Origin: Desulfobulbaceae bacterium BRH_c16a
GTDB taxonomy: Bacteria; Desulfobacterota; Desulfobulbia; Desulfobulbales; Desulfocapsaceae
DNA: 64,000 bases
NCBI GenBank assembly: GCA_000961725.1
Contig: LADS01000036.1
Location: 62,001-126,000 of the forward strand
Direction: 5' to 3'
The translations under genes were made by a program, and so were the position numbers. This document shows, piece by piece, positions 1-64,000 of the stretch (position 1 is its first letter; every line of letters begins with the position of its first letter). The notes under the pieces are model-generated. The model made no database searches. It was not told the DNA's origin and worked only from the letters and a program-made list of their open reading frames with translations.

Positions 1-389
1 CAGCTATGCTGGGTTGCGAAATGATACGCGAAAAACTGGAGAACATATGACTTAATGTTGGATTAAAGGTTGTCGAGAGACCTGCCTGGGCAAACACTTG
101 GATGATGAGAACAACAGCCCAGCAACTTCCATGGAGGTTTCAATACGGAAAGAGTACCATATTTGTCTGACTTGATGTGCACAAAAACGCGGAGTGGACT
201 GGTTTAATGAGATGTCGGTTTCAACGACTACGGAATCACTGTATACTGAAAATTCAGTCGGGGTGCTGTTAGGAGCAGCAGGAAGATATATTTTTTTTTG
301 CTTCGGCAGAGCAGACAGTTCATTTTTAAGCACCTTCACGAAATTTATTAAAAACAAGAGGTGAATTCTAAGGTACTAAGGAGAAGCGC
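1..389. other. Upstream region without a convincing gene
   Basis: I see no supported gene here. A minus-strand open frame at 52-357 has no recognisable domain and no good ribosome site. A 14-bp dyad, ACTGAA-AA-TTCAGT at 245-258, lies about 130 bp before the flavoprotein gene and could be an operator. A run of nine T residues follows shortly after, at about 290-300. Confidence 0.4.
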
Positions 390-1577
390 ATGAGCATGAC
401 AGTAAAGAGCAACATACAATGGGTAGGAAAAATAGATTGGGAGCTGAGAAGATTTCACGGTGATGAATACTCCACCCACAAAGGTTCATCGTATAATTCC
501 TATCTGATCAAGGAAGAAAAGATCGCTTTGATCGACACGGTCTGGGGACCGTATGCAAAAGAATTCGTTGCAAATCTTGCTAAAGAAATTGATTTGGGGA
601 AAATCGATTACATTATCGCCAATCATGCCGAAAGCGACCACAGCGGCGCATTCCCGGAGTTGATGCGGCACATCCCCCAGACTCCGATCTACTGCACCAA
701 AAACGGCGCAAAGATCCTGAAAGGACTGTATCATCAGGATTGGAACTTTCGGATTGTCAAAACCGGCGATAAACTCAGCCTCGGCAGCAAGGAGCTGGTC
801 TTTATCGAGGCGCCCATGCTGCATTGGCCGGACAGCATGTTTTGTTACCTGACCGGCGACGCCGTGCTGTTCAGCAACGACGCCTTTGGCCAGCACTTCG
901 CCTCGGAATCGATGTTCAACGATCGGGTCGATCAGGCCGAACTGTTCCAGGAATGCATTAAATACTATGCCAATATCCTGACGCCGTTCAGTCCGATGGT
1001 TATCAGGAAGATCAAGGAGGTCCTCGGTTTCAATCTGCCGCTTGACATGATCTGTACCAGTCACGGTATCATCTGGCGCGACAAGCCTGCCCAGATTGTC
1101 GAAAAATACCTGGAATGGGCCGATAATTATCAGGAAAATCAAGTTACTATTCTGTACGACACGATGTGGAACAGTACCCGGGTCATGGCCGAGCAGATAG
1201 CGGCCGGGATCGGCGAGGCTGACGGCGAGGTGACGGTCAAACTCTACAATCTGGCCAAAACCGATAAGAACGATGTAATTACTGAGATCTTCAAGTCAAA
1301 GGCGATTCTGGTCGGATCACCGACCATCAACAATGGTATTTTAGTGCATGTGGCGGCAATTCTTGAGGAGATCAAGGGGTTGAAGTTCAAGAATAAAAAG
1401 GCAGGGGCCTTCGGCAGCTACGGCTGGAGCGGCGAATCGGTTAAGATTGTCTCGCAGCGACTGGCGGAATCCGGCTTTGAAGTAGGTGATGAAGGTTTAC
1501 GCCTCACTTGGTCTCCGGATGAAGCGAGCCGGCAAACCTGTCGGGAATATGGAATGAGATTCGCGGGCAGAGTGTAA
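390..1577 (+). CDS. A-type flavoprotein (FprA / rubredoxin:oxygen oxidoreductase family)
   Basis: This is a cytoplasmic flavodiiron protein, a family that reduces O2 to water or NO to N2O with electrons from rubredoxin or a similar carrier, protecting anaerobes. Residues 1-245 form a metallo-beta-lactamase-like domain. The diiron ligands are visible: H79-x-E81-x-D83-H84, H145 (in LHWPDSM), D164 and H225 (in TSHGIIW). Residues 252-395 are a flavodoxin domain beginning ILYDTMWNST, the FMN phosphate loop. Its length of 395 aa is normal for the short form without a fused rubredoxin. The start is supported by AAGGAG just upstream. It is monocistronic; no rubredoxin gene is adjacent. Whether O2 or NO is the main substrate cannot be read from the sequence. 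Confidence 0.93.
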   Translation: MSMTVKSNIQWVGKIDWELRRFHGDEYSTHKGSSYNSYLIKEEKIALIDTVWGPYAKEFVANLAKEIDLGKIDYIIANHAESDHSGAFPELMRHIPQTPIYCTKNGAKILKGLYHQDWNFRIVKTGDKLSLGSKELVFIEAPMLHWPDSMFCYLTGDAVLFSNDAFGQHFASESMFNDRVDQAELFQECIKYYANILTPFSPMVIRKIKEVLGFNLPLDMICTSHGIIWRDKPAQIVEKYLEWADNYQENQVTILYDTMWNSTRVMAEQIAAGIGEADGEVTVKLYNLAKTDKNDVITEIFKSKAILVGSPTINNGILVHVAAILEEIKGLKFKNKKAGAFGSYGWSGESVKIVSQRLAESGFEVGDEGLRLTWSPDEASRQTCREYGMRFAGRV

Positions 1578-1622
1578 ATGGCCGTCGATGGCTAGGGCCA
1601 ACTTTTAAGGTACTGGTCGGGA

Positions 1623-2003
1623 TCAGGTCTGCCGATCCCGGTCGGTTCTGCAATTCTCCCAGCGAACCGCTCCTTCCGGCGCAATATGTTTTGCCCAGGT
1701 GATAGACCACTCGCCGAATGGAATGAGCAGGCTGTAGAGTTCTTCACCCATTGCGGTCAGTTGGTAGCCGTCGAGGGAGCGTTCGATCAGTTTTGCCTCA
1801 CGCAGATCGCTGAGGCGCTTGTTCAGTATTGACGGTGAGATTGATTCGCAATAACCCTGCAGGGCTCGGAAAGTGGCTGGGCCGTGACTGAGATGCCAGA
1901 TTATGCCCATGGCCCAGCGTCGCCCAAGAAGATCGAAAACCGCCATGATCGGTGTCCCTGTCTGGGAACCGCGTACCGGATTTCCCGGTCGTGGTATTGC
2001 CAT
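1623..2003 (-). CDS. HxlR-family winged-helix transcriptional regulator
   Basis: A 126-aa DNA-binding protein of the HxlR/MarR-like class, which often senses quinones, aldehydes or other electrophiles. The core reads GRRWAMGIIWHLSHGP, then FRALQGYCESISPSILNKRL (recognition helix), then the wing LIERSLDGYQLTAMGEEL. I chose the ATG at 2003, preceded by AAGGAG at good spacing; an upstream in-frame start at 2042 has none. The next gene upstream on the same strand is a small tautomerase, and a long inverted repeat lies beyond it, so this protein probably controls the tautomerase. The effector is unknown. A cysteine in the N-terminal part of many redox-sensing HxlR proteins is not obvious here; the visible cysteines lie further in. 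Confidence 0.85.
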   Translation of the reverse strand: MAIPRPGNPVRGSQTGTPIMAVFDLLGRRWAMGIIWHLSHGPATFRALQGYCESISPSILNKRLSDLREAKLIERSLDGYQLTAMGEELYSLLIPFGEWSITWAKHIAPEGAVRWENCRTDRDRQT

Positions 2004-2100
2004 TGTTTTCTCCTTGCTCTCATTGATTATTCCTTCCCGCATCGATTCACGCCAGTGTAGCGATGTGGGAAGGAAATGGAAAGAACAAAAGGGAGAACAG

Positions 2101-2298
2101 TTATCCCCTGTTGTTCTTCAATTCAAGAAGGGTGCGTCCACCTATCCCGATGCTTTCCTCGGGAAATTCATTAATGAGAACGATAAACGATTGTGCCGGA
2201 ATGTCGGTGACTGTGGCCGCTGTTTCGGTGAGAGCGGTTATCAGGCGTTTTCTGGTTTCCGGTGGTGTTTTGTGCATAGCAATGGAAATAACGGGCAT
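2101..2298 (-). CDS. 4-oxalocrotonate tautomerase family protein
   Basis: A 65-aa protein starting MPVISIAMHKTPPETRKRL, so that after removal of Met the chain begins with Pro, the catalytic base of the tautomerase superfamily. The length is close to the 62-76 aa of 4-OT monomers, which assemble as hexamers. The start at 2298 is fixed both by this proline and by AGGAGG nine bases upstream; an in-frame start nine codons earlier would bury the proline and is rejected. The gene lies just upstream of an HxlR regulator on the same strand and just downstream of a strong inverted repeat. The natural substrate is not known; family members act on enol/keto acids or only promiscuously. Confidence 0.85.
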   Translation of the reverse strand: MPVISIAMHKTPPETRKRLITALTETAATVTDIPAQSFIVLINEFPEESIGIGGRTLLELKNNRG

Positions 2299-2390
2299 GG
2301 AAGTGTCCTCCTGTGTTTTTTGCAATTGTGGTATCGATAACGTTTGATCCCGGCCAAGGATAGAACGTTGTCTCTGTGACTTCGACAGTA

Positions 2391-2443
2391 CTATTCATTA
2401 TGTAGCATGCTGTTTAAAGAGTAGCATGCTACATAATGAATAG
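2391..2443. promoter_or_regulatory. Perfect 21-bp inverted repeat, probable operator
   Basis: The arms at 2391-2411 and 2423-2443 are exact reverse complements, separated by 11 bases. Each arm contains the self-complementary octamer AGCATGCT, so the element is also two copies of a smaller palindrome about 20 bp apart, i.e. two helical turns. It lies about 95 bp upstream of the tautomerase start (minus) and about 100 bp upstream of the small gene at 2547 (plus). There is no T-run on either side, so it is unlikely to be a terminator. I infer an operator for the nearby HxlR protein. Confidence 0.55.
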
Positions 2444-2546
2444 CAAGGAATTTTTGAAATGTTGCTGAAACCCTGCGCTGATACGCGGGAATGGATATTG
2501 CAACGCTTAGCTTAACCTGAAATTCTACTCATAAGGGGAGAGAGCT

Positions 2547-2735
2547 ATGGAAATAAACAACAGCGGTATTACAGCTAGAGACGCCGCCCCCAACAAGGCA
2601 GGCATCAGTCAGGACATCTTGAGCAGAACACTTGCCAAAGCTGAGGAAACCGACCGGCGAAGGCCCCCTGAAGAACCCAAGGCGCCGGAGCCGACGGGAA
2701 GCTCCAAGCAGGGCAGAATAGATTTGTATGCTTGA
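2547..2735 (+). CDS. Small hypothetical protein with GRIDLYA C-terminus
   Basis: A 62-aa hydrophilic protein, start supported by AAGGGGAG before the ATG. It has no signal peptide or membrane segment. The N-terminal half reads MEINNSGITARDA and contains a possible amphipathic helix around residues 20-34. The middle (about 36-50) is rich in Pro, Glu and Arg (RRRPPEEPKAPEPTG) and probably disordered, and the end is QGRIDLYA. I recall short proteins ending in a similar hydrophobic tail in Desulfobacterota genomes, but I cannot name a function. Codon usage resembles the neighbours, and the good ribosome site makes it likely to be real. Confidence 0.6.
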   Translation: MEINNSGITARDAAPNKAGISQDILSRTLAKAEETDRRRPPEEPKAPEPTGSSKQGRIDLYA

Positions 2736-2893
2736 AAATGGAGATGAGTCTCGATCATATTGTAATACGGAATCGTAATAGCGTAATTTGAATTACGAGG
2801 GCGAGCTCTCCGCGACAGATACGTTGCCTTCGTCTTAAGTTTCATTCAAGTGTTTCTCCCTGAGCAGGGGTTCCTTCTGTACATTGCTTTTCA

Positions 2894-2928
2894 CCCGTTC
2901 TCGGCATGAAGTGCCGGGAGCGGGTTTT
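2894..2928 (+). terminator. Possible rho-independent terminator
   Basis: A 13-bp stem with two G.U pairs, from CCCG at 2894 to CGGG ending at 2924, with a five-base loop, followed by TTTTAAT. It would end transcripts arriving from the small gene at 2547-2735. The U-tract is short. Confidence 0.4.
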
Positions 2929-2983
2929 AATATTTCTCCAGCCAGTTTTGCGGATTGAATTTCCAACTTGATTTGGCCTTTCC

Positions 2984-3002
2984 TTTCATTGATAATGAAA
3001 GA
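2984..3002. promoter_or_regulatory. Dyad CTTTCATT-GAT-AATGAAAG
   Basis: A perfect 8-bp dyad with a 3-bp centre lies 64 bp before the GTG start of the periplasmic binding protein gene, in the position expected for an operator or activator site. The cognate regulator is not identifiable. Confidence 0.4.
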
Positions 3003-3065
3003 ACTGTTTGGCTGCCGTAACCGGAGCCGAATCAGTCCACGAAATTCTTGAGAGGAGAACAATCA

Positions 3066-4277
3066 GTGCGTGAATGGTTGCAACGGGCAAGCTTCGTTTT
3101 TCTTTCTTTCATCTTAGCTATCCTTTTGACTTCTCCCGCATTTTCCGGGCAATTCCTCGAGGTGAAGGCGGATTTTCCGCCAGAAGGAAGAAGTTCCCTT
3201 GCGGCTGAAAAAGGCCGGCGAATACAGGCAACTTTCATCAATCCCGGTATTTCCGACAGCAACAATCCGACGGGTACGTTCTGGTTGTCGGTCTCCGCCT
3301 TCATGCAGGCTGCCGCCAACGATCTCGATATCGATCTGGAAATCATCTATTCCGAACGAAACCACATTTTAATGAAGGAGCAGGCACGGTCGGTAGCTTC
3401 TCGAGTCACGCCGCCGGATGTTGTGCTTGTCGTCAACGAAAAACTCGCTGCGTCGGAGATGGTTAAGATATTTGATAAGGCAGGGATAAAGGTTTTTGTA
3501 CTGCTCAACACATTTGATGACAGCCAGGCCCGGGAGATGGGAAAACCCCGCGCAAAGTTTCCTTCTTATCTTGGTTCGCTGGTTCCCGACAACACTGCAG
3601 CCGGTTACCTGGTCGCCAGAAAGCTTTTCAGTAAGGCAAGGCACGAGGGACATGGTGCTGCAGGAGGTAAGATCGAAGTGATTGCCATAAACGGTGATTA
3701 TGTCACTCCTGCGGCGATTGCCCGTAATGTCGGCTTACAGCTTGCCGTCAATGAAACCGAAGGGATTGACCTCAGGCAGGAATTCGTGGGGCAATGGAGC
3801 AGGGACAAAGCCCATATTCAGGCCGAGGGGGCATTCCTTCGATATCCCGGGATCTCGGTAATATGGGCTGCCAATGACCCCATGGCCCTGGGGGCGCTCG
3901 ACGCGGTGCGCAAAGTGGGGAAAATACCGGGCAAAGATGTCATGATCGGAGGGGTCAACTGGGATCTGCCGGCCCTCCTGGAAGTGCGGGATGGCGGGCT
4001 GGTGGTCACCGCGGGCGGCCATTTCATGACCGGAGCCTGGGCTCTTGTCCTGCTCTACGATTATTATCACGGAAGAGACTTTGCCGAGATAGGGACAGAA
4101 CTCCAGTTACCTCTCTTTAACTCACTGGACCGGCAGAGCGTTGTTCGTTACCTGGCAGTATTTGGTGACGGAAACTGGGGCAAAATCGATTTCCGCAAAT
4201 TCTCAAAAACGATGAATCCGGACCTGCAGCAGTATGATTTCAGCCTTGAGAGTGTCTACGGAAAGCTTGTGCAGTAA
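3066..4277 (+). CDS. Periplasmic sugar-type (LacI/ribose-like) substrate-binding protein
   Basis: A secreted type I periplasmic binding protein. The start is taken as GTG at 3066, with AGAGGAG at 3051-3057; an in-frame TTG at 3048 lacks a site. The N-terminus VREWLQRASFVFLSFILAILL is a signal peptide with cleavage expected after AFSG. Two alpha/beta lobes follow: ATFINPGISDSNNPTGTFW opens lobe 1, and VIWAANDPMALGALDA with VMIGGVNWD is the usual C-lobe pattern. No ABC permease or ATPase gene is near; the gene is convergent with a chemoreceptor gene 32 bp away. It may therefore work as a sensory binding protein, like the TorT-type protein at 52304, rather than in transport. The ligand is unknown. 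Confidence 0.75.
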   Translation: MREWLQRASFVFLSFILAILLTSPAFSGQFLEVKADFPPEGRSSLAAEKGRRIQATFINPGISDSNNPTGTFWLSVSAFMQAAANDLDIDLEIIYSERNHILMKEQARSVASRVTPPDVVLVVNEKLAASEMVKIFDKAGIKVFVLLNTFDDSQAREMGKPRAKFPSYLGSLVPDNTAAGYLVARKLFSKARHEGHGAAGGKIEVIAINGDYVTPAAIARNVGLQLAVNETEGIDLRQEFVGQWSRDKAHIQAEGAFLRYPGISVIWAANDPMALGALDAVRKVGKIPGKDVMIGGVNWDLPALLEVRDGGLVVTAGGHFMTGAWALVLLYDYYHGRDFAEIGTELQLPLFNSLDRQSVVRYLAVFGDGNWGKIDFRKFSKTMNPDLQQYDFSLESVYGKLVQ

Positions 4278-4309
4278 ATTCCTCTTGCCGGCATTCCCTC
4301 GCGGCGGCG

Positions 4310-6061
4310 TCATTTCCCGGCGGCAAACATTACTTTGGGATCAAAACCGATGATCAAGGCGCCCCAATGTCTGCCGTCAATGTAAAGAGGCAGTGAAAGA
4401 TCGTTGAGGATCTGGCCGGTGTCGCGCATATACGTCTGCATGAGGAGAGTCTCGGTGTGGGTGCAGCGCCTCTTCTCCGACTCATTGCTGAAAAATATTC
4501 GCTGATGGCGGCTGTGCAGCAGGTCGTGGTCGGGTTTGCCGGTCATCGGCTGGGAAAAGGCGGCCTGATGGGCGGGAAGATAACCCTTCCGGTCGATCGC
4601 CAGGATATAAATGGCCTTGGGGATCTGTTGCTTGGCCGATTCATAGAGCGGAATCATCTCATTTATGAATGCCTTGGTGAAGGCGGCGGTATATTTCTGC
4701 GGGTTGGTATTGGCGACTTTCTGATAATTCGTGTCAAAGACATTGACGCCGTTTTCCCGCATCTGCTGGATCTTCTTTTCGTAGACGACGCGAATCTCCT
4801 GGGCCATGGCTATGAGTTGATCGAACTGGCTCTCGCCGGTCTTGAAAACGGAGACCATCTCAAGCATTTTTTCGGTCGCACGGTTGAGTGTACCGACGGA
4901 AACCTCCGACTTATCCATTTCCCCCGCAATATCCCTGCTGAGGGAATTAATACCCACCACTTTATCCGTTATCTCCCTGTTGTTGGTGGATAATTCCTCG
5001 ATGGCTGCGGCGATTTTCATGAGCTGATCGTCGGTTGTTTCAAAATCGGAGATCATTGTCATGAAATTTGCGGTCGCCTGTCCGACCACTTCGTCAGTTT
5101 CCCTGGAGTATTGCAGGATTTCCGAAGTTTCGCTCTGCGTTTTGGCAACGATTGCAATCATTGAATTGATATTGGTGGAAATCTCTTCGGTCGCAGGTTT
5201 GATTCTTCTGGCCAGCCCCCGTACTTCCTCGGCGACCACCGCAAAACCTCTGCCATGCTCACCGGCTCTTGCCGCTTCGATGGTGGCGTTCAGCGACAAT
5301 AAGTTGGTTTGCTCGGATATGCTGTTGATGATGTTGACGATCTCCAGGATATTTGCGGAACTTCTGCCCAACTCCTCGACGGTATTGATAAACGAGCTTA
5401 CGGTCGTGTTTATCCGGCCGATTTTTTCTGTGACATCGACAAGCTCGGCATACGATTTTTTGGCCATCTGCAGGTTGTTGGTCGTTCTTTCGGAGACGTA
5501 TTGAGCATTTTCAGATACCTCGGCTATGGCGGTATTCGCTTCATTGCTGGCTGTCGTGGCGGTCTCCGATAATTCTCTTTGTTCCAAAGTCTTATGGGCA
5601 GTTGCCGACACGGTTGCCGCTACCTGGGTTGAGTCGACGGCGATATCGATACCTATGCGGCGGATATCATCGATGAGTTTTCTGATGGAACTCAGGAACG
5701 CCTCATAACTTTCGTTTATTTTCTCTGCTTCGGGGGTGTCGAAAGTCCGGTCGGTCCTGGAGAGATCGGCTTTGCCGCTGTCGATGTTCGAGAACAGCGA
5801 CAGTATCTCATTGGTTGCCTCATCCCTGCCGGTTTTCAACACCCCGGAGAGAATGAATCCGGCAACGGTTGCAAGAAGCATCAGTCCCAGGCCGATTGCC
5901 ATCAAGGCAGTTTGATATACTGGGTAAAAAACGGCCAGCAAGATGAAACCGACACTGGTCAGGTTGAAAAACAACAGGACGAGTATTGTGCCATGAACTT
6001 TTCCAGGAAAAGTTGGTAACACGCGTAGCGCAAATCGTGTCGTAATCGATGAATTTGCCAT
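4310..6061 (-). CDS. Methyl-accepting chemotaxis protein with C-terminal sensory-like domain
   Basis: A 583-aa chemoreceptor. Two hydrophobic segments near residues 25-70 ([17 protein letters not shown] and a second ending GFILSGV) have almost no periplasmic loop between them. The signalling domain covers about 150-420 with the conserved hairpin tip [20 protein letters not shown] followed by [17 protein letters not shown]. After it comes a 150-residue C-terminal domain (about 430-580) containing [16 protein letters not shown] and [15 protein letters not shown], resembling the Cache/PAS-like fold found at the end of some cytoplasmic receptors. Sensing therefore appears cytoplasmic. A weak Shine-Dalgarno GAGGT precedes the ATG. 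Its partner may be the convergent binding protein, but the tiny periplasmic loop argues against direct contact. Confidence 0.9.
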
Positions 6062-6281
6062 ACAATGAACCTCGTTGGTAGAAAGGATTGCCCAAAGATG
6101 CTGTAAATACTGTATTCCAGGGGATGTCGGTAAATCAAGGGAAAAAGAGAAAGGAACGGTCCGGCAAAAAACCGGGGGAAGTGGCTGGAGAATCCGCGTG
6201 ACTCTCCGTAGCCCATTGGTTATGATAAGAAAAAGGCAAATACGTAGAGAGTCTTAATCTCCCATACTCCGTTACTAAGGC

Positions 6282-7106
6282 ATGTCCGTCTACATTCCCA
6301 AGCAGATCAACGAATTTTTCGCGGCAGCCACTCAGTCTTTCAGCTATAATCCCCGGCGAAACATCTACATCTGGTTCGGCATCCTCTGGGGATTGCCGAT
6401 TCCTCTAGTCAATATTCTGATACACGTCCATTTTCTCGAAGCCTCAGGTGTGGAGACACCGTACCTGACCGCTTTCTGTTCACCCCTGCAGTGGTTTTTT
6501 CTGGCTCACCCGCCATTATTCGGGCTGATATTCGGTATCTTGGGGACAATCAGAAACGACAAAGACATGCAAATCGGCAGAATGATCGAGAAGCTTGAAG
6601 AACTGTCGACCCTCGATCCTTTGACCGGCCTGAAAAACCGCCGCTACTTCGCCCATATTTTTCATGATGAATGCGCCCGCAGTCTAAGGCGGAATGAATC
6701 GATGACTTTGCTTTTTCTCGATCTCGATCATTTTAAGCAGGTCAATGACACCCACGGCCATCACTTTGGCGATCTCGCCCTGCAGGCAACCAGCACCTGT
6801 TTCAAGAATCAGTGCCGGCCCTATGACACGGTTGTCCGCTGGGGAGGGGAAGAGTTTGTTATCCTGCTGCGGGCAACCGATGAAAGCGCTGCTCATTTCT
6901 TTGCCGAGCGGATCAGAAATACGGTCCGAGAAGGTTTGAGCCCGCCTCTGCCATTTCCCCTGACGATCTCGATCGGCCTGGCGCAGTACCAGGATAACGA
7001 TACCCTCGAATGCATGGTCGATCGGGCCGACAAGGCACTCTATCATGCCAAGCAGACCGGCAGGAACAAGGTTGTGTCCTGGAGTGCGCTTGCCCCGGAG
7101 GAGTGA
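6282..7106 (+). CDS. Membrane-anchored diguanylate cyclase (GGDEF)
   Basis: Makes cyclic di-GMP from two GTP. Residues 1-95 contain two membrane segments (IWFGILWGLPIPLVNILIHV near 30 and WFFLAHPPLFGLIFGILG near 71). A short linker helix leads into a GGDEF domain at about 105-270. It shows DPLTGLKNRRYF, the metal-binding FLDLDHFKQVNDTHGH, and the active-site loop RWGGEEFV (GGEEF, active variant). An RxxD inhibitory site is not evident before the loop. The AAGG before the ATG is closer than ideal. The sigma-factor gene follows only two bases after the stop, so the two are probably cotranscribed. Confidence 0.9.
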   Translation: MSVYIPKQINEFFAAATQSFSYNPRRNIYIWFGILWGLPIPLVNILIHVHFLEASGVETPYLTAFCSPLQWFFLAHPPLFGLIFGILGTIRNDKDMQIGRMIEKLEELSTLDPLTGLKNRRYFAHIFHDECARSLRRNESMTLLFLDLDHFKQVNDTHGHHFGDLALQATSTCFKNQCRPYDTVVRWGGEEFVILLRATDESAAHFFAERIRNTVREGLSPPLPFPLTISIGLAQYQDNDTLECMVDRADKALYHAKQTGRNKVVSWSALAPEE

Positions 7107-7107
7107 T

Positions 7108-7497
7108 TTGTCAGTAAACAAATTTGAAGACCTTTATAATCAATATCACGCTCCTGTGGTCCGCTACGTTGCGAACATGGTGGGACCGTCGGAAGCCCCC
7201 GATGTGACACAGGAGGTATTTGCCAAAATAGATAAAGGCCTGGATCATTTTGAAGGCAGGGCAAAGATCGCCACCTGGATCTACCGCATCGCCACCAACA
7301 CCGCTATCGACTGGCTTCGCAGCAGACGAAAACACCAACTGGATATACCTCTTTTTTCTGAGGCAGCAGGTTTTCCGGCAGAAGATGTTGTCGTTGCGCA
7401 GACACATGGCCCTTCAGAGCAAATGATCGCAACAGAGATGAACGATTGTATTCGCCAGCAAGTGAATAAGCTGCCGGAGAAATCAAAGAACAGCTGA
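7108..7497 (+). CDS. ECF-like sigma-70 factor truncated before region 4
   Basis: The protein starts at TTG 7108, with GGAGGAG at 7097-7103 overlapping the end of the cyclase gene. Region 2 is intact: FEDLYNQYHAPVVRYVANMV, then DVTQEVFAKIDKGLDHF, then IATWIYRIATNTAIDWLRSR (promoter-melting and -10 recognition). After the linker it reaches NKLPEKSKNS and stops, exactly where region 4 (-35 recognition, usually LPEKSR...) should begin. In another frame the DNA continues as EIKEQLIQFDALSHYKKYSD, like the tail that normally follows region 4. This suggests loss of about 35-40 codons together with a frameshift. The product is probably non-functional as a sigma factor, although a region-2-only protein could still bind core polymerase. 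DNA from 7498 to 7735 looks like decayed coding sequence. Confidence 0.7.
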   Translation: MSVNKFEDLYNQYHAPVVRYVANMVGPSEAPDVTQEVFAKIDKGLDHFEGRAKIATWIYRIATNTAIDWLRSRRKHQLDIPLFSEAAGFPAEDVVVAQTHGPSEQMIATEMNDCIRQQVNKLPEKSKNS

Positions 7498-7751
7498 TTC
7501 AGTTCGATGCATTATCCCACTATAAAAAATATTCCGATATTTTTGCCCCCGAAGATGTGCCGGAAGCCGAACGGCTGGCGGTCGCAAAAGATGTGGCGGA
7601 CTGGGTGGCGGAAGCGCTGACGCAGGGAGGCCGGGGGGCAAGCTGCTCTTTGTCCGATGGCCCAGGGAGGAGTTCGTGCTGCGGGGCAGGGAATTCCAGC
7701 GACGGCAAACCGGAAAGCTGCGGAACATGAAGCAGAGATGAAGAAGGGACA

Positions 7752-7788
7752 GGAGGTGCTGCTCCATTGCCGGCAGCATCTCCTTTTT
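7752..7788 (+). terminator. Rho-independent terminator
   Basis: An 11-bp stem with one G.U pair (7752-7762 with 7773-7783), a 10-base loop and TTTTT directly after (7784-7788). It ends the cyclase/sigma unit just before the convergent coo operon. Confidence 0.75.
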
Positions 7789-7808
7789 GATATAATCTGG
7801 GGGAGGTT

Positions 7809-9083
7809 CTACTGGACCGTCCCTTTCTCATATCCCTTCGCACAGAGCAGGTGGCCGTAATGAAGGGTATGGTCGATCACCCGGGGTTTGATTTCATTTA
7901 TTCTTAACCGTTCGCGGATAATGGCACGATAAAGCCCGGCTCCCGAAATATCGCCGATAAACAGGGCGCCGATCAGGCGATCGCCTTCAGGGCTGAAGAC
8001 CAGCTTGCGGTAACTTTCCCGCGAGCTTTTACAGTGGGTTTCGTAATCGGTACCGGTGGTGTGGACCATGCCCATGGAGACAAAGGGCATCCGGGCTATC
8101 TGGGTGGCATTCATTATACCGAAGGTGCCGCCGTAGACGGTGGGCCTTCCGGCCATATTGGCTCCGGCGCAGCGGCCCATTTCCACGGCATTGGTCCACA
8201 ATCCGGTCACAACCGGCTTGCCGGTGATCGATTCGTAGGTGACCGCCACATCCCCGGCTGCATAGACGTGGTCTGCGCCGGTGCAGGTGTATTTGTCCAC
8301 CACCACTCCCTTGTCGAGAGTGATTTCGTTATTATCGATCCAGTCGGCGTTGGGGCGTACACCCTTGCCGATGCAGACCATCCGGCAGACCAGCTCCAAC
8401 CCGTTGTCGAGGGTCACAGCCCGAACCCCGTGGCGATCGCTCCGGATCTGGACGGCGCTGCAGTCGGTAAGGATCGTGAGACCCGCCCGGCCAAGGGCGC
8501 GGCGGAGAAGCAGGGCGTCGGCAGGTTCCATGAGCTGGCTGAGGATTTCCGGGGAATAGACGACCAGGGTGACTTTGATGCCCCGTTCCAGAAGGGCGAA
8601 GGCCGCTTTCAGGTTGAGGAGTCCGCCACCCAGCAGGATGGCATGAGTGGTGTTTTTTGCCCTTTCCGACGCTTGCCTTGCATCGGCGAGAGTCCGCAGG
8701 GCGAATACGCCATTGCAGTTCAGATTGGTGATGTTCTGCGGGATATTCGGGCGGCTCCCGGTGGCGATAAGCAGCCTGTCGTATGAGATCGATTCGCCCT
8801 GTTCGGTGATGACGCTTGCGGTACGGGTGTCGATTCCGGTAATCCGGGTGGCAAGCCGAATTTCGACATTTTCCGCCCTGTAGGGGCCTTGGCCCTGCAT
8901 GGAGATCTCATCCGCTTTTTTCTTTCTGCTGACGACGAAGGGAATCATCGGCCGAAAATAGGGGGCATCGCCCTCTTCGCTCAACACCTGGATGTGGCCG
9001 TTCGGATCACAGGTACGAATCGTTTCGGCTGCCGCCATACCGGCGGCGCTGCCGCCGATTATTACATAGCGTTTGTTATCCAT
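7809..9083 (-). CDS. CO dehydrogenase-associated NAD(P)/FAD-dependent oxidoreductase (FNOR)
   Basis: A pyridine-nucleotide-disulphide-type flavoprotein of 424 aa. The FAD Rossmann motif is at the start (YVIIGGSAAGMAAAETIR), RLLIATGSRP marks the FAD domain exchange, the NAD Rossmann motif is AILLGGGLLNLKAAFALLER, and the second FAD site is VYAAGDVA. I place the start at ATG 9083, nine bases after AGGAGG. Another ATG at 9092 overlaps the cooF stop as ATGA but sits directly on the ribosome site. It is the last gene of cooS-cooF-FNOR, an arrangement known from several anaerobes, in which electrons from CO are passed via CooF to this enzyme to make NAD(P)H. Confidence 0.85.
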   Translation of the reverse strand: MDNKRYVIIGGSAAGMAAAETIRTCDPNGHIQVLSEEGDAPYFRPMIPFVVSRKKKADEISMQGQGPYRAENVEIRLATRITGIDTRTASVITEQGESISYDRLLIATGSRPNIPQNITNLNCNGVFALRTLADARQASERAKNTTHAILLGGGLLNLKAAFALLERGIKVTLVVYSPEILSQLMEPADALLLRRALGRAGLTILTDCSAVQIRSDRHGVRAVTLDNGLELVCRMVCIGKGVRPNADWIDNNEITLDKGVVVDKYTCTGADHVYAAGDVAVTYESITGKPVVTGLWTNAVEMGRCAGANMAGRPTVYGGTFGIMNATQIARMPFVSMGMVHTTGTDYETHCKSSRESYRKLVFSPEGDRLIGALFIGDISGAGLYRAIIRERLRINEIKPRVIDHTLHYGHLLCAKGYEKGTVQ

Positions 9084-9088
9084 GGTTT

Positions 9089-9595
9089 TCATCCCTCCTG
9101 TCCCGGCAGCATCTCCCGGGCGGCGGCAGTGCGAATTTCGCGGGCTTGGTCGGTTACGCTCCGATACACCAGCGCCGCGGTCGGGCAGGCGCCGACGCAG
9201 GCCGGCACTTCCAGGTCCGGGCATCGGTCGCAGCGATATGCCTTATGATCGCCGGGGTGGCGGCCGATTACACCATAGGGGCAGACCATGACGCAGGTCC
9301 AGCAGCCGATGCATTTGTCCCGGTCGGTGGCAATCGTTCCGGCCGGCGTGCGGCTGATGGCCCCGGCGATGCAGGCGTGCATGCAGGGGGCATCTTCGCA
9401 GTGGCGGCAGACTATGGGCACCGCCCGGTCAGGCGAGACCCACTCGACATAGAGGCGCGGTTTCGGCGTCGGGGTTTCGGTCAAGGCACTGAATAACGAT
9501 TGTCCGGTGGAGTGGGCCACGGCACAGGCTACCTCACAACTGTGGCAGCCCATGCAGCGGTCCAGGCGGACAAAGATTTCTTTGGATGGGTTCAT
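9089..9595 (-). CDS. cooF: CooF-like ferredoxin, CO dehydrogenase electron-transfer subunit
   Basis: A 168-aa polyferredoxin. The cysteine clusters are CMGCHSCEVAC near 14, CRHCEDAPCMHAC near 63, CIGCWTCVMVCPYG near 95 and CDRCPDLEVPACVGACP near 122, i.e. four [4Fe-4S] sites in the DMSO reductase/HycB-like pattern. AAGGAG precedes the ATG. It lies 63 bp downstream of cooS and overlaps the flavoprotein gene, so it should accept electrons from the CooS B/D clusters and hand them to the flavoprotein. No Ech-type hydrogenase genes accompany it here, so H2 production from CO is not implied. Confidence 0.88.
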   Translation of the reverse strand: MNPSKEIFVRLDRCMGCHSCEVACAVAHSTGQSLFSALTETPTPKPRLYVEWVSPDRAVPIVCRHCEDAPCMHACIAGAISRTPAGTIATDRDKCIGCWTCVMVCPYGVIGRHPGDHKAYRCDRCPDLEVPACVGACPTAALVYRSVTDQAREIRTAAAREMLPGQEG

Positions 9596-9658
9596 GATGC
9601 TCTCCTTGGTTAAGCCCGAGGGGGTGGTCGCGACCGATGGTGTGGGAGCTGTTCGCCA

Positions 9659-11575
9659 TCAAGTAAAACCAAGACCTCTGCGCCGCTCGTCGATTGCGGC
9701 GAGCAGCCTGTCGGCGGCACTCACCGGGTCGAGATCGACGATGAAATAGCCGCCGGTGAGATCTTTGATTTTGTCGGTGAGGATTTCAGTCACCAGCCTG
9801 CTGCCCAACACCGGCAGCATCACCCCGACATGGGTGGGGAGCCCCGCGGCAACCGCATAGGCTCCGATAGAAACGGCCTTTTCCGAAACCGCTTCGGCGG
9901 CGGAGGCGACCACCGGCAGCTGCTGAGTATCGACCCCCAGATACCGGGCCACCGCGACCGTCAGGGCGATCGCTCTAGAGTTATCGACACAGGAACCCAT
10001 ATGCAGCACCGGCGGCAAAGGGCCGCCCAGATTATTGGCCATGCCGATAGCGGTGAGCACCGCTTTGATGCCTTCGCCGCAGAGCTCGTCGACATTGGCC
10101 GGATCCATGAAACCGTGACGCATCAAGGCGCCGGCCCCGCAGCCGGTAGCCAGCAGCAGGATGTTTTCCTTGAGAAGTTTTCCCGCCATCACGATAAAGT
10201 TTTTGTCCTGGGGAACCTTGACGTTGTTGCAGCCGGCAAAGAGACAGATCCCGCGAATATTTCCGCTCTCGATATTGTCGATCAGCGGCTGCAAAGGCCG
10301 TTCCGGATCTAACCTGGCCAGGGCGGCGACTATGGCCTCCACGGAAAATCCGCTGATCACCGGAGAGGTGATGGCGGGAATCTCCACCGCTTTGTTCCTG
10401 CGCCGCCTGAACTGGTCGATAGCCAGATCGATAATCTCGGAAGCTCTGGGCACGGCCGCCTCTTCACTGAAATCGATATGGGTGGCGCCACTGATTTTGG
10501 CGATGTCCATAGTGGTTATGATCCGGGTGCCGGCACACTCGGCGGCTCCCACCACCGACGGCATGATGCACTGGTAGTCGACCACCATGGCGTCCAGGGC
10601 TCCGGTCATGATGGCCATCTCCTGGCTCACCGAGTGGGTGCATGAAGGAATGCCGTGTCGCATCATCGCTTCATTGCCGGTGCAGCAGATGCCGACCAGG
10701 TTGATGCCTGCGGCACCCGCCGCCCTTGCGTCATCCTCCTTCCTCTTTGCGGCAATGATAAGGACTTCGGAGAGCACCGGATTATGACCGTGCAGGCCGA
10801 TATTCACCGACTGGGCCTGAAGAGTACCGAGGTTGGCGGCGCTTCCTGTCGGTTGCGGGATGCCAAACAGGATGTCGGCCAGATCGGTTGCCATGGCGCA
10901 GCCGGCGAGATCGGCGACAGCGCAGCGCAGGCCGCCGAGCAGCAGATTCACCGGATCGGCGTCGACCCCATACAGGGTGCGGTGCATGATCTCCGAGATT
11001 TCATGGTCGATGCCTTTTGGTATCAGCTTCAGGTCGGTGAAGAGCTTTGCGCGCTCCGGGTTGACTATCGTTGTTGCCCAGAGTACCGGGGTGTCCTTTT
11101 CGTGGAAATCGGCGAGCGCAGCGTTGGCCACGTCAAGGGCGATCTGCCTTTCCTGTCGGCCTTCTGTCGCGATATTCAGACGAGCGGCTACAGCCAGAAG
11201 TTTGTCAGGCGATTTGATGGTGTAGGCCTCTGCTCGCCCCAATGCCATTTTTTTCATGGTATGGGCAAGGTGTTTGGCGTGGCCGGAATGCGCCGCCGTC
11301 CCGGCGGCTATCGCCCGATCCAGTCCCCGAGCCACCATCACATCGGCGCCGGCGCCGCAGATCCCTTCTTTGGGCCCTTCGCCGAACGGATCGATGCGGC
11401 ATGGTCCCTGCAGACAGTGCCGACAGCACAGGCCGGTATCGCCGAAGCTGCATTGAGGTGTCATGGCCGCGTAGCGATCCCAGACCGTTGTCACGTTGTG
11501 TTCGCCTGCTCTCATGATCATCCGTTGTATCGCCGGATCGAGACTTTTATGTATGGCCTCTGTATCTTGCGGCAT
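9659..11575 (-). CDS. cooS: Anaerobic Ni,Fe carbon monoxide dehydrogenase catalytic subunit CooS
   Basis: A 638-aa protein that oxidises CO + H2O to CO2 + 2 H+ + 2 e-. Near the N-terminus it has CSFGDTGLCCRHCLQGPCR, binding clusters D and B. Further on are CCTGNE, LFAGCNNVKVPQD, ATGCGAGALM and HMGSCVDNSRA, which hold C-cluster cysteine and histidine ligands. The start at 11575 (MPQDTEAIHKS) has AAGGAGGG upstream; a longer form starting nine codons earlier has none. No acsB or cooC (Ni-insertion ATPase) is linked, so this is a stand-alone CO oxidation unit with CooF and a flavoprotein rather than an acetyl-CoA synthase complex. The length is typical of CooS. Confidence 0.95.
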   Translation of the reverse strand: MPQDTEAIHKSLDPAIQRMIMRAGEHNVTTVWDRYAAMTPQCSFGDTGLCCRHCLQGPCRIDPFGEGPKEGICGAGADVMVARGLDRAIAAGTAAHSGHAKHLAHTMKKMALGRAEAYTIKSPDKLLAVAARLNIATEGRQERQIALDVANAALADFHEKDTPVLWATTIVNPERAKLFTDLKLIPKGIDHEISEIMHRTLYGVDADPVNLLLGGLRCAVADLAGCAMATDLADILFGIPQPTGSAANLGTLQAQSVNIGLHGHNPVLSEVLIIAAKRKEDDARAAGAAGINLVGICCTGNEAMMRHGIPSCTHSVSQEMAIMTGALDAMVVDYQCIMPSVVGAAECAGTRIITTMDIAKISGATHIDFSEEAAVPRASEIIDLAIDQFRRRRNKAVEIPAITSPVISGFSVEAIVAALARLDPERPLQPLIDNIESGNIRGICLFAGCNNVKVPQDKNFIVMAGKLLKENILLLATGCGAGALMRHGFMDPANVDELCGEGIKAVLTAIGMANNLGGPLPPVLHMGSCVDNSRAIALTVAVARYLGVDTQQLPVVASAAEAVSEKAVSIGAYAVAAGLPTHVGVMLPVLGSRLVTEILTDKIKDLTGGYFIVDLDPVSAADRLLAAIDERRRGLGFT

Positions 11576-13349
<1,774 letters not shown>

Positions 13350-13373
13350 TTCATTTGCCAAGGGTTCGATGGC

Positions 13374-13401
13374 ACCGCCCGGTACTTTGTTGCCGGGCGG
13401 T
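13374..13401 (+). terminator. Hairpin after gdhA
   Basis: A perfect 9-bp stem ACCGCCCGG / CCGGGCGGT (13374-13382 with 13393-13401) and a 10-base loop. It is not followed by a U-run, so it may only stabilise or slow the transcript. Confidence 0.5.
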
Positions 13402-13406
13402 CTCGC

Positions 13407-13520
13407 CTACGCGACCTCGGCGCCCTTCTCCATGAGGAGTTGCTTCAACACCGAGCGATGGCAGCGGGCTTCATCTTCACAGTAGCACCCGACGATAGAG
13501 TGAGTATAAACACTCGTTGA
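13407..13520 (-). pseudogene. C-terminal remnant of a DUF488-family protein
   Basis: On the minus strand an open stretch ends VGCYCEDEARCHRSVLKQLL followed by MEKGAEVA and a stop. The Cys...Glu-Asp...CHR pattern is that of the C-terminus of DUF488 proteins. There is no start codon; the frame is closed by a stop about 38 codons upstream, so the N-terminal two thirds are gone. Confidence 0.45.
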
Positions 13521-13596
13521 CTTTCAAACCAACCATTACCATTTTCAAAGAAGCGTGACACCACCCAATTTCCCCAATTACCAGTGAGGTGATCAG

Positions 13597-14955
13597 GTGT
13601 CCAAGGCTTCAACATCCAGCGCGGCAGCGGAGCCCGGATCGTCCCATCCTTTCAGTTCGTGGTGGAATCAACTGATGGCTGTCGAACCCGGTGAGTGGCG
13701 GCCGCTTTTATGGTCTTTCAGCTATTTTTTCGCCCTGCTCTGCGGCTATTACATCGTCCGTCCGATGCGCGATGAAATGGGAATAGCCGGCGGTGTGGAT
13801 CACCTTCAATGGATGTTCAGCGGCACCTTTCTGGCGATGCTGGCAGTGGTACCCTTCTTCGGATGGCTGACCCGGCGTTTTGCTCCGCACCGCTTCCTGC
13901 CCTGCGTCTATTATTTTTTTATCGGCAATCTGCTGCTGTTCTACGCGCTGTTTCGATCCGATCTCGCCCACGTCTATGTGGCGCGGGCCTTTTTTATCTG
14001 GGTGAGCGTTTTCAATCTATTCATCGTCTCCGTTTTCTGGAGTTTCATGGCGGACATCTTTTCCAATGCCCAGGCCAAGCGGCTGTTCGGGGTGATCGCC
14101 GCCGGCGGCACCGCCGGTGCCTTGGCCGGTCCGGCGTTGGCGGTCACCCTGGTGCTGCCGTTGGGGCCGACCAACCTGCTGCTGTTTTCGGCGCTTTTTC
14201 TGGGGTGGGCGATCCTGTGTATTCACCGGCTTGCCGCCTGGCGGCAGTCCGTCGCACTGCCGTCCGCCGCCAACCCCGAGCAAAAAACCGAGGAGGAGGT
14301 TTCCGCCGACAAGCCGTTGGGCGGCAGTGTACTGGCGGGGGTAAAACTGGTTGTGCAATCGCCCTATCTGATCGGCATTTGTGTGTTAATGCTGCTTTTT
14401 ACCACACTCGCAACTTTTCTCTATTTCCAGCAGGCGTATATTATCAAGGAGCATTTCGACGACCCGGCCCTGCGGACCGCACTGTTTGCCGCCATGGATT
14501 TTGCCGTCAATGCCCTCACCCTGATCATCCAGCTTTTTCTCACCGGCCGGATCGTTCAACGCCTCGGTCTCGGCTGGACCCTGGCCGTGATTCCTCTCCT
14601 GCTGGTCGCGGGTTTTCTGGTGCTGGGTATGATGCCCGCACTGTGGGTCGTCGTTGCCGTCCAGGTTCTGCGCCGGGCCGGCAATTACGCAATCATGCGG
14701 CCGGGGCGCGAGATGCTCTATGTGGTGCTGAGCAAGGAAGAGAAGTATAAAGCCAAAAATTTTATCGATACCGTCATTTACCGCGGCGGCGATGCGGTCA
14801 GCGCCTGGGCGTATGCCGGGTTGCTGGCCATAGGTCTTTCCGGAGCCGGCATTTCGCTGGCGGCGGTGCCGCTGGCCTGCGCCTGGGTCTGGATTTCCTT
14901 CAGGCTGGGGAATCGTCAGGAACAGATCGCCGCCGATACAGCACATAAAAGGTAA
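13597..14955 (+). CDS. Npt1/Npt2-family (NTP/NDP exchange-like) membrane transporter
   Basis: A 452-aa polytopic inner-membrane protein with about 12 hydrophobic segments. Near residue 50 it has YYIVRPMRDEMG, a signature of free-living bacterial members of the ATP/ADP-translocase-like family within the major facilitator superfamily, and later ADIFSNAQAKRLFGVIAAGG. The start is GTG at 13597 with GAGGTGAT upstream. Free-living bacteria carry such genes without a proven nucleotide-exchange role, so the substrate is open. A downstream aldo/keto reductase starts 68 bp after the stop and may be cotranscribed. Confidence 0.75.
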   Translation: MSKASTSSAAAEPGSSHPFSSWWNQLMAVEPGEWRPLLWSFSYFFALLCGYYIVRPMRDEMGIAGGVDHLQWMFSGTFLAMLAVVPFFGWLTRRFAPHRFLPCVYYFFIGNLLLFYALFRSDLAHVYVARAFFIWVSVFNLFIVSVFWSFMADIFSNAQAKRLFGVIAAGGTAGALAGPALAVTLVLPLGPTNLLLFSALFLGWAILCIHRLAAWRQSVALPSAANPEQKTEEEVSADKPLGGSVLAGVKLVVQSPYLIGICVLMLLFTTLATFLYFQQAYIIKEHFDDPALRTALFAAMDFAVNALTLIIQLFLTGRIVQRLGLGWTLAVIPLLLVAGFLVLGMMPALWVVVAVQVLRRAGNYAIMRPGREMLYVVLSKEEKYKAKNFIDTVIYRGGDAVSAWAYAGLLAIGLSGAGISLAAVPLACAWVWISFRLGNRQEQIAADTAHKR

Positions 14956-15022
14956 AGCTGAGTTGAGCAGCTTGTCTGCTCGTACGAAATTTATGCCCTT
15001 GTGGTATAAGGAGGCAATACTC

Positions 15023-15958
15023 ATGAGTAGTCAGTATCCATATATGACCAGGCGAACCTTTCTTCTTGCAACAGGAGCCATCGCGGCGACCGTCACGCTT
15101 TCGCCCGGAGAATTGCTGAGTGAGAACCGCAGGTCGATCCAGCGGCCCATCCCTTCTTCAGGTGAACTGCTGCCGGTTATCGGCATGGGGACATGGGGGA
15201 CCTTCGATGTCGGTGACGATCAGGCGGTCAGAGCCCAACTGACCGAAGTGATGCAGGTATTTTTCGAGAACGGCGGCACGCTGATAGATTCATCGCCGAT
15301 GTATGGCCGCTCCGAATCGGTGGTCGGCGATCTGCTCAAGGCGACCGGAAATCAGGAGGCGGTATTCGCGGCCACCAAAGTCTGGACCGACGGCAGGCAG
15401 AACGGCATCGATCAGATGCGGCAATCGAAACAACGCATGGGGGTCGAAGTCATGGACCTGATGCAGATTCACAACCTGCGCGACTGGCAGACCCACCTGC
15501 CGGTCCTGCGGGAATGGAAACAGCAGGGCTGGTGCCGTTACATCGGGATGACAACCTCCCATGGCCGCAACCATCAAGACCTCGAACGTATCCTGGCAAC
15601 GGAAGAGATCGATTTCGTGCAGTTTACCTACAACCTGGAAGATCGCATCGCGGAAGCACGCCTTCTGCCTCTCGCCGCAGACCGTGGCATTGCCACCCTG
15701 ATCAACCGGCCGTTTCAGCGGGGCGACTTGTTCCGCAAGGTAAAAGGCGCAGAGCTTCCCGACTGGAGTGCCGAACTCGGTTGCCGTACCTGGGGCCAGT
15801 ACTTCCTGAAATTTATTGTCGGAAACCCAGCTGTGACTTGTGTCATTCCGGCGACTTCCAAGGTGCACCATATGAAGGACAACATGGATGCGGGGTTCGG
15901 CCTGCTGCCGGATGCGGCGATGCGCAGGCGGATGATCGAGCATTATGATTCCCTGTAA
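15023..15958 (+). CDS. Tat-exported aldo/keto reductase
   Basis: A 311-aa protein whose start at 15023 is fixed by AAGGAGG. The N-terminus has a twin-arginine signal, TRRTFLLATGAIAATVTLS. The barrel follows: GMGTWGTFDVG, GGTLIDSSPMYGRSES (tetrad Asp and Tyr), FAATKVWTDG (Lys), and DLMQIHNLRDW (His). All four catalytic residues are therefore present. The family reduces carbonyls with NADPH, but export by Tat means that the cofactor must be loaded before secretion. The substrate is unknown. Confidence 0.85.
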   Translation: MSSQYPYMTRRTFLLATGAIAATVTLSPGELLSENRRSIQRPIPSSGELLPVIGMGTWGTFDVGDDQAVRAQLTEVMQVFFENGGTLIDSSPMYGRSESVVGDLLKATGNQEAVFAATKVWTDGRQNGIDQMRQSKQRMGVEVMDLMQIHNLRDWQTHLPVLREWKQQGWCRYIGMTTSHGRNHQDLERILATEEIDFVQFTYNLEDRIAEARLLPLAADRGIATLINRPFQRGDLFRKVKGAELPDWSAELGCRTWGQYFLKFIVGNPAVTCVIPATSKVHHMKDNMDAGFGLLPDAAMRRRMIEHYDSL

Positions 15959-16119
15959 CTTGGTGTAACCGGTGACAAGCCGGTCGAGCAGATCGCCGGT
16001 CCGCAATTTCGACATGTCGATTAAAGAAATCAAATCGTATTTCCTCTCCGGGGAATGATGTTTATTTTCACTTTATAGTCCGGATAAAGAAACGTCCGGA
16101 GCAAAAAAGGAGGTTTGTC

Positions 16120-16482
16120 ATGGAAAGATACGTGGACGGATTTGTTATTCCCTTACCGAAGAATAAGTTGGACGAATACAAACGCATCGCAGAGAGAGCC
16201 GGCGCCATCTGGAAAGAGCACGGCGCCTTGGAATATTGGGAATGTCTGGGCGACGACCTCGACATTAAGGACATGGTTTCGTTCAGGAAAGCTGCCGGGA
16301 CAAACGAAGGCGAGACGGTTGTATTTTCCTGGATTGTTTACGAGTCGCGTGAACATCGCGACAAAGTAAATGCCGCCGTAATGGCTGATCCGAGAATAGG
16401 CGAGATGATGAAGGAGGGTGCCGAGCCCATTGATTGCAAGCGGATGGTCTACGGGGGGTTCAAGAAGCTGGTTCAAATGTAG
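16120..16482 (+). CDS. DUF1428 (YbaA-like) protein
   Basis: A 120-aa soluble protein beginning MERYVDGFVIPLPKNKLDEY, with the family core WKEHGALEYWECLGDD and the closing KRMVYGGFKKL. The fold is ferredoxin-like and similar to the dimeric alpha/beta-barrel group; the function is not established. AGGAGG sits upstream of the ATG. A perfect 12-bp palindrome TCGACATGTCGA at 16009-16020 lies about 100 bp upstream and may be an operator. Confidence 0.85.
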   Translation: MERYVDGFVIPLPKNKLDEYKRIAERAGAIWKEHGALEYWECLGDDLDIKDMVSFRKAAGTNEGETVVFSWIVYESREHRDKVNAAVMADPRIGEMMKEGAEPIDCKRMVYGGFKKLVQM

Positions 16483-16622
16483 CACGGGACCTTGTTGAGG
16501 AAAAAATGTTCGCAGGCCAGATCAGACAACATGGGAGGCAGGGGCTGGCCTGCTGCCGCGTGCGGACTATGCGCAGGCGGAGTAAGCACGCCATCAATCT
16601 CAATCCTTTATTGACCCCTGTT

Positions 16623-17522
16623 TCAGCGTGATCGCTTCGCCAGCTTACCACCGCGTCGCTGTCCTTCCTTTTTCTCGCCTTTTTGCTTCCCCTCGGGGCT
16701 GTAATGTTCGACTAGTACATTGATTTCGGAGCCGATAAGGATCACCAGGCCTGCGATGTAGAGCCACAGCATCAGGATGATCACCGCGCCGATGCTGCCG
16801 TAGGTGGCGCTGTAGTCTCCGAAGTTGCTGGTGTAAAAGGCAAAGCCGAGCGACACGATGATGAGCAGGGTCACGCCGAGTACGCTGCCGGGAGTGATAA
16901 ACATGAACTTCTGCTCGACATTCGGTGCATAGCGATAAATCATCGAAAACCCCAGCAACAGTGCGAGTACGATCATGATCCATCGGAACACCACGAAGAA
17001 TATGAGCAACGCATCGGAGAAGCCGAAGCGGTTGCCGATCCAATCCTGAATAACTCCGCCGAGCACTATCAGTGAAAATGCGCCAATCACCAGCAGGCCA
17101 AACAGCAGGCTCAGGACGATCGCCGTCGCACGGGCGCGCAAGAAACTGCGGGCCTCCTTGACTTCGTAGGTGATATTGAGTTGATCCATGATCGCGATCA
17201 TTCCGGAGGATGCCGCCCACAGGGTCCCCAGCAGACCAAATGACAATAATCCGCCGCGCTGTTCGCGGGTGACCTCGGTTACCACCCCCTCGACCATGCC
17301 GAAAGCTTCGGGCGGCAGCGCCTGCCCCAGCAGATCCATTATCGCCTTGTCCACATTGTCGACAGGCAGGTAGGGAATGATGGTCATCAGCAGGATAATC
17401 GCCGGGAAGATCGCCAGCGTCAGGTAAAAACCGAGCGCCGCAGCGCCATTGAAGACGTTGTCGTCGCCAATCTCCTGGTTGAGATCCACTAAAAACTGTT
17501 TTGTAGAAACGCCTTGGATCAT
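16623..17522 (-). CDS. YihY/BrkB-family inner-membrane protein
   Basis: A 299-aa membrane protein with about six transmembrane segments. The family start NVFNGAAALGFYLTLAIFPA appears at about residue 24, PYLPVDNVDKAIMDLLGQAL follows, and the central RARATAIVLSLLFGLLVIG is typical. The C-terminus is Lys/Arg-rich and cytoplasmic (KQKGEKKEGQRRGGK). The start at 17522 is chosen because GGAGG lies five bases upstream; starts at 17534 and 17600 lack sites. The family was once called ribonuclease BN by mistake; its true role is unknown. Confidence 0.88.
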   Translation of the reverse strand: MIQGVSTKQFLVDLNQEIGDDNVFNGAAALGFYLTLAIFPAIILLMTIIPYLPVDNVDKAIMDLLGQALPPEAFGMVEGVVTEVTREQRGGLLSFGLLGTLWAASSGMIAIMDQLNITYEVKEARSFLRARATAIVLSLLFGLLVIGAFSLIVLGGVIQDWIGNRFGFSDALLIFFVVFRWIMIVLALLLGFSMIYRYAPNVEQKFMFITPGSVLGVTLLIIVSLGFAFYTSNFGDYSATYGSIGAVIILMLWLYIAGLVILIGSEINVLVEHYSPEGKQKGEKKEGQRRGGKLAKRSR

Positions 17523-17915
17523 CGCAGCCTCCATGCATGTTGATTGCTTTCGATCCTGACAATATTTAGTAGAATTTAATCCTTTGAAGCTGTTCGTCAA
17601 ACTCTAAAGAGAAAATGCCTCCCTGGCGCAATTGCCTGAAGCGATCCTCGGACCACTGAGCTGAACTCTTACCTTGTTATACCTTCTATTTTTAGCAACG
17701 CCCTTGAGTCCGAACTGTGTCCATACCGTTGCAATATCCATGCATGGGAATTTCTCCTTTTCAATAATTGCCCGATGGCCGCTTCAGGGGTATGTGTCAA
17801 GCTCGGCCATGGTCTGGATGATCTTTGCCCGCATGGGATTCAGAACCTTTGACTTGGATATCGAAGTAAAGAGCACCTGGCCTGGAGAAACGCCAGGTGC
17901 AGGATGTTGGATTGG
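17523..17915. other. Intergenic region with possible small ORF and terminator
   Basis: About 390 bases without a firm gene. A minus-strand 45-codon frame at 17604-17741 begins MDIATVWTQFGLKGVAKNRR and has GGAG upstream at long spacing; I do not recognise it and give it little weight. A second open minus stretch at about 17780-17870 reads KVLNPMRAKIIQTMAELDTY without a start and may be a gene remnant. Confidence 0.35.
17873..17900 (-). terminator. Terminator of the iron alcohol dehydrogenase gene
   Basis: A perfect 9-bp stem GCACCTGGC / GCCAGGTGC with a 10-base loop, 15 bp after the stop codon. On the minus strand it is followed by TCTTTACTT, a partly U-rich tract. Confidence 0.55.
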
Positions 17916-19097
17916 TCACAGGGCCGCTTCATAGATGGCCGCAACCTCGGCATCTTTCAGTTTGCGCGGATTGGTCAGGCCACAGGCATCCTTCTGAGCG
18001 TTGCCGGTCATGGTGGCAATATCCTCTTTTTTTACCTTCTTGCCGTAGCGCTTGCCGAGCTCGACCAGCCCCGACGGAATGCCGATGTCGGTAGACAGTT
18101 GTTTGATTGCGTCCAGACACTTCTCGGCACCGGCTCGCATCGACAGGCCATCGACGTTTTCGCCGAGGAACCTGGCCATATCGACATAGCGTTCCAGTCT
18201 GGCGTTAAGGTTGGCGCGTTGCACATGGGGCAGCAGGATGGCGTTGCATTCCCCATGGGGAAGATCGTAGAAGCCGCCCAACTGGTGAGCCATGGCGTGG
18301 ACATGGCCAAGACTCGCGTTATTGAAGGCCATTCCGGCCAGAAACTGGGCATAGCACATGCCGTCGCGGGCCTCGAGATCTTCGCCGTTGGCGACTGCCT
18401 TGCGGAGGAATTTGGCGATCAGTTCGATCGACTTCTGGGCACAGGCGTCGGTCATGGGGGTAGCAATGGTGGAGACATAGGCCTCGACTGCATGGGTCAA
18501 GGCGTCCATGCCGGTTGCCGCGGTCAATGCCGGGGGCATGCCGACCATCAGCAAGGGATCGTCAATGGCGATGCCGGGAGTGACGCGCCAGTCAACTATG
18601 GCCATCTTCACCTTGCGGGAGGTGTCGGTGATGATGCAGAACCGGGTCATTTCGGAGGCGGTCCCGGCGGTGGTGTTGACCGCCAGGTACGGAGGCATCG
18701 GTTTGGTGGATTTGTCCACTCCTTCGAAATCATGGATTTTGCCGCCGTTGGCGACGACGAGGCCGATGCCTTTGCCGCAGTCGTGAGAACTCCCGCCGCC
18801 GAGAGAGATGAGGGAGTCACATTTTTCGGATTTATATACCTCGACCCCGTCATGGACGTTCTTGTCGGTGGGATTGGGAATCGTTTCATCGTACACCTTA
18901 TATCCCATGCCGGCGGCATCGAGCAGGTCGGTGATCTGCTTGGTAAGACCACAGCCGGTTATGCCCTTGTCCGTGACCACCAAGGGCTTGGTGCCACCTA
19001 ACGCTTTTATTTTTTCCGGAATTTGTTTTGCTGCGCCGATACCGATAAGAGTAACGCTGGGAATAAAGAACCCATATACCATTTCTTGAATCGCCAT
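17916..19097 (-). CDS. Iron-containing (type III) alcohol dehydrogenase
   Basis: A 393-aa NAD-dependent alcohol/aldehyde oxidoreductase. The N-terminus GFFIPSVTLIGIGAAKQIPE is typical. The nucleotide site is GGGSSHDCGKGIG near 98, followed by NTTAGTASEMTRFCIITD. Iron ligands lie in GMDALTHAVEAY, LGHVHAMAHQLGG and YDLPHGECNA (one Asp, three His). AGGTG precedes the ATG. It is monocistronic with its own terminator. Upstream lies a cluster of short repeats (19178-19226). The physiological direction, ethanol oxidation or aldehyde reduction, is unknown. Confidence 0.93.
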   Translation of the reverse strand: MAIQEMVYGFFIPSVTLIGIGAAKQIPEKIKALGGTKPLVVTDKGITGCGLTKQITDLLDAAGMGYKVYDETIPNPTDKNVHDGVEVYKSEKCDSLISLGGGSSHDCGKGIGLVVANGGKIHDFEGVDKSTKPMPPYLAVNTTAGTASEMTRFCIITDTSRKVKMAIVDWRVTPGIAIDDPLLMVGMPPALTAATGMDALTHAVEAYVSTIATPMTDACAQKSIELIAKFLRKAVANGEDLEARDGMCYAQFLAGMAFNNASLGHVHAMAHQLGGFYDLPHGECNAILLPHVQRANLNARLERYVDMARFLGENVDGLSMRAGAEKCLDAIKQLSTDIGIPSGLVELGKRYGKKVKKEDIATMTGNAQKDACGLTNPRKLKDAEVAAIYEAAL

Positions 19098-19177
19098 AAT
19101 CGCACCTCATTTGGTTGTGGTGAATTTTCTAAAAAAATCGGCGACAACCACGATTTTTCGGCTGCCAAGGCGCACGC

Positions 19178-19226
19178 AATGCCAAGAGGAGATCTTAATG
19201 CCAAGGGGAGCTCTAATGCCAAGGGG
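19178..19226. repeat. Three short tandem repeats upstream of the alcohol dehydrogenase
   Basis: AATGCCAAGRGG occurs at 19178, 19197 and 19215, spaced 19 and 18 bp, about two helical turns; a fourth partial CTGCCAAGG lies at about 19162. Read on the minus strand the unit is CCYCTTGGCATT. It lies 80-130 bp upstream of the dehydrogenase start, suggesting cooperative regulator sites rather than a terminator or CRISPR. Confidence 0.5.
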
Positions 19227-19391
19227 AATCATCGCCGACCGGCTTATGCGCAAACGATAAGACAGAATGACCGGATTCGCTACTTTGAGTGGGGTGAATA
19301 TATCGCAACTACGCCGAGATATTCTTGCGGTGCAGGTGGTTTCGCCTGAATGCCTTTAGCTTAACTCGGAAGTTTTCGATCAAAAGTGACT

Positions 19392-21163
19392 TCACGCCGG
19401 CCTCAGCAAGGCCTTGAACTGCTCGATCGGCACCGGCTTGCCGAACAGGTTGCCCTGGAAATGAGCACAGCCATATTTTGCCAGGAGATTCTTCTGAGCT
19501 CTCGTTTCTACGCCCTCGGCGATTACATCCAGATTGAGGCTCCGGGCCATGGCGATGATGGTCCGCACAATCGCCTTGTTGCTGTGGTCGTCGACCAGGT
19601 CGCGGACAAACGATCGGTCGATCTTGAGTTGATCGAGCGGAAGCTGTGTGAGATATTGCAAGGAGGAATAGCCCGTACCGAAGTCATCCAGCGCAAACCT
19701 GACGCCGATTTTGTTGAGTTCGTTCATTGCCGCGACCATGTTGTTGACGTTTTCCAGCAGCATTCCTTCGGTCAGCTCCAGCTTAAGCAGGCTCGGCTCG
19801 ACCCCATGGCGTTGCAGAACGGCTTTCACTTGCCAAGCGAAATCAGGCTGATGGAATTGCTTGGCACTGACGTTCACTGAAAGAACGAGCTTCCGGGTGA
19901 GACTATCATCCTGCCAGGCCTTGAGCTGGGCGCAGGCCGACTCGAGCACCCATCGGCCGATGGGCCGGATCAGCCCGGTTTCTTCCGCCAGCGGGATGAA
20001 CCGGGAGGGAAGCACCAGGCCGCGCTCGGGTGTATCCAGCGGATCAGGCCCTCGGCGCCAATGGGCAGGTGCAATCCATTTACCTTGATTTGATAGAACA
20101 ACTGAAACTCGTTGCGATCGACCGCCTTGTGCAGTTCGGCTTCGAGGGATGAGCGGGCATCGATGGCCGCCTGCATCCGCGGATCGAAAAAACGCACGGT
20201 GTTGCGCCCCGCCTTCTTCGCCTGATACATGGCGATGTCGGTCTGCTTGAGCAATTCCTCGACCGTTTGCGAGTCGCTATTGAAAAGAGTGGCGCCGATG
20301 CTGGCAGAGCTGAGGTATTCATACGAGTCCAGCAGGTAGGGCCGGCTGAGAGTTTCCCGGATTTTTTCGCCGACGGCTTCCGTTTGCGCCGCCGCTTCCA
20401 GGGGGACTTTGCTCAGGTGTTCCAGCATCACCACGAACTCGTCGCCGCCGATCCGGGCAATGGTATCGCTCTCGCGTACGCTGGACTCCAGACGTTGGGC
20501 CACCTGCTGCAGCATCAAGTCACCCTTGTCGTGGCCCAGGGTATCATTGAGGGTCTTGAAATTATCCAGGTCAATGAAGAGCAGCGCCCCGGCCTGGCCG
20601 GTCCGCAATCTCGATGTCAGGGCATTCCGCAGTCGCTCCAGAAGAAGCCGTCGATTCGGCAATCGAGTGAGGGGGTCGCTGGTCGAGAGCGATTGCAAAG
20701 TGATGTTCATTTCCTCGAGCAGTTGGTTCTGCTCGGCGAGTTTGAGGTTGATGAGCCTGAGTTCGTCTTCCTGACTTTTTCGGTCGTTGATATTGAACGT
20801 CACCCCAATGAATCGCTTGCCGTGATCAACCCCGCTGCTCTTCATGATCCTGCCGTAATTGGCGTACCAGATCCAGGAACCGTTTTTGGCGAGCAACCTG
20901 AATTCGCTGCGGTATTGCGCTGTGACTCCAGTCAGGTGTTCGTTGATCGCCTCCCTGATTGCCGGGATGTCGTCTGGATGAACGATGGCGAACATGTCGT
21001 CGATGTATACAAAGCTTTCCTCTACGGTATATCCCAGTTCGGCAAAGGTTTTCAGCGCCCTGCGAGTGACCTCGCCGGAAACCAGATCGTTTTCCCAAAG
21101 ATCGAGCCCGGCCGCCTCCAGGGCCAGCTCCAGGCGGTCCTTGTTGAGATCGTCTTCACCCAT
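19392..21163 (-). pseudogene. PAS-GGDEF-EAL protein interrupted by a one-base frameshift
   Basis: Two overlapping frames form one protein. The first (21163 down to about 20028) has a PAS domain (about 10-130), a coiled-coil linker and a GGDEF domain with LFIDLDNFKTLNDTLGHDKG and the motif RIGGDEFV. It then enters the EAL domain (FQLFYQIKVNG, GAEGLIRWIHP) and goes out of frame. The second frame resumes at LPSRFIPLAEETGLIRPIGR and contains DDFGTGYSSL and VIAEGVETRAQ up to 19392. One missing G near 20028 would restore HPERGLVLPSRF. Either a real mutation or a sequencing error. The GGDEF half is intact; the EAL signature is EGL rather than EAL. Confidence 0.8.
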
Positions 21164-21180
21164 CGTCTCCCGAGCCCGTT

Positions 21181-21642
21181 TTAACCTGAGTAAGGGAGAG
21201 CACCGGCATAACCGATCCTCCGCAAAAGACCGGCGAACGATGCGGCAACCCCGGTTGCTTTGGACAATTCCGGTGCCGCGTCGACCTTGATGACACTGAC
21301 GGTCCGGCCTGTGCTCTTGCCGGTGGCCGGATCGAAATACCCCCCCAGGTCATCGGTCGAGTTGGAGAAACCACGACCGCTGCTTTCGGAGTAGTAGCAG
21401 ATTGAATCCGGCGCGATGATGTCGGGCACGCTGTTCAGGCTCGAATACATGATCAGACTTTCGTTCAGGTTATAAAGGAAGTGTGTTTCCGTGCTGCTGA
21501 TTTGATCGGGGGTATTGTCCAGGCGGATGATGCCGGTGTCGAGGGAGCCGCTGGTCGTCGACTGCGTGACGGCCGTAATGTAGAAGTTGGTGACGGCGGG
21601 TGTCGCCGCTCTATCGATTATACCATACTCCTGACCGGCCAC
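21181..21642 (-). CDS. Hypothetical protein, possibly truncated
   Basis: A 153-aa protein with a GTG start preceded by AGGGGGA. I do not recognise a family. It is polar and rich in Ser, Thr and Asp, with LDTGIIRLDNTPDQISSTET and SVIKVDAAPELSKATGVAAS. In frame upstream of the GTG the DNA still reads like protein (NYQRAAGFAEELFITITTKG) back to a stop near 21719 but has no start codon, so the gene may have lost its 5' end. It lies 17 bp upstream of the PAS-GGDEF-EAL gene and may be cotranscribed with it. Confidence 0.45.
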   Translation of the reverse strand: MAGQEYGIIDRAATPAVTNFYITAVTQSTTSGSLDTGIIRLDNTPDQISSTETHFLYNLNESLIMYSSLNSVPDIIAPDSICYYSESSGRGFSNSTDDLGGYFDPATGKSTGRTVSVIKVDAAPELSKATGVAASFAGLLRRIGYAGALPYSG

Positions 21643-21856
21643 GGCTTCCCCCTTCGTGGTGATGGTGATAAATAATTCTTCTGCAAATCCTGCCGCTCTC
21701 TGATAATTCCCAATAGCCTACCTTTTTTTGCCTTTTTTCCTATGTTTTTTTGCCGTCTTTATGCTCTTCAGTGCATCGGCGGTGAGCAATCGGGCTTTTC
21801 CTCCAGAATTGCCCCCAATTTCTCGCCACCATCTTTCAATTTACATCGGTTTAAGC

Positions 21857-24826
21857 TCAACGCGGCGGTTGTTGCCTCAGCAAGACCCCCATTCTCTTTC
21901 GGCCATCGACCCGCAGGACAAAGGGGGCGGCCCGGCGAACATGGACCACATGCTCTGTCTCTTCGGCAACCGTCAGACCGGCCAGATACTGCCAGTCGAT
22001 ACGATCTTCGGGATGAATGCCGACGTTCAGGTAATTGATGCCGAGCGAGGCGATATTGTGGAAGAAATGCGATCCCTGGGAGGGGTCGGCATTGATTGAT
22101 GGATGAACAGTCTCGACGATGGCTCCGACTCCGCCGATATCGTTCCAGGTGACCGGGATCCCGAGAAAGTGGTCGGCCGAGCCCCAGCGGCCGGGACCTA
22201 TGAGTATATACTTCCGTGCGGCCTTGACCAGAGAACTGTTGATCTTGCCGAGTTGCCGGGCGATCTCGATTGTTTTTGACGGATCGAAGGTTTCCGGCCG
22301 GATATAGACCAGGTCGTACATGGTGCGGTTGTCGGTGTTGCCGAGGGCCTGATGACAGATGCAGAAGGCCTGGTTGTACTCGTCGCCGGCGATATCGACC
22401 TCGAGCATTTCCTCACGGGCACTCATCGGCCGAAGCTGCAGGACCGCAAGTCGTGCCTTGCCGCTGGCTTTCTGAGGGAAGTCGACGGCGAACTCTATTT
22501 CCACCGGGCAGCCAAGACCTTCCCGCCCCATTTCAAGCAGGGTCATAATAGCCTGGGGCAGGGGATAAGCCCTGTATTTGATGATGGCGGCGAAGGTCAG
22601 CACCGGAATGCCCAGTGGCGAAAACTGGTCACGGATCCGCTCCTCCGACGGATCGTAGGTGCTCGACAGGTAGCGGACGGGAAACTCGTCGGTCGCCTCG
22701 GCTATCGATCGTCGGTCGAGGGTGTTGGCGTCGCTTGCCTCGGGGTTGGTTGTTGTCCTCTCCAGCGGCAGGGCGTAAAAATACTGCTGGGCATTGTTCA
22801 AAATATCCGGGATGGTGCTCCGTTGCGGCAGGATCTCCGGAAAGCGTGGGGAGAATCGCAGGATTTTTTCGCCCTCCATTACCGACTTGCCGAGGCCGAG
22901 GGCGATGCTGACAATACCGTCTTCCGGCTTCATCGCAGAGAAGGGATAGTAATTAAGAGATTGGGCGACGCCGGAGATTGCCGGATAAAAAGAACTTCCA
23001 TAGCGGCTGCCGACCACCTGCTGCAGGATAACGGCCATCTTTTCCTGCTCGATCTGGTTGCCGACCCTTTTGGAAAAGGATTTCGGGGCGAGAAAATAGG
23101 TCGAGGCATAAACCCGGCGAATGGCATTTTCGAGCTGGATCAGCCGGAACTGGAAGGCCGAATGATCATTGGCAACCATGCAGGTGTGGTAAAGCCCGGC
23201 ATAGGATCTGAACTGGGCATCCTCGAGGATGCTCGAGGAGCGGACCGCGAGAGGATAGTTGACGGTTCGAAGATAGTCGCCGAGCTGTGCGCTGAGCCGC
23301 GTCGGCAAAGGCGATTTCCTGACTCTGGCCAAGACTGCCTCATCGGTCAGGTCTTCCCTGGTCAGGTCGTGCAGTTTGTTCAAATTGATGAATTCGTCGA
23401 AGGCATCGGTGGTGACGACCAGTGTCTGGGGTACGACGATATCGAACTGGTCGAAAGGTTCGAGCCGTTCCCTGTTGCGGTGGAGCATTGCCGAAAAGAA
23501 GGCCAGCCCCCTTGCCTTGCCGCCGAGGGAACCATTGCCGGTTTTGGCGAAATTGATGTCCGGATCGAAACGGTCCCGATCGAAATTGACAATCACCCCA
23601 CGCTGTCGGGCGATCCGTTTCTCTTTGATCATTCGAATCAGATGGCGGCGATAGCTTTCAACCGACTCGAAGGAGGAGTCGTGCAGAGGCCTGACCTGCG
23701 AGGCTAACTCAACCTCGGCAAGGGTATAGAACCACCTGGAAAAATCGTTATGCCGTGAGTGGAAAAGAAAGGATTCCGCCGGGATAGTTTCCAGCTTTTT
23801 CTCCAGCGCATACAGATTGGCGGCCTGGTCGTAAGCGGTGCCGTCCGGCATCCTGAAGACGAAATTGCCGAAACCGAGATGGTTTTTCAGAAATGCTTTT
23901 ATATTTTCCTGCAGGGATGGCGCATTTTTATCAATAAAAAGAGCCGGGATATTTTGCGCAAGATCGGCGTTATGGCTTTCGGAGCTGGTGAGCAGGAGCG
24001 GGATATCGAAGCGGTCCCTTTTGATGTGGCTGAGGAGCTGCAGCCCGGCCATGCCGTCAAGGGCGTGATTGCGGGGGAAGCGCATATCTGAGATGACGCC
24101 CAGGACATACGGCTTGAACTGTTCGTATAACTCCACCGCCCGTTCGTAGGAATGGGCCAGCAGGATCTTGGGCCGGGCCCGCATGGAGAGCAGGCGGTGC
24201 TCCTCATTCAACCCTTCTTTGATGACCGCCTGGGTCTCGACCACCAGCTCCTTGTAGAGAATCGGCAGCAACAGGGAGAGATAATAGGGTGAGTCCTCGA
24301 CAAACAGTATGATGCGGACCCCTGCCGTTCTCGTGTCGGGAATGGCATTGAAGCGGTCTTCCACGCTCTTGACGATGGCCAGGAGAATGTCGGCCTGGCC
24401 GGACCAGTAGAAAACCAGATCGATTGACTGCTTTTGTTCGTGCCACGCCGGGAATGAATCGGGCAAAGCCTCCTGGTGGGTCAGCAATACCACCGGAATA
24501 CCGGGCTTGGCTTTTTTGATTTCCTGACCCAGCGCGAAGGCATGTTCGTCTACCGAGGGGGAGACGGTGATAACCAGATCGAAAGGCTGATCGGCGAAAT
24601 GTGCCAGTGCTTCGGCAAGCGATGACACCCAGGTCAGTCGAGGCGGGCGGCTGAGATTCAACCCACGGTATTCATTGACGATCTGTTCTGAAATGCGGCT
24701 GTCTTCCTCCATGATCCAAGCCTCGTAGGAGGTGCTGATCAGCAGGATATGCTGTACCTTTGTCGGCATCAGCTCGTGGAAAAGTTTGAAGCGGGAGCTG
24801 AGCTTTTCCTTCTGCTTGGAATGCAT
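21857..24826 (-). CDS. Receiver domain / PEP synthase-like ATP-grasp (PPDK-N) protein
   Basis: An 989-aa cytoplasmic protein. Residues about 25-155 form a degenerate receiver-like domain (HILLISTSYEAW...). Residues about 175-325 form a second receiver with the canonical residues: acidic pair in FVEDSPYY, phospho-acceptor Asp in VISDMRFP, Lys in FIDKNAP. From about 435 to 790 comes the nucleotide-binding domain of PEP synthase/PPDK, with GSLGGKARGLAFFSAML, the ATP-site AVRSSSILEDAQFRSYAG, and PVEIEFAVDF with VLQLRPMS. The phosphohistidine swivel and the PEP-binding barrel are absent, so PEP cannot be made; a signalling phosphotransfer role is possible. The C-terminal 200 residues include KYILIGPGRWGSADHFLGIP. 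The ATG at 24826 has AAGGAG eight bases upstream. Confidence 0.8.
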   Translation of the reverse strand: MHSKQKEKLSSRFKLFHELMPTKVQHILLISTSYEAWIMEEDSRISEQIVNEYRGLNLSRPPRLTWVSSLAEALAHFADQPFDLVITVSPSVDEHAFALGQEIKKAKPGIPVVLLTHQEALPDSFPAWHEQKQSIDLVFYWSGQADILLAIVKSVEDRFNAIPDTRTAGVRIILFVEDSPYYLSLLLPILYKELVVETQAVIKEGLNEEHRLLSMRARPKILLAHSYERAVELYEQFKPYVLGVISDMRFPRNHALDGMAGLQLLSHIKRDRFDIPLLLTSSESHNADLAQNIPALFIDKNAPSLQENIKAFLKNHLGFGNFVFRMPDGTAYDQAANLYALEKKLETIPAESFLFHSRHNDFSRWFYTLAEVELASQVRPLHDSSFESVESYRRHLIRMIKEKRIARQRGVIVNFDRDRFDPDINFAKTGNGSLGGKARGLAFFSAMLHRNRERLEPFDQFDIVVPQTLVVTTDAFDEFINLNKLHDLTREDLTDEAVLARVRKSPLPTRLSAQLGDYLRTVNYPLAVRSSSILEDAQFRSYAGLYHTCMVANDHSAFQFRLIQLENAIRRVYASTYFLAPKSFSKRVGNQIEQEKMAVILQQVVGSRYGSSFYPAISGVAQSLNYYPFSAMKPEDGIVSIALGLGKSVMEGEKILRFSPRFPEILPQRSTIPDILNNAQQYFYALPLERTTTNPEASDANTLDRRSIAEATDEFPVRYLSSTYDPSEERIRDQFSPLGIPVLTFAAIIKYRAYPLPQAIMTLLEMGREGLGCPVEIEFAVDFPQKASGKARLAVLQLRPMSAREEMLEVDIAGDEYNQAFCICHQALGNTDNRTMYDLVYIRPETFDPSKTIEIARQLGKINSSLVKAARKYILIGPGRWGSADHFLGIPVTWNDIGGVGAIVETVHPSINADPSQGSHFFHNIASLGINYLNVGIHPEDRIDWQYLAGLTVAEETEHVVHVRRAAPFVLRVDGRKRMGVLLRQQPPR

Positions 24827-24956
24827 GGACAATTCTCCTTAAAGGAGGGGCGCAATCATCGTCGGCGGGATTTCGCATCGCCCGGTCAAACTTTATTATA
24901 CTCCGGAATGAAAATTTATGCCTTGAGGATCGTGGCGTGAACACGGCCAGTTACGA

Positions 24957-26975
24957 TCAGGAAATGTACATTTCATCAAGACTGTCAAAAAGTTTTTTCC
25001 TTACTTCTTCAAATTCTACAACTTTTCTGCGAGCGTCAGCAGTTCTGTTCGAGTTGAACGAGTCGATGGCCTGGACGACTTTCACATGCACAGCCTCATG
25101 GTGCAGGCCAACTTCCTTGTAGAGCGGGTGGTTCTTCACTTTTGCCGGGGCATTGTCATACCATTTGCCAAAATCGCATTGGTGATGGTCGGGGACTTTT
25201 TTTGAGTCGATGGTTGTATACCCGCTGAGAACGGAAGTCAGCCGCATCTTCCAGTTGAAATGGGCATCTTTAATCTTGCCGATATCGAACTGAGCGGGTC
25301 TGAAAGTGAAACGATTGAGGAGGAGTTCAAGGGCAGCCGCATTGTTTTTCATTTCTGTGGCCAGTTCTTTTACATCGGAACTGCCGGCTGCAACCGTCGT
25401 TGCCTCTTTTTTCACCAGGCTGATATCCCTGGTTACCTCCGCATTGGCAATCGACGCCTGGGCAATATTTTCGGTGACCTCCTGCATGCCGATGGATGCC
25501 TGGTTGACATTGCTGGCAATCTCTCTGCTCGTCACCGCCTGCTCCTCGACAGCGGCGGCGGTGGCTGATACTATGTCGTTGGTATTGTTTATTATTTCTG
25601 TGATGGTATTGATGATCGCAATTGTCTGCTCGCTTGAATGCTGAACGCTCTCGATCCGTCCTTTAATCTCCCGCGTTGCATCGGTGGTTTGCTTGGCAAG
25701 TTCTTTGATCTCATTGGCGACCACGGCAAATCCTTTTCCCGCATCACCGGCCCGGGCCGCTTCGATAGTTGCGTTGAGAGCAAGAAGGTTGGTCTGGTCG
25801 GCTATCTCGTTAATGGTCTCCGTCACCTTGCTGATTAATTTGGCTGCGTCACCCAATTCCTGGACACTCGCCGAAGCCCTGTCGGCCTCCTGCACGGCCT
25901 GCATGGTAATGACCCTGGCATTTTCCGAGCCCTGCGCGATTTCGGTGATTGTGCTGGTCATTTCCTCGGTGGCCGCGGCCACCATGCTGACATTGGTGCT
26001 GGTCTGTTCGGCTGCCGCGGCAATGGCAGTCATGTTCGAATTCATCTGTTCGGCGGCGGCGGCGACAGTGTTGCAGCTCCCCGACATGGTTTCGGCAGCG
26101 GTAAAGAGAGCGGAAGAGAGCTTGTCAAGATTTTCGGCAGAGGCATTGATGGTCGATGACGAGCAATGGACCTTCGCGCACATGCTGTCGATACTCGTGG
26201 CAAGGTTGTTGGTGGAGCAGGCGAGCTGGCCTATTTCATCCTTCTGATTCAAGGAACTGCGAGTCATCATATTGCCGCCCGCCAGGCTGTCGGTGATGGC
26301 GGCCAATTGGCGGGTGGTGCCGGAAATATTGCGGGAAATGAGAAAGCTGATCAATAGTCCCAGGCCGATCGAGAGAGCGGCCAGGAGAAGAATAAGATTT
26401 TGGCTGAACACGATGGAGGAATCCACTTTTTCATGATCGGAACCGGCGTCGGCCTCTATTGTCGAAATGACATCCTTGAGTATTTCCTGGATTGAGGACA
26501 TGGCGGTACTGGTCGTACTCTCGAATATCCTCTGAGCCTCGGGGAGGATGAGACTTTTTTCCTGTTTTGCCGCCATCTCGTTGATCTGCTTGACGGAGTC
26601 ATGGAGCCGGGCATGGGGTTGTTCGAGTTTCTGCAGGAGGTTTGCAAGAGCAGGAATTTTCTGCTCAGCGGTTTCCCGTCCACCTCCATAAAGCCATTTG
26701 CCCAGTGCGCATTGATGGTCGTCGGTCTCCACCTGCATCGACCGGAGGGTCTGGTCGCTGAAAAAACGGCTGGCCTTGTTCATGAATTTCAGGTGGTCGT
26801 TTTCCCGCGCCAGTATTTCCTTGTTGAGATGGGCCGAGTATTCGGCGTTGTCGATTGCCGAAATAATCGAGCCGAAACGGAGCCAGCAAACAGTGGTGAT
26901 GAGTGTGAGAAAAAACAGCACCGTACCAAACGCCAACAACAGTTTTGCAGTAATGGAAAAATCTTTGATACGCAT
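24957..26975 (-). CDS. Methyl-accepting chemotaxis protein with two CZB-like zinc modules
   Basis: A 672-aa chemoreceptor. TM1 is at about 10-30. The periplasmic part (30-195) contains [15 protein letters not shown]...[14 protein letters not shown]...HARLHDSV, the His...Cys...His...His layout of a chemoreceptor zinc-binding (CZB) module. TM2 is at about 199-220, followed by a HAMP domain and the signalling domain with [21 protein letters not shown]. At the C-terminus (about 590-672) is a second CZB domain, [11 protein letters not shown]...[14 protein letters not shown]...LHHEAVH. C-terminal CZB domains are known to sense zinc, hypochlorite or redox state. Having one module on each side of the membrane is uncommon. 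Confidence 0.9.
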
Positions 26976-27308
26976 GTGCCTTCCTCTGGCTGGTTAAATG
27001 GGATGCAAACTTGGAGTACTACTTTGTGATATTTGACTTGGTTGATATTATCACATGTGGTTGAAAAGTCCAGTTTCGTCAAGAAATATTCTTAGATATG
27101 GCTTAATGCCTGGTTTTTCTACCTCTTTAAAGGATCACTGAACGGAATACTCCGCAATGGGTGAAGTGAAGACGGTGGCATATACATCCCTGTATAGGTT
27201 GCTCCAATAGCATATAAAAAATAGTTCAGCGTTGAGAATATAAAAATATATGCTATTTCAATAACAATTATAGTTGTATATTTGCAAAAATTTATCTATT
27301 TTAATAGC
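26976..27308. other. AT-rich promoter region of the hipA-like gene
   Basis: No gene is visible. The segment becomes strongly AT-rich after 27140 and carries inverted AATAGCATATA half-sites listed separately. Its base composition differs from the surrounding GC-rich genes, consistent with a mobile toxin-antitoxin locus. Confidence 0.45.
27206..27257. promoter_or_regulatory. Inverted AATAGCATATA sites, probable HipB-type operator
   Basis: AATAGCATATA at 27206-27216 and its exact complement TATATGCTATT at 27247-27257 are separated by 30 bp. A third half-site AATAGCAT (27303-27310) overlaps the toxin start codon. Paired inverted sites over the promoter are usual for autorepression by Xre-type antitoxins. 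Confidence 0.5.
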
Positions 27309-28589
27309 ATGATTGCTACTATACAGATATCTATCGATGGCAAATGGATTACCGCCGGGACATTTGAGCCTGTTGAAGGAGATATTGCCAGGGGAATTAC
27401 CGGTGGGGGCTTGTTCGAATATGACATGGACTTCGTTCTTCCACACATGGACGATGTACCCGTCTGGCGGGTGGGGTTGCGATATCCTGTCAACTTCGAG
27501 CTGTACAGAAGCACCAAATGGCCCGCTTTCCTGCTGGATATTCTTCCTTCCGGTGCCGGTCGAAGGGGCTGGGTGCGGAGACTCGGGCTGAAAAATAATG
27601 AAGCCGCCGACTGGCAGCTCTTATTGAACGGTGCAGGAAACCCGCCGGGAAACCTGCGTGTTGCCGAAGCGGTTATACCGCCTGCGGGATCGCATCCCGG
27701 CTTTACCGAAGAAGAAATAATCGAAAAGAAGGCTGACTTTATTGAATATGCCGAAGCACGTGGTGCGGTGGTGGCGGGAGCTACGGACGTTGCCGGGGAT
27801 GCTCCGAAATTTCTCCTGGTGCGGGACCGGAAACGGCGGTGGCACCCCGACGGGGCGCTCGAGGATCGGCATGTTCTCGATTGCTGGCTGGTCAAATTTC
27901 CGCGAGGCAAGACCGAGGCAGACCTGACGGTCTTACGTAATGAAGCCCCGTATTACGAAGTCGCGCGCAGCTTCGGCATCCGTACCGGCCATCCTCTCAA
28001 GTTTATTGAAGGTGCGCTCTTCATCCCCCGCTTTGATCGAATGATACAAGACGGACGCCTGATTCGTCATGGACTGGAAACACTTTGCTCGGTTGCGGGA
28101 ATTGCCGAATATGGCCGTCGCGGCGAGCATTCCGTCTTCTGCGCGGCAATTACCGACTTCGCTACCGGCAAAGAAGTCGAACTTCGCGAATATCTAAGAC
28201 GCGAGATACTGAATGTTGCTCTACGCAACACCGACAACCATGGCCGCAACAGCGCTTTCCTCAAATATCCGGACGGTACTGTCATGCTCTCCCCGCTCTA
28301 CGATTTCGCACCGATGTTTCTCGATCCGGAAGGGATTCCACGTGCCGGCCGGTGGGGAAAGGAGTTGGAGCCGACACCTGGTCGGCCGGACTGGGGCAAG
28401 GTGGCTGAAAGTTTCTCCCCGCACACCAATGCGCAGGAGACAAGGGCATTTCTCGTCAGTCATTTGGAAGCGGTGGAGAGACTCCCCGAGACCATGCGGA
28501 AATGCAGGGTAGAGGAAGAAGTAATCGAAGGCGTCGCAGGACGATGCGCTGAAATCGCCACCGACTTGCGGGAGGCTGGAAAGGGTTAG
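27309..28589 (+). CDS. HipA-family serine/threonine kinase toxin
   Basis: A 426-aa HipA-like protein. The N-terminal subdomain begins MIATIQISIDGKWITAG. The kinase core shows a Gly-rich loop in ATDVAGDAPKFLL, the ATP-binding lysine in DCWLVKFPRGK, the catalytic RNTDNHGRNSAF and the metal-binding SPLYDFAPMF, so all key residues are present. E. coli HipA phosphorylates glutamyl-tRNA synthetase and causes persistence; the target here is unknown. The start is ATG 27309; no clear ribosome site exists, and an in-frame TTG at 27282 is no better. The toxin gene comes first, with its antitoxin gene only two bases downstream, the reverse of the classical hipBA order. Confidence 0.88.
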   Translation: MIATIQISIDGKWITAGTFEPVEGDIARGITGGGLFEYDMDFVLPHMDDVPVWRVGLRYPVNFELYRSTKWPAFLLDILPSGAGRRGWVRRLGLKNNEAADWQLLLNGAGNPPGNLRVAEAVIPPAGSHPGFTEEEIIEKKADFIEYAEARGAVVAGATDVAGDAPKFLLVRDRKRRWHPDGALEDRHVLDCWLVKFPRGKTEADLTVLRNEAPYYEVARSFGIRTGHPLKFIEGALFIPRFDRMIQDGRLIRHGLETLCSVAGIAEYGRRGEHSVFCAAITDFATGKEVELREYLRREILNVALRNTDNHGRNSAFLKYPDGTVMLSPLYDFAPMFLDPEGIPRAGRWGKELEPTPGRPDWGKVAESFSPHTNAQETRAFLVSHLEAVERLPETMRKCRVEEEVIEGVAGRCAEIATDLREAGKG

Positions 28590-28591
28590 GT

Positions 28592-28903
28592 ATGTCTCGG
28601 AAATCAACGAAAAAGCGAACGCCTGAGGATATACGGCGGGAAAAAGAAGCTCTCTATGCCGACATCGAGGCGGGGCGCCTGACCCTTGGCCAGGCTACGC
28701 GCCGGATGCGCAAAATCGTGGGATTGACCCAACTGGAGTACGCCGGGAAAGTGCTTAAAATCTATCCTCGGGTGCTCATGGAGATTGAGAAGGATAGAGG
28801 GAACCCGACCCTGGAGACCCTTAAGAAAATTGCCAGGCCGTTCGGGTTAAAGGTGGGGTTTGTGCGACGTCCCGGCGGTGATACTGTTTTATCCGGTGAG
28901 TAG
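28592..28903 (+). CDS. HipB-like Xre/HTH antitoxin
   Basis: A 103-aa protein with an N-terminal basic tail (SRKSTKKRTPEDIRREKE) and a Cro/Xre helix-turn-helix at about 35-90: GQATRRMRKIVGLTQLEYAG, then MEIEKDRGNPTLETLKKIA. It ends FGLKVGFVRRPGG. Directly downstream of the HipA-like toxin, it should bind and neutralise it and repress the shared promoter through the inverted sites near 27206-27257. Being second in the operon, it may be translationally coupled to the toxin. Confidence 0.85.
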   Translation: MSRKSTKKRTPEDIRREKEALYADIEAGRLTLGQATRRMRKIVGLTQLEYAGKVLKIYPRVLMEIEKDRGNPTLETLKKIARPFGLKVGFVRRPGGDTVLSGE

Positions 28904-28914
28904 TTTCTATCAAG

Positions 28915-28946
28915 GCGGAGCAGCGAAGAAATTTTCGATGCTCCGC
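28915..28946. terminator. Hairpin after the toxin-antitoxin operon
   Basis: An 8-bp stem GCGGAGCA / TGCTCCGC (28915-28922 with 28939-28946) with a 16-base loop, 11 bp after the antitoxin stop. It has no U-tract on the plus strand; termination strength is uncertain. Confidence 0.4.
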
Positions 28947-28975
28947 AAATCAAAAAAACCACACCCTGGCCGGCA

Positions 28976-29432
28976 TCAATTGCCCGCGATGAAATCGGCA
29001 ACGACCTTGTCGTAAGAACCGTCTTTTTTCATATCAGCCAAGGTAGTGTTGAATGTGCTCAGTAACTCCGAGTGATTAAGGCTTTTAGCAAAGACGACGT
29101 ACGTATCGTTTAAGGCAATCGGTTTTTCTGCCGGTTCAACTACATTCTGCAGGTTTAATTGTTGGATGATCATCTCTCCCGCCAGTTCGATGGCAACCAG
29201 ACAATCCAGCCTGTCGGTAGCTAATTTTTTGAAATTTCTGGTATCCGAGGTGACTTCATCGACAGAGAACAGGTTGTTTTTCCGAGCTTCGTCAACTTCC
29301 TGGCTGTAACTCCATCCCAAGATAACACCTACTCTTTTACCTTTGAATAAGCGTAAGAATTGTGCCGCCCCCGTACCTTCGGTAGAATTGGAAAAAGACG
29401 TATCGTAGGCAAACTCCGGGGAAAAGGTATAG
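28976..29432 (-). pseudogene. 5'-truncated family 3 solute-binding protein
   Basis: An open minus-strand frame covers the C-terminal part of an amino-acid-type (family 3) periplasmic binding protein. It runs from TFSPEFAYDTSFSNSTEGTG through RVGVILGWSYSQEVDEARKN and LDCLVAIELAGEMIIQQL to VADFIAGN. The frame runs without stop into the last codons of livF, with no start codon, signal peptide or first lobe. A short form starting at TTG 29320 would be 114 aa and non-functional. The junction with the livF stop suggests a deletion or insertion scar at about 29432. Confidence 0.65.
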
Positions 29433-29433
29433 A

Positions 29434-30144
29434 TTACAGTCCGAGATAGGCCTTCTTAATATGGGGATCGTCGATCAAATCTGCCGCCTTGCCCTCCATT
29501 ACCACCCGGCCGTGCTCCAGCACATAGCCGCGATCGCTCAGGCTGAGCGAATGGCGGACGTCCTGCTCGACCATCAGGACCGTCGTGCCGTGATCGGCGA
29601 TTTTCCGCACCGTTTCAAAGATGTCCTTGATCAGGATCGGGGCAAGCCCAAGGGACGGCTCGTCGAGCATCAGAAGCTGCGGTTTGGCCATCAGGCCGCG
29701 GCCGATGGCGACCATCTGCTGCTCGCCGCCGGACAGTGTCATGGCCAGCTGGCTTTGCCGTTCGGCAAGACGCGGCAGCAGCTCGTAGACTTCTTCCAGG
29801 GTCTGCTGGACATCGGCTCTTGCTCTTTTGTTGTAGGCGCCGACCAGCAGGTTGTCCTTGACCGTCATCAGCGGAAACAGCCGCCGCCCCTCGGGAACAT
29901 GGACTACACCCTGGGTGACGATATTTTCCGGAGGCTGGTTGTGGATGTCCCGGCCGTCGAATGATATCCGTCCGGCATTGGTCTTCATCAGCCCGGAGAT
30001 AGTCCGCAGCAGGGTCGATTTGCCGGCGCCGTTGCCGCCGATGATGCTGACCACCTCTTTTTTGTCGACTGTCAGCGACAACTCGAAAATGACCTGGACA
30101 TCGCCGTAGGACGTATCGATTTTTTCAATTTCTAGCAACGACAT
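29434..30144 (-). CDS. livF: Branched-chain amino acid ABC transporter ATPase LivF
   Basis: A 236-aa ABC ATPase. Walker A is GGNGAGKSTLL, the signature is TLSGGEQQM, Walker B is LLMLDEPSLGLAP, and the switch H-loop lies in TVLMVEQDV. This Glu-Gln sequence is typical of the hydrophobic amino acid transporter family. The start at 30144 (MSLLEIEKID) has GGGAGAAG upstream and lies inside the end of livG (20-bp overlap, translational coupling). It is the last gene of livK-H-M-G-F; a transporter gene fragment abuts its stop. Confidence 0.92.
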   Translation of the reverse strand: MSLLEIEKIDTSYGDVQVIFELSLTVDKKEVVSIIGGNGAGKSTLLRTISGLMKTNAGRISFDGRDIHNQPPENIVTQGVVHVPEGRRLFPLMTVKDNLLVGAYNKRARADVQQTLEEVYELLPRLAERQSQLAMTLSGGEQQMVAIGRGLMAKPQLLMLDEPSLGLAPILIKDIFETVRKIADHGTTVLMVEQDVRHSLSLSDRGYVLEHGRVVMEGKAADLIDDPHIKKAYLGL

Positions 30145-30856
30145 AATCTTCTCCCAGATAAGCCTTGATGACATTCTCGTTGTTGGCGATTTCGGCAGGG
30201 GTCCCTTCGGCGATTTTTTTACCGAACTGGATGACCACGACCCGATCCGACAGGGCCATGATCGCCCGCATGATGTGTTCGATGACGAAGATGGTGATGC
30301 CGCGGTCGCGGAGCGCCTTCAGGATATCGACCATCTCGTCGACCTCATTGGGACGCAGACCGGCCATGACTTCGTCGAGCAGCAGCAGCTTCGGCTCGGT
30401 CGCCAGGGCCTTGGCGATTTCCAGGCGCTTGCGGTCGGCGATGGTGAGGTTGCCGGCGAGCATGTCTTTTTTCCCGGCGAAATTCAGCGATTCAAGCACC
30501 GCCAGGGCCTTTTCTTCGGCGATCTTGCGACTGCCCGTGTTGATGAAACTGGCAACCGTGACGTTATAGAGGACGTTCTTCGAGGCAAAGGGCTTGACGA
30601 TCTGAAAGGTTCTCGCCAGCCCCGCCTTGCAGAGGTTCCATGGTTTGTGGCCGTTGATCCGCCGGCCTTCGAAGGTAATCGTGCCGGAAGTGGGTGCAAA
30701 CGCTCCGGCGATACAGTTGAAGGCGGTCGATTTGCCGGCGCCGTTCGGACCGATGAGGCCGAGGATCTGACCTTTTTCAATCGTCAGATCGAGTGAGTCG
30801 ATGGCTCGCAGGCCGCCGAATTGCTTTGTCATTTTTTCTACTTGCAGCATAGTCAT
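30125..30856 (-). CDS. livG: Branched-chain amino acid ABC transporter ATPase LivG
   Basis: A 243-aa ABC ATPase with Walker A GPNGAGKSTAFNC, signature NLTIADRKRLEIAKAL in the divergent LivG form, Walker B LLLLDEVMAGL, and the H-loop IFVIEHIMRAIM. It forms a heterodimer with LivF. GGGAG lies before the ATG, and the start lies two bases after the livM stop. A second in-frame ATG two codons later is equally possible. Confidence 0.92.
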   Translation of the reverse strand: MTMLQVEKMTKQFGGLRAIDSLDLTIEKGQILGLIGPNGAGKSTAFNCIAGAFAPTSGTITFEGRRINGHKPWNLCKAGLARTFQIVKPFASKNVLYNVTVASFINTGSRKIAEEKALAVLESLNFAGKKDMLAGNLTIADRKRLEIAKALATEPKLLLLDEVMAGLRPNEVDEMVDILKALRDRGITIFVIEHIMRAIMALSDRVVVIQFGKKIAEGTPAEIANNENVIKAYLGEDYVVARN

Positions 30857-30858
30857 CT

Positions 30859-31863
30859 TTATCTCCCGGGAGTTATGGGGATCAGGCGGTTAAGCAATGC
30901 CTGGTAGGCCCGGCTGATCGGTTCCTGAATACCGCGCGGCTGAAAGAGCATAACCAGAACAAGGACCAGGCCGAAGATAATGAGGTGCAGGCCGGGCAGC
31001 GTGTCGCCGAAGTAGATGCGGCAGAAATCGCCCACCGGGCGGAGCAGGAGCGCGCCGAGAATGGGGCCTGCGATGCTGCCTCTGCCGCCGATGAGGGCGA
31101 TGAAGGCAATCTCAAACGACATATCCAGGGAAATGATGCTCTTGGGGTGGATATAGAGGGAGAACTGGGCATAAAACGTTCCGGCAAGGGCGGTCAAAAA
31201 CGAACTCACTGCCATGGCGATCAGCCGTGCCCGTGCCACATTGACCCCGAGCGCCATTGCCGCTTCCGGCTCCTCACCGCCGGCCATCAGGTAATAGCCG
31301 AGTTTGTTGCGGGAGATCAGGTAGGTCAGAAGCATGACGGCCAGGAGCATGATCAGGATGATGTAATAGTAGGGTTCTTTGGTCGCGAACATGAAATGAG
31401 TAAGCCCTGTTTCCATCGGTGGAATCTGCAGGCCCCGCGGTCCGTTGAGGTTCAGCGGGCCGATGTAGTCGATATTTTCGACCATGACCCGGAGCCCCTC
31501 GGCAAAGGCAATGGTTGCGAGAGCAAAATAGGCGCCGCGCATTTTCAGGGTGGGCAGGCCGATGATGACGCCGGCGACCGTTGCGAGGACGCCTCCGACC
31601 AGCGCGCCAAGCCACGGGCTGATGCCGTACTGCAGCGACAGGATGGTCGAGGTGTAGGCGCCGATGCCGACAAAGGCGGCGTGACCGAGCGGCAGGACTC
31701 CGGCAAAGCCGCCGACAATATTCCAGCTGGTGGTCAGATAGGCATAAAAGAAAAGCAGGACCAGGATGTGCAGATAGGTGGCACTGCGGACCACGAGCGG
31801 CAGCCCGAAGGCTATCACCAGGAGAACGACTAGCGCTATTTTGTTGATATGCTGATGGTTCAT
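30859..31863 (-). CDS. livM: Branched-chain amino acid ABC transporter permease LivM
   Basis: A 334-aa permease with about nine membrane segments. FFYAYLTTSWNIVGGFAGVL and PLGHAAFVGIGAYTSTIL are the usual LivM start, and RARLIAMAVSSFLTALAG and LIGGRGSIAGPILGALLL form the conserved loops that contact the ATPases. The start at 31863 (MNHQHINK) follows AAGGACT; a longer in-frame start at 31944 would overlap livH and has no site. Confidence 0.9.
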   Translation of the reverse strand: MNHQHINKIALVVLLVIAFGLPLVVRSATYLHILVLLFFYAYLTTSWNIVGGFAGVLPLGHAAFVGIGAYTSTILSLQYGISPWLGALVGGVLATVAGVIIGLPTLKMRGAYFALATIAFAEGLRVMVENIDYIGPLNLNGPRGLQIPPMETGLTHFMFATKEPYYYIILIMLLAVMLLTYLISRNKLGYYLMAGGEEPEAAMALGVNVARARLIAMAVSSFLTALAGTFYAQFSLYIHPKSIISLDMSFEIAFIALIGGRGSIAGPILGALLLRPVGDFCRIYFGDTLPGLHLIIFGLVLVLVMLFQPRGIQEPISRAYQALLNRLIPITPGR

Positions 31864-31937
31864 TGCATGAGTCCTTACGTTTAAAAAAGTTGACGGAAGC
31901 GGCGGTTGACAGGACTTTTTGGAAGGCCGCCTCGCCG

Positions 31938-32825
31938 TTACCAATCGTGTTTCTGGCCGAAGAGTCCCGACGGTTTGACGAACAGGACAATCAGGAACAG
32001 GCCGTAAACAATCGCCTCGGTCCAGGTGGCAGTCATGAACTGCGGTCCGACCGATTCAATCAGGCCGACAATGATGCCGCCGATGAGCGCCCCGCTGATC
32101 GAGCCGAGCCCGCCGAGAACGACGATAATGAACCCTTTGATATCAAACAGCACGCCGACGGTCGGAAAGACATTGTAAAACGGCAGAAGGGTCACTGCGG
32201 CGATGCCGGTAGTTGCCGCACCGATGCCGAACGCCACGTTGTAAATGCGATACTGGTTGATGCCCATCAGACTCGCCGCCTCTCGGTCCATGCTGGTGGC
32301 CCGGATAGCCCGGCCCATGAGAGTATTCTTCATGAACCAGTGGATCGCCCCGGCGGTGACGAGGGCGGTGATAAAGCCGTAGAGCTTGGGGACGGAGACG
32401 AACATCTCGCCCAGTTCAAGCATCTGCCCCTGCAGCGGATTGTTGCTCAAGGACCGGTACTGCGGTCCGAAAACCAGCAGGGCCAGGTTGTCGAGAATAT
32501 ACCAGATGCCGGTGGTGACAATGATGACCGTGATCGGTTCGCGGACATTCTTTTCGGCGATGAAGATCGGCTTGATGACGATATCCTGCAGATAGTAGCC
32601 GAAAATGAACATTGCCGGGATGACGATGACAAGCGCCAGATAAGGATGGATGCCCGTCAGGGATATGGCCCAGTACGCCGCATACATCCCGACCATGAGC
32701 AGCGAGCCGTGGGCGAAGTTGATGACTTTGAGGACTCCGAAGATGATGGTGAGACCCATGGCCGTCAATCCGTAGATCGACCCCATGAGAACACCGTTGA
32801 TCATATCCTCGATGATATAGAGCAT
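31938..32825 (-). CDS. livH: Branched-chain amino acid ABC transporter permease LivH
   Basis: A 295-aa permease, about eight membrane segments. MINGVLMGSIYGLTAMGLTI and FGVLKVINFAHGSLLMVGMY are family hallmarks, as are RAIRATSMDREAASLMGIN and VLGGLGSISGALIGGIIVGL. AGGGAGGT precedes the ATG. It lies between livK and livM on one transcript. Confidence 0.93.
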   Translation of the reverse strand: MLYIIEDMINGVLMGSIYGLTAMGLTIIFGVLKVINFAHGSLLMVGMYAAYWAISLTGIHPYLALVIVIPAMFIFGYYLQDIVIKPIFIAEKNVREPITVIIVTTGIWYILDNLALLVFGPQYRSLSNNPLQGQMLELGEMFVSVPKLYGFITALVTAGAIHWFMKNTLMGRAIRATSMDREAASLMGINQYRIYNVAFGIGAATTGIAAVTLLPFYNVFPTVGVLFDIKGFIIVVLGGLGSISGALIGGIIVGLIESVGPQFMTATWTEAIVYGLFLIVLFVKPSGLFGQKHDW

Positions 32826-32992
32826 TAGGACCTCCCTAACCCCGGTAAACCGGATAAGTGCCTTTTACGAAATTATTTTTAAAAACCAAAAATAATTTCT
32901 AAGGCTCTAAAGAGCAGTAAAATGGGGCAGGCGGGTTTTCCTGTGAGTCTTGCGACCCGCCTGCCGAACTATCGGTCGCTGCTGTGCCGGGC

Positions 32993-34231
32993 CTATTTCT
33001 CAGGCATCGGGAAAACCGGGGTGTATCCGGTGCGACGGGCATTTTTCGGCCAGATGGAGATCCGTTCCAGGCCTTTGCCCATATCGTTTACCTGAACTAT
33101 AACCAGCGAGGCTTTTTCGTTTTGTCCGGTGGTATCGAACTTGACCGCGTCGTAGCCGACGATCATGCCCGGGCCGTCGGTCAGGTTGGTGGCGGCCAGC
33201 GCCTCGCGGATTTTTGCCGGCTCGAGGGAGGCAGCACGTTCCAGAGCGTCTTTGATGACATACATGGCGAGATAGGCATCGACTGCTTCGCCGGTCAGGT
33301 TGTAGCCGTATTTGGCTTTGAATTTGTCGTTGGCCTCTTTAGCGCCCGCCTTGTTGAGATCGGTTTCCCATTCAACAATGTCAAAGAGATACTGGGCGTT
33401 TTTGCCGACAGCTTTCATAAAAGACGGATCGGCATGGCCGCCGCCGCTGGTGACGATTGCTTTCACCTTCACTTTGTATTCGGCGATGGTATTGGTCAGG
33501 AGGATGGCATCGGCGGCATTGGAAACGAGCATCAGCACATCGGGGTTGGCCCGTCTGATCTTCTGTACGACCGGGCTGAGGTCAGTTGTGGTTGAAGGGT
33601 ACGGCTCGTCAAGAACCACTTTGTAACCGGCTTCTTTGGCCAGTTTTTTCCACTGGGTGGCAAAGCCTTTGCCCCAGTCGCCGTTTTCATAGACGAAAGC
33701 GACCTTTTCAATCTTGGTGCCGAATTCGTCCTGCATGTCTTTCAGGAAGGTGAATTGATCTCTGGTCCACCAGGAGTCCTTGGCGGCAATGCGGAAGACG
33801 TTCTTGAAGCCCTGGTCGGTGATCTTGTCGGAGACCGAGACCGGCACGACAAAGGGGATGCCATACCGTTCGGCGACTGCGGTGGTCGGGTAGGTGACGG
33901 CACTGTTCCAGCAGCCGGTGAGGACATGGACTTTTTCAGTATTGATCAACCGTTCCGCTTCGGCTACGCCTTTTTCCGGCTTGGATTCGGAGTCGGCATA
34001 GATCAGTTCCAGCTTCATGCCGCCGAGCGATTTGATGCCGCCCGCAGTGTTGATTTCTTCCACCGCCATCTCACGGGCAGCTTTCCCCTGCTGACCGAGG
34101 GTCGCGGACGGACCGGACATGGGTTCGATGTTGCCGATCTTCACGGTACTTGCCTGGGCCGAACTGAGGGACCATCCTATGGCAAGAGAAAAAGCGACGA
34201 CGGGGAGGGTGAATCTGTTGAGCATGTGCAT
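32993..34231 (-). CDS. Branched-chain amino acid type periplasmic substrate-binding protein LivK-like
   Basis: A 412-aa secreted protein. The signal peptide is MHMLNRFTLPVVAFSLAIGW with cleavage after AQA. The mature part starts VKIGNIEPMSGPSATLGQQG and continues REMAVEEINTAGGI, the pattern of the hydrophobic amino acid/amide binding family. ATG 34231 has AGAGGAC upstream; an in-frame ATG at 34225 is also possible. It is the first gene of the livKHMGF operon, with a sigma-54-type promoter at 34318-34334. Ligand specificity (leucine-type, amide or other) cannot be read from the sequence. Confidence 0.88.
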   Translation of the reverse strand: MHMLNRFTLPVVAFSLAIGWSLSSAQASTVKIGNIEPMSGPSATLGQQGKAAREMAVEEINTAGGIKSLGGMKLELIYADSESKPEKGVAEAERLINTEKVHVLTGCWNSAVTYPTTAVAERYGIPFVVPVSVSDKITDQGFKNVFRIAAKDSWWTRDQFTFLKDMQDEFGTKIEKVAFVYENGDWGKGFATQWKKLAKEAGYKVVLDEPYPSTTTDLSPVVQKIRRANPDVLMLVSNAADAILLTNTIAEYKVKVKAIVTSGGGHADPSFMKAVGKNAQYLFDIVEWETDLNKAGAKEANDKFKAKYGYNLTGEAVDAYLAMYVIKDALERAASLEPAKIREALAATNLTDGPGMIVGYDAVKFDTTGQNEKASLVIVQVNDMGKGLERISIWPKNARRTGYTPVFPMPEK

Positions 34232-34317
34232 TGTGTCCTCTCGGTGAAATGTTGCGCCAAGACGGCGTAAAAGACTCCATCGCGAATGCGGCAATGGCGG
34301 TTTTCCTACAGTCTCTT

Positions 34318-34334
34318 AACAAATAGCGTGCCAG
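34318..34334 (-). promoter_or_regulatory. Sigma-54 -24/-12 promoter of the liv operon
   Basis: On the minus strand the sequence is CTGGCACGCTATTTGTT. It matches YTGGCACGRNNNTTGCW except for T instead of C in the -12 GC pair. The predicted start of transcription, near 34307, gives a leader of about 75 bases before livK. The adjacent activator gene (34469-35878) is of the sigma-54 class. Confidence 0.65.
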
Positions 34335-34429
34335 GAGGATGAGCAGTTGCGATCGGCGCCGGACGCGCAGTTGAAGTCCGGCTTCAACCGCAGCGTGGTC
34401 GGGAAAGGGGGAAATGTGTCAACTATTTT

Positions 34430-34464
34430 GTCAACCAGGGTTGACGAAGTTAACCCTGGTTGAC
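34430..34464. promoter_or_regulatory. Two tandem GTCAACC-N2-GGTTGAC dyads, probable enhancer
   Basis: Site 1 (34430-34445) is GTCAACCAGGGTTGAC and site 2 (34449-34464) is GTTAACCCTGGTTGAC, with centres 19 bp apart. They lie about 123-157 bp upstream of the predicted liv transcription start, the usual place for dimers of an NtrC-type activator. Together they also form a long stem (34428-34442 with 34452-34466) three bases after the regulator stop codon, so they may double as its terminator. A further half-site GTCAAC is at 34418. Confidence 0.6.
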
Positions 34465-34468
34465 AATT

Positions 34469-35878
34469 TTAAACGTTCTTCTTTTTCAGTCTCTTATGAA
34501 GTGCCTGGCGGGATATGCCGAGGAGGCGGGAGGCCTTGTTCTGGTTGTTTTCGGTGGTTGCAAGTGCTTCGATTACCGCATATTCCATCAGTTCGTCCAA
34601 AGTCGGAAAACGGCCGAAGAGAGCAGCGAGAGAATTGATGTCGACGGCCGTTTCGGTCTTTTCTTTAACCTTTCCGGTCAATCGTTCGGCGATGAGATTT
34701 TCGGTGATAAGGCCGTGCTCGCAGCGAGCCACGGCATCGACGATATAGGCCTTCAATTCGCGGATATTGCCACAGAAGGAGTGGTTCAGCAGCAGAGTCA
34801 TCGCCTGGTCGCTGACAACCGGGGTTTCTTTGTGCATGGCGGCTGCGGCTTTGGCCGCGAGAAAGTTGACAAGGGCCGGGATGTCTTCCCGCCGTTCGCG
34901 CAGGGGCGGGATGCGGATGAGATGGGTGCTGAGACGATAATAGAGATCCATGCGGAACTCGCCCTCCTGGCCGGCAAGGACCGTCAGATCTTTGTTGGCG
35001 GCGGTAATGATTCGGGCCTGGCATTGCTTTGGATGGTCGGAGCCCAGCGGATAGTAGATATTTTCCTGAAGGAGCCGGAGCAGCTTGACCTGCGAGACCT
35101 CGCTCAGCTCGCCTATTTCGTCGAGAAAAATGGTACCGCCTGCGGCTTTCTCAATGAGACCGGAGCGGATGCTGTCCGCTCCGGTATACGCCCCTTTGGT
35201 ATGACCGAAGAGAGTGTCGGAAAAGAGCGTGTCGTCGAGGCCCGAGACGTCAACGGCAATATATTGGCCGCCGACCCCGCTGATATCATGAATGGCTTTC
35301 GCGATCAATTCCTTACCTGAGCCGGTTTCTCCGAGGATAAGGGTCGGCATGCCGCTGCCGGCAATGGATTCGATATACTTGAAGATCGACAGCATGGCGG
35401 GGTTGCGGGTGACGATCCGGTCAAAGGCCTTATGTCTTGGGCCACCCGCGGCAAAGGAAATCCCCTTGAGCGACATTACCTCGTTACGGAGAAGGCTGAT
35501 TTCCAGGGCATTGCGCAGGGCGGAGCTGAACATCTTCAGGTCGATGGGTTTGACCAGGTAATCATGCGCCCCGAGACGCAGACACTCGACCGCGGTCTCG
35601 ATCTCGGAATTGGCGGTGATGATGATCACCGGCACCTGCGGGTTGCTGATCTTCAGCTCACGCAGCACGTCCTGGCCGGACTTATTGGGCATATTGAGAT
35701 CGAGAAAGACGATCGGCGACTGCATGGCACCAAGGCGTGTCGAGACCTGACGGCTGTCATTTTCGGTGACGACATTTTTGATCCCCATGGAGGTCAACAG
35801 CAGGCTGTAGGCATCGAGTTCCGACTGCTCGTCGTCGACCAGCAGGATGTGGCGGTTTTTCATTTCCGAGGTGATCAT
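34469..35878 (-). CDS. NtrC-type sigma-54-dependent response regulator
   Basis: A 469-aa activator. The receiver domain (about 8-125) has [14 protein letters not shown], phospho-acceptor Asp in [10 protein letters not shown], and Lys in YLVKPIDL. The AAA+ domain (about 150-385) has Walker [15 protein letters not shown], the sigma-54 contact loop GAYTGAD (a GAFTGA variant), Walker [13 protein letters not shown], and arginine finger region [20 protein letters not shown]. The C-terminus is a Fis-type HTH ([20 protein letters not shown]). It is paired with the histidine kinase upstream, and the liv operon lies directly downstream with a sigma-54 promoter, its likely target. Confidence 0.92.
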
Positions 35879-35885
35879 GTTTTTT

Positions 35886-36030
35886 ATAGCTTTCAGCTGT
35901 CAGCGATCAGCATTCAGCTTACTGATGACAGATTGAAGATTAAGTGTGCATTGCACTGTAATATAGCTATCAGCTTTATACTTACTGGCTTAGCTTTTAG
36001 CTTCTAGCTGACCACTGACCGCTGACAGCT
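35886..36030. repeat. Degenerate AGCT(N)CAGC repeat cluster
   Basis: Between the regulator and kinase genes the DNA is a chain of imperfect heptamers such as AGCTTTC, AGCTGTC, AGCGATC, AGCATTC, AGCTATC and AGCTTCT, on both sides of a short unique segment. Such AGCTGA-type low-complexity repeats occur in intergenic regions of many bacteria. The cluster extends into the 3' end of the kinase gene and encodes its last dozen residues. Confidence 0.6.
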
Positions 36031-38159
36031 ATCATCTCCTTCATCTTTTTAAATGTAATAGTAAATTTGGCACCATTCCGAGTGTTTTCCGCTTTCAATT
36101 CCCCGTCCATTTCCTTTTCCACTATCATTTTCGACATGTACAGTCCCATTCCCGTCCCCGAGGAGGTGCCTTTGGTAGTGTAATAAGGATTGAATATTTT
36201 TGGCAGAAAATGTTCCGGAATGCCGCCGCCGTTGTCGAGAATCTCGATGATTGCAGAGTCGTTGCCGCCTGAAACGACGATATCGATGGATCCGGTAAAC
36301 GATCCCGCCATTCGTTCGCCATGTTCCATAACGGCGTCCTTGGCGTTGGCGAGAATATTGACCAGGACATGGATAAACTCTCCCTGGTAACCGAAAACGA
36401 TCAGTGAGCTTGCGCCGACCTGGTTGTTGACCGTCAAGTTGATGCGGTTGTGCCGCATCTGTGCCTCCATCAATTTGACGGCACTGATCACCGCCTTGAG
36501 GATGTCGACGGGACCCTTAATCTTGGAGGGTTTGAAAAAGTTGCGGAAGTCGTCGATGGTTTTCGACATGAAGGCAATCTGATCGCCCGCGCCGGTCACG
36601 ACCCTATCGATCACTTCCTTCGACAAAATCCCATTATAATGGGCCGCCTGCAGGCTGGAAATATAGGTCGACAGGGTATTGAGCGGCTGACGCCACTGAT
36701 GGGCGATGGCGGCGAGCATCTCGCCCACCGCAGCCATCTTCTGGGCCTGCATCAGCTGACCCTCGGCATCGACTCGTTTGGAGATGTCGCGGATACTCGA
36801 CAGGACCAGATCCCGGCTGTTCAAGGTGAAGCTGGTCAGGCCGACCGAGGCGGGAAACTCCACCCCGTCCGCCCGTATGAAAGACCAGCGAAAAACGTTT
36901 TGTTTGCCGCCCAGGGAGTCCTGGAGGATGGTTGCCAGCCGGTCCCTGCTGCGTGAGCCGTCCGGCTGCAGTTCGGGCGAACAGTCGAGAATGGTTTTTG
37001 TCAGGAGTACTTCCCGAGGCAGGCCGAACATCTCTACCGCTTTCTGGTTGCACTCGACGTAGGCCAGATCGTTGCTGATGACGATAGCGTCGTTGGCGAC
37101 GTTGAAGAGTGTCTTGTAATAGGTCTCGACCTCCACTCTTTTGGTGATATTCCACTCCAGATCCTTGCTGATCCCGGAGAGCTCTTCCCGATGTTGCTGG
37201 ACAGCCGTACTGTATCTTTTGCTGAAGAGAAAAAGGCCGACGCTGCTTGCGCCGAGGCCGACGAGGACAATAAGCAAGAGGATGCCGAGTACCCGCAGGA
37301 CGATTTCCATGGCAAAGACCATGGTTGTCTTGCGGGTCAATGAGTAGGCCTCTTCACGAGGGACAGTCACACATAAAAACCAGTCCGAGCCGGTTATCTG
37401 CTTGAAAGATAAAATGTTGTCGCGAGCATTGGTGCCCTGATAGAAAATCGTCCCGGCACCGTCGGTGTTGAAGGTGTGGATTTTATCCTGAAGTGACGGT
37501 TCGATATCCTGCAGCTTGGCTCGCATGACATATGCTTTGTCGGGATGAATGATGATCGTCCCGCTCTTTTCGACGATAAAGGCGAAGCCGGATTCGCTTT
37601 GCTTATAATTCAGGACATTCTCGACCAGAGTATCGAGAATGGTGTCGGCTCCCATCACTCCGACGAATGTGCCCTCGGCAAAAAGCGGTTTCACCAGAGC
37701 AATGACCAGTTGATTGGTTACCAGATCGACATAGGGGGTGGTGAAACTCAATGTTCCCGTCTCGATACCTCTTTTGTACCATGGGCGTTCACGGGGGTCG
37801 TAATGTGCCGGAGGGGTCCATTTGGCGCCGTCGATCAATGTACCGGCCGGGGTGCCGATGTAGACGTCGGTGAAATGTCCGGCCTGCATGGCCATACTGA
37901 GAAGATCAAGGGTTGCCGGATCCTGGCCGAGGTTCGCGAGAGGCACCGCCTGGGAAGCTGCCTCGAGAATCTTCATCTGCTGATTCAGCCAGATTTCCAC
38001 GGTGTTGACGGCCTTGGTCGCGATATCCTCCTGCCGGCCGATGACGGTTTTTTCCACCACGTGCTGGGTGATCCGGTAATTGATGATTGTGGCAATCAGA
38101 ATCACGACCGAACAAGCTGTTATGATGGCGATTGTTTTTTTGATCGGGTACTTGGTCAT
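35997..38159 (-). CDS. dCache-PAS sensor histidine kinase
   Basis: A 720-aa membrane kinase. TM1 is at about 8-30. A periplasmic double-Cache domain (about 35-290) contains DPRERPWYKRG and FTTPYVDLVT, close to the R-x-W-Y ... Y-x-D pattern reported for amino-acid-binding dCache domains. TM2 is at about 300-325, followed by a PAS domain (about 355-470) and the kinase core. Its H-box is MLAAIAHQWRQPLNTL, N-box VNILANAKDAV, and ATP lid DNGGGIPE with GTGMGLYMSK. Start 38159 has AGAAAGG upstream. The gene precedes the NtrC-type regulator by 118 bp. Its last residues (IAVSGQWSARS) come from a repeat. A weak minus-strand GG-N10-GC element at 38290-38306 could be its promoter. Confidence 0.9.
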   Translation of the reverse strand: MTKYPIKKTIAIITACSVVILIATIINYRITQHVVEKTVIGRQEDIATKAVNTVEIWLNQQMKILEAASQAVPLANLGQDPATLDLLSMAMQAGHFTDVYIGTPAGTLIDGAKWTPPAHYDPRERPWYKRGIETGTLSFTTPYVDLVTNQLVIALVKPLFAEGTFVGVMGADTILDTLVENVLNYKQSESGFAFIVEKSGTIIIHPDKAYVMRAKLQDIEPSLQDKIHTFNTDGAGTIFYQGTNARDNILSFKQITGSDWFLCVTVPREEAYSLTRKTTMVFAMEIVLRVLGILLLIVLVGLGASSVGLFLFSKRYSTAVQQHREELSGISKDLEWNITKRVEVETYYKTLFNVANDAIVISNDLAYVECNQKAVEMFGLPREVLLTKTILDCSPELQPDGSRSRDRLATILQDSLGGKQNVFRWSFIRADGVEFPASVGLTSFTLNSRDLVLSSIRDISKRVDAEGQLMQAQKMAAVGEMLAAIAHQWRQPLNTLSTYISSLQAAHYNGILSKEVIDRVVTGAGDQIAFMSKTIDDFRNFFKPSKIKGPVDILKAVISAVKLMEAQMRHNRINLTVNNQVGASSLIVFGYQGEFIHVLVNILANAKDAVMEHGERMAGSFTGSIDIVVSGGNDSAIIEILDNGGGIPEHFLPKIFNPYYTTKGTSSGTGMGLYMSKMIVEKEMDGELKAENTRNGAKFTITFKKMKEMIAVSGQWSARS

Positions 38160-38380
38160 GAAAAAACCTTTCTGGGATGGCATCGGCTGGGAATTGTGTT
38201 TTGTCGTTCGGTTAATCTTACTTTGCCGGTGAAGGAAAGTCCATTGGCGGCGGCGCTGTTTCTATCGCCAGGAACGGATGTAAAAGCTTTGCAAATACTA
38301 CGCCTGAATCCGGTTCAGTCACCGGTGAATCGAAAAATAGAAAAGAGTGCGAGAGGCAGAAAGGGCGAGGGGTGGATTCG

Positions 38381-38406
38381 ACCCCCCATCGCAAACGATG
38401 GGGGGT
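38381..38406 (-). terminator. Strong hairpin after the NhaC gene
   Basis: A perfect 11-bp GC-rich stem (38381-38391 with 38396-38406) with a CAAA loop, about 25 bp after the antiporter stop codon. No U-tract follows it on the minus strand. Confidence 0.5.
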
Positions 38407-38429
38407 GAAAAAGATGAGGCTGTAAGGTA

Positions 38430-39932
38430 CTAAAAACCCATCATTCCGATAATCAGAAAAGCTACGAGGGAGATCGCTGCGGCAAGCAGACCGAAAGGCA
38501 TCTGGGTGACGGCATGGCGGAAATTGTCACAGCCGGATGCGGACGAACTGAGAATGGTGGCGTCGGAATAAAAACAGATATGGCTGCCGAAGACACCGGC
38601 GGAACAGACCGCCCCCACTGCGATCAGCGGGTTGGCGCCGACGGCAATGGCCAGGGGGACGACAATGGGGATGGCAATGGCATACATGCCCCAGCTCAAT
38701 CCCATAATGAATTCGGTAATGCCGAGAACGATAAAGACCACTGCCGGAAGCATGGCCGGAGTCATATAGTTTTTGGCCGTGTCGATGACATAGGTGAGAA
38801 AACCTATTTTTTCATTGACCTCGGCGAAGGTGAGAGCCAGGATGACCATCAGCAATGGGAACAGCATATGTTTGATTCCGGTGACACAGCAGTCAAAGAA
38901 CTCTTCCGGGGTCATGACACCTTGGACGATGTATAATAAAAAGGTGAACCCGACAGTGGCGAGTACGCCTTTCTGCATATCGATCTCAAAATAAATAGTC
39001 GAGGCGATGAGGACGAGAATCGGCAGGAAAAAGTTATGTATTCTCGGTTTGGCCGAGATTTCGGTCTTGTTGCCGCCCTTGATGTCGATCTTGTCGGAGC
39101 CCGGCGGAGCAAGTACTCCGGTTTCCTGGGCGCGTTTCTCGGCGGCCCGCATCGGTCCGAAGATCGGGATCAGGCCGAGAATCACCAGGGGAACGATCAG
39201 GGCGGCGACCCAGCCGTAGATGTTATAGGGGATGGTCTGGATAAACATCTTCATCCCTTGCCCTTCGGCTACCGCGCCCGTCTGTTCGAGAAGGCTGGCG
39301 ATATAGACGGCCCATGTCGAAATCGGAATGAGCACGCAGACCGGGGCTGCGGTCGAGTCGACAATGTAGGCGAGCTTTTCTCTCGAAACTTTGTGCTTGT
39401 CGGTAATCGGCGCCATGCATGAGCCGACAGTCAGCGAATTGAGATAGTCGTCGATGAAAATGGCGACTCCGAGTACCCAGGTCCAGAGCAGGGTGCTTCG
39501 CCTGGTCTTTGCCCGTTTCGACACCCATTCCCCGAAGGCCGAAGCTCCTCCGGCTTTCTCGATCAGGGCGATGATACTGCCCATCAAGCCGCAGACGATA
39601 AACAGCCACTGGGTGTCGCCATCGGTCAGCACCTTGGTCAGGGATTCGTTCATCGGACCAAAGAAAGCCATCTTGTCGGCCATGATGAAACCGAGCAATC
39701 CTGCCAGGGTGAGTCCTTCGAGGATACGTTTGGTGTAGAAAATAAAAGCCAGAAGAAAGATGGAGGGGATAGCTGCAAGGATGCCGAAGGTGGATTCATC
39801 ATCGGGCACAAAATAGGCAATAGCCGCAAAGCCGACAAAAAGAATGAGATACTCAGTAATTGTGCGTTTCAGCTGTGAGCCGTTAATAGGCGCAGCGACA
39901 GACGCAGGCAACGAAACGGTGATATCGCTCAT
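38430..39932 (-). CDS. NhaC-family Na+/H+ antiporter
   Basis: A 500-aa inner-membrane protein with about 12 hydrophobic segments. The conserved WTWVLGVAIFIDDYLNSLTV with GSCMAPITDKHKVSREKLAY is characteristic of the NhaC superfamily, as is CVLIPISTWAVYI. The C-terminal AAGVFGSHICFYSD-like stretch (CSAGVFGSHICFYSDATIL) is also typical. ATG 39932 follows GGAGAG. Some NhaC relatives exchange organic acids or amines for Na+ or H+, so with an aminotransferase and an aldehyde oxidoreductase just upstream it might move an amino acid product rather than only Na+. Confidence 0.85.
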   Translation of the reverse strand: MSDITVSLPASVAAPINGSQLKRTITEYLILFVGFAAIAYFVPDDESTFGILAAIPSIFLLAFIFYTKRILEGLTLAGLLGFIMADKMAFFGPMNESLTKVLTDGDTQWLFIVCGLMGSIIALIEKAGGASAFGEWVSKRAKTRRSTLLWTWVLGVAIFIDDYLNSLTVGSCMAPITDKHKVSREKLAYIVDSTAAPVCVLIPISTWAVYIASLLEQTGAVAEGQGMKMFIQTIPYNIYGWVAALIVPLVILGLIPIFGPMRAAEKRAQETGVLAPPGSDKIDIKGGNKTEISAKPRIHNFFLPILVLIASTIYFEIDMQKGVLATVGFTFLLYIVQGVMTPEEFFDCCVTGIKHMLFPLLMVILALTFAEVNEKIGFLTYVIDTAKNYMTPAMLPAVVFIVLGITEFIMGLSWGMYAIAIPIVVPLAIAVGANPLIAVGAVCSAGVFGSHICFYSDATILSSSASGCDNFRHAVTQMPFGLLAAAISLVAFLIIGMMGF

Positions 39933-40039
39933 GGTCACTCTCCAGGTCCGCAGAGATGAAATCTCTGATCAGTGTTGAATTCGTTTTCAACTACGTTGCT
40001 CGTGATTGATTAAGGTTCGGTTGATGGTTCCGTTGCTTG

Positions 40040-40279
40040 CTATCCTCCTGCTAGATGTTGCATCATTTTTATAACCGCATTCTCGACAGCCGGGTCATCG
40101 GCTTTGGCCAGCAGGCCATTGATGGTGACGAGCGCCACCTGCTCCCGCGGAATGCCGAGCATATCGACCAGTCCGGAAATAGTCGTTTTCGCCGGGACTC
40201 CAAGGATGAGTCCCTCAGGCGGATATATGCCCCTGTAGCTCGATGGCAAAGTGCCCAGCAACTTGACCCTGACCTGCAC
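40040..40279 (-). CDS. MoaD/ThiS-family small sulfur-carrier-like protein
   Basis: A 79-aa ubiquitin-fold protein. The start is GTG 40279 (VQVRVKLLGTLPSSYRG), with AGAGGAT upstream, 10 bp after the AOR stop. The chain ends in HLAGG, the C-terminal di-glycine that is adenylated or thiocarboxylated in this family. MoaD-like genes commonly sit beside tungsten aldehyde oxidoreductases; here it may serve pterin (tungstopterin) dithiolene synthesis for the adjacent enzyme. Confidence 0.8.
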   Translation of the reverse strand: MQVRVKLLGTLPSSYRGIYPPEGLILGVPAKTTISGLVDMLGIPREQVALVTINGLLAKADDPAVENAVIKMMQHLAGG

Positions 40280-40289
40280 GCCGATCCTC

Positions 40290-42011
40290 TTAATAGTCGA
40301 AGGTCGAGTCCATTTCCTCATCGCCGACCTGAACCACGGCATTATATGGTGCCAGCGGTTCTGTATAAAACATTTTCGGCAGGCGGTCGTTCTTTGCCGT
40401 GAAACCGGCTTCTCTATTGAATTTCCGTTCGGTTTTCATCACCTGCTGCCCAAGCTCTGTCCAATCCTGCTGGGTAAAAGGACGGCCGGATTTGGCTTGA
40501 AACATCCGGCAGACATTTTCCATGCCTTCCGGCGTGGCCAGGCCGGACTGGGCAAAATCGCAGATACCGGCGCTGTCGACTGCCGCCATGTGGATCTGGG
40601 CGTTGCGCGACAGTTCGACCTGCCCTTCGGCGCCAAGAGGATCGATGGTGCCGCCGAAGGCCTCGAGGTTCTGGGCGACGACCCATCCGGCGGTGTGGTC
40701 CGCGCCCATGGTGGAGGTGGCGTAGGTTACCGCCATGCCCTGGATTGCCCGCGGATCGTAGGCGGCAATGCTCTGGCCTTTGACGGTGGGGACCCGGTCA
40801 TGGTTGAAATGTCTGCCGACAGCGTCCGGGCCGTTGCCGATGACCCGGCCTATATCCGATCCTTTGGCAACTTCTTCGACCAGCTCGATTGCCGCCGCGC
40901 CGTCGCCGAATTGCCGGTACCCGGCATCCATGGCCACACCGATGGCCACACCTGTGCTCATGGTATCGAGACCGATATCGTCGCAGAGGAAATCAAGCCT
41001 GGCGATATTGTCGAGATCGCCGTTGCCGATCATGCCTCCCATCGACCAAATGGTTTCGTATTCAAGCGACGAGGTGACATATTGCCCTTGCTTATCGACA
41101 AAGACATTGGAGCAGTCGATGATGCACTGCGAGCAGCCCTTATGGGTGGTCTGACCGCCCCGGCTTTTGATCAGCTCGGCCATGGTTTCGCCGCTGATTT
41201 TTTCGATTTCTTCGAATTGGCCGGTCCTGGCGTTGCGGGTTGGGAAAGCGCCGGCACTGTTGATCGCTTCAGCCAGCACCGCGGTACCGAACTCGGGCAG
41301 GATCTTGCCGCTGAACTCATCGGCTTTCACGGCTTTTGCGTAGGCTTTCGCAGCCTTGCGGAATGGCTCCGGCTCGGCGCAGACGGTCTCGACCGCACCG
41401 CTTCGGTCGACGATGATGGCCTTCAGACCTTTGGCGCCCATCACCGCCCCCAGGCCGCCGCGACCGGCAGCACGGCAGGGGCGGCCATCGAGATCGGTGG
41501 ACTGGATCGAGGCTGCGAGCAGTTGCATGTCGCCTGCCGGGCCGATGCAGGTAATGCTCTTGCGGTCGCCATGGATTTGCCGTAAGGCGTCGACCAGGGC
41601 GTAGGTCCGCATTCCTTTATATTCTCCGGCCTCGGTAAGCCGGGCCGAGCCATCGCGGTCAATTTCAAGAAAATAAGGTCCGGCAGTGCTTTGGCCTTCG
41701 ATAATGACGGCCCCGATCCCCAGCCTTGCCAGGGAAAAGGCGACCGTGCCGCCGACGTTGCTCTCCTTGATGGTGCCGGTCAAGGGGCTCTTCGCGCCGA
41801 CCGAAAGCCTGCCGGTATTGACCAGAGAGGTGCCGGTGAAATAACCGGGGGCGAAGATCAGCTTGTTTTCCGTGCCCAGCGGATCGCACTGGGCCGGGAC
41901 TTCCTCGGCGATAAAGGTCGATGTCAGCGCCCGGCCGCCGAGGTTTGTGTACTTATCCGCTGTTTCCGTCCTGATGGTGAGATCCGTCATATTGATTCGA
42001 AGAAATTGCAT
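40290..42011 (-). CDS. Tungsten-type aldehyde:ferredoxin oxidoreductase
   Basis: A 573-aa AOR family protein that oxidises aldehydes to acids and reduces ferredoxin, using a W-bispterin centre and one [4Fe-4S] cluster. The N-terminal domain has KYTNLGGRALTSTFIAEEVP and NTGRLSVGAKSPLTGTIKES. RGGLGAVMGAKGLKAIIVD is the pterin-binding region, and GCSQCIIDCSN gives cluster cysteines. AAGGAGGAG precedes the ATG. It lies 35 bp downstream of the putrescine aminotransferase gene and upstream of the MoaD-like gene, so its substrate is plausibly 4-aminobutanal, which would yield 4-aminobutyrate. Confidence 0.92.
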   Translation of the reverse strand: MQFLRINMTDLTIRTETADKYTNLGGRALTSTFIAEEVPAQCDPLGTENKLIFAPGYFTGTSLVNTGRLSVGAKSPLTGTIKESNVGGTVAFSLARLGIGAVIIEGQSTAGPYFLEIDRDGSARLTEAGEYKGMRTYALVDALRQIHGDRKSITCIGPAGDMQLLAASIQSTDLDGRPCRAAGRGGLGAVMGAKGLKAIIVDRSGAVETVCAEPEPFRKAAKAYAKAVKADEFSGKILPEFGTAVLAEAINSAGAFPTRNARTGQFEEIEKISGETMAELIKSRGGQTTHKGCSQCIIDCSNVFVDKQGQYVTSSLEYETIWSMGGMIGNGDLDNIARLDFLCDDIGLDTMSTGVAIGVAMDAGYRQFGDGAAAIELVEEVAKGSDIGRVIGNGPDAVGRHFNHDRVPTVKGQSIAAYDPRAIQGMAVTYATSTMGADHTAGWVVAQNLEAFGGTIDPLGAEGQVELSRNAQIHMAAVDSAGICDFAQSGLATPEGMENVCRMFQAKSGRPFTQQDWTELGQQVMKTERKFNREAGFTAKNDRLPKMFYTEPLAPYNAVVQVGDEEMDSTFDY

Positions 42012-42046
42012 ACTCTCCTCCTTGTATGAGTTGATCGGGCTGAAGC

Positions 42047-43441
42047 TCAGATTTCAATATCGGCAAAGGTCTCTTCAACCCGGTGCAGCATTTCATCCAA
42101 TATTTCGTAGCTGACATTCAGGGCCGGTTCGATCCTGATCGATTTGGCGTTATTGAGAGTTCCGGCGGTCAGCACCTTCCTGCTGAAAAGGCCGGAGGCC
42201 ACTTTATAGCCGATTTCGTCTGTTGGGAAGACCATTGCCAGGAGCAGTCCTCTGCCGCGGAACTCGGAGAGAATCCGGGGATATTTTTCCTTTAAGGTCT
42301 TGAACCTGGCCATGATGTATTCGCCTTTCTGGGCAGCCTGGCCGGCCAGATCCTCCTCGAGGAGAACGGTAATCTGGGCCAATGCTGCAGCGCAGGCCAG
42401 CGGATTGCCGCCTGTCGTCGTGGTGTGCATGAACGGATTGGGCTCCATGCATTTCCAGATCTTGGCAGTGGAGAAAAAAGCCGACATCGCGACCACGCCG
42501 CCGCCGAGAGCCTTGCCGAAACACATGATGTCGGGAGTGACGTTCCAGTGGTCGACGCCGAAGATCTTGCCGGTGCGGCCGAAGCCGGTCTGCACCTCGT
42601 CGGCGATCAGCAGGACGTCGTATTTGTCGCAGATCTCACGCAGCCGAGGCCAGTATTCATCCGGCGGTACCACGGCTCCCGCCTCGCCCTGGATCGGTTC
42701 GACAACCACCCCGGCAATGCCGTCGCCGACAGTTTGAGAACAGCGAAGAACCATTTCCACCGCGTCGGCATCGCCGAAAGGAACCTGACGCACACCTTCA
42801 AGCAGGGGTAAAAGGGGCTGGCGGTACACCGATTTGCCGATCAGGGAAAGCGCGCCCAGGGATTTGCCGTGGAAGCCGCTCAAGGTGGAGATAAATCCTT
42901 TGCGGCCGGTGTAGAGTTTGGCGAGCTTCATCGCCCCGTCGACCGCTTCGGTGCCGCTGTTGGCAAAAAAACCGTACTGGATATCGCCCGGGGTAAGTTT
43001 GGCGATCACTCGAGCCAGATGAGCCCTGAGCGGATCGAGCATTTCCTGGCTGTATTGGGGGTTTCGGTCGAGCTGGGCCTTGGCTGCTGCGACTATTTTC
43101 GGATGGCGAATGCCCGGCGAGTAGAGGCCGAATCCGCCAAGCATGTCAATGTATTCACGGCCGAGGACGTCGCGCAGAATCGACCCTTCGCCATACCAGT
43201 CGGTGAGGGCGAAATCATCGGTCTCGGTCACCGATTTGCGATATTCGAGGAAGCCCTTGTTGATGTGGTTGGCGAAATTCTGGTAGGTGGTCTCCGCTAC
43301 CCAGCGCCGGTCCTGATCGGAAAGGTCTGATTCCGGCGTGCCGATCAATCCGAGCATTTTTTGCGCTTCCGTATAGGCCAGGTTGATGTCGCGGTCCGAC
43401 GGTTTGCAAGGGGTGTTTACTGCTTCGGGTTCCAGGGTCAT
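42047..43441 (-). CDS. patA: Class III aminotransferase, probable putrescine aminotransferase
   Basis: A 464-aa PLP enzyme, near the length of E. coli PatA/YgjG. FANSGTEAVDGAMKLAKLYT and STLSGFHGKSLGALSLIGKS closely follow the PatA pattern. LLIADEVQTGFGRTGK holds the cofactor Asp, and the Schiff-base Lys is in CFGKALGGGVVAMSA. PatA transfers the amino group of putrescine (or cadaverine) to 2-oxoglutarate, giving 4-aminobutanal. The adjoining AOR gene could oxidise that aldehyde. Another omega-diamine or omega-amino acid is a possible alternative substrate. It is the first gene of the operon, with a TetR-type dyad about 110 bp upstream. Confidence 0.85.
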   Translation of the reverse strand: MTLEPEAVNTPCKPSDRDINLAYTEAQKMLGLIGTPESDLSDQDRRWVAETTYQNFANHINKGFLEYRKSVTETDDFALTDWYGEGSILRDVLGREYIDMLGGFGLYSPGIRHPKIVAAAKAQLDRNPQYSQEMLDPLRAHLARVIAKLTPGDIQYGFFANSGTEAVDGAMKLAKLYTGRKGFISTLSGFHGKSLGALSLIGKSVYRQPLLPLLEGVRQVPFGDADAVEMVLRCSQTVGDGIAGVVVEPIQGEAGAVVPPDEYWPRLREICDKYDVLLIADEVQTGFGRTGKIFGVDHWNVTPDIMCFGKALGGGVVAMSAFFSTAKIWKCMEPNPFMHTTTTGGNPLACAAALAQITVLLEEDLAGQAAQKGEYIMARFKTLKEKYPRILSEFRGRGLLLAMVFPTDEIGYKVASGLFSRKVLTAGTLNNAKSIRIEPALNVSYEILDEMLHRVEETFADIEI

Positions 43442-43552
43442 GGGAGTTCTCCTCGGTTGGTATTCTAGCGAAACGTGGTTGTTTTCAGCGGTCGGTACGA
43501 ATAATGCTGCATTCCTTACTTGATGATTGCCGGCGGCTCAAAAACAATTAAT

Positions 43553-43562
43553 TGATCGATCA
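43553..43562. promoter_or_regulatory. TGATCGATCA dyad, possible TetR-family operator
   Basis: This perfect 10-bp palindrome lies about 115 bp upstream of patA and about 230 bp from the end of the tetR-like gene. TGATCGATCA cores are common in TetR-family operators. It may link the regulator to the patA-AOR operon. Confidence 0.35.
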
Positions 43563-43666
43563 GTAAATAACAAGAAAAAAATATGACCTGTGCTTTTAAC
43601 CGCTTTTTTGTTTGCCTTTCGGGTGGTTATTTTTTCTTTGAAGGTAAGGTACAGCAGGTGTGCCGC

Positions 43667-43726
43667 GTAGGTTGGGCTGTGAAGCCCAACATCCCAAAAA
43701 ACGTTGGGCTTCACAGCCCAACCTAC
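43667..43726. repeat. 24-bp perfect inverted repeat, REP-like
   Basis: The arms at 43667-43690 and 43703-43726 are exact reverse complements, GTAGGTTGGGCT... against ...AGCCCAACCTAC, with a 12-base centre. Each arm itself contains GTTGGGCT...AGCCCAAC. This type of sequence is widespread as an interspersed palindrome in bacterial genomes. Confidence 0.7.
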
Positions 43727-43764
43727 AACTACCGGAAATATCGATAAAATTATTGAACTCGCAG

Positions 43765-43781
43765 GGTGCATTTCATGCACC
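43765..43781. repeat. GGTGCA-N5-TGCACC palindrome (copy 1)
   Basis: GGTGCATTTCATGCACC lies 10 bp past the tetR stop codon. It shares arms with the copy at 44495, so the tetR gene is bracketed by the pair. It may also act as a terminator stem. Confidence 0.55.
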
Positions 43782-43790
43782 GTTTACCTG

Positions 43791-44399
43791 TTAAAAATGG
43801 CCCGTTTTCAAAAGAGCAAGAAGGGCTTTCTTCGCCGTTTCGGCGAATTCTTCAAAAGGCCGAGCTTCGTTGAGAAACTGTGCGTGGAATTCCAGGCCCT
43901 CCATCAAGGTGACAATGTAGTCGGCAGCCCGGCGACTGTCGCTGACCTCGATAATGCCCTTTTTATTGAAGATATCGAGCTGCTCCTGAAGATAATTCCT
44001 GAGCCAGGCGAACATCTTACGCAATCGTTCAAGCGTGCCCTTGTCGCGGAAGCTCTGGTAATAGAAGCCGAAATGCACTCCGGGGTCGACGGTGCGCGAC
44101 CATTGCAGGGAGAAGATCTTGTCGATCAGGGCAGTGAATCGCTCCTCGTCGTCCTCTATATGATCGAATGCCAGCAGATGAGTGGATTTGAATTTTTCGA
44201 TCATCAGCTCGACCAGTTCAGACGTCAGATTGTCCTTGTTTTGAAAATAGTGAAAAATAAGACTGGTGTGGATATTGAGTTTTTTGGCGATCTTGCTGAG
44301 GGAAGCGCCTTCCAGGCCCTCTTTGATGAGGACGTTGTAATAGCTTTCCAGAATTTCCGGCTTACGGAGGGCGGCGGTTTGATTTTTTCTGTTTGGCAT
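43791..44399 (-). CDS. TetR-family transcriptional regulator
   Basis: A 202-aa repressor-like protein. The N-terminal HTH is RKPEILESYYNVLIKEGLEG with SLSKIAKKLNIHTSLIFHYF, the classic TetR layout with Y/F at the end of the recognition helix. The C-terminal ligand-binding domain follows (about 60-200). No good ribosome site is visible before the ATG. It lies upstream of the patA-AOR-moaD operon on the same strand and is a candidate regulator of it; the ligand is unknown. Confidence 0.85.
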   Translation of the reverse strand: MPNRKNQTAALRKPEILESYYNVLIKEGLEGASLSKIAKKLNIHTSLIFHYFQNKDNLTSELVELMIEKFKSTHLLAFDHIEDDEERFTALIDKIFSLQWSRTVDPGVHFGFYYQSFRDKGTLERLRKMFAWLRNYLQEQLDIFNKKGIIEVSDSRRAADYIVTLMEGLEFHAQFLNEARPFEEFAETAKKALLALLKTGHF

Positions 44400-44494
44400 A
44401 GCGTTTTTTTGCCCACTTAAGGGAATTAAAGTTCAGGTTTCCATATTCTGCCTCAATATACTTTGTCAAGAAAAATGTCCGATGAAGCGGGTAG

Positions 44495-44511
44495 GGTGCA
44501 CTGCGTGCACC
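44495..44511. repeat. GGTGCA-N5-TGCACC palindrome (copy 2)
   Basis: GGTGCACTGCGTGCACC, in the intergenic region upstream of tetR and birA; same arms as the copy at 43765. Confidence 0.55.
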
Positions 44512-44545
44512 TTCCAACTAAATCCTGTGGCGCCGGACAAGTTTC

Positions 44546-44596
44546 TTGACATTCGCGCGGCAAAACGGTTAACCAGAGTTTTATTGATGGTTAACC
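44546..44596 (+). promoter_or_regulatory. birA promoter with BirA-type operator (copy 1)
   Basis: TTGACA at 44546-44551, a 17-base spacer and TTAACC form the promoter. The operator GGTTAACC (44567-44574), 14 bases, GGTTAACC (44589-44596) covers the -10 hexamer. Known BirA sites have TTGTWAACC and its complement about 14-16 bases apart. It should let biotinyl-AMP-bound BirA repress its own gene. Confidence 0.65.
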
Positions 44597-44615
44597 ATTA
44601 AAACGTAAAAAGAAA

Positions 44616-45536
44616 ATGAAAAATAAGATAATGGCAATACTGCGGGAATCCCCGCAACCACTCTCGGGCGAAGAGATCGGCCGACAGCTGCAGGTCTCGC
44701 GGGTGGCCATTTGGAAGCATATCGATCAGCTGAAGAAGAGCGGGATCGAGATAGAGTCAACGGCAAAAGGCTACCGCCTGCTGGCGACGCCCGACGCCCC
44801 ATTCCCCTGGCTGTTCGGGGCCCGGTCGTCCCTGATTCATTATCATCCCGAACTCGATTCCACCATGAATCGGGCAAAAGAATTGGCCCGCGCCGGCTGT
44901 CCGGAATATACCGTGGTCATCGCCGACCGTCAGACAGAGGGGCGGGGGAGGATGCAGCGGGTCTGGCAGTCGGAAGAGGGCGGACTGTATTTTTCCATCG
45001 TGCTCAGGCCGTCGCTGATCCCCAAGGAGGGGCCGTTGGTCAATTTTGCCGTGGCGCTCGATCTGGTCGAAGCCCTGGAGCAATGCTGCGGTATTGCCGC
45101 CCAGGTCAAATGGCCGAACGATGTCCTGGTCGATGAGCGCAAGATTGCCGGGATCCTGTCGCAGATGGAATTCGAGGCCGACCAGATCACCTTTATCAAT
45201 ATCGGTATCGGCCTCAATCTCAACAACCGGCCGGAGGTGGCCGATAAGCCCGCAGTCTCCGCCCTGCAGCTTACCGGCAGGCGTGTTAACCGCGCCGAGG
45301 TGCTCTCCTGTTTTCTCGATCTCTTTGAAAAGCGGATGGCGACGTTTTCCCGGCCGGGCGTTATCGAGGCCTGGAAGGCCAGGACCGTCACCCTCGGGCG
45401 GAGGGTGACGATAGCCACCGTCCGCGACACCTATGAGGGACTGGCCGTCGATGTCGATGAAGACGGCGGACTGATTCTTGAAATGGCGGATGGCATGCGG
45501 CGCACCGTTTTTTACGGCGATTGTTTCCACTCGTAA
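44616..45536 (+). CDS. birA: Bifunctional biotin ligase / biotin repressor BirA
   Basis: A 306-aa protein. The N-terminal winged helix (1-60) is KIMAILRESPQPLSGEEIGR followed by SRVAIWKHIDQLKKSGIEIE. The ligase domain (80-255) has the biotinyl-AMP loop EGRGRMQRVWQS, LDSTMNRAKELA, QVKWPNDVLVDERKIAGILS, and NIGIGLNLN. The SH3-like C-terminal domain ends GMRRTVFYGDCFHS. It attaches biotin to the carrier protein encoded nearby (47177-47398) and as repressor should bind the operators at 44567 and 57626. The ribosome site is weak. This is the intact copy; a deleted copy is at 57693-57884. Confidence 0.95.
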   Translation: MKNKIMAILRESPQPLSGEEIGRQLQVSRVAIWKHIDQLKKSGIEIESTAKGYRLLATPDAPFPWLFGARSSLIHYHPELDSTMNRAKELARAGCPEYTVVIADRQTEGRGRMQRVWQSEEGGLYFSIVLRPSLIPKEGPLVNFAVALDLVEALEQCCGIAAQVKWPNDVLVDERKIAGILSQMEFEADQITFINIGIGLNLNNRPEVADKPAVSALQLTGRRVNRAEVLSCFLDLFEKRMATFSRPGVIEAWKARTVTLGRRVTIATVRDTYEGLAVDVDEDGGLILEMADGMRRTVFYGDCFHS

Positions 45537-45547
45537 CCCCCACAAGG

Positions 45548-45742
45548 GTCCCCGGGGCGGCTATCTCTTTGGCTTTCTCGCCTGTACCTGGGTGGTCGGT
45601 AAGATTTCGGAGGTGTCCGGGCGACGGCAGCTGGCGGCGTTTTTTGCCGCCTGTGCCTGCTCGCGGCCGGGCGGCTGCCGGTCATCGCCCGGGCCTTCTG
45701 CGTACCCGGCAGGAGGAGTAAGGCTATAAAAGCAATTATATA
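45548..45742 (+). pseudogene. Scar of a second bioY-bioN-ygiM segment
   Basis: Short blocks match the intact biotin-uptake locus in the same order: 45548-45628 matches bioY at 58196-58276, about 45632-45661 matches bioN near 59400, about 45662-45690 matches bioN near 59592-59620, and about 45691-45742 matches the 5' end of the ygiM-like gene near 60636-60686 (coding on the minus strand, FIALLLLPGTQKA). bioM is missing completely. None can encode a working protein. The blocks follow directly after birA. Confidence 0.8.
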
Positions 45743-45791
45743 ATAACCTCGCTGATACATGCACATGGATGATGCATTCATTTGAGTAATG

Positions 45792-47141
45792 TCACGACGA
45801 CCTAGTCGCTAAAAGTTCCGCGAGCATTTCAGTATGGAAGATTCCCCGCCGGAACGCCTCGCTGGCCATCACCGCCGTACCCAGCGGAATGGTGGTTTTA
45901 ATGCCTTCGATGGTGAATTGCTTCAGGGCCTGATCGAGACGGTCGATGGCCTGGCGGCGGTCCTCTCCTCGGGCGATGAGTTTCGCCAGCATGGGATCGT
46001 AGAAGGGAGAAACCGCAAGACCGGACTCCATGGCGTGGTCGAGCCTGGTGTCTTTCGACAGGGTGGGAAAGGTGATTGTCCCGATTGTCCCCGGCGACGG
46101 CAGGAAGGTCGACGGGTCTTCGGCGTAGATGCGGGCCTCGATGGCGTGGCCGTGGATGACGATATCCTCCTGCCGCAGTTGCAGGGGCTCGCCCATGGCG
46201 ATGCGCAGCTGCTGTTGCACCAGGTCGATGCCGGTGACCATTTCGGTGACCGGATGTTCCACCTGGATGCGGGCGTTGACCTCCATGAAGTAGTACCGGC
46301 CTTCGGCGGAGCGGATGAATTCGACCGTTCCCGCGTTCCTGTAGCCCATCTCCTTCAGGATCCGGACCGACCAGGCGCAGAGCCGCTCCCGCTCTTCCCG
46401 CGTTACCGCAGGCGACGGGGCCTCTTCCACCACCTTCTGAAAGCGTCGCTGCACTGAGCATTCCCGTTCGCCCAGGGCGACGTAATTGCCGTAGTGGTCG
46501 CCCAGGCACTGGATCTCGATGTGTTTCGGGGTTTCGATCCGCTTTTCCACGTAGACATCCGAGGAGCCGAAAGCCGCCTTGCCGATACCCATCGAGGATT
46601 CGAAAATCCTGGCGATTTCCGCGGCATGGTGAATGGGCTGGATGCCCTTGCCGCCGCCGCCCTTGTCGAGTTTCAGGAGCAGGGGCGGGCCGTGTTCGGC
46701 GAACAGTTTTTCAATCTCAATGAGACTCGTCACATTGCCGATACTTCCCGGAGTGACCGGTACTCCCAGCCGGTTACCCAGGTTGCGGCAGAAGGATTTG
46801 GATTCGATATCCCGGATCACCCCCGGCGAGGGACCGACCCAGATCGTGCCGGCATCCTCGACCGCTCCGGCAAAGGCCGCGTTTTCCGATAAAAAGCCGT
46901 AGCCCGGATGCACGGCGTCCGCCCCGGACTCGGCCACCGCCTTCATGATGCCGGCAATGTGCAGATAACTCAGCGGCGGCGGCGATTTGCCGATATGGAT
47001 CGCCTCGTCCGCCGCGCGCATATGCGGCGCGCCGTTGTCGGCATCCGAGTACACGGCCACGGTTTTGATCCCCAGTTCCCGCGCCGCCTTGAAAATCCGC
47101 AGGGCGATTTCGCCCCGGTTGGCTACAAGCAATTTTTTCAT
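45792..47141 (-). CDS. Biotin carboxylase subunit (AccC-like)
   Basis: A 449-aa ATP-grasp enzyme that carboxylates biotin on a carrier protein with ATP and bicarbonate. MKKLLVANRGEIALRIFKAA opens it, HPGYGFLSEN follows, the Gly-rich ATP lid is LDKGGGGKGIQPI, and catalytic residues lie in RECSVQRRFQKVVEEAPSP and MEVNARIQVEHPVTEMVTG. It is full length. It is the last gene of the pxpA-permease-pxpB-pxpC-BCCP operon, so it likely serves a dedicated carboxylase rather than fatty acid synthesis; no accA, accD or accB/fabF context is present. Confidence 0.92.
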   Translation of the reverse strand: MKKLLVANRGEIALRIFKAARELGIKTVAVYSDADNGAPHMRAADEAIHIGKSPPPLSYLHIAGIMKAVAESGADAVHPGYGFLSENAAFAGAVEDAGTIWVGPSPGVIRDIESKSFCRNLGNRLGVPVTPGSIGNVTSLIEIEKLFAEHGPPLLLKLDKGGGGKGIQPIHHAAEIARIFESSMGIGKAAFGSSDVYVEKRIETPKHIEIQCLGDHYGNYVALGERECSVQRRFQKVVEEAPSPAVTREERERLCAWSVRILKEMGYRNAGTVEFIRSAEGRYYFMEVNARIQVEHPVTEMVTGIDLVQQQLRIAMGEPLQLRQEDIVIHGHAIEARIYAEDPSTFLPSPGTIGTITFPTLSKDTRLDHAMESGLAVSPFYDPMLAKLIARGEDRRQAIDRLDQALKQFTIEGIKTTIPLGTAVMASEAFRRGIFHTEMLAELLATRSS

Positions 47142-47176
47142 CTTTTTTCCATCGTGTTGTGTTTTGCGCCTTTATT

Positions 47177-47398
47177 CTAGGCCGCGTCGATCGCCACCAT
47201 AGCATCTCCGACCTGCAGCTCATCCCATTCCTTGACCAGAATGCTCCGTACCGTACCGGAACGGTCGGCCGTCACCGGGATCTCGGTCTTCATGCAGTTG
47301 ATCACCGCCACTTCCTGGCCCTGTTCCACTTTGTCGCCTACGGCTACCACCACCCTGGCAACGAGACCGGGCATGGGGGCCATTATGTTTTGTTCCAT
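47177..47398 (-). CDS. Biotin carboxyl carrier protein (short biotinyl domain)
   Basis: A 73-aa protein consisting of a single biotinyl/lipoyl domain: MEQNIMAPMPGLVARVVVAV, then the biotinylation hairpin VINCMKTEIPV (Lys in CMKTE, where most carriers have AMKM), then VKEWDELQVGDAMVAID. Start 47398 has AAGGAG; an upstream in-frame start at 47440 has none. The long N-terminal extension of AccB is missing, as in the carrier ends of urea carboxylase and related enzymes. BirA, encoded 1.6 kb away, should biotinylate it. Confidence 0.9.
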   Translation of the reverse strand: MEQNIMAPMPGLVARVVVAVGDKVEQGQEVAVINCMKTEIPVTADRSGTVRSILVKEWDELQVGDAMVAIDAA

Positions 47399-47446
47399 TG
47401 TATTTTCTCCTTTTTCTGTTGCGATCCGTGCCTGTTTCAAGGACCC

Positions 47447-48433
47447 CTATTTGGTTATTGCATCTTCGCTGTACTGCGCCTTTTGCGTTTTACGCGCCTC
47501 AATTGCCTGTTCCCTTGTGCAGAGGGTGAAGGCGAATTTGTCGCGCGAGGGGGTGCCCTGGCCGATCTTCCAGAGGTCGGCGTAAATCACCTGCAGGACG
47601 TTGATGTAGCCACCGAGGGTCGGGCCGTCGGCGATCAAGAGGATCGGGGTGTTGCCGCACAGGTTCATGGTGCCGCGGATGGCATAGCCATGGTCGACGA
47701 TGTTGGAGGGATGACTGCCCCCCACGCCGCCGTCCTTACGCGCAAAGAAATAATCCGGCACCGGGGAAATACGGTACGCCGACCGGTTCGAGGTGTGCTG
47801 GATCTTGTGCTCGCTGCCGTAGAGATAGTCCATGCCTTCCCCGGTCACATAGTCCGGACAGGTGTTCGGCCCGGGAACCGCCCGCAGTTCCCAGACCCGC
47901 GAATACTCGGGCATGTAGCTCTTTTTCAGTTTTCTGCCGGCAAGGCTTGTGAGACTTTGCGAGGGTGTGCCGGTCCTCAGGAGATCGCCGGCCGCAAGTT
48001 TTCTGCCTTCAAAACCGCCATAGCCGCCGAAGATGCAGGTCGACTTGCTGCCCAGATAGGCGGGAACGTCGAAGCCGCCGGCAACCGCCAGGTTGGACCG
48101 GAAGCCGAACTCGCCGAAAACCCCGATATTCAGGTGATCGCCCTTGTTCACCGGGACCGCTTCCCACATCGGGATGGCTGCGCCGTTGACGGTCGGTTTC
48201 ATGTCCGAGCCGCACAGACTCATCACCGTATCCTGTTGAAATTCTATTTCGACATAGCCGCCGGCGATTTCCAGACCGGCCTCGGTAATCGGATTGCCGA
48301 CCAGCAGGTTGGCGAACTGCATGGACATATTGTCCATCGCCCCGGAAGCGGCCATGCCTTTGCTCAGATAGCCGAGCCGCCCCGGCCAGTCTTCCACTAT
48401 GGTTTCAATTCCTGGTTTGATAATGTGCAACAT
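47447..48433 (-). CDS. PxpC / AHS2-family carboxyltransferase subunit
   Basis: A 328-aa protein of the KipA/PxpC (AHS2, allophanate hydrolase subunit 2) family. IIKPGIETIVEDWPGRLGYL and GMAASGAMDNMSMQFANLLV are family-defining, with NIGVFGEFGFRSNLAVAGGF and GGVGGSHPSNIVDHGYAIRG further on. ATG 48433 follows AAGGAGAT. PxpB and PxpC form the carboxyltransferase-like half of 5-oxoprolinase and are homologous to the middle of urea carboxylase. Beside biotin carboxylase and carrier genes a true carboxyltransfer role is likely. Confidence 0.88.
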   Translation of the reverse strand: MLHIIKPGIETIVEDWPGRLGYLSKGMAASGAMDNMSMQFANLLVGNPITEAGLEIAGGYVEIEFQQDTVMSLCGSDMKPTVNGAAIPMWEAVPVNKGDHLNIGVFGEFGFRSNLAVAGGFDVPAYLGSKSTCIFGGYGGFEGRKLAAGDLLRTGTPSQSLTSLAGRKLKKSYMPEYSRVWELRAVPGPNTCPDYVTGEGMDYLYGSEHKIQHTSNRSAYRISPVPDYFFARKDGGVGGSHPSNIVDHGYAIRGTMNLCGNTPILLIADGPTLGGYINVLQVIYADLWKIGQGTPSRDKFAFTLCTREQAIEARKTQKAQYSEDAITK

Positions 48434-48452
48434 ATCGTCGATCTCCTTTGCA

Positions 48453-49439
48453 TTAAAGGCGGGGGGCCGTTTGCGCGCCTTTTGCCTGCCTTGCCTGAAA
48501 TTCTTCCGTTTCCTGCAGAACCGCAGGCGATTGAACGAATTCGACATAGTCCTTCACCACGATCTCGCCCGGTTCGATGTCGTATTCGTAGTCGGTCTTG
48601 TCATGGACATGTTCGTAGATGCGCAGAATCTCCGCCTCGCTGGTCTCATGGAATTGAATCCGGTCGCCGTTGACATAGAGAAAGGGCGACTCCTTGAACA
48701 GCGGATGTTTCTGGGCGAACTGAAAAACCGGGATGGTTCGGCCGAACAGTTGGTAGCCGCCGCCGGTGGCGGTGGTGTAGGTGAATACGCAGGGGCCGCC
48801 GATGCCCACTGTCCCTTCCGGGGTCCAGGTCCGCGGCGGGTTGTATTTCGGCACCACCAGCGCGCAACGGGGATCCATGGGCCAGAAGAAGCCGCCGCCC
48901 GGCCAGAAGCCGCCGCCGGAATTGTACCACTCGGTGCCGAGGAGGGTTTGCTTGACCTCCGCCGCCGTCATGCCGTTGCACATGGCGATGTATTCGAGAT
49001 TGTAGCCGTCGATCACATTCGGCGCCTCGGGTCTGACTTCCTTGAGGTATTTCGCCACGCATTTCTTCGTCTCGCTGTCCTCGAAGGCGATCGGCAGGTG
49101 GATGAGGCGGGAGGGCATGACGATATGGTCGACATCCGCCAACTCCGACTCGAATTTTTTAATCATGTCGATCAACAGCCGCACATCGAGGATTTCCGGG
49201 TCGAAGTGGAGCATATTCGTCCGGATGCCGGGGAGGGTTTCGATGAATCCCTCCGGCGCCGCCTCGCGAATGCGGGCATCGATGGTCTGGATTCTGAAGG
49301 AGTCGAGCAGGTTCGCCCGCTGGTCCCTGCCGTACTCGACCTGCAGAAATCCGTCGCCGGCCTGCCGGAACAGGACTTCCAGGCGCGTGGCGGTGGCCGG
49401 CAAGGTGTCGAGGATGACCTCGTAACGATTCGTTTCCAT
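48453..49439 (-). CDS. PxpB / AHS1-family carboxyltransferase subunit
   Basis: A 328-aa member of the KipI/PxpB (AHS1) family. IVMPSRLIHLPIAFEDSETK, then YNLEYIAMCNGMTAAEV, the Pro/Gly-rich YNPPRTWTPEGTVGIGGPC and YTTATGGGYQLFGRTIPVFQ are the usual blocks. It is longer than KipI of Bacillus, resembling the AHS1 region of urea carboxylase. ATG 49439 overlaps the permease stop codon (TAATG). PxpC follows 19 bp downstream, and the two should form a complex. Confidence 0.87.
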   Translation of the reverse strand: METNRYEVILDTLPATATRLEVLFRQAGDGFLQVEYGRDQRANLLDSFRIQTIDARIREAAPEGFIETLPGIRTNMLHFDPEILDVRLLIDMIKKFESELADVDHIVMPSRLIHLPIAFEDSETKKCVAKYLKEVRPEAPNVIDGYNLEYIAMCNGMTAAEVKQTLLGTEWYNSGGGFWPGGGFFWPMDPRCALVVPKYNPPRTWTPEGTVGIGGPCVFTYTTATGGGYQLFGRTIPVFQFAQKHPLFKESPFLYVNGDRIQFHETSEAEILRIYEHVHDKTDYEYDIEPGEIVVKDYVEFVQSPAVLQETEEFQARQAKGAQTAPRL

Positions 49440-50812
49440 TATTCTATTTCTCCCTTGCCGATGATGGACATTGCTGCCCCGGGAACCGTCTTTTCGCTGA
49501 ATCCGAGCATCCGGTAGAGGGCAAATCCGCTGATTGCGCTGCACGGCGACGAGAATGACGCTACCGCCGGTATATTCATCATCACAATACCGACGATCAC
49601 CGCACCGAACCAGGCGATCAGGCCGCGCGAATTATAGTTTGGATAGTCGCCGTCATTTTTCGAGGCTTCGGCCGGATGCTCGTCGTCGGCTTCGTTCAGC
49701 ATATACGCCAGGGCAATGGCAACCCAGGCCACGACAAAAACTCCCTGATAGGCCAGGGCCTGGAGCAGATAGCTGAATACGTCGACAAGCATCAGCACAT
49801 ACACGATACAGCCAACGACCACCGCCCAGAAATATTTCGACAGTTTGATGCCGAAAGCCTGCTTGCCCAGCGCTTCGAGGTTGACTGAAGCCAGATAGTA
49901 GTTGGCGGTGTTGATTCGGGTTTGCGTAACCCAGACGAAGAGAAGACCGAAGCCCCCCATCATGATGATGATGGCCTTGACCGCCGACACCTCGGACAGG
50001 GCTCCGTCGATCGGAATGGTATTGACGAGGAAGATTCCCGCGACTCCGCTCAACAGAAATGCGGCAATATAGAAGGGCGCTCCGAAGTTGAACAGCGCGT
50101 GATAACGCTCATCGGATTTCTTGCCGAACCGGGCGTAATCGAAACAGAACATCATCAGAATCCACACCCCCATGTAGGCCACATAGACATGCCACCATCC
50201 CATTGCCGGGGCTCCGCCCTGAGGCACCGATGTCAACCATGCGTTGCTGTAGCCGTATTCGTTGATTGCCAGGCCGACGCAGGTGGCGAGGCCTAAGAGG
50301 TAAACGGGAAGCAGGACGCCGTTGAATTTATCCAGCCAGTGCTGGACGCTGCCGAAAACAAGCGGCACGCTTACCACGACGACAATCAGTGCCGCGGTCT
50401 TGTAGCTGAGTCCCGGTTGGAAAAAATTGGCAGCCATCGCGATGACCGACCCTTCGAACACCGCATAGTAGATTGCGGTTGCAGCAAAGATAAGGGTGGC
50501 AAGGGCAGATCCCGTCCTGCCGAATAGAATGCGCGAGAACAACGAAACCGACGATCCGGTACGGATGGCGTAGCGACTGATGACCATGTTGATCGCCGCG
50601 TAGGTGACAACAGAAAGGCCGATGCCGATGAGCGTATTGACCGTGCCGTATCCCATCGCAAGGGTTGCGGCAACCACCACGTAAAACATGGCGCTGCAGC
50701 AGCTCCACCACGCCATCGTCAGCGAGAAGTGAGAGGTTCGACCATCCTCAGGTACCGGACTGCATGCATAATCCAATTCAGCTTCACTGAGCTCTTTGAT
50801 TTTTTTCGACAT
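49439..50812 (-). CDS. NCS1-type (cytosine/purine permease-like) transporter
   Basis: A 457-aa inner-membrane protein with about 12 membrane segments. FSLTMAWWSCCSAMFYVVVA at about 29 and YAIRTGSSVSLFSRILFGRT are typical of nucleobase:cation symporter-1 proteins, which carry cytosine, purines, hydantoins, allantoin or thiamine. AAGGAG precedes the ATG. It sits between pxpA and pxpB, so it probably imports the substrate of the operon's enzyme, plausibly a small cyclic amide or ureide. Confidence 0.85.
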   Translation of the reverse strand: MSKKIKELSEAELDYACSPVPEDGRTSHFSLTMAWWSCCSAMFYVVVAATLAMGYGTVNTLIGIGLSVVTYAAINMVISRYAIRTGSSVSLFSRILFGRTGSALATLIFAATAIYYAVFEGSVIAMAANFFQPGLSYKTAALIVVVVSVPLVFGSVQHWLDKFNGVLLPVYLLGLATCVGLAINEYGYSNAWLTSVPQGGAPAMGWWHVYVAYMGVWILMMFCFDYARFGKKSDERYHALFNFGAPFYIAAFLLSGVAGIFLVNTIPIDGALSEVSAVKAIIIMMGGFGLLFVWVTQTRINTANYYLASVNLEALGKQAFGIKLSKYFWAVVVGCIVYVLMLVDVFSYLLQALAYQGVFVVAWVAIALAYMLNEADDEHPAEASKNDGDYPNYNSRGLIAWFGAVIVGIVMMNIPAVASFSSPCSAISGFALYRMLGFSEKTVPGAAMSIIGKGEIE

Positions 50813-50855
50813 AAAATTCTCCTTTGTTGAGTTATTTCAGGTGAAACGTACGCTT

Positions 50856-51605
50856 TCAGGCCGGTGCCTCGATGGCATAGCCGTTTTCGCCCAGGACTTT
50901 GCGGATGGCGGTCACAATTGCTACGCCATTGGCGCTGTCCGAGTGCACACATATCGATGAGCCGGAAATGGCGATGTCGCTGCCGGCCGTGGTCGTCACC
51001 TTGTTGTCCCGGACCATGCGCAGCACCCTGGCGGCTACATCCGCCGGCGCATGGGCAGCGTGGTGCCGGGTGATGACCAGATTGCCGTCCCGGTCGTAAT
51101 CGAGATCGGAATAGATCTCGAAAACTGTGGGGATGCCGAATTGGTCGGCGATCTCCGCAAGAACGCCCTTTTTCATGCAGTAGAGAAAGGGCGTGCCGTC
51201 CAGGTCGCGAATCGCCGTGCAGAGTGTTTTCGCGACATCCTGGCGCAGGTGGGCCATGCCGTAGAGTTTGCCATGGGGCTTGACATGGTGGAGACGCATG
51301 CCCGAGGCGTGGAGGAAGCCTTGCAGCGCGCCGATCTGGTAGATCAGGTCGCAGTACAACTCGTCCATGGCGATATCCATCGTTCGGCGGCCAAATCCCT
51401 GCAGGTCGGGAAGGCCCGGATGGGCGCCGACCGCCGTACCGTGCTCCCCTGCGAGAAGCACCGTCCGGCGCATGGCGCAGGGGTCGCCGGCATGAAAACC
51501 GCAGGCGACGTTGCTGCTCGAGATCAGCGGCATAAAGCCCGCATCGTCGCCCAGGGTGTACATGCCGAAGCTTTCTCCCATATCCACATTCAGATCTATT
51601 TTCAT
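50856..51605 (-). CDS. pxpA: PxpA / LamB-YcsF family protein
   Basis: A 249-aa protein beginning MKIDLNVDMGESFGMYTLGD, with SSNVACGFHAGDPCAMRRTV, GAHPGLPDLQGFGRR and HHVKPHGKLYG, the conserved blocks of the PxpA/YcsF family. PxpA with PxpB and PxpC makes the prokaryotic 5-oxoprolinase, which opens 5-oxoproline to glutamate with ATP. AAAGGAC lies upstream of ATG 51605; an in-frame start 30 codons earlier lacks a site. It is the first gene of the operon, with a sigma-54-like promoter about 90 bp upstream. Confidence 0.88.
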   Translation of the reverse strand: MKIDLNVDMGESFGMYTLGDDAGFMPLISSSNVACGFHAGDPCAMRRTVLLAGEHGTAVGAHPGLPDLQGFGRRTMDIAMDELYCDLIYQIGALQGFLHASGMRLHHVKPHGKLYGMAHLRQDVAKTLCTAIRDLDGTPFLYCMKKGVLAEIADQFGIPTVFEIYSDLDYDRDGNLVITRHHAAHAPADVAARVLRMVRDNKVTTTAGSDIAISGSSICVHSDSANGVAIVTAIRKVLGENGYAIEAPA

Positions 51606-51690
51606 GATGAGGGTCCTTTGCCGATAGGTTGTTGCCGAATCTGCGCTTAATATGTTGCTGTGATGCGTCCGGCTTATGATGTATGGTAAA

Positions 51691-51707
51691 AGCAAAGGAT
51701 GGACCAG
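51691..51707 (-). promoter_or_regulatory. Sigma-54-like promoter of the pxp operon
   Basis: Minus-strand CTGGTCCATCCTTTGCT has GG-N10-GC spacing and a good -12 element TTTGCT; the -24 element TGGTCC departs from TGGCAC. Predicted leader about 75 bases before pxpA. Confidence 0.5.
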
Positions 51708-51907
51708 AACGCAAAAGACCTTGCGTATAGATTTAACTAATTGAAATTATATACTAATAATTGAAAAATTAGTTATATTAGGCCGGAGGCGGCGCGACAT
51801 CGATAGCGCCGAGATCATGGAAAATCCTGCGGCGAACTGGAGGGAGGAGGGCAAGGTTTTAATGGAGATGGCGGGGAAGGATGGCGGCGACATGCGCAGA
51901 CCGGCAT

Positions 51908-52143
51908 GCGACGTAAATGTCTTTCCACCATGGGTGTACATGGATCAAAGCGATTGGCCTGGTATCCAGCACAAATACCTGGAGGTCAAAAACTGCTGCG
52001 GGACTACTACCGGAGTCGCGACATTTACGTCTTTGTCTCTCATAGCGATGACATCCTAGTAAGTTTATAAAATAATGGATTTTATTTATAGTAATCTCGG
52101 TATAATCGCTTGCGGTTCATTGCCATCCGGACATTTATGTCGC
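51908..52143. promoter_or_regulatory. Three dyads GACRT-WW-AYGTC spaced 110-111 bp
   Basis: GCGACGTAAATGTC starts at 51908, GCGACATTTACGTC at 52018, and GGACATTTATGTCGC at 52129. Core arms GACAT/ATGTC are perfect in the third and have one mismatch in each of the other two. The third lies about 110-125 bp before the predicted torT-like transcription start, a normal enhancer position for a sigma-54 activator such as the one encoded at 56169. Confidence 0.5.
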
Positions 52144-52225
52144 AAGCCGATTGTATTCGTTACCGACAACCCGGCGCAACCACGTTGAAGATATAAGAGG
52201 AAAAACTCGGTAACAAGCAGTTCAC

Positions 52226-52242
52226 TTGGTATATTTATTGCG
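52226..52242 (+). promoter_or_regulatory. Sigma-54-like promoter of the TorT-HK-regulator operon
   Basis: TTGGTATATTTATTGCG shows GG-N10-GC spacing with TTGG at -24 and ATTGC at -12. The predicted start near 52253 gives a leader of about 50 bases. Confidence 0.5.
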
Positions 52243-52303
52243 ATAAAATAAACGCGAGAGCGTTTTGCTCTCGGTAGTTTTTCGCCAGAGGAGAAAGTCA
52301 TCC

Positions 52304-53545
52304 GTGAAGAGCAATACCCCTCTGTTCCCATTCCAGCTTATTCGGCGCGGTCGTGTTCTGCGTGTCATTCTTGCCTCCTTCTGCGCTCTTTTTCTGTTCT
52401 TGACAGCTTTTCAAGCCCAGACCGAGGAATTGCCGGTTAACAGTTACTATGGTCGCTATGACGCTTCCCAGAAAAAACCCGGTTTTCCGGCCGCCGGCCT
52501 GACGGGGCCAAAAACGGAAAACTGGTCTCCCGTTCGCCCGGCAAAAGAGTACCATGTCGGCATTCTCCTGCCGCATCTGAACGATTCCTACTGGGAGACC
52601 GTCAATTTCGGGATTGTCTCCTATGCCGAAAAGCAGGGCATCCGGATAACGGTGTATCTGGCCGGCGCCTACACCGATCTCGGTAACCAGAGGAGCCAGT
52701 TGCAGACTTTGGTTGCCAAGGACAAAACCGATGGAATTATACTGGCCTCCGTGGATTACCAAAAAATGGATCCTTTTGTCGCCGAGGCCGATCGGGCCGG
52801 GGTCCCGGTAGTGGCGCTGATCAACGACATCTATGCCCCGGCAATCAAGGCCAAGTCCATGGTTTCCTTTCACGAGATGGGCTACAAAGCGGGGGAGTAC
52901 GTGATGCATCGTGCCGGAGAAAAGGACTTTTCCGTGGCTTTTTTCCCCGGCCCCCGGGAGTCGGGATGGGCCTCGGATACGTACCATGGCTTTCTTGCAG
53001 CGGTTGCCGGACTGAAGGCGGATCGGCAGAATGTGACGGTTTTCCCGCCGCTGTACGGAGATACCCGACACGATGTGCAGCAGATGCGACTGGACGCCCT
53101 GAATAAAAAGCAATACCACGGTGTCGATTACATTGTCGGCAATGCCGTTGCGGCAGATGAGGCGGTTTCCTATCTTGCCGGTCATCGGCAGATCCATCCG
53201 GATGCAAAGATCGTCGCCACCTACCTGACCACGACCGTCTACGAGCAGATAAAAAAAGGCCTCATTCTGGCCGCGCCGTCGGATCAGATCATCTCCCAGT
53301 GCCGGATTGCCGTGGATATGATGGTGAGAATTCTGAATGGGAAAAGGGCCGGTATCGATTTTCCCTTTCGTGCTTCCGCCTTGATTCCTCTTATCACCAC
53401 CGACACCATCGGCATGTACGAGTATGAAAGGCTCTTTGGCGATCGTAATTTCCAGCCGGTGTACAGCGAATTTGAACCGCCTTCGCAGGCCGGCAGACCC
53501 TACGGCCCGCAGCAGCGCGATGACGATGCTGCAAAAAAGAAGTAA
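52304..53545 (+). CDS. TorT-like periplasmic binding protein of a two-component system
   Basis: A 413-aa secreted protein of the type I binding protein fold. GTG 52304 has AGAGGAG upstream. The signal peptide ends near TAFQAQTEE. The mature part has YHVGILLPHLNDSYWETVNF, then GYKAGEYVMHRAG, and DYIVGNAVAADEAVSYL, resembling TorT, the protein that binds TMAO and activates TorS. The gene is followed two bases later by a histidine kinase gene, so it should be the ligand-binding component of that sensor. The ligand is unknown; the divergent pxp operon suggests a cyclic amide or ureide rather than TMAO, and no torCAD genes are nearby. Confidence 0.82.
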   Translation: MKSNTPLFPFQLIRRGRVLRVILASFCALFLFLTAFQAQTEELPVNSYYGRYDASQKKPGFPAAGLTGPKTENWSPVRPAKEYHVGILLPHLNDSYWETVNFGIVSYAEKQGIRITVYLAGAYTDLGNQRSQLQTLVAKDKTDGIILASVDYQKMDPFVAEADRAGVPVVALINDIYAPAIKAKSMVSFHEMGYKAGEYVMHRAGEKDFSVAFFPGPRESGWASDTYHGFLAAVAGLKADRQNVTVFPPLYGDTRHDVQQMRLDALNKKQYHGVDYIVGNAVAADEAVSYLAGHRQIHPDAKIVATYLTTTVYEQIKKGLILAAPSDQIISQCRIAVDMMVRILNGKRAGIDFPFRASALIPLITTDTIGMYEYERLFGDRNFQPVYSEFEPPSQAGRPYGPQQRDDDAAKKK

Positions 53546-53547
53546 CT

Positions 53548-56172
53548 ATGGGAACCCGTATGGCAGGATCTGCAATGGCAAAACAAATAAAAAATCATCG
53601 GCAAGACCGTTCCATCGCCAGGCGGTTGACCGTGAGCCTGATGATCACGGTCGGCATCGTCTCCTTCATGACCGTCGGCCCAATATATTACCAGGAAGCC
53701 CAGAAAAACAAAAAGGAGCTGGAACAAAAGGCGGACGATATCATCGCCTATCAGATCGGCGTCCTCGCCAAACCGCTCTGGGATCTTGATCGGCAGGCCA
53801 CAAGGATCGTCGGCGAAACAATCGTCCAGAATGAACTGGTGGCCCGGCTGACCATCAAGGATTATTTCGGCCGGGTGGCTTTCTCGTATGAGAATCCCGA
53901 TCTTTCAGGGTCGATCAACCGATCGGCCGAGGTCAGGCACCATGACGATTTCGTCGGCGACGTGTTTATTTCCCTGACCGACAAGTATTGGCGAAACAAG
54001 AATCATAACCTCCTTACTTCCTTCGTCATCACCATCTTTTTCATCCTGTGCGCCCTCACCCTTGTTTCCGGCCTGCTTGTCCGCACCTATCTGCGCAAAC
54101 CGCTCGACCGGCTGAATGCCATGGTCGGAGCGTATGCGGGGGGCGAGTATGAGGCGATCGACAGTTATCAGCCCTATACCGAATTCAAGCCGTTCACCCA
54201 GGTCCTCGATCAAATGGCCAGGCAGATTGTCGGCCAGCTGAAGGACCTCGCCACAGCCGAAGAAAAGTACCGGTCTATTTTCGAGAACGCGATTGAAGGC
54301 ATATTTCAGTCGTCTCCTGAAGGGCGCTATTACAGCGTCAATCCTGCCATGGCCGAGTTGCTGGGGTATTCGTCGCCCGCCGAACTGCTCTCTTCCATCA
54401 CCGACATCGCGACCCAGACTTATGTGTCGGCCGACGACCGCAAGCGATTGAACCGATTGCTCGACCAGCATGGTCGAGTGATCGAGTTTGAAACCGATCT
54501 GCGTCGAAAGGACGGTACCGTTATTTCGGTGGCCATCTCCGCCAGGGCCGTACGGAACGACGGCGGCACCACCCTCTTTTATGAAGGGTATCTGGTTGAT
54601 ATAACCAGAAGAAAAAAAGCAATCGAGGCCCTGCATCAGACCACGGAGCAACTGGCCCTGCTGCTTGAGTCGCTGCCGATCGTGGCGTACACGGCACGAG
54701 CCGGGGGCGATTTCGGCATCAATTATGTCAGCAACAGCATCGAAGAAATCACCGGCTATGCGCCGGAGTGCTTCACCGGCGATGCGGCATTCTGGGCCGA
54801 CCACCTCTTGCCCGAGGACGGCCGAAAGGTGGTCGACGAACTGCCGATATTGCTTGAAAAAGGCAGGCAACGTTGCGAATACCGCTTCCGCACCGCCGAC
54901 GGCTCGTATCGATGGTTCGACGATACCCGGCGTCTTGTCCATTCGCCGGACGGGAGCTGCAGCCATATCGCCGGCACCTGGCGGGACGTGACCGAGGAAA
55001 AACGGCTGCGCAGCGAAGCCGACTATCGTCTGCAGCAGGTGGTGATGGCCGACAAGCTCGCCTCCCTGGGCCAGGTGGTCGCGGGAGTGGCTCATGAGGT
55101 ATGCAACCCCAACAGTTTCATTGCCTTCAATGTGCCGATTCTTGAAGAGACCTGGCGGATTTTCACGCCGATACTCGACGACTTTGTCGAACAGAATCCA
55201 GGGTGGCGGTATCGCACGCTCAGTATCCATGAGCTTCGCCAGGACATGGAGCAAACCATCGAGCATATTAAAATCGGTTCGGACCGGATCAACAGGATTG
55301 TCTCCCATCTGAAAGATTTCGTCCGCACTGACGAAGGAATACCGCCACGCCTGATCCAGTTAAACGAGGTTGTCGAAAGCGCCTTCACCATTGTCGGCGC
55401 TCATGCCCGCAAATCCGTCGCTGCCATCGAGATATCGCTCCAGCCCGAGCTGCCGCCGGTTCAAGGTTATTTTCAGAAACTGGAGCAGGTCTTCACCAAT
55501 CTTGTGGTCAACGCCCTGCACGCCATGCCGGTTAAAAGCAAGGGCAGGCTGAGCATTCGAACCGGGTACCTGGCACATTGCGGGGCGGTTATCCTGCAGG
55601 TCGAAGACAATGGCGCCGGCATGGAGCCGGAGACTATGGAACGGATTTTCGAGCCCTTTTTCACCCTTCGTCGGGATAGCGGCGGCACCGGCCTTGGCCT
55701 TTCGGTTTCCTACAATCTCGTCAAGGAACATGGCGGCGTAATCGGCGTACTGTCCCGTCCCGCCATGGGGAGCAGGTTTACGGTGTTTCTGCCCGTCACA
55801 GCCGAAACCCTGCTCGATTTTCGACCGGCCATGCTCTGTCTCCATCGTGACCCTGTTTTTCTCCGGGATCTGGTATCGTACTTTTCCGAGAGTGGCGAGA
55901 CGCTCTATGTGCAAAACGATCTTGGGGGATGCTTCGAATGCCTCGAGCAGCATCCGGAAATCGATCTTCTTTTTGTCGATATTGCGACACTCCTGCCGAC
56001 CGGTGTCCGGTTCCTGGCTGACCTTTCGGCCCGGTTCCCCCTGATCGCCCGGATTCTGCTGGGAAGCGGCGGTGTCGAAGGGATACGGCAAGCCGATCAT
56101 ATCGTCCATGCTCCATTTCAGGTGTCGCAGTTAAAAAAAATCATAGAACAAACTGTAAGGCAAAGACTATGA
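53548..56172 (+). CDS. Hybrid-like sensor histidine kinase with two PAS domains
   Basis: An 874-aa membrane kinase. TM1 is at about 27-47 and TM2 at about 155-178, flanking a periplasmic domain of about 105 residues that may contact the TorT-like protein. A HAMP region and two PAS domains (about 245-355 and 365-480, the second followed by WRDVTEEKRLRSE) precede the kinase core. The H-box is VVAGVAHEVCNPNSFIAFN (Cys where HEINNP is usual), the N-box LVVNALHAMP, and the lids DNGAGMEPE and GGTGLGLSVS. The last 110 residues form a degenerate receiver-like domain with Asp in LLFVDIAT but no acidic pair. Start is uncertain among 53548, 53560 and 53575. Its stop overlaps the regulator start (ATGA). 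Confidence 0.88.
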   Translation: MGTRMAGSAMAKQIKNHRQDRSIARRLTVSLMITVGIVSFMTVGPIYYQEAQKNKKELEQKADDIIAYQIGVLAKPLWDLDRQATRIVGETIVQNELVARLTIKDYFGRVAFSYENPDLSGSINRSAEVRHHDDFVGDVFISLTDKYWRNKNHNLLTSFVITIFFILCALTLVSGLLVRTYLRKPLDRLNAMVGAYAGGEYEAIDSYQPYTEFKPFTQVLDQMARQIVGQLKDLATAEEKYRSIFENAIEGIFQSSPEGRYYSVNPAMAELLGYSSPAELLSSITDIATQTYVSADDRKRLNRLLDQHGRVIEFETDLRRKDGTVISVAISARAVRNDGGTTLFYEGYLVDITRRKKAIEALHQTTEQLALLLESLPIVAYTARAGGDFGINYVSNSIEEITGYAPECFTGDAAFWADHLLPEDGRKVVDELPILLEKGRQRCEYRFRTADGSYRWFDDTRRLVHSPDGSCSHIAGTWRDVTEEKRLRSEADYRLQQVVMADKLASLGQVVAGVAHEVCNPNSFIAFNVPILEETWRIFTPILDDFVEQNPGWRYRTLSIHELRQDMEQTIEHIKIGSDRINRIVSHLKDFVRTDEGIPPRLIQLNEVVESAFTIVGAHARKSVAAIEISLQPELPPVQGYFQKLEQVFTNLVVNALHAMPVKSKGRLSIRTGYLAHCGAVILQVEDNGAGMEPETMERIFEPFFTLRRDSGGTGLGLSVSYNLVKEHGGVIGVLSRPAMGSRFTVFLPVTAETLLDFRPAMLCLHRDPVFLRDLVSYFSESGETLYVQNDLGGCFECLEQHPEIDLLFVDIATLLPTGVRFLADLSARFPLIARILLGSGGVEGIRQADHIVHAPFQVSQLKKIIEQTVRQRL

Positions 56173-57539
56173 AAATACTGGTGGTAGATGATGAACAGGT
56201 AGCCGCGAGTTCCATCCAACTGTTCCTGAAGCGGCGCGATGTGCGGGATGTGGTTACCTGCGATAATGGCGCCGAGGCGATCGAACTGATCAAACAGGGT
56301 GATTTCGATATCGTCATCCTCGATCTGCTCATGCCGAATATCGATGGGTTTCAGGTCCTCGAAGCGACCAAACCGTTCGCTCCGTCGGTCGAATTCGTCA
56401 TTTTGACGGCGATGGACGATATCGGGTCGGCCGTAAGGGCGGTGCGGCTGGGCGCCTATGAATATCTGGTCAAACCCGTCGATAACGACCGGCTGTTCAT
56501 GGCCATAGAAAGGGCTTACGAGCGGCGGGGGCTGCGCGCCGGTCTGGCCGGCTCGTGCATCCGGGTCAAGGATGCGCAGATTCCTCCCGCCTTTGCCGCG
56601 ATCATAACCCGCAATCCGAGGATGATCGAACTCCTGGCCTACGCCCAGATCATGGCCCGCAGCAACAACCCGATAATGATCACCGGCGAATCCGGAACCG
56701 GCAAGGAGTTGATGGCGCGGGGGCTGCATCGCGCCGGACCCGCGGCCGACGGCCCGTTCGTTGCGGTCAATGTCTCGGCGATTCCCGAATCGATCTTCGA
56801 AAGTCAGGTTTTCGGTCATGTCAAAGGGGCTTTTACCGGCGCAGGTTTAGGATATAAAGGTTTTTTTCAGCAGGCGGACGGCGGCACGCTTTTTCTCGAT
56901 GAGCTGGGCGAATTGCCGCTGCGGCTGCAGCCCAAGCTGCTGCGGGTTATCGAGGAGCAAACCATTGTTCCCCTGGGCTCCCATAAGCCGATCCCGGTGA
57001 ATGTGCGGATTGTCTCGGCGACCACGGTCGACGTCGATAAGGCGATGAAAGAAGGTAAGTTCCGGCTGGATCTCATGTGCCGGCTGAAATCGGTCCATAT
57101 TCATCTCCCGCCGCTAAGGGAGAGGGATGGCGACATTCCTCACCTGGTCGACCATTTTTTCCGCCAGGCCTGTGAACGGTATCAGAAAAAACTTTGCGGT
57201 TTCACTTCAGCCGCCATGGAGTTGCTGATGAAGAAAGAGCTGCCGGGAAATATCCGTTCCCTGGTTCATGAAGTGGAAAATGGAGTATTGCTTGCCGACG
57301 GTGACCAGGTCGAACCCCATCATCTTGGGGCAACCAGGCAGACCGTGCCGTTATCTGTCCGCACGCTGTGCAGCTTGAAGGAAGATCACTATCGGCATGT
57401 TGCCTATATCATGGCTTCGACCGGGGGCGACAGCAACCGGGCGGCGAAAATTCTCGGCATAACGGTTCGTCAGGTACAGCGGCTGATGACCGGGATCAGG
57501 CAGACCCCGGGGTGCCGGGAACTGCTTGAGGATATGTGA
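56169..57539 (+). CDS. NtrC-type sigma-54-dependent response regulator
   Basis: A 456-aa activator. Its receiver (1-120) has KILVVDDEQVAASS, acceptor Asp in IVILDLLMPN and Lys in YLVKPVDN. The AAA+ domain (about 140-370) has Walker A GESGTGKELMARGL, the sigma-54 loop GAFTGAG, Walker B GGTLFLDELGEL, and FRLDLMCRLKSVHIHLPPLR, where FREDLYYRL is usual. The C-terminal Fis-type HTH is SNRAAKILGITVRQVQRLM. It is translationally coupled to the kinase. Likely targets are the two GG-N10-GC promoters in the 51606-52303 region. Confidence 0.93.
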   Translation: MKILVVDDEQVAASSIQLFLKRRDVRDVVTCDNGAEAIELIKQGDFDIVILDLLMPNIDGFQVLEATKPFAPSVEFVILTAMDDIGSAVRAVRLGAYEYLVKPVDNDRLFMAIERAYERRGLRAGLAGSCIRVKDAQIPPAFAAIITRNPRMIELLAYAQIMARSNNPIMITGESGTGKELMARGLHRAGPAADGPFVAVNVSAIPESIFESQVFGHVKGAFTGAGLGYKGFFQQADGGTLFLDELGELPLRLQPKLLRVIEEQTIVPLGSHKPIPVNVRIVSATTVDVDKAMKEGKFRLDLMCRLKSVHIHLPPLRERDGDIPHLVDHFFRQACERYQKKLCGFTSAAMELLMKKELPGNIRSLVHEVENGVLLADGDQVEPHHLGATRQTVPLSVRTLCSLKEDHYRHVAYIMASTGGDSNRAAKILGITVRQVQRLMTGIRQTPGCRELLEDM

Positions 57540-57604
57540 TTCGTATTTTTTCTTTGTGGTCGGGCTAAGCAGGGTGAAGGAAATGTACCCTGTGACAAAG
57601 CTTC

Positions 57605-57655
57605 TTGACAATCTTGCGGGAAAACTGTTAACCATGTTGTTGTTTATGGTTAACC
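57605..57655 (+). promoter_or_regulatory. Promoter with BirA-type operator (copy 2)
   Basis: TTGACA (57605-57610), 17 bases, TTAACC. The operator is TGTTAACC (57626-57633), 14 bases, GGTTAACC (57648-57655). It has the same architecture as the birA promoter at 44546, placing the biotin-uptake genes bioYMN under predicted biotin/BirA control. Confidence 0.7.
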
Positions 57656-57692
57656 GATTGCGGCGAAACGATCGAAATAAAAAAAGAAAACC

Positions 57693-57884
57693 ATGAAAAA
57701 TAAGATAATGGCAATACTGCGGGAATCCCAGCAACCACTCTCCGGTGAGGAGATCGGCCGACAGCTTCAGGTCTCGCGGGTGGCGGGACTGGCCGTCGAT
57801 GTCGATGAAGACGGCGGACTGATTCTTGAAATGGCGGATGGCATGCGGCGCACCGTTTTTTACGGCGATTGTTTCCACTCGTAA
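57693..57884 (+). pseudogene. birA copy with an in-frame 243-codon deletion
   Basis: The 63-residue frame joins BirA residues 1-31 (MKNKIMAILRESQQPLSGEE to QVSRVA) directly to the last 32 (GLAVDVDEDGG to FYGDCFHS). Compared with the intact gene, bases equivalent to 44708-45436 (729 bp) are missing, which keeps the frame open. The entire catalytic domain is lost. Part of the wing is also lost, so DNA binding is doubtful. The rest of the sequence is nearly identical to birA, so the deletion looks recent. Confidence 0.85.
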
Positions 57885-57945
57885 CCCCCACAAGGGAATG
57901 CCGGTTGTCGGTCAAAACAAAAAAATCAACATGATTGAGGCGAAC

Positions 57946-58509
57946 ATGAATAATCAGCTGGATCTCCATAAGCTTGTTTTAGCGTCACTGATGGCGGCAC
58001 TCATAGCCGTTGGCGGCTACCTCGCTATTCCCATCGGCCCGGTACCGATTGTCCTGCAGAATCTCTTCGTCCTGGTGGCGGCTCTGCTGCTCGGCAGCAA
58101 GTGGGGCAGTGCCGGTGTTGCAGTCTATCTGCTGGCAGGGGCCTGCGGTCTGCCGGTATTTGCCGGTGGCGGCGGGGGACTTGGTCATTTGTTCGGTCCC
58201 CGGGGCGGCTATCTCTTTGGCTTTCTTGCCTGTGCCTGGGTGGTCGGTAAAATTTCGGAGATGTCCGGGCGACGGCCTGCGGCGGAGATCGCAGCGATGC
58301 TTGTCGGCAGCCTGGTCGTCTATGCTATCGGTGTACCCTGGCTGAAGATGGTGCTGGGACTCAGTTTCGGCAAGGCCCTGGCCGTCGGGATGTATCCTTT
58401 CGTGATCGGCGACCTGCTGAAAATCGTCGCCGCCTACGCGATCGTTAAAAGCGTCAGGCCGCTGCTGCATGGCGTACGCGGTCAAAAGCCGGTCGAAGCG
58501 CTGAAATAA
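57946..58509 (+). CDS. bioY: Biotin transporter substrate-binding subunit BioY
   Basis: A 187-aa S-component of an energy-coupling factor transporter, about six membrane segments. ALIAVGGYLAIPIGPVPIVL with QNLFVLVAALLLGSKWG is the BioY signature, followed by AGACGLPVFAGGGGGLGHLF and PRGGYLFGFLACAWVVG. ATG 57946 follows GAGG; longer in-frame starts lie inside the birA remnant. With BioM and BioN downstream it forms a complete dedicated biotin importer. Confidence 0.93.
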   Translation: MNNQLDLHKLVLASLMAALIAVGGYLAIPIGPVPIVLQNLFVLVAALLLGSKWGSAGVAVYLLAGACGLPVFAGGGGGLGHLFGPRGGYLFGFLACAWVVGKISEMSGRRPAAEIAAMLVGSLVVYAIGVPWLKMVLGLSFGKALAVGMYPFVIGDLLKIVAAYAIVKSVRPLLHGVRGQKPVEALK

Positions 58510-58531
58510 ACCAAGTCTCTATAAAGTCTCT

Positions 58532-59281
58532 ATGGACATTATCGAAATCACCGGCCTGAAGCATTGTTATCCCGACGGGCGGACCAGCCTGGACCGGATC
58601 AACCTGGCCATTGCCCGCGGTTCCTTTGTCGTTCTGGCCGGGGCGAACGGCGCCGGGAAATCGACCCTGCTCAAGCACTGCAACGGCCTGCTCACTCCAC
58701 TTGAGGGGACGGTTCGGGTTGCCGGGGTATCTGTGCTGCAGGACCCGCTGCACGCCAGGCGCCTGGTCGGCATGGTGTTCCAGGATGCCGACAGTCAGAT
58801 CGTCGGCGAGACGGTCTACGACGATGCCGCTTTCGGGCCGGAAAATCTGAATTGGCCGACTGCGAGGATCAAGGAGAGCGTCGAGCGCGCCCTGCAGCTG
58901 GCGGGGCTTGCGGAGATGCACCACCGCAGCCCGCATCTGCTGTCCGGCGGGGAAAAGCGCCGTCTGGCGATTGCCGGCGTCCTGGCGATGGAGCCGGAGG
59001 TTATTGTGCTTGACGAACCCTTTGCCAATCTCGACTATGACGGGGTCCGCCAGATCCTCGCGCATATTGTCGCACTCCATGCGAGCGGCACGACCATCGT
59101 CGTCTGCGTCCACGATCTGGAGAAGGTGCTGGCCCATGCCGGGCGGCTGATCATCATGAGTGAAGGGCGGATCGTCGCCGACGGAGCGCCGGAAAAGGTC
59201 GTGCTCGAGGCGGAATCCCATGGGGTCCGCATCCCAGCCGCTGTCCGGTTGGGAGGTGCTTTAGAATCATGGCTGCGATAG
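58532..59281 (+). CDS. bioM: Biotin ECF transporter ATPase BioM
   Basis: A 249-aa ABC ATPase of the CbiO/EcfA type. Walker A is GANGAGKSTLLKH, the Q-loop is VFQDADSQIVGETVYDDAAF, the signature is LLSGGEKRRLAIAG, Walker B is VIVLDEPFANLD, and the H-loop is VVCVHDLE. The assignment to biotin rests on the neighbouring bioY. The bioN start lies 13 bp inside its 3' end. Confidence 0.9.
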   Translation: MDIIEITGLKHCYPDGRTSLDRINLAIARGSFVVLAGANGAGKSTLLKHCNGLLTPLEGTVRVAGVSVLQDPLHARRLVGMVFQDADSQIVGETVYDDAAFGPENLNWPTARIKESVERALQLAGLAEMHHRSPHLLSGGEKRRLAIAGVLAMEPEVIVLDEPFANLDYDGVRQILAHIVALHASGTTIVVCVHDLEKVLAHAGRLIIMSEGRIVADGAPEKVVLEAESHGVRIPAAVRLGGALESWLR

Positions 59282-60024
59282 TCTTCGGCTTCCGGCTGGA
59301 GCGCACGGTCCTGCATGCGCTCGATGCCAGGGTCAAGCTGGCTGCCCTGGTTTTTGTCAGCATGGCCGGGCTGCACGCCGGACTTCCGGCCCTCGGTCTG
59401 GCGTTTTTTGCCGCCCTGTGCCTGCTAGCTCTCGGCCGATGTTCACCGCTGCGCTGTCTTCTCGGGATGAAGTGGTACCTTGTCCTGCTTGGCTGTGTTT
59501 TTGTCGCCCGGACCTTGACGACGCCGGGTGATCCGATGTTTGACCAGCCCTGGTTGCCGGCCACCCGGCAGGGCGTTCATGCCGGGCTGCTCGCCGCCGG
59601 GCGGCTGCTGGTCATCGCCCTTTTCGGTCTGCTGGTCACCTTCACCACCCGGCCGTCGGAGATCCGCGCGGCGGTTGAATGGCTGCTGAAGCCGATTCCC
59701 TTTATTCCCCATCGCCAGGCGGCGACGATGATCGGCCTGCTCGTTCGATTCATTCCGGTCATTCTGTCCCAGTCGGCGGAACAGCAGGAGGCCCTGCGGG
59801 CCCGATCGATCGAAAACTGCAAAAATCCGCTGCGCCGCATCACTGCCCTCTGCATGCCTCTTTTGCGCCGGACATGCATCACCGCCGACCGGCTGGCGTC
59901 GGCGATGGAAGCCCGCTGCTACGGGGCGGAGAGAACCATTCCCTGCCGGCCCGTCACGGCAAGGGAGTGGTCGGCCCTTCTTCTGGTCGTTGGTTTCTGT
60001 ACTCTCATGTACGGCATCTCATAA
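59269..60024 (+). CDS. bioN: Biotin ECF transporter transmembrane subunit BioN (EcfT)
   Basis: A 251-aa T-component. The two cytoplasmic coupling-helix motifs of the family are seen as ALRARSIEN and MEARCYGAE (both of the A-R-x type). It has about five membrane segments, e.g. HALDARVKLAALVFVSMAGL and RLLVIALFGLLVTFTTRPSE. It overlaps bioM by 13 bp and is convergent with the ygiM-like gene. Confidence 0.9.
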   Translation: MAAIVFGFRLERTVLHALDARVKLAALVFVSMAGLHAGLPALGLAFFAALCLLALGRCSPLRCLLGMKWYLVLLGCVFVARTLTTPGDPMFDQPWLPATRQGVHAGLLAAGRLLVIALFGLLVTFTTRPSEIRAAVEWLLKPIPFIPHRQAATMIGLLVRFIPVILSQSAEQQEALRARSIENCKNPLRRITALCMPLLRRTCITADRLASAMEARCYGAERTIPCRPVTAREWSALLLVVGFCTLMYGIS

Positions 60025-60030
60025 TAGAGT

Positions 60031-60705
60031 TTAAACGAGCCGGGAGCTTTTCTGCCGACGTCTACTGAGGCCCATCAGGTAACCGGTAATCCAGGCAACG
60101 CTGATCACCCCTGCACCGCTCAAAAACCATTTCAGATTTGACGATGCCCGAAGTTCTTCATTTTCCTTGCTGAAAGTTTCCAGTTCGGTGTTAGCCTTCG
60201 TGAGCATCTCTTCGGTGTCGGAATATTTATTCTTGAGCACGAGTACATTGGCAGCATCGGATTCGAGGGTGGTATATTTTTCCTTCAGCTGCTGATGCTC
60301 TTCCTGGATATTCGCCAAGGTTTCTTTCAAAGAGCTGTTTTCCTTGTCCAGCGCATCAAGCTGGTCGGAGGCCCCGCCAGACAATGCCGACAGCTGTTCG
60401 TTGCGCTCTGTCAGTTTCTGCAGCTGGATGCTCTTCGGCAGGTCCTGAGAGATGAATCGTTTAAAAGCCCAACCCTGGTCTCCATCCTGAGTACGTACCG
60501 ATAGCCAGCCTCCCTCTTCACCAAGAACCTCCAGCGGCTCATCCGATTTGAGCATCTTGATGATTTTGCTCGTGTTGTTTGGACCTGTTCGGAGGGTTAT
60601 CTCGAAAGAGTCGGCGACATAGGAGGTCTCCGCCCAGGCCTTCTGCGTACCCGGCAGGAGGGATAAGGCTATAAAAGCAATTATAAGAGATGTTGTTTTT
60701 GTCAT
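60031..60705 (-). CDS. SH3-domain, coiled-coil membrane protein (YgiM/TIGR04211-like)
   Basis: A 224-aa protein with a signal peptide (IIAFIALSLLPGTQKAWA). A bacterial SH3 domain at about 28-85 contains ITLRTGPNNTSKIIKMLKSD and GWLSVRTQDGDQGWAFKRFI. A long coiled coil runs from about 88 to 188 (QLTERNEQL, ESDAANVLVLKNKYSDTEEM), and one membrane anchor (WFLSGAGVISVAWITGYLMG) precedes a basic tail. The domain order fits the YgiM/TIGR04211 family of periplasmic, inner-membrane-anchored proteins; its role is not established. A fragment of its 5' end survives at 45691-45742. Confidence 0.85.
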   Translation of the reverse strand: MTKTTSLIIAFIALSLLPGTQKAWAETSYVADSFEITLRTGPNNTSKIIKMLKSDEPLEVLGEEGGWLSVRTQDGDQGWAFKRFISQDLPKSIQLQKLTERNEQLSALSGGASDQLDALDKENSSLKETLANIQEEHQQLKEKYTTLESDAANVLVLKNKYSDTEEMLTKANTELETFSKENEELRASSNLKWFLSGAGVISVAWITGYLMGLSRRRQKSSRLV

Positions 60706-60902
60706 TCGTTCCTCAATGTATATTTATTCTTCCTTCATGATTGTAATAATTCGTTCATCAAGGCATGAGCACAAGAAAGTATTCATAGGTTGTTGAATAC
60801 CTGTTTCATAAGTGAGCATCAATTGGTTAAATTCTAACTGTCTCTTTGCAGGCAGATTTATGGCTGGTAGCAACTGCATCTTTCCAAATACCGAATCTCC
60901 TT

Positions 60903-61493
60903 TTAATCAATTTTTATACCTTCCTTTTTGAACCGAGTTAATATTTTGTCTTTCAGCAAATAAGAATTATTTTGGGCCCAGGCTTGGCCAAGCACTAAAG
61001 ATTTGTCCATTATTTCTGGAGTAAACGATATGATTTTTCTCCCTAAGTCGGTTTCATAAAAAGCTATTAGTTGAAGAATTTCTTCGTGTGAGTAGTATTC
61101 ACAGTATAACAAAACCATATCTTTGATTAAGTCGCCATCGGGATCCATTCCAGCCTCAAACCAATTTATCGTCTCCTCCTGGATTACAGAAAAAGCTCTT
61201 GGTGAAACTTCAGGTTTTTGCTTTTTTAATGTTTCTATAGACTGGTTGGCTAAGTGTATTCCGAGTTTTTCACCAATCGCTAATGATCCTGTCACCTGTA
61301 ATAATTTTAAAGTGTCTTCGTATTTTTGATCGGCTTTCGCCTGATCATCTTTGGCTCGGGCGACTGTTGTGTTATGGCTCTTTTCAGATCTGGAATTCAT
61401 ATTGGATCCGTCTTCCATAGGAACAACACCCGGAGATGATGCGCACCCAAAAAGGAATACAAGGCCAAGTATAACCAGTAGATATCTTATCAT
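60903..61493 (-). CDS. Lipoprotein with DUF2059-like domain
   Basis: A 196-aa lipoprotein: MIRYLLVILGLVFLFGCASS, with the lipobox Cys at residue 17. After a polar linker, the C-terminal half (about 80-196) reads INWFEAGMDPDGDLIKDMVL and YYSHEEILQLIAFYETDLGR, then IISFTPEIMDKSLVLGQAWA, the helical pattern of DUF2059. ATG 61493 has AAAGGAT upstream; a start 29 codons earlier lacks a site and would bury the signal peptide. The gene is visibly more AT-rich than its neighbours, which suggests acquisition from elsewhere. Confidence 0.75.
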   Translation of the reverse strand: MIRYLLVILGLVFLFGCASSPGVVPMEDGSNMNSRSEKSHNTTVARAKDDQAKADQKYEDTLKLLQVTGSLAIGEKLGIHLANQSIETLKKQKPEVSPRAFSVIQEETINWFEAGMDPDGDLIKDMVLLYCEYYSHEEILQLIAFYETDLGRKIISFTPEIMDKSLVLGQAWAQNNSYLLKDKILTRFKKEGIKID

Positions 61494-61901
61494 TTTAATA
61501 TCCTTTATACATACCGACCAACTCACGCAAAGAACAATAAGCCATTTGTTCGTCCTCATTCTTTCACCATCCTGAGGCAAATATCAACACCTATTGCCTT
61601 GTGCATCACTTCTTCAGATGTCTAGCAAAAGATTGGCAAGATCGCAAGTTTTACGATCTTCTCTGCCTTCCTTCCTGGTGGAGGTGGGAATCTCACAGAG
61701 AACGTGGTCTACGAGCCCTTGAGCCGAGACTTCAGCGGCGGCAAAAGAACATGATCTGTTATTTTTCCCCTGTGGCGGGAAGCAGCTTGAACAGACTTGC
61801 TTGCGCCATGATTGTTTGCTGGGCTATTTGCTTCAAAGTTGCTACAATTCCCGGCGGAATGAAGTTGAAAATTTGCAGCAGGATGCCCGGGAGAACGGAT
61901 T
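61494..61901. other. Intergenic region upstream of the polyamine-binding proteins
   Basis: About 400 bases between divergent genes. A 104-codon plus-strand frame at 61601-61915 shows no domain, overlaps the next start and lacks a ribosome site, so I do not call it. A TACAAT hexamer near 61840 could be a -10 element. No riboswitch was recognised. Confidence 0.4.
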
Positions 61902-63032
61902 ATGGAAAATATTGACCCATGGCAGACACGGCGGCCGAGAACAAGACCGGTGAATTTCGCACCGGCTTATACTTGGCTGCTGCTCATCTTTTCCTTGCCG
62001 GCCCTGCTTTTTGGTTGCCGGCAAGCTGAATCGCAGGTAACCCCGACATCGCCGGAGGCAAGGGAATTGGCATTGTATACCTTTGCCGAAGACATGCCGC
62101 AACCGGTGCTCGATGCCTTCACCAAGGAGTATGGCATCACCGTTCGATGCTTCTCCTTCCAATCGCCTGAGGAGGCAGAAGAGCACATCATGTCGGGAAA
62201 GGTTTACGATGTGGTCCTCATAGAAAACCAACTTTTTCCAGCACTGCTGGAAGGGCATTTTCTGGCTGAGATAGATCTTGCCAATTTACCGAATTTTAAG
62301 AACATATCTGCAAATTTCCGCGACTTGGCCATTGATCCCGGGAACCGATACTCGGTGCCCGCCTCGTATGGAACAACAGGTCTTGTGGTGCGCACCGACC
62401 TCGTCGGCAACAACCTGAAGGGATGGGCCGATCTCTGGGATCCGCAATATGCCGGCAAGATCGGCCTGCGGGCTCAACCACGTGAGATTATCGGCTTGAC
62501 GCTGAAAACTCTCGGCTATCCCTTTGCTTCTGAAAATCCACGCGAGCTGGAGGCGGCGTTGAACCGTCTGCTGGAACTGAAGCCGGCCATTGCCCTCCTG
62601 GATATCGAGGCCGACGAGGCGGTCCGCAGACTGCTGCAGGGAGAGATAGCCATTCTGCACGGGTACGCCGAGGATTACCACGAGGCCCATGAGCAAAATC
62701 CCGCGGTTGCCTATGTTCTTCCGGTGGAAGGAACAGCTTTGTGGAATGAGAGTTATGCCGTCCCCGTCACCGCCCGCAACAGGCAAAACGCAGAACTTTT
62801 TATCAATTTTCTGCTGCGCCCGGAAATAACCAGCCAAATCATCAACGAAAAAAAATATGCTCAACCCAATGATGCGGCGCTTCCCTTGGTTAATCCGGAA
62901 ATACGTAACAATCCGGTTGTTTTTCCAAGCGACCGGGAATTAAGAAACGGCTCCACTATCCTGCCGCTCAGTCCGGGTGGAAAAAAGTTGTACGCCGATA
63001 TCTGGCATCGATTTATGACGGAGAAGCCATGA
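61902..63032 (+). CDS. Polyamine-type (PotD-like) substrate-binding lipoprotein 1
   Basis: A 376-aa extracellular solute-binding protein of the spermidine/putrescine group. The N-terminal hydrophobic stretch ends in the lipobox LLFGCRQ. The body has LALYTFAEDMPQPVLDAFTK, VRCFSFQSPEEAEEHIMSGK, YGTTGLVVRTDL, ADLWDPQYAGKIGL, and INFLLRPEITSQIINEKKYA. GGGAG lies before the ATG. Its stop overlaps the start of a paralogue (ATGA). No permease or ATPase gene is in view, but they may lie beyond the window end. With patA at 42 kb it hints at polyamine use. Confidence 0.85.
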   Translation: MENIDPWQTRRPRTRPVNFAPAYTWLLLIFSLPALLFGCRQAESQVTPTSPEARELALYTFAEDMPQPVLDAFTKEYGITVRCFSFQSPEEAEEHIMSGKVYDVVLIENQLFPALLEGHFLAEIDLANLPNFKNISANFRDLAIDPGNRYSVPASYGTTGLVVRTDLVGNNLKGWADLWDPQYAGKIGLRAQPREIIGLTLKTLGYPFASENPRELEAALNRLLELKPAIALLDIEADEAVRRLLQGEIAILHGYAEDYHEAHEQNPAVAYVLPVEGTALWNESYAVPVTARNRQNAELFINFLLRPEITSQIINEKKYAQPNDAALPLVNPEIRNNPVVFPSDRELRNGSTILPLSPGGKKLYADIWHRFMTEKP

Positions 63033-64000
63033 TGCAGAAAACATTCTTGTTTGTGAGGAGTTGGCTGGTCGTGCTCGGCGGATTGCTGACGATGTGCCTG
63101 GCCAATGGTTGCGACAATATGGAAAATCCGAAAAATCCTCCCGCTCTGGCCAAGGAGCTGGTGTTCTACAACTGGGTGGAGGACATGCCGCGATCGGTGC
63201 TCGATGCCTTTACCAGGGAGTATGGAGTCAAGGTCAACTACCTTACTTTTGAATCTCAGGAAGAAGCGGTCAAAAATATTCTCAAAGGCAATGTCTACGA
63301 TGTGGCGGTTCTGGAAAATCCGTTCATTCCCTCTTTGGTGGCGGCCAAACGGCTTGCCGAGATCGATTTTGATTATGTTCCTCATTTTAAAAATATTTCC
63401 GCCAATTTTCGCGATCTCGCTATCGACCCGGGTAACCGCTACACCGTTCCCTACCACTACGGTACGACCGGACTTTTAGTCCGTACCGATCTTATCGGCA
63501 ATGCGGTGGAGAGCTGGACGGATCTTTGGGATCCTCGCTTTGCCGGCAAAGTGGCGTTGCGGCGCCAGCAAAGAGAGCTCATCGGTATCACTCTGCTGTC
63601 GCTCGGGTACGACTTGAATTCGGAAAAACCGGAGGAAGTCAATGCCGCTGTCGATCGTCTCATCGCCTTGAAAGAATCGGTCCTTTGGGTCGATGTCGAT
63701 ACTCCCAAGGCGGTGGCAAGGCTTCTCAGCGGCGAGGCTGTTATCTTATTGGGCTGGCCCCTGGATTATCAGATGGCCCACGGGGCTAATCCGGCTGTGT
63801 CCTATGTCCTTCCCGAAGAGGGCACCGCCTTGTGGAGCGATAACTATGTGATCCCGGCAAGCAGCCCCAATGCTTATACCGCCGCAATTTTTATCAATTT
63901 TCTGTTGCGGCCGGAAATCAGCGCCCAGATCGTCAACGAAAAAAATTACCCCACCGCCAACGAGGCTGCTCTTCCTTTCATCAATCCTGAAGTAAGGAAC
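63029..64000 (+). CDS. Polyamine-type (PotD-like) substrate-binding lipoprotein 2, cut by the window end
   Basis: This frame starts at ATG 63029 (GGAG upstream, four-base overlap with the previous gene) and runs to the end of the window with no stop, 324 codons. Its lipobox is CLANGCDN. It is a clear tandem paralogue of the preceding gene: LVFYNWVEDMPRSVLDAFTR, FKNISANFRDLAIDPGNRYT, WTDLWDPRFAGKVALRR and INFLLRPEISAQIVNEKNYP. The two have diverged throughout, suggesting an old duplication with possibly different ligands. Confidence 0.88.
   Translation, partial: MMQKTFLFVRSWLVVLGGLLTMCLANGCDNMENPKNPPALAKELVFYNWVEDMPRSVLDAFTREYGVKVNYLTFESQEEAVKNILKGNVYDVAVLENPFIPSLVAAKRLAEIDFDYVPHFKNISANFRDLAIDPGNRYTVPYHYGTTGLLVRTDLIGNAVESWTDLWDPRFAGKVALRRQQRELIGITLLSLGYDLNSEKPEEVNAAVDRLIALKESVLWVDVDTPKAVARLLSGEAVILLGWPLDYQMAHGANPAVSYVLPEEGTALWSDNYVIPASSPNAYTAAIFINFLLRPEISAQIVNEKNYPTANEAALPFINPEVRN

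Follow-up and report, generated by a model that had tools for sequence, protein, structure and literature searches.

The window, that is the whole 64,000-nucleotide stretch of DNA that was analysed, carries six genes with short gaps on its minus strand, between positions 45792 and 51605:

50856-51605, minus strand: PxpA/LamB/YcsF-type hydrolase, 249 aa (PF03746, LamB_YcsF, 290 bits)
49439-50812, minus strand: NCS1-family permease, 457 aa (PF02133, Transp_cyt_pur, 34.7 bits)
48453-49439, minus strand: CT_C_D subunit (label PxpB/AHS1) of urea-carboxylase type, 328 aa (CT_C_D, 136 bits)
47447-48433, minus strand: CT_A_B subunit (label PxpC/AHS2) of urea-carboxylase type, 328 aa (CT_A_B, 250 bits)
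47177-47398, minus strand: biotin carrier (BCCP), 73 aa, biotin lysine in CMKT (Biotin_lipoyl, 61 bits)
45792-47141, minus strand: biotin carboxylase (BC), 449 aa (three Pfam BC domains, 117.5-211 bits)

All six reading frames open with ATG and run to a stop codon. From pxpA to BC, the gaps are 43, -1 (a TAATG overlap), 19, 48, and 35 bp. The positions and domains thus agree with the original prediction of a six-gene operon, and profile and structure matches place the BC, BCCP, and CT components of a biotin-dependent carboxylase together within it. Relatives are known from Thermodesulfobacteriota, Firmicutes, Chloroflexi, Actinobacteria, Rokubacteria, and Thaumarchaeota, and a single scan covering 84,980 species genomes gave 248 CT_C_D relatives confirmed by tblastn. 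Because the gene set recurs in other phyla, the arrangement is not due to chance. Among the 54 long loci, BC lies nearby in 49 and BCCP in 47, versus none of the 17 long control loci with ordinary PxpB (Fisher 2.5e-12 and 3.3e-11, respectively); no BC was seen in 5 of the 54.

The operon BC can be aligned over almost its full length with biotin carboxylases of solved structure, and it is probably dedicated to the operon, since the genome holds four further Biotin_carb_N matches. The carrier matches solved biotin carriers and possesses the MK motif, from which its biotinylation is inferred; all 73 carriers extracted from relatives contain an xMKx tetrapeptide (with duplicates counted and the register unchecked). 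NCBIfam labels both proteins as acetyl-CoA carboxylase parts, a naming that would suit mere neighbours serving fatty-acid or acyl-CoA carboxylation. This explanation is scarcely tenable: the four matches to acyl-CoA-type carboxyltransferases (PF01039) are on other contigs (C18, C18, C28, C6), two of them (C28, C6) at about 2 kb or less from other BC genes, and BC and BCCP accompany the CT halves as a pair in different phyla.

The CT_C_D subunit scores 225 bits against the curated urea carboxylase profile TIGR02712 versus 44.6 bits against that of PxpB (TIGR00370), and the CT_A_B subunit 282 bits against TIGR02712 versus 170 bits against that of PxpC (NF045499). All these scores are under the respective cut-offs: those of PxpB (145.55 bits) and PxpC (500 bits) are not reached, nor is that of TIGR02712 by a single BC-CT-BCCP chain, the proteins being split and each below 1303.85 bits. 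The best solved match of CT_A_B is the urea carboxylase of Kluyveromyces lactis. The CT_C_D fold matches the urea carboxylase CT (3VA7) with a Z of 34.2 over 322 residues, versus 15.0-19.8 over 199-214 residues for the longer PxpB-type chains, and its structural alignment with the K. lactis enzyme displays 30% identity. Furthermore, a tree groups both halves with urea carboxylase, in another lineage than ordinary PxpB/PxpC. As judged from score, fold, and tree, the CT halves are not ordinary PxpB/PxpC and belong with urea carboxylase. Of the gene names first proposed, "PxpB" and "PxpC" are misleading, both proteins being closer to TIGR02712.

This kinship extends to a catalytic residue. Lys198 of CT_C_D, within a KYNP motif, aligns with the general base Lys1605 of K. 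lactis urea amidolyase (KlUA). Its equivalent is kept in 11/11 proteins whose alignment involved no pattern selection (the window's own among them) and in 7/7 fused urea carboxylases, and is missing from all 23 control PxpB rows. In a Rhizobium locus (L163), BC and BCCP adjoin a PxpB devoid of this lysine; lysine and biotin genes are therefore not always found together. The nearness of the CT halves to urea carboxylase would fit a split urea (or guanidine) carboxylase. However, some conserved CT_C_D positions are unlike those of the seven fused enzymes (in the window Gly145/Pro, Tyr150/Phe, and Phe178/Val, with no role inferred), and a PxpA gene is present in 54/54 long loci. Neither a full allophanate hydrolase nor a match to the urea-amidolyase-associated proteins UAAP1/2 was found among 91 sequences, namely 32 kb of the window and 90 operon loci, some of them short and six contigs represented twice. 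Partial allophanate hydrolase matches in this set are confined to L111 and L113 (36-38% over 168-169 aa). As positive controls, two fused systems (L159 and L160) match allophanate hydrolase and UAAPs, and a third (L161) UAAPs only. A urea or guanidine carboxylase is accordingly very unlikely.

The window PxpA is a true family member (NF003814, 287 bits versus a cut-off of 226), and the database names would make the operon an ordinary PxpABC 5-oxoprolinase lying by accident beside acetyl-CoA carboxylase genes. Several observations render this highly improbable. Two arginines present in 23/23 control PxpA rows are replaced in the window protein by Leu168 and Thr179. In the 71 pattern-found loci, the first position is Leu in 68 and the second Glu or Thr in 68, the Arg exceptions being L079 and L088 (at 168) and L116 (at 179); in loci found without patterns, these residues stand at both positions in 10/10. 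This two-arginine signature is a feature found in the present analysis, not a published criterion. The CT halves are of another lineage, neither BC nor BCCP occurs near ordinary PxpB in the 17 long control loci or in the 23 of any length, and the same genome carries an ordinary PxpB-PxpA-PxpC set elsewhere (L051). A second CT_C_D gene was not found in 4 of 10 carrier genomes; both systems are therefore not always present together. The window PxpA is likely the ring-opening subunit of the operon.

The NCS1 permease likely serves substrate uptake, and five actinobacterial loci with this kind of operon encode permeases 46-50% identical to it. Clues to the substrate come from genome context. A GABA transaminase (at least 40% identity) lies in the fetched flanks of 21/54 long loci versus 0/17 controls, no more than 6.5 kb from where CT_C_D starts in 18 of these 21, making it the commonest catabolic neighbour among those queried. 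When all reading frames are grouped, it is also among the larger recognised clusters (21 loci). The three in-operon aminotransferases scanned all exceed the TIGR00700 (GABA transaminase) cut-off, as do proteins from 10/10 carrier genomes tested and from 22 of 198 phylum-sample genomes, five of which carry the operon. Locus L060 combines an ABC importer, PxpA, GABA transaminase, CT halves, BCCP, BC, glutamate dehydrogenase, and AFOR. The window's own operon has no GABA transaminase, and the class III aminotransferase at 42047-43441 is of putrescine type; elsewhere in this genome, a GABA transaminase directly adjoins AFOR. AFOR enrichment alone is not significant (12/54 versus 1/17, p = 0.17). 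From this context, the operon product is inferred to be an omega-amino acid, most likely GABA, and the substrate therefore a lactam such as 2-pyrrolidinone.

The same machine may nevertheless act on another cyclic amide: valerolactam, caprolactam, hydantoin, dihydropyrimidine, or a ring-hydroxylated N-heterocycle. NCS1 permeases elsewhere transport hydantoins, ureides, and nucleobases. HyuAB genes, nearest to caprolactamase although under cut-off, are found in 7/80 loci, and substrates may therefore differ between branches. Molybdenum hydroxylase-type genes accompany a Thermomicrobium locus and 3/54 long loci, and an ene-reductase 10/54. GABA transaminases often accept 5-aminovalerate too, so valerolactam is not excluded. 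However, in established pathways hydantoins and dihydropyrimidines yield no transaminase substrate without a further hydrolase, and the frequency of GABA transaminase among the neighbours also speaks against a different amide, which remains possible but unlikely.

Sensing and biotin-supply genes surround the operon:

51691-51706, minus strand: possible sigma-54 promoter (GG-N10-GC) upstream of pxpA, two mismatches to TGGCACN5TTGCW
51910-51921: palindrome GACATTTAYGTC, copy 1, a possible regulator site
52020-52031: palindrome, copy 2
52130-52141: palindrome, copy 3
52265-53545, plus strand, divergent from the operon: TorT-like periplasmic binding protein, start uncertain (PF13407 and PRK10936 above cut-off)
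53548-56172, plus strand: membrane PAS sensor histidine kinase (PAS and HATPase domains)
56169-57539, plus strand: sigma-54-dependent response regulator (Response_reg and Sigma54_activat)
57826-58509, plus strand: BioY biotin transporter substrate component, start uncertain (PF02632, 154 bits)
58532-59281, plus strand: ECF transporter ATPase, BioM-like (TIGR04520, 233 bits, under the cut-off of 315)
59269-60024, plus strand: ECF transporter T component, BioN-like (PF02361)
44616-45536, plus strand, convergent with the operon: BirA biotin-protein ligase (TIGR00121, 193.5 bits, cut-off 83.1)

The palindrome occurs just three times in the 64 kb window, at a spacing of exactly 110 bp, with 0.39 copies expected at up to one mismatch. 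The promoter candidate is weak, since the window holds no excess of such matches (19 observed versus 30.5 expected). Homologues of the binding protein are found in 14/54 long relatives versus 0/17 controls, in some cases inside the operon with an ABC transporter. The kinase, whose two hydrophobic segments are separated by about 125 residues, is its possible partner. Near relatives, sigma-54 regulators show no clear excess (17/54 versus 4/17 controls), and regulation of the operon by the neighbouring binding protein, kinase, and regulator is inferred.

On the observed gene content, CT kinship, conserved lysine, altered PxpA residues, and genome context, we consider it reasonably probable that the operon's products are a lactam carboxylase, biotin-dependent and split into subunits, and a ring-opening hydrolase, the substrate probably being 2-pyrrolidinone and the product GABA. 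The substrate, carboxylation site, order of steps, complex formation, and chemistry are inferred. The permease would import a small cyclic amide, most likely 2-pyrrolidinone (gamma-butyrolactam), and BC would use ATP and bicarbonate to carboxylate the biotin of the small BCCP. CT_A_B and CT_C_D would then carboxylate the lactam from this biotin, probably on its nitrogen, weakening the amide, and the PxpA-type hydrolase would open the activated ring. The resulting N-carboxy amino acid would lose CO2 to give GABA or a close omega-amino acid, and GABA transaminase and an aldehyde oxidoreductase would convert GABA to succinate. Such a route would copy the logic of urea amidolyase, carboxylation followed by hydrolysis, with PxpA replacing allophanate hydrolase. 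A biotin- and ATP-dependent carboxylation and ring-opening of an imported amide, ureide, or lactam, as initially suggested, is thereby supported and narrowed by the CT kinship, the lysine, and the presence of BC (49/54 versus 0/17), its chemistry remaining inferred.

A broader and much more tentative idea is that CO2 carried by biotin serves generally to activate stable amide bonds. The operon and its kin would N-carboxylate lactams before hydrolysis, urea amidolyase would be one branch of this kind of enzyme, and ordinary PxpBC may borrow carboxylated biotin from other carboxylases, as hinted by PDB entry 9YX5. Many PxpB/C, "biotin-dependent carboxyltransferase", and AccBC genes would then encode a new class of amidohydrolases dependent on biotin. 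If true, the lactam reading extends biotin chemistry from carboxylation to amide-bond cleavage and shows a route by which anaerobes feed on lactams. The operon genes are widespread, yet named singly after other enzymes. Split urea-carboxylase halves were noted as unstudied in 2011 (PMC3199775), and the operon could explain the role of at least one branch of them. With a candidate substrate, a catalytic lysine, and the two-arginine signature, the function is directly testable.

Among known systems, the PxpABC 5-oxoprolinase (E. coli YbgJK type, 5DUD) shares the PxpA family and a distant CT_C_D/CT_A_B homology, but its control representatives have a PxpB without the lysine, a PxpA with two arginines, and no BC/BCCP near 23 loci. 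In Corynebacterium glutamicum, growth on 5-oxoproline requires pxpTABC, and neither "carboxylase" nor "bicarbonate" appears as a word in the main text of that report, as far as it was available (PMC13274462). The Mycobacterium smegmatis long-chain acyl-CoA carboxylase (PDB 9YX5, released 2025-11-26), according to its entry title, has the PxpB/PxpC-like MSMEG_0435-MSMEG_0436 bound to a biotin carboxylase complex; unlike in the window operon, the PxpB is of the short type and the acyl-CoA carboxylase subunits are shared. The caprolactamase CapAB of Pseudomonas jessenii likewise opens a lactam with ATP, but is a two-subunit enzyme of the hydantoinase/oxoprolinase family, for which carboxyphosphate-based routes are a proposal only (PMC8453981). 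Urea carboxylase/urea amidolyase (K. lactis, 3VA7, 5I8I) is matched in BC, CT_A_B, CT_C_D, and BCCP, and in CT fold and general-base lysine, whereas in the window the chains are split, the hydrolase is of PxpA type, and no allophanate hydrolase was found (32 kb of the window).

By analogy, the best reading is that the operon may be a prokaryotic counterpart of fungal lamA/lamB. We take P38095 of Aspergillus nidulans to be LamA, itself presumably a one-chain urea-carboxylase-like protein. In PMC3073912, P38095 serves as the urea carboxylase, a 1,241-aa chain being described. The genes lamA and lamB of A. nidulans act in lactam catabolism under the regulator AmdR, common to the GABA genes gatA and gabA (PMC8016842), and YcsF, of the PxpA family, is related to lamB, with 2-pyrrolidinone named as the lactam (PMC3412718); LamB is thus, on this evidence, of the PxpA/YcsF family, as in the window operon. 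In contrast to the fungal system, four separate proteins make up the carboxylase; their genes lie in prokaryotic operons, and importers and GABA transaminase are often encoded close by. The features of a LamA/LamB system, a urea-carboxylase-type carboxylase, a PxpA-type protein, and a link to GABA, are met, the fungal sequences being outside the comparison.

The operon consists of six genes that run in one direction and lie close together, in the order PxpA, NCS1 permease, CT_C_D, CT_A_B, a 73-aa biotin carrier (BCCP) and a biotin carboxylase (BC). The original prediction that all parts of a split urea-carboxylase-like enzyme stand here beside PxpA and a permease is borne out, each gene being confirmed by family scans. 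The CT genes are usually labelled PxpB and PxpC, but urea carboxylase fits both better (225 + 282 vs 44.6 + 170 bits), and in searches of solved structures the K. lactis urea carboxylase is the top match for both. The AlphaFold model of CT_C_D, built from 39 sequences (pLDDT 93.1), matches the CT of urea carboxylase across 322 residues (Z 34.2), against only 199-214 residues (Z 15.0-19.8) for longer PxpB-type chains. The single-sequence AlphaFold model of CT_A_B was unusable (mean pLDDT 28.6). In trees, among the branches listed, the window CT_C_D and CT_A_B group with fused urea carboxylases and two BC-linked plasmid loci, and the 23 control loci around ordinary PxpB separate from that group with branch support of 100/99 (CT_C_D) and 97 (CT_A_B). 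Among these same branches, the split group forms one side of a branch in the CT_A_B tree (support 80) and not in the CT_C_D tree, where the fused urea carboxylases nest weakly inside it (90/88). About half of the pattern-found rows were left out of the trees, and L091 (CT_C_D) and L063, L097 and L126 (CT_A_B), also relatives found by pattern, were dropped as short or interrupted.

Lys1605 of K. lactis urea amidolyase has been named as the residue that probably acts as general base in the CT site (PMC5770610). By alignment, it pairs with Lys198 of the window CT_C_D (motif KYNP), a pairing obtained by numbering residues backwards from 1615 in the structure-search alignment. This lysine is kept in 11/11 proteins of alignment A1 and in 7/7 fused enzymes, and is replaced in all 23 control PxpB rows (22 Arg, 1 Leu); for control L050, which has two paralogous sets, the row nearer ordinary PxpB was used. 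Its conservation in 78/78 ungapped rows of the 80 relatives L053-L132 is biased, because the two peptide patterns used to find these include one with the lysine (KYNP). The claim of conservation rests on the 11 proteins of A1, plus the evidence from PxpA, which was not pattern-selected. Of six plasmid loci inspected further, three possess BC and BCCP (L163, L164, L165) and three possess neither these genes nor the lysine; the KYNP lysine is present in L164 and L165 and absent from L163 despite its BC and BCCP. These three plasmids, from Rhizobium johnstonii (L163), Natronorubrum (L164) and Rhizobium sp. WL3 (L165), carry BC, BCCP, PxpB/C-like and PxpA operons of other CT lineages.

The window PxpA retains residues common to both groups, e.g. 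D8, E11, H38, D41, H62, K109, H111, E163, D167 and H221. Position 168 is Arg in 23/23 controls, and Leu in the window, in 68/71 pattern-found loci and in 10/10 pattern-free loci. Position 179, also Arg in 23/23 controls, is Thr in the window and Glu or Thr in the same proportions of the pattern-found (68/71) and pattern-free (10/10) loci. One gapped row was excluded from these counts; six of the ten pattern-free loci lie on contigs that also figure among the pattern-found loci, and the 81-row comparison behind the shared residues includes these duplicates. The exceptions are Dethiobacter L079 and L088, with Arg 168 and Lys 179, both of which also carry HyuAB genes, and archaeal L116, with Met 168 and Arg 179. 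By inference, a substrate that lacks the carboxylate of 5-oxoproline would be consistent with the disappearance of two positive charges, as would an activated form that carries no phosphate. An ordinary 5-oxoprolinase was considered and rejected: PxpA is without both arginines, the CT halves are of another lineage, and a different contig of the genome carries an ordinary PxpB-PxpA-PxpC set (L051), so that the lactam operon is not needed there for 5-oxoproline. At least one further CT_C_D gene occurs in six of ten genomes carrying the operon; none was found in the other four, some genomes being incomplete.

Among 395 phylum genomes searched, 12 contain a match to CT_C_D at E <= 1e-20. Apart from the window's genome itself, eight hold a split relative (44-82% identity), two a fused enzyme of 1,200 aa and one a shorter, distant form. 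A set of 144 nearer relatives, own genome counted, yields just one further split copy (G041, 66%), and the distribution of the operon is therefore patchy. Across 84,980 species genomes scanned there were 303 pattern matches, of which 248 were confirmed. The best 80 of these 248, which were used here, span by their titles Thermodesulfobacteriota, Firmicutes, Rokubacteria, Chloroflexi/Thermomicrobiota, Actinobacteria and Thaumarchaeota. In Thermomicrobium roseum, a clear version of the operon lies on a plasmid, with an ABC importer and BioY.

Neighbours were counted in the 54 loci of at least 12 kb among the best 80 of 248 relatives (26/80 loci below 12 kb were left out) and in 17 PxpB control loci of at least 12 kb.

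Genes near the operon in relatives and near ordinary PxpB in controls
PxpA: 54/54 relatives; 17/17 controls
CT_A_B: 54/54 relatives; 17/17 controls (CT_A_B-like)
BC: 49/54 relatives; 0/17 controls
BCCP: 47/54 relatives; 0/17 controls
GABA transaminase (at least 40% identity): 21/54 relatives; 0/17 controls
Sigma-54 regulators: 17/54 relatives; 4/17 controls
Sugar-type ABC ATPase: 15/54 relatives; 2/17 controls (ABC ATPase)
TorT-like binding protein: 14/54 relatives; 0/17 controls
AFOR: 12/54 relatives; 1/17 controls
Ene-reductase: 10/54 relatives; 1/17 controls
BioY: 8/54 relatives; 0/17 controls
NCS1: 6/54 relatives; 0/17 controls
BirA: 5/54 relatives; 0/17 controls
GDH: 5/54 relatives; 0/17 controls
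SSF symporter: 3/54 relatives; 0/17 controls
Molybdenum enzyme: 3/54 relatives; 0/17 controls

Fisher values for these counts are indicative only, because the loci are not independent by descent. All controls belong to a single phylum and were picked up through weak matches to the window CT_C_D. The queries were hand-chosen and were checked by clustering every long reading frame of the 54 loci; the largest unnamed groups look like antisense frames of operon genes. A split urea carboxylase was rejected, as no full allophanate hydrolase match occurs in the loci scanned and PxpA is present in every long locus (54/54). Chance proximity to fatty-acid genes was likewise rejected: BC and BCCP travel with the CT halves across phyla, and all four PF01039 carboxyltransferase matches of the window's genome, which has five Biotin_carb_N matches in total, lie on contigs other than the operon's. 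The biotin-supply genes BirA, BioY, BioM and BioN flank the window operon and also adjoin that of relative L041, as expected if the biotin demand is real.

Other neighbours are more scattered. HyuAB-type genes adjoin the operon in 7/80 loci (L077, L079, L086, L088, L111, L114, L129); the pair scanned, that of L088, is nearest caprolactamase, below cut-off. A small DUF1097 membrane protein occurs in 14/80 loci (L054, L061, L062, L069-L074, L076, L078, L080, L092, L093), all Bacillota by title or by genus affiliation. An Old-Yellow-Enzyme-type reductase adjoins or is near the operon in L043, L044, L045 and L041; its role is unexplained and perhaps concerns an unsaturated lactam. In Thermomicrobium and Sphaerobacter (L040, L103, L104), the operon is preceded by a xanthine-dehydrogenase-type molybdenum enzyme, for which oxidation of either an aldehyde or a ring is possible.

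The link to GABA comes from the transaminases. Aminotransferases of three operons score 575-580, above the curated cut-off for GABA transaminase (506.65), and an above-cut-off enzyme is found in 10/10 carrier genomes (7 genera). In a phylum sample, 22/198 genomes possess one, five of them carriers, i.e., 5/5 carriers versus 17/193 others (p = 1e-5), on the assumption, suggested by their identifiers, that the 198 fall within the 395 phylum genomes searched. In the window's genome, the GABA transaminase directly adjoins an AFOR (L157). Relative L060 brings the operon together with an importer, a transaminase, a glutamate dehydrogenase and an AFOR, possibly a complete route from lactam to succinate, with functions inferred from families. 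Separately, window 40290-43441 holds an AFOR and a class III aminotransferase above the putrescine aminotransferase cut-off (647 vs 612), and window 61902-63032 a PotD-like protein for polyamine binding that scores below cut-off; these genes could form a route from putrescine to GABA around the lactam operon.

In the proposed mechanism, BC would use ATP and bicarbonate to charge biotin on BCCP, the CT pair would then carboxylate the lactam, and PxpA would open the product, CO2 leaving and GABA remaining. By analogy with urea carboxylase, the carboxylation site would most likely be the nitrogen; O-carboxylation is a possible alternative. The NCS1 permease occupies the place held by an ABC importer in several Thermodesulfobacteriota relatives, and the same permease is found in five actinobacterial operons (46-50% identity).

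The TorT-like protein stands here without its ABC partner and has a membrane kinase and a sigma-54 regulator as neighbours; by inference, it may act as a sensor of the substrate. Three near-identical GACATTTAYGTC palindromes, exactly 110 bp apart at window 51910-52141, sit in the divergent intergenic region between the TorT-like gene and pxpA and are the only copies in the window. Sigma-54 promoter matches were not enriched in a scan of the window, sigma-54 regulators are about equally frequent near relatives and controls, and an Rfam scan of window 43000-61000 gave no match. Further away, window 29434-34294 encodes a branched-chain/urea-type ABC transporter made up of a UrtB-like permease, a second permease, two ATPases and a binding protein, with family scores below the urea transporter cut-off.

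There are precedents. In A. nidulans, lamA and lamB are described in lactam catabolism under AmdR, together with gatA and gabA (PMC8016842). PMC3412718 recognises B. subtilis YcsF as a LamB relative, names 2-pyrrolidinone and relates KipA to yeast urea amidolyase. In PMC3073912, the urea carboxylase query is A. nidulans P38095, a urea carboxylase of 1,241 aa is described from A. nidulans, and urease is listed for that fungus too. The split urea-carboxylase halves were called unstudied in 2011 (PMC3199775, section 8). By its entry title alone, PDB 9YX5 is a PxpB/C-like pair in complex with an acyl-CoA carboxylase from a mycobacterium, and to that extent lends independent support to the biotin link of such pairs. 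In open-licence papers, neither a stated function for this gene combination nor a link between a bacterial BC/BCCP/PxpA operon and lactams was found, which is not proof of absence. Operons with BC, BCCP, PxpB/C-like and PxpA genes also occur in Rhizobium and a haloarchaeon, and the combination is therefore not unique to this operon. P38095 is presumably LamA; if so, the fungal lamA/lamB pair is a fused form of this operon.
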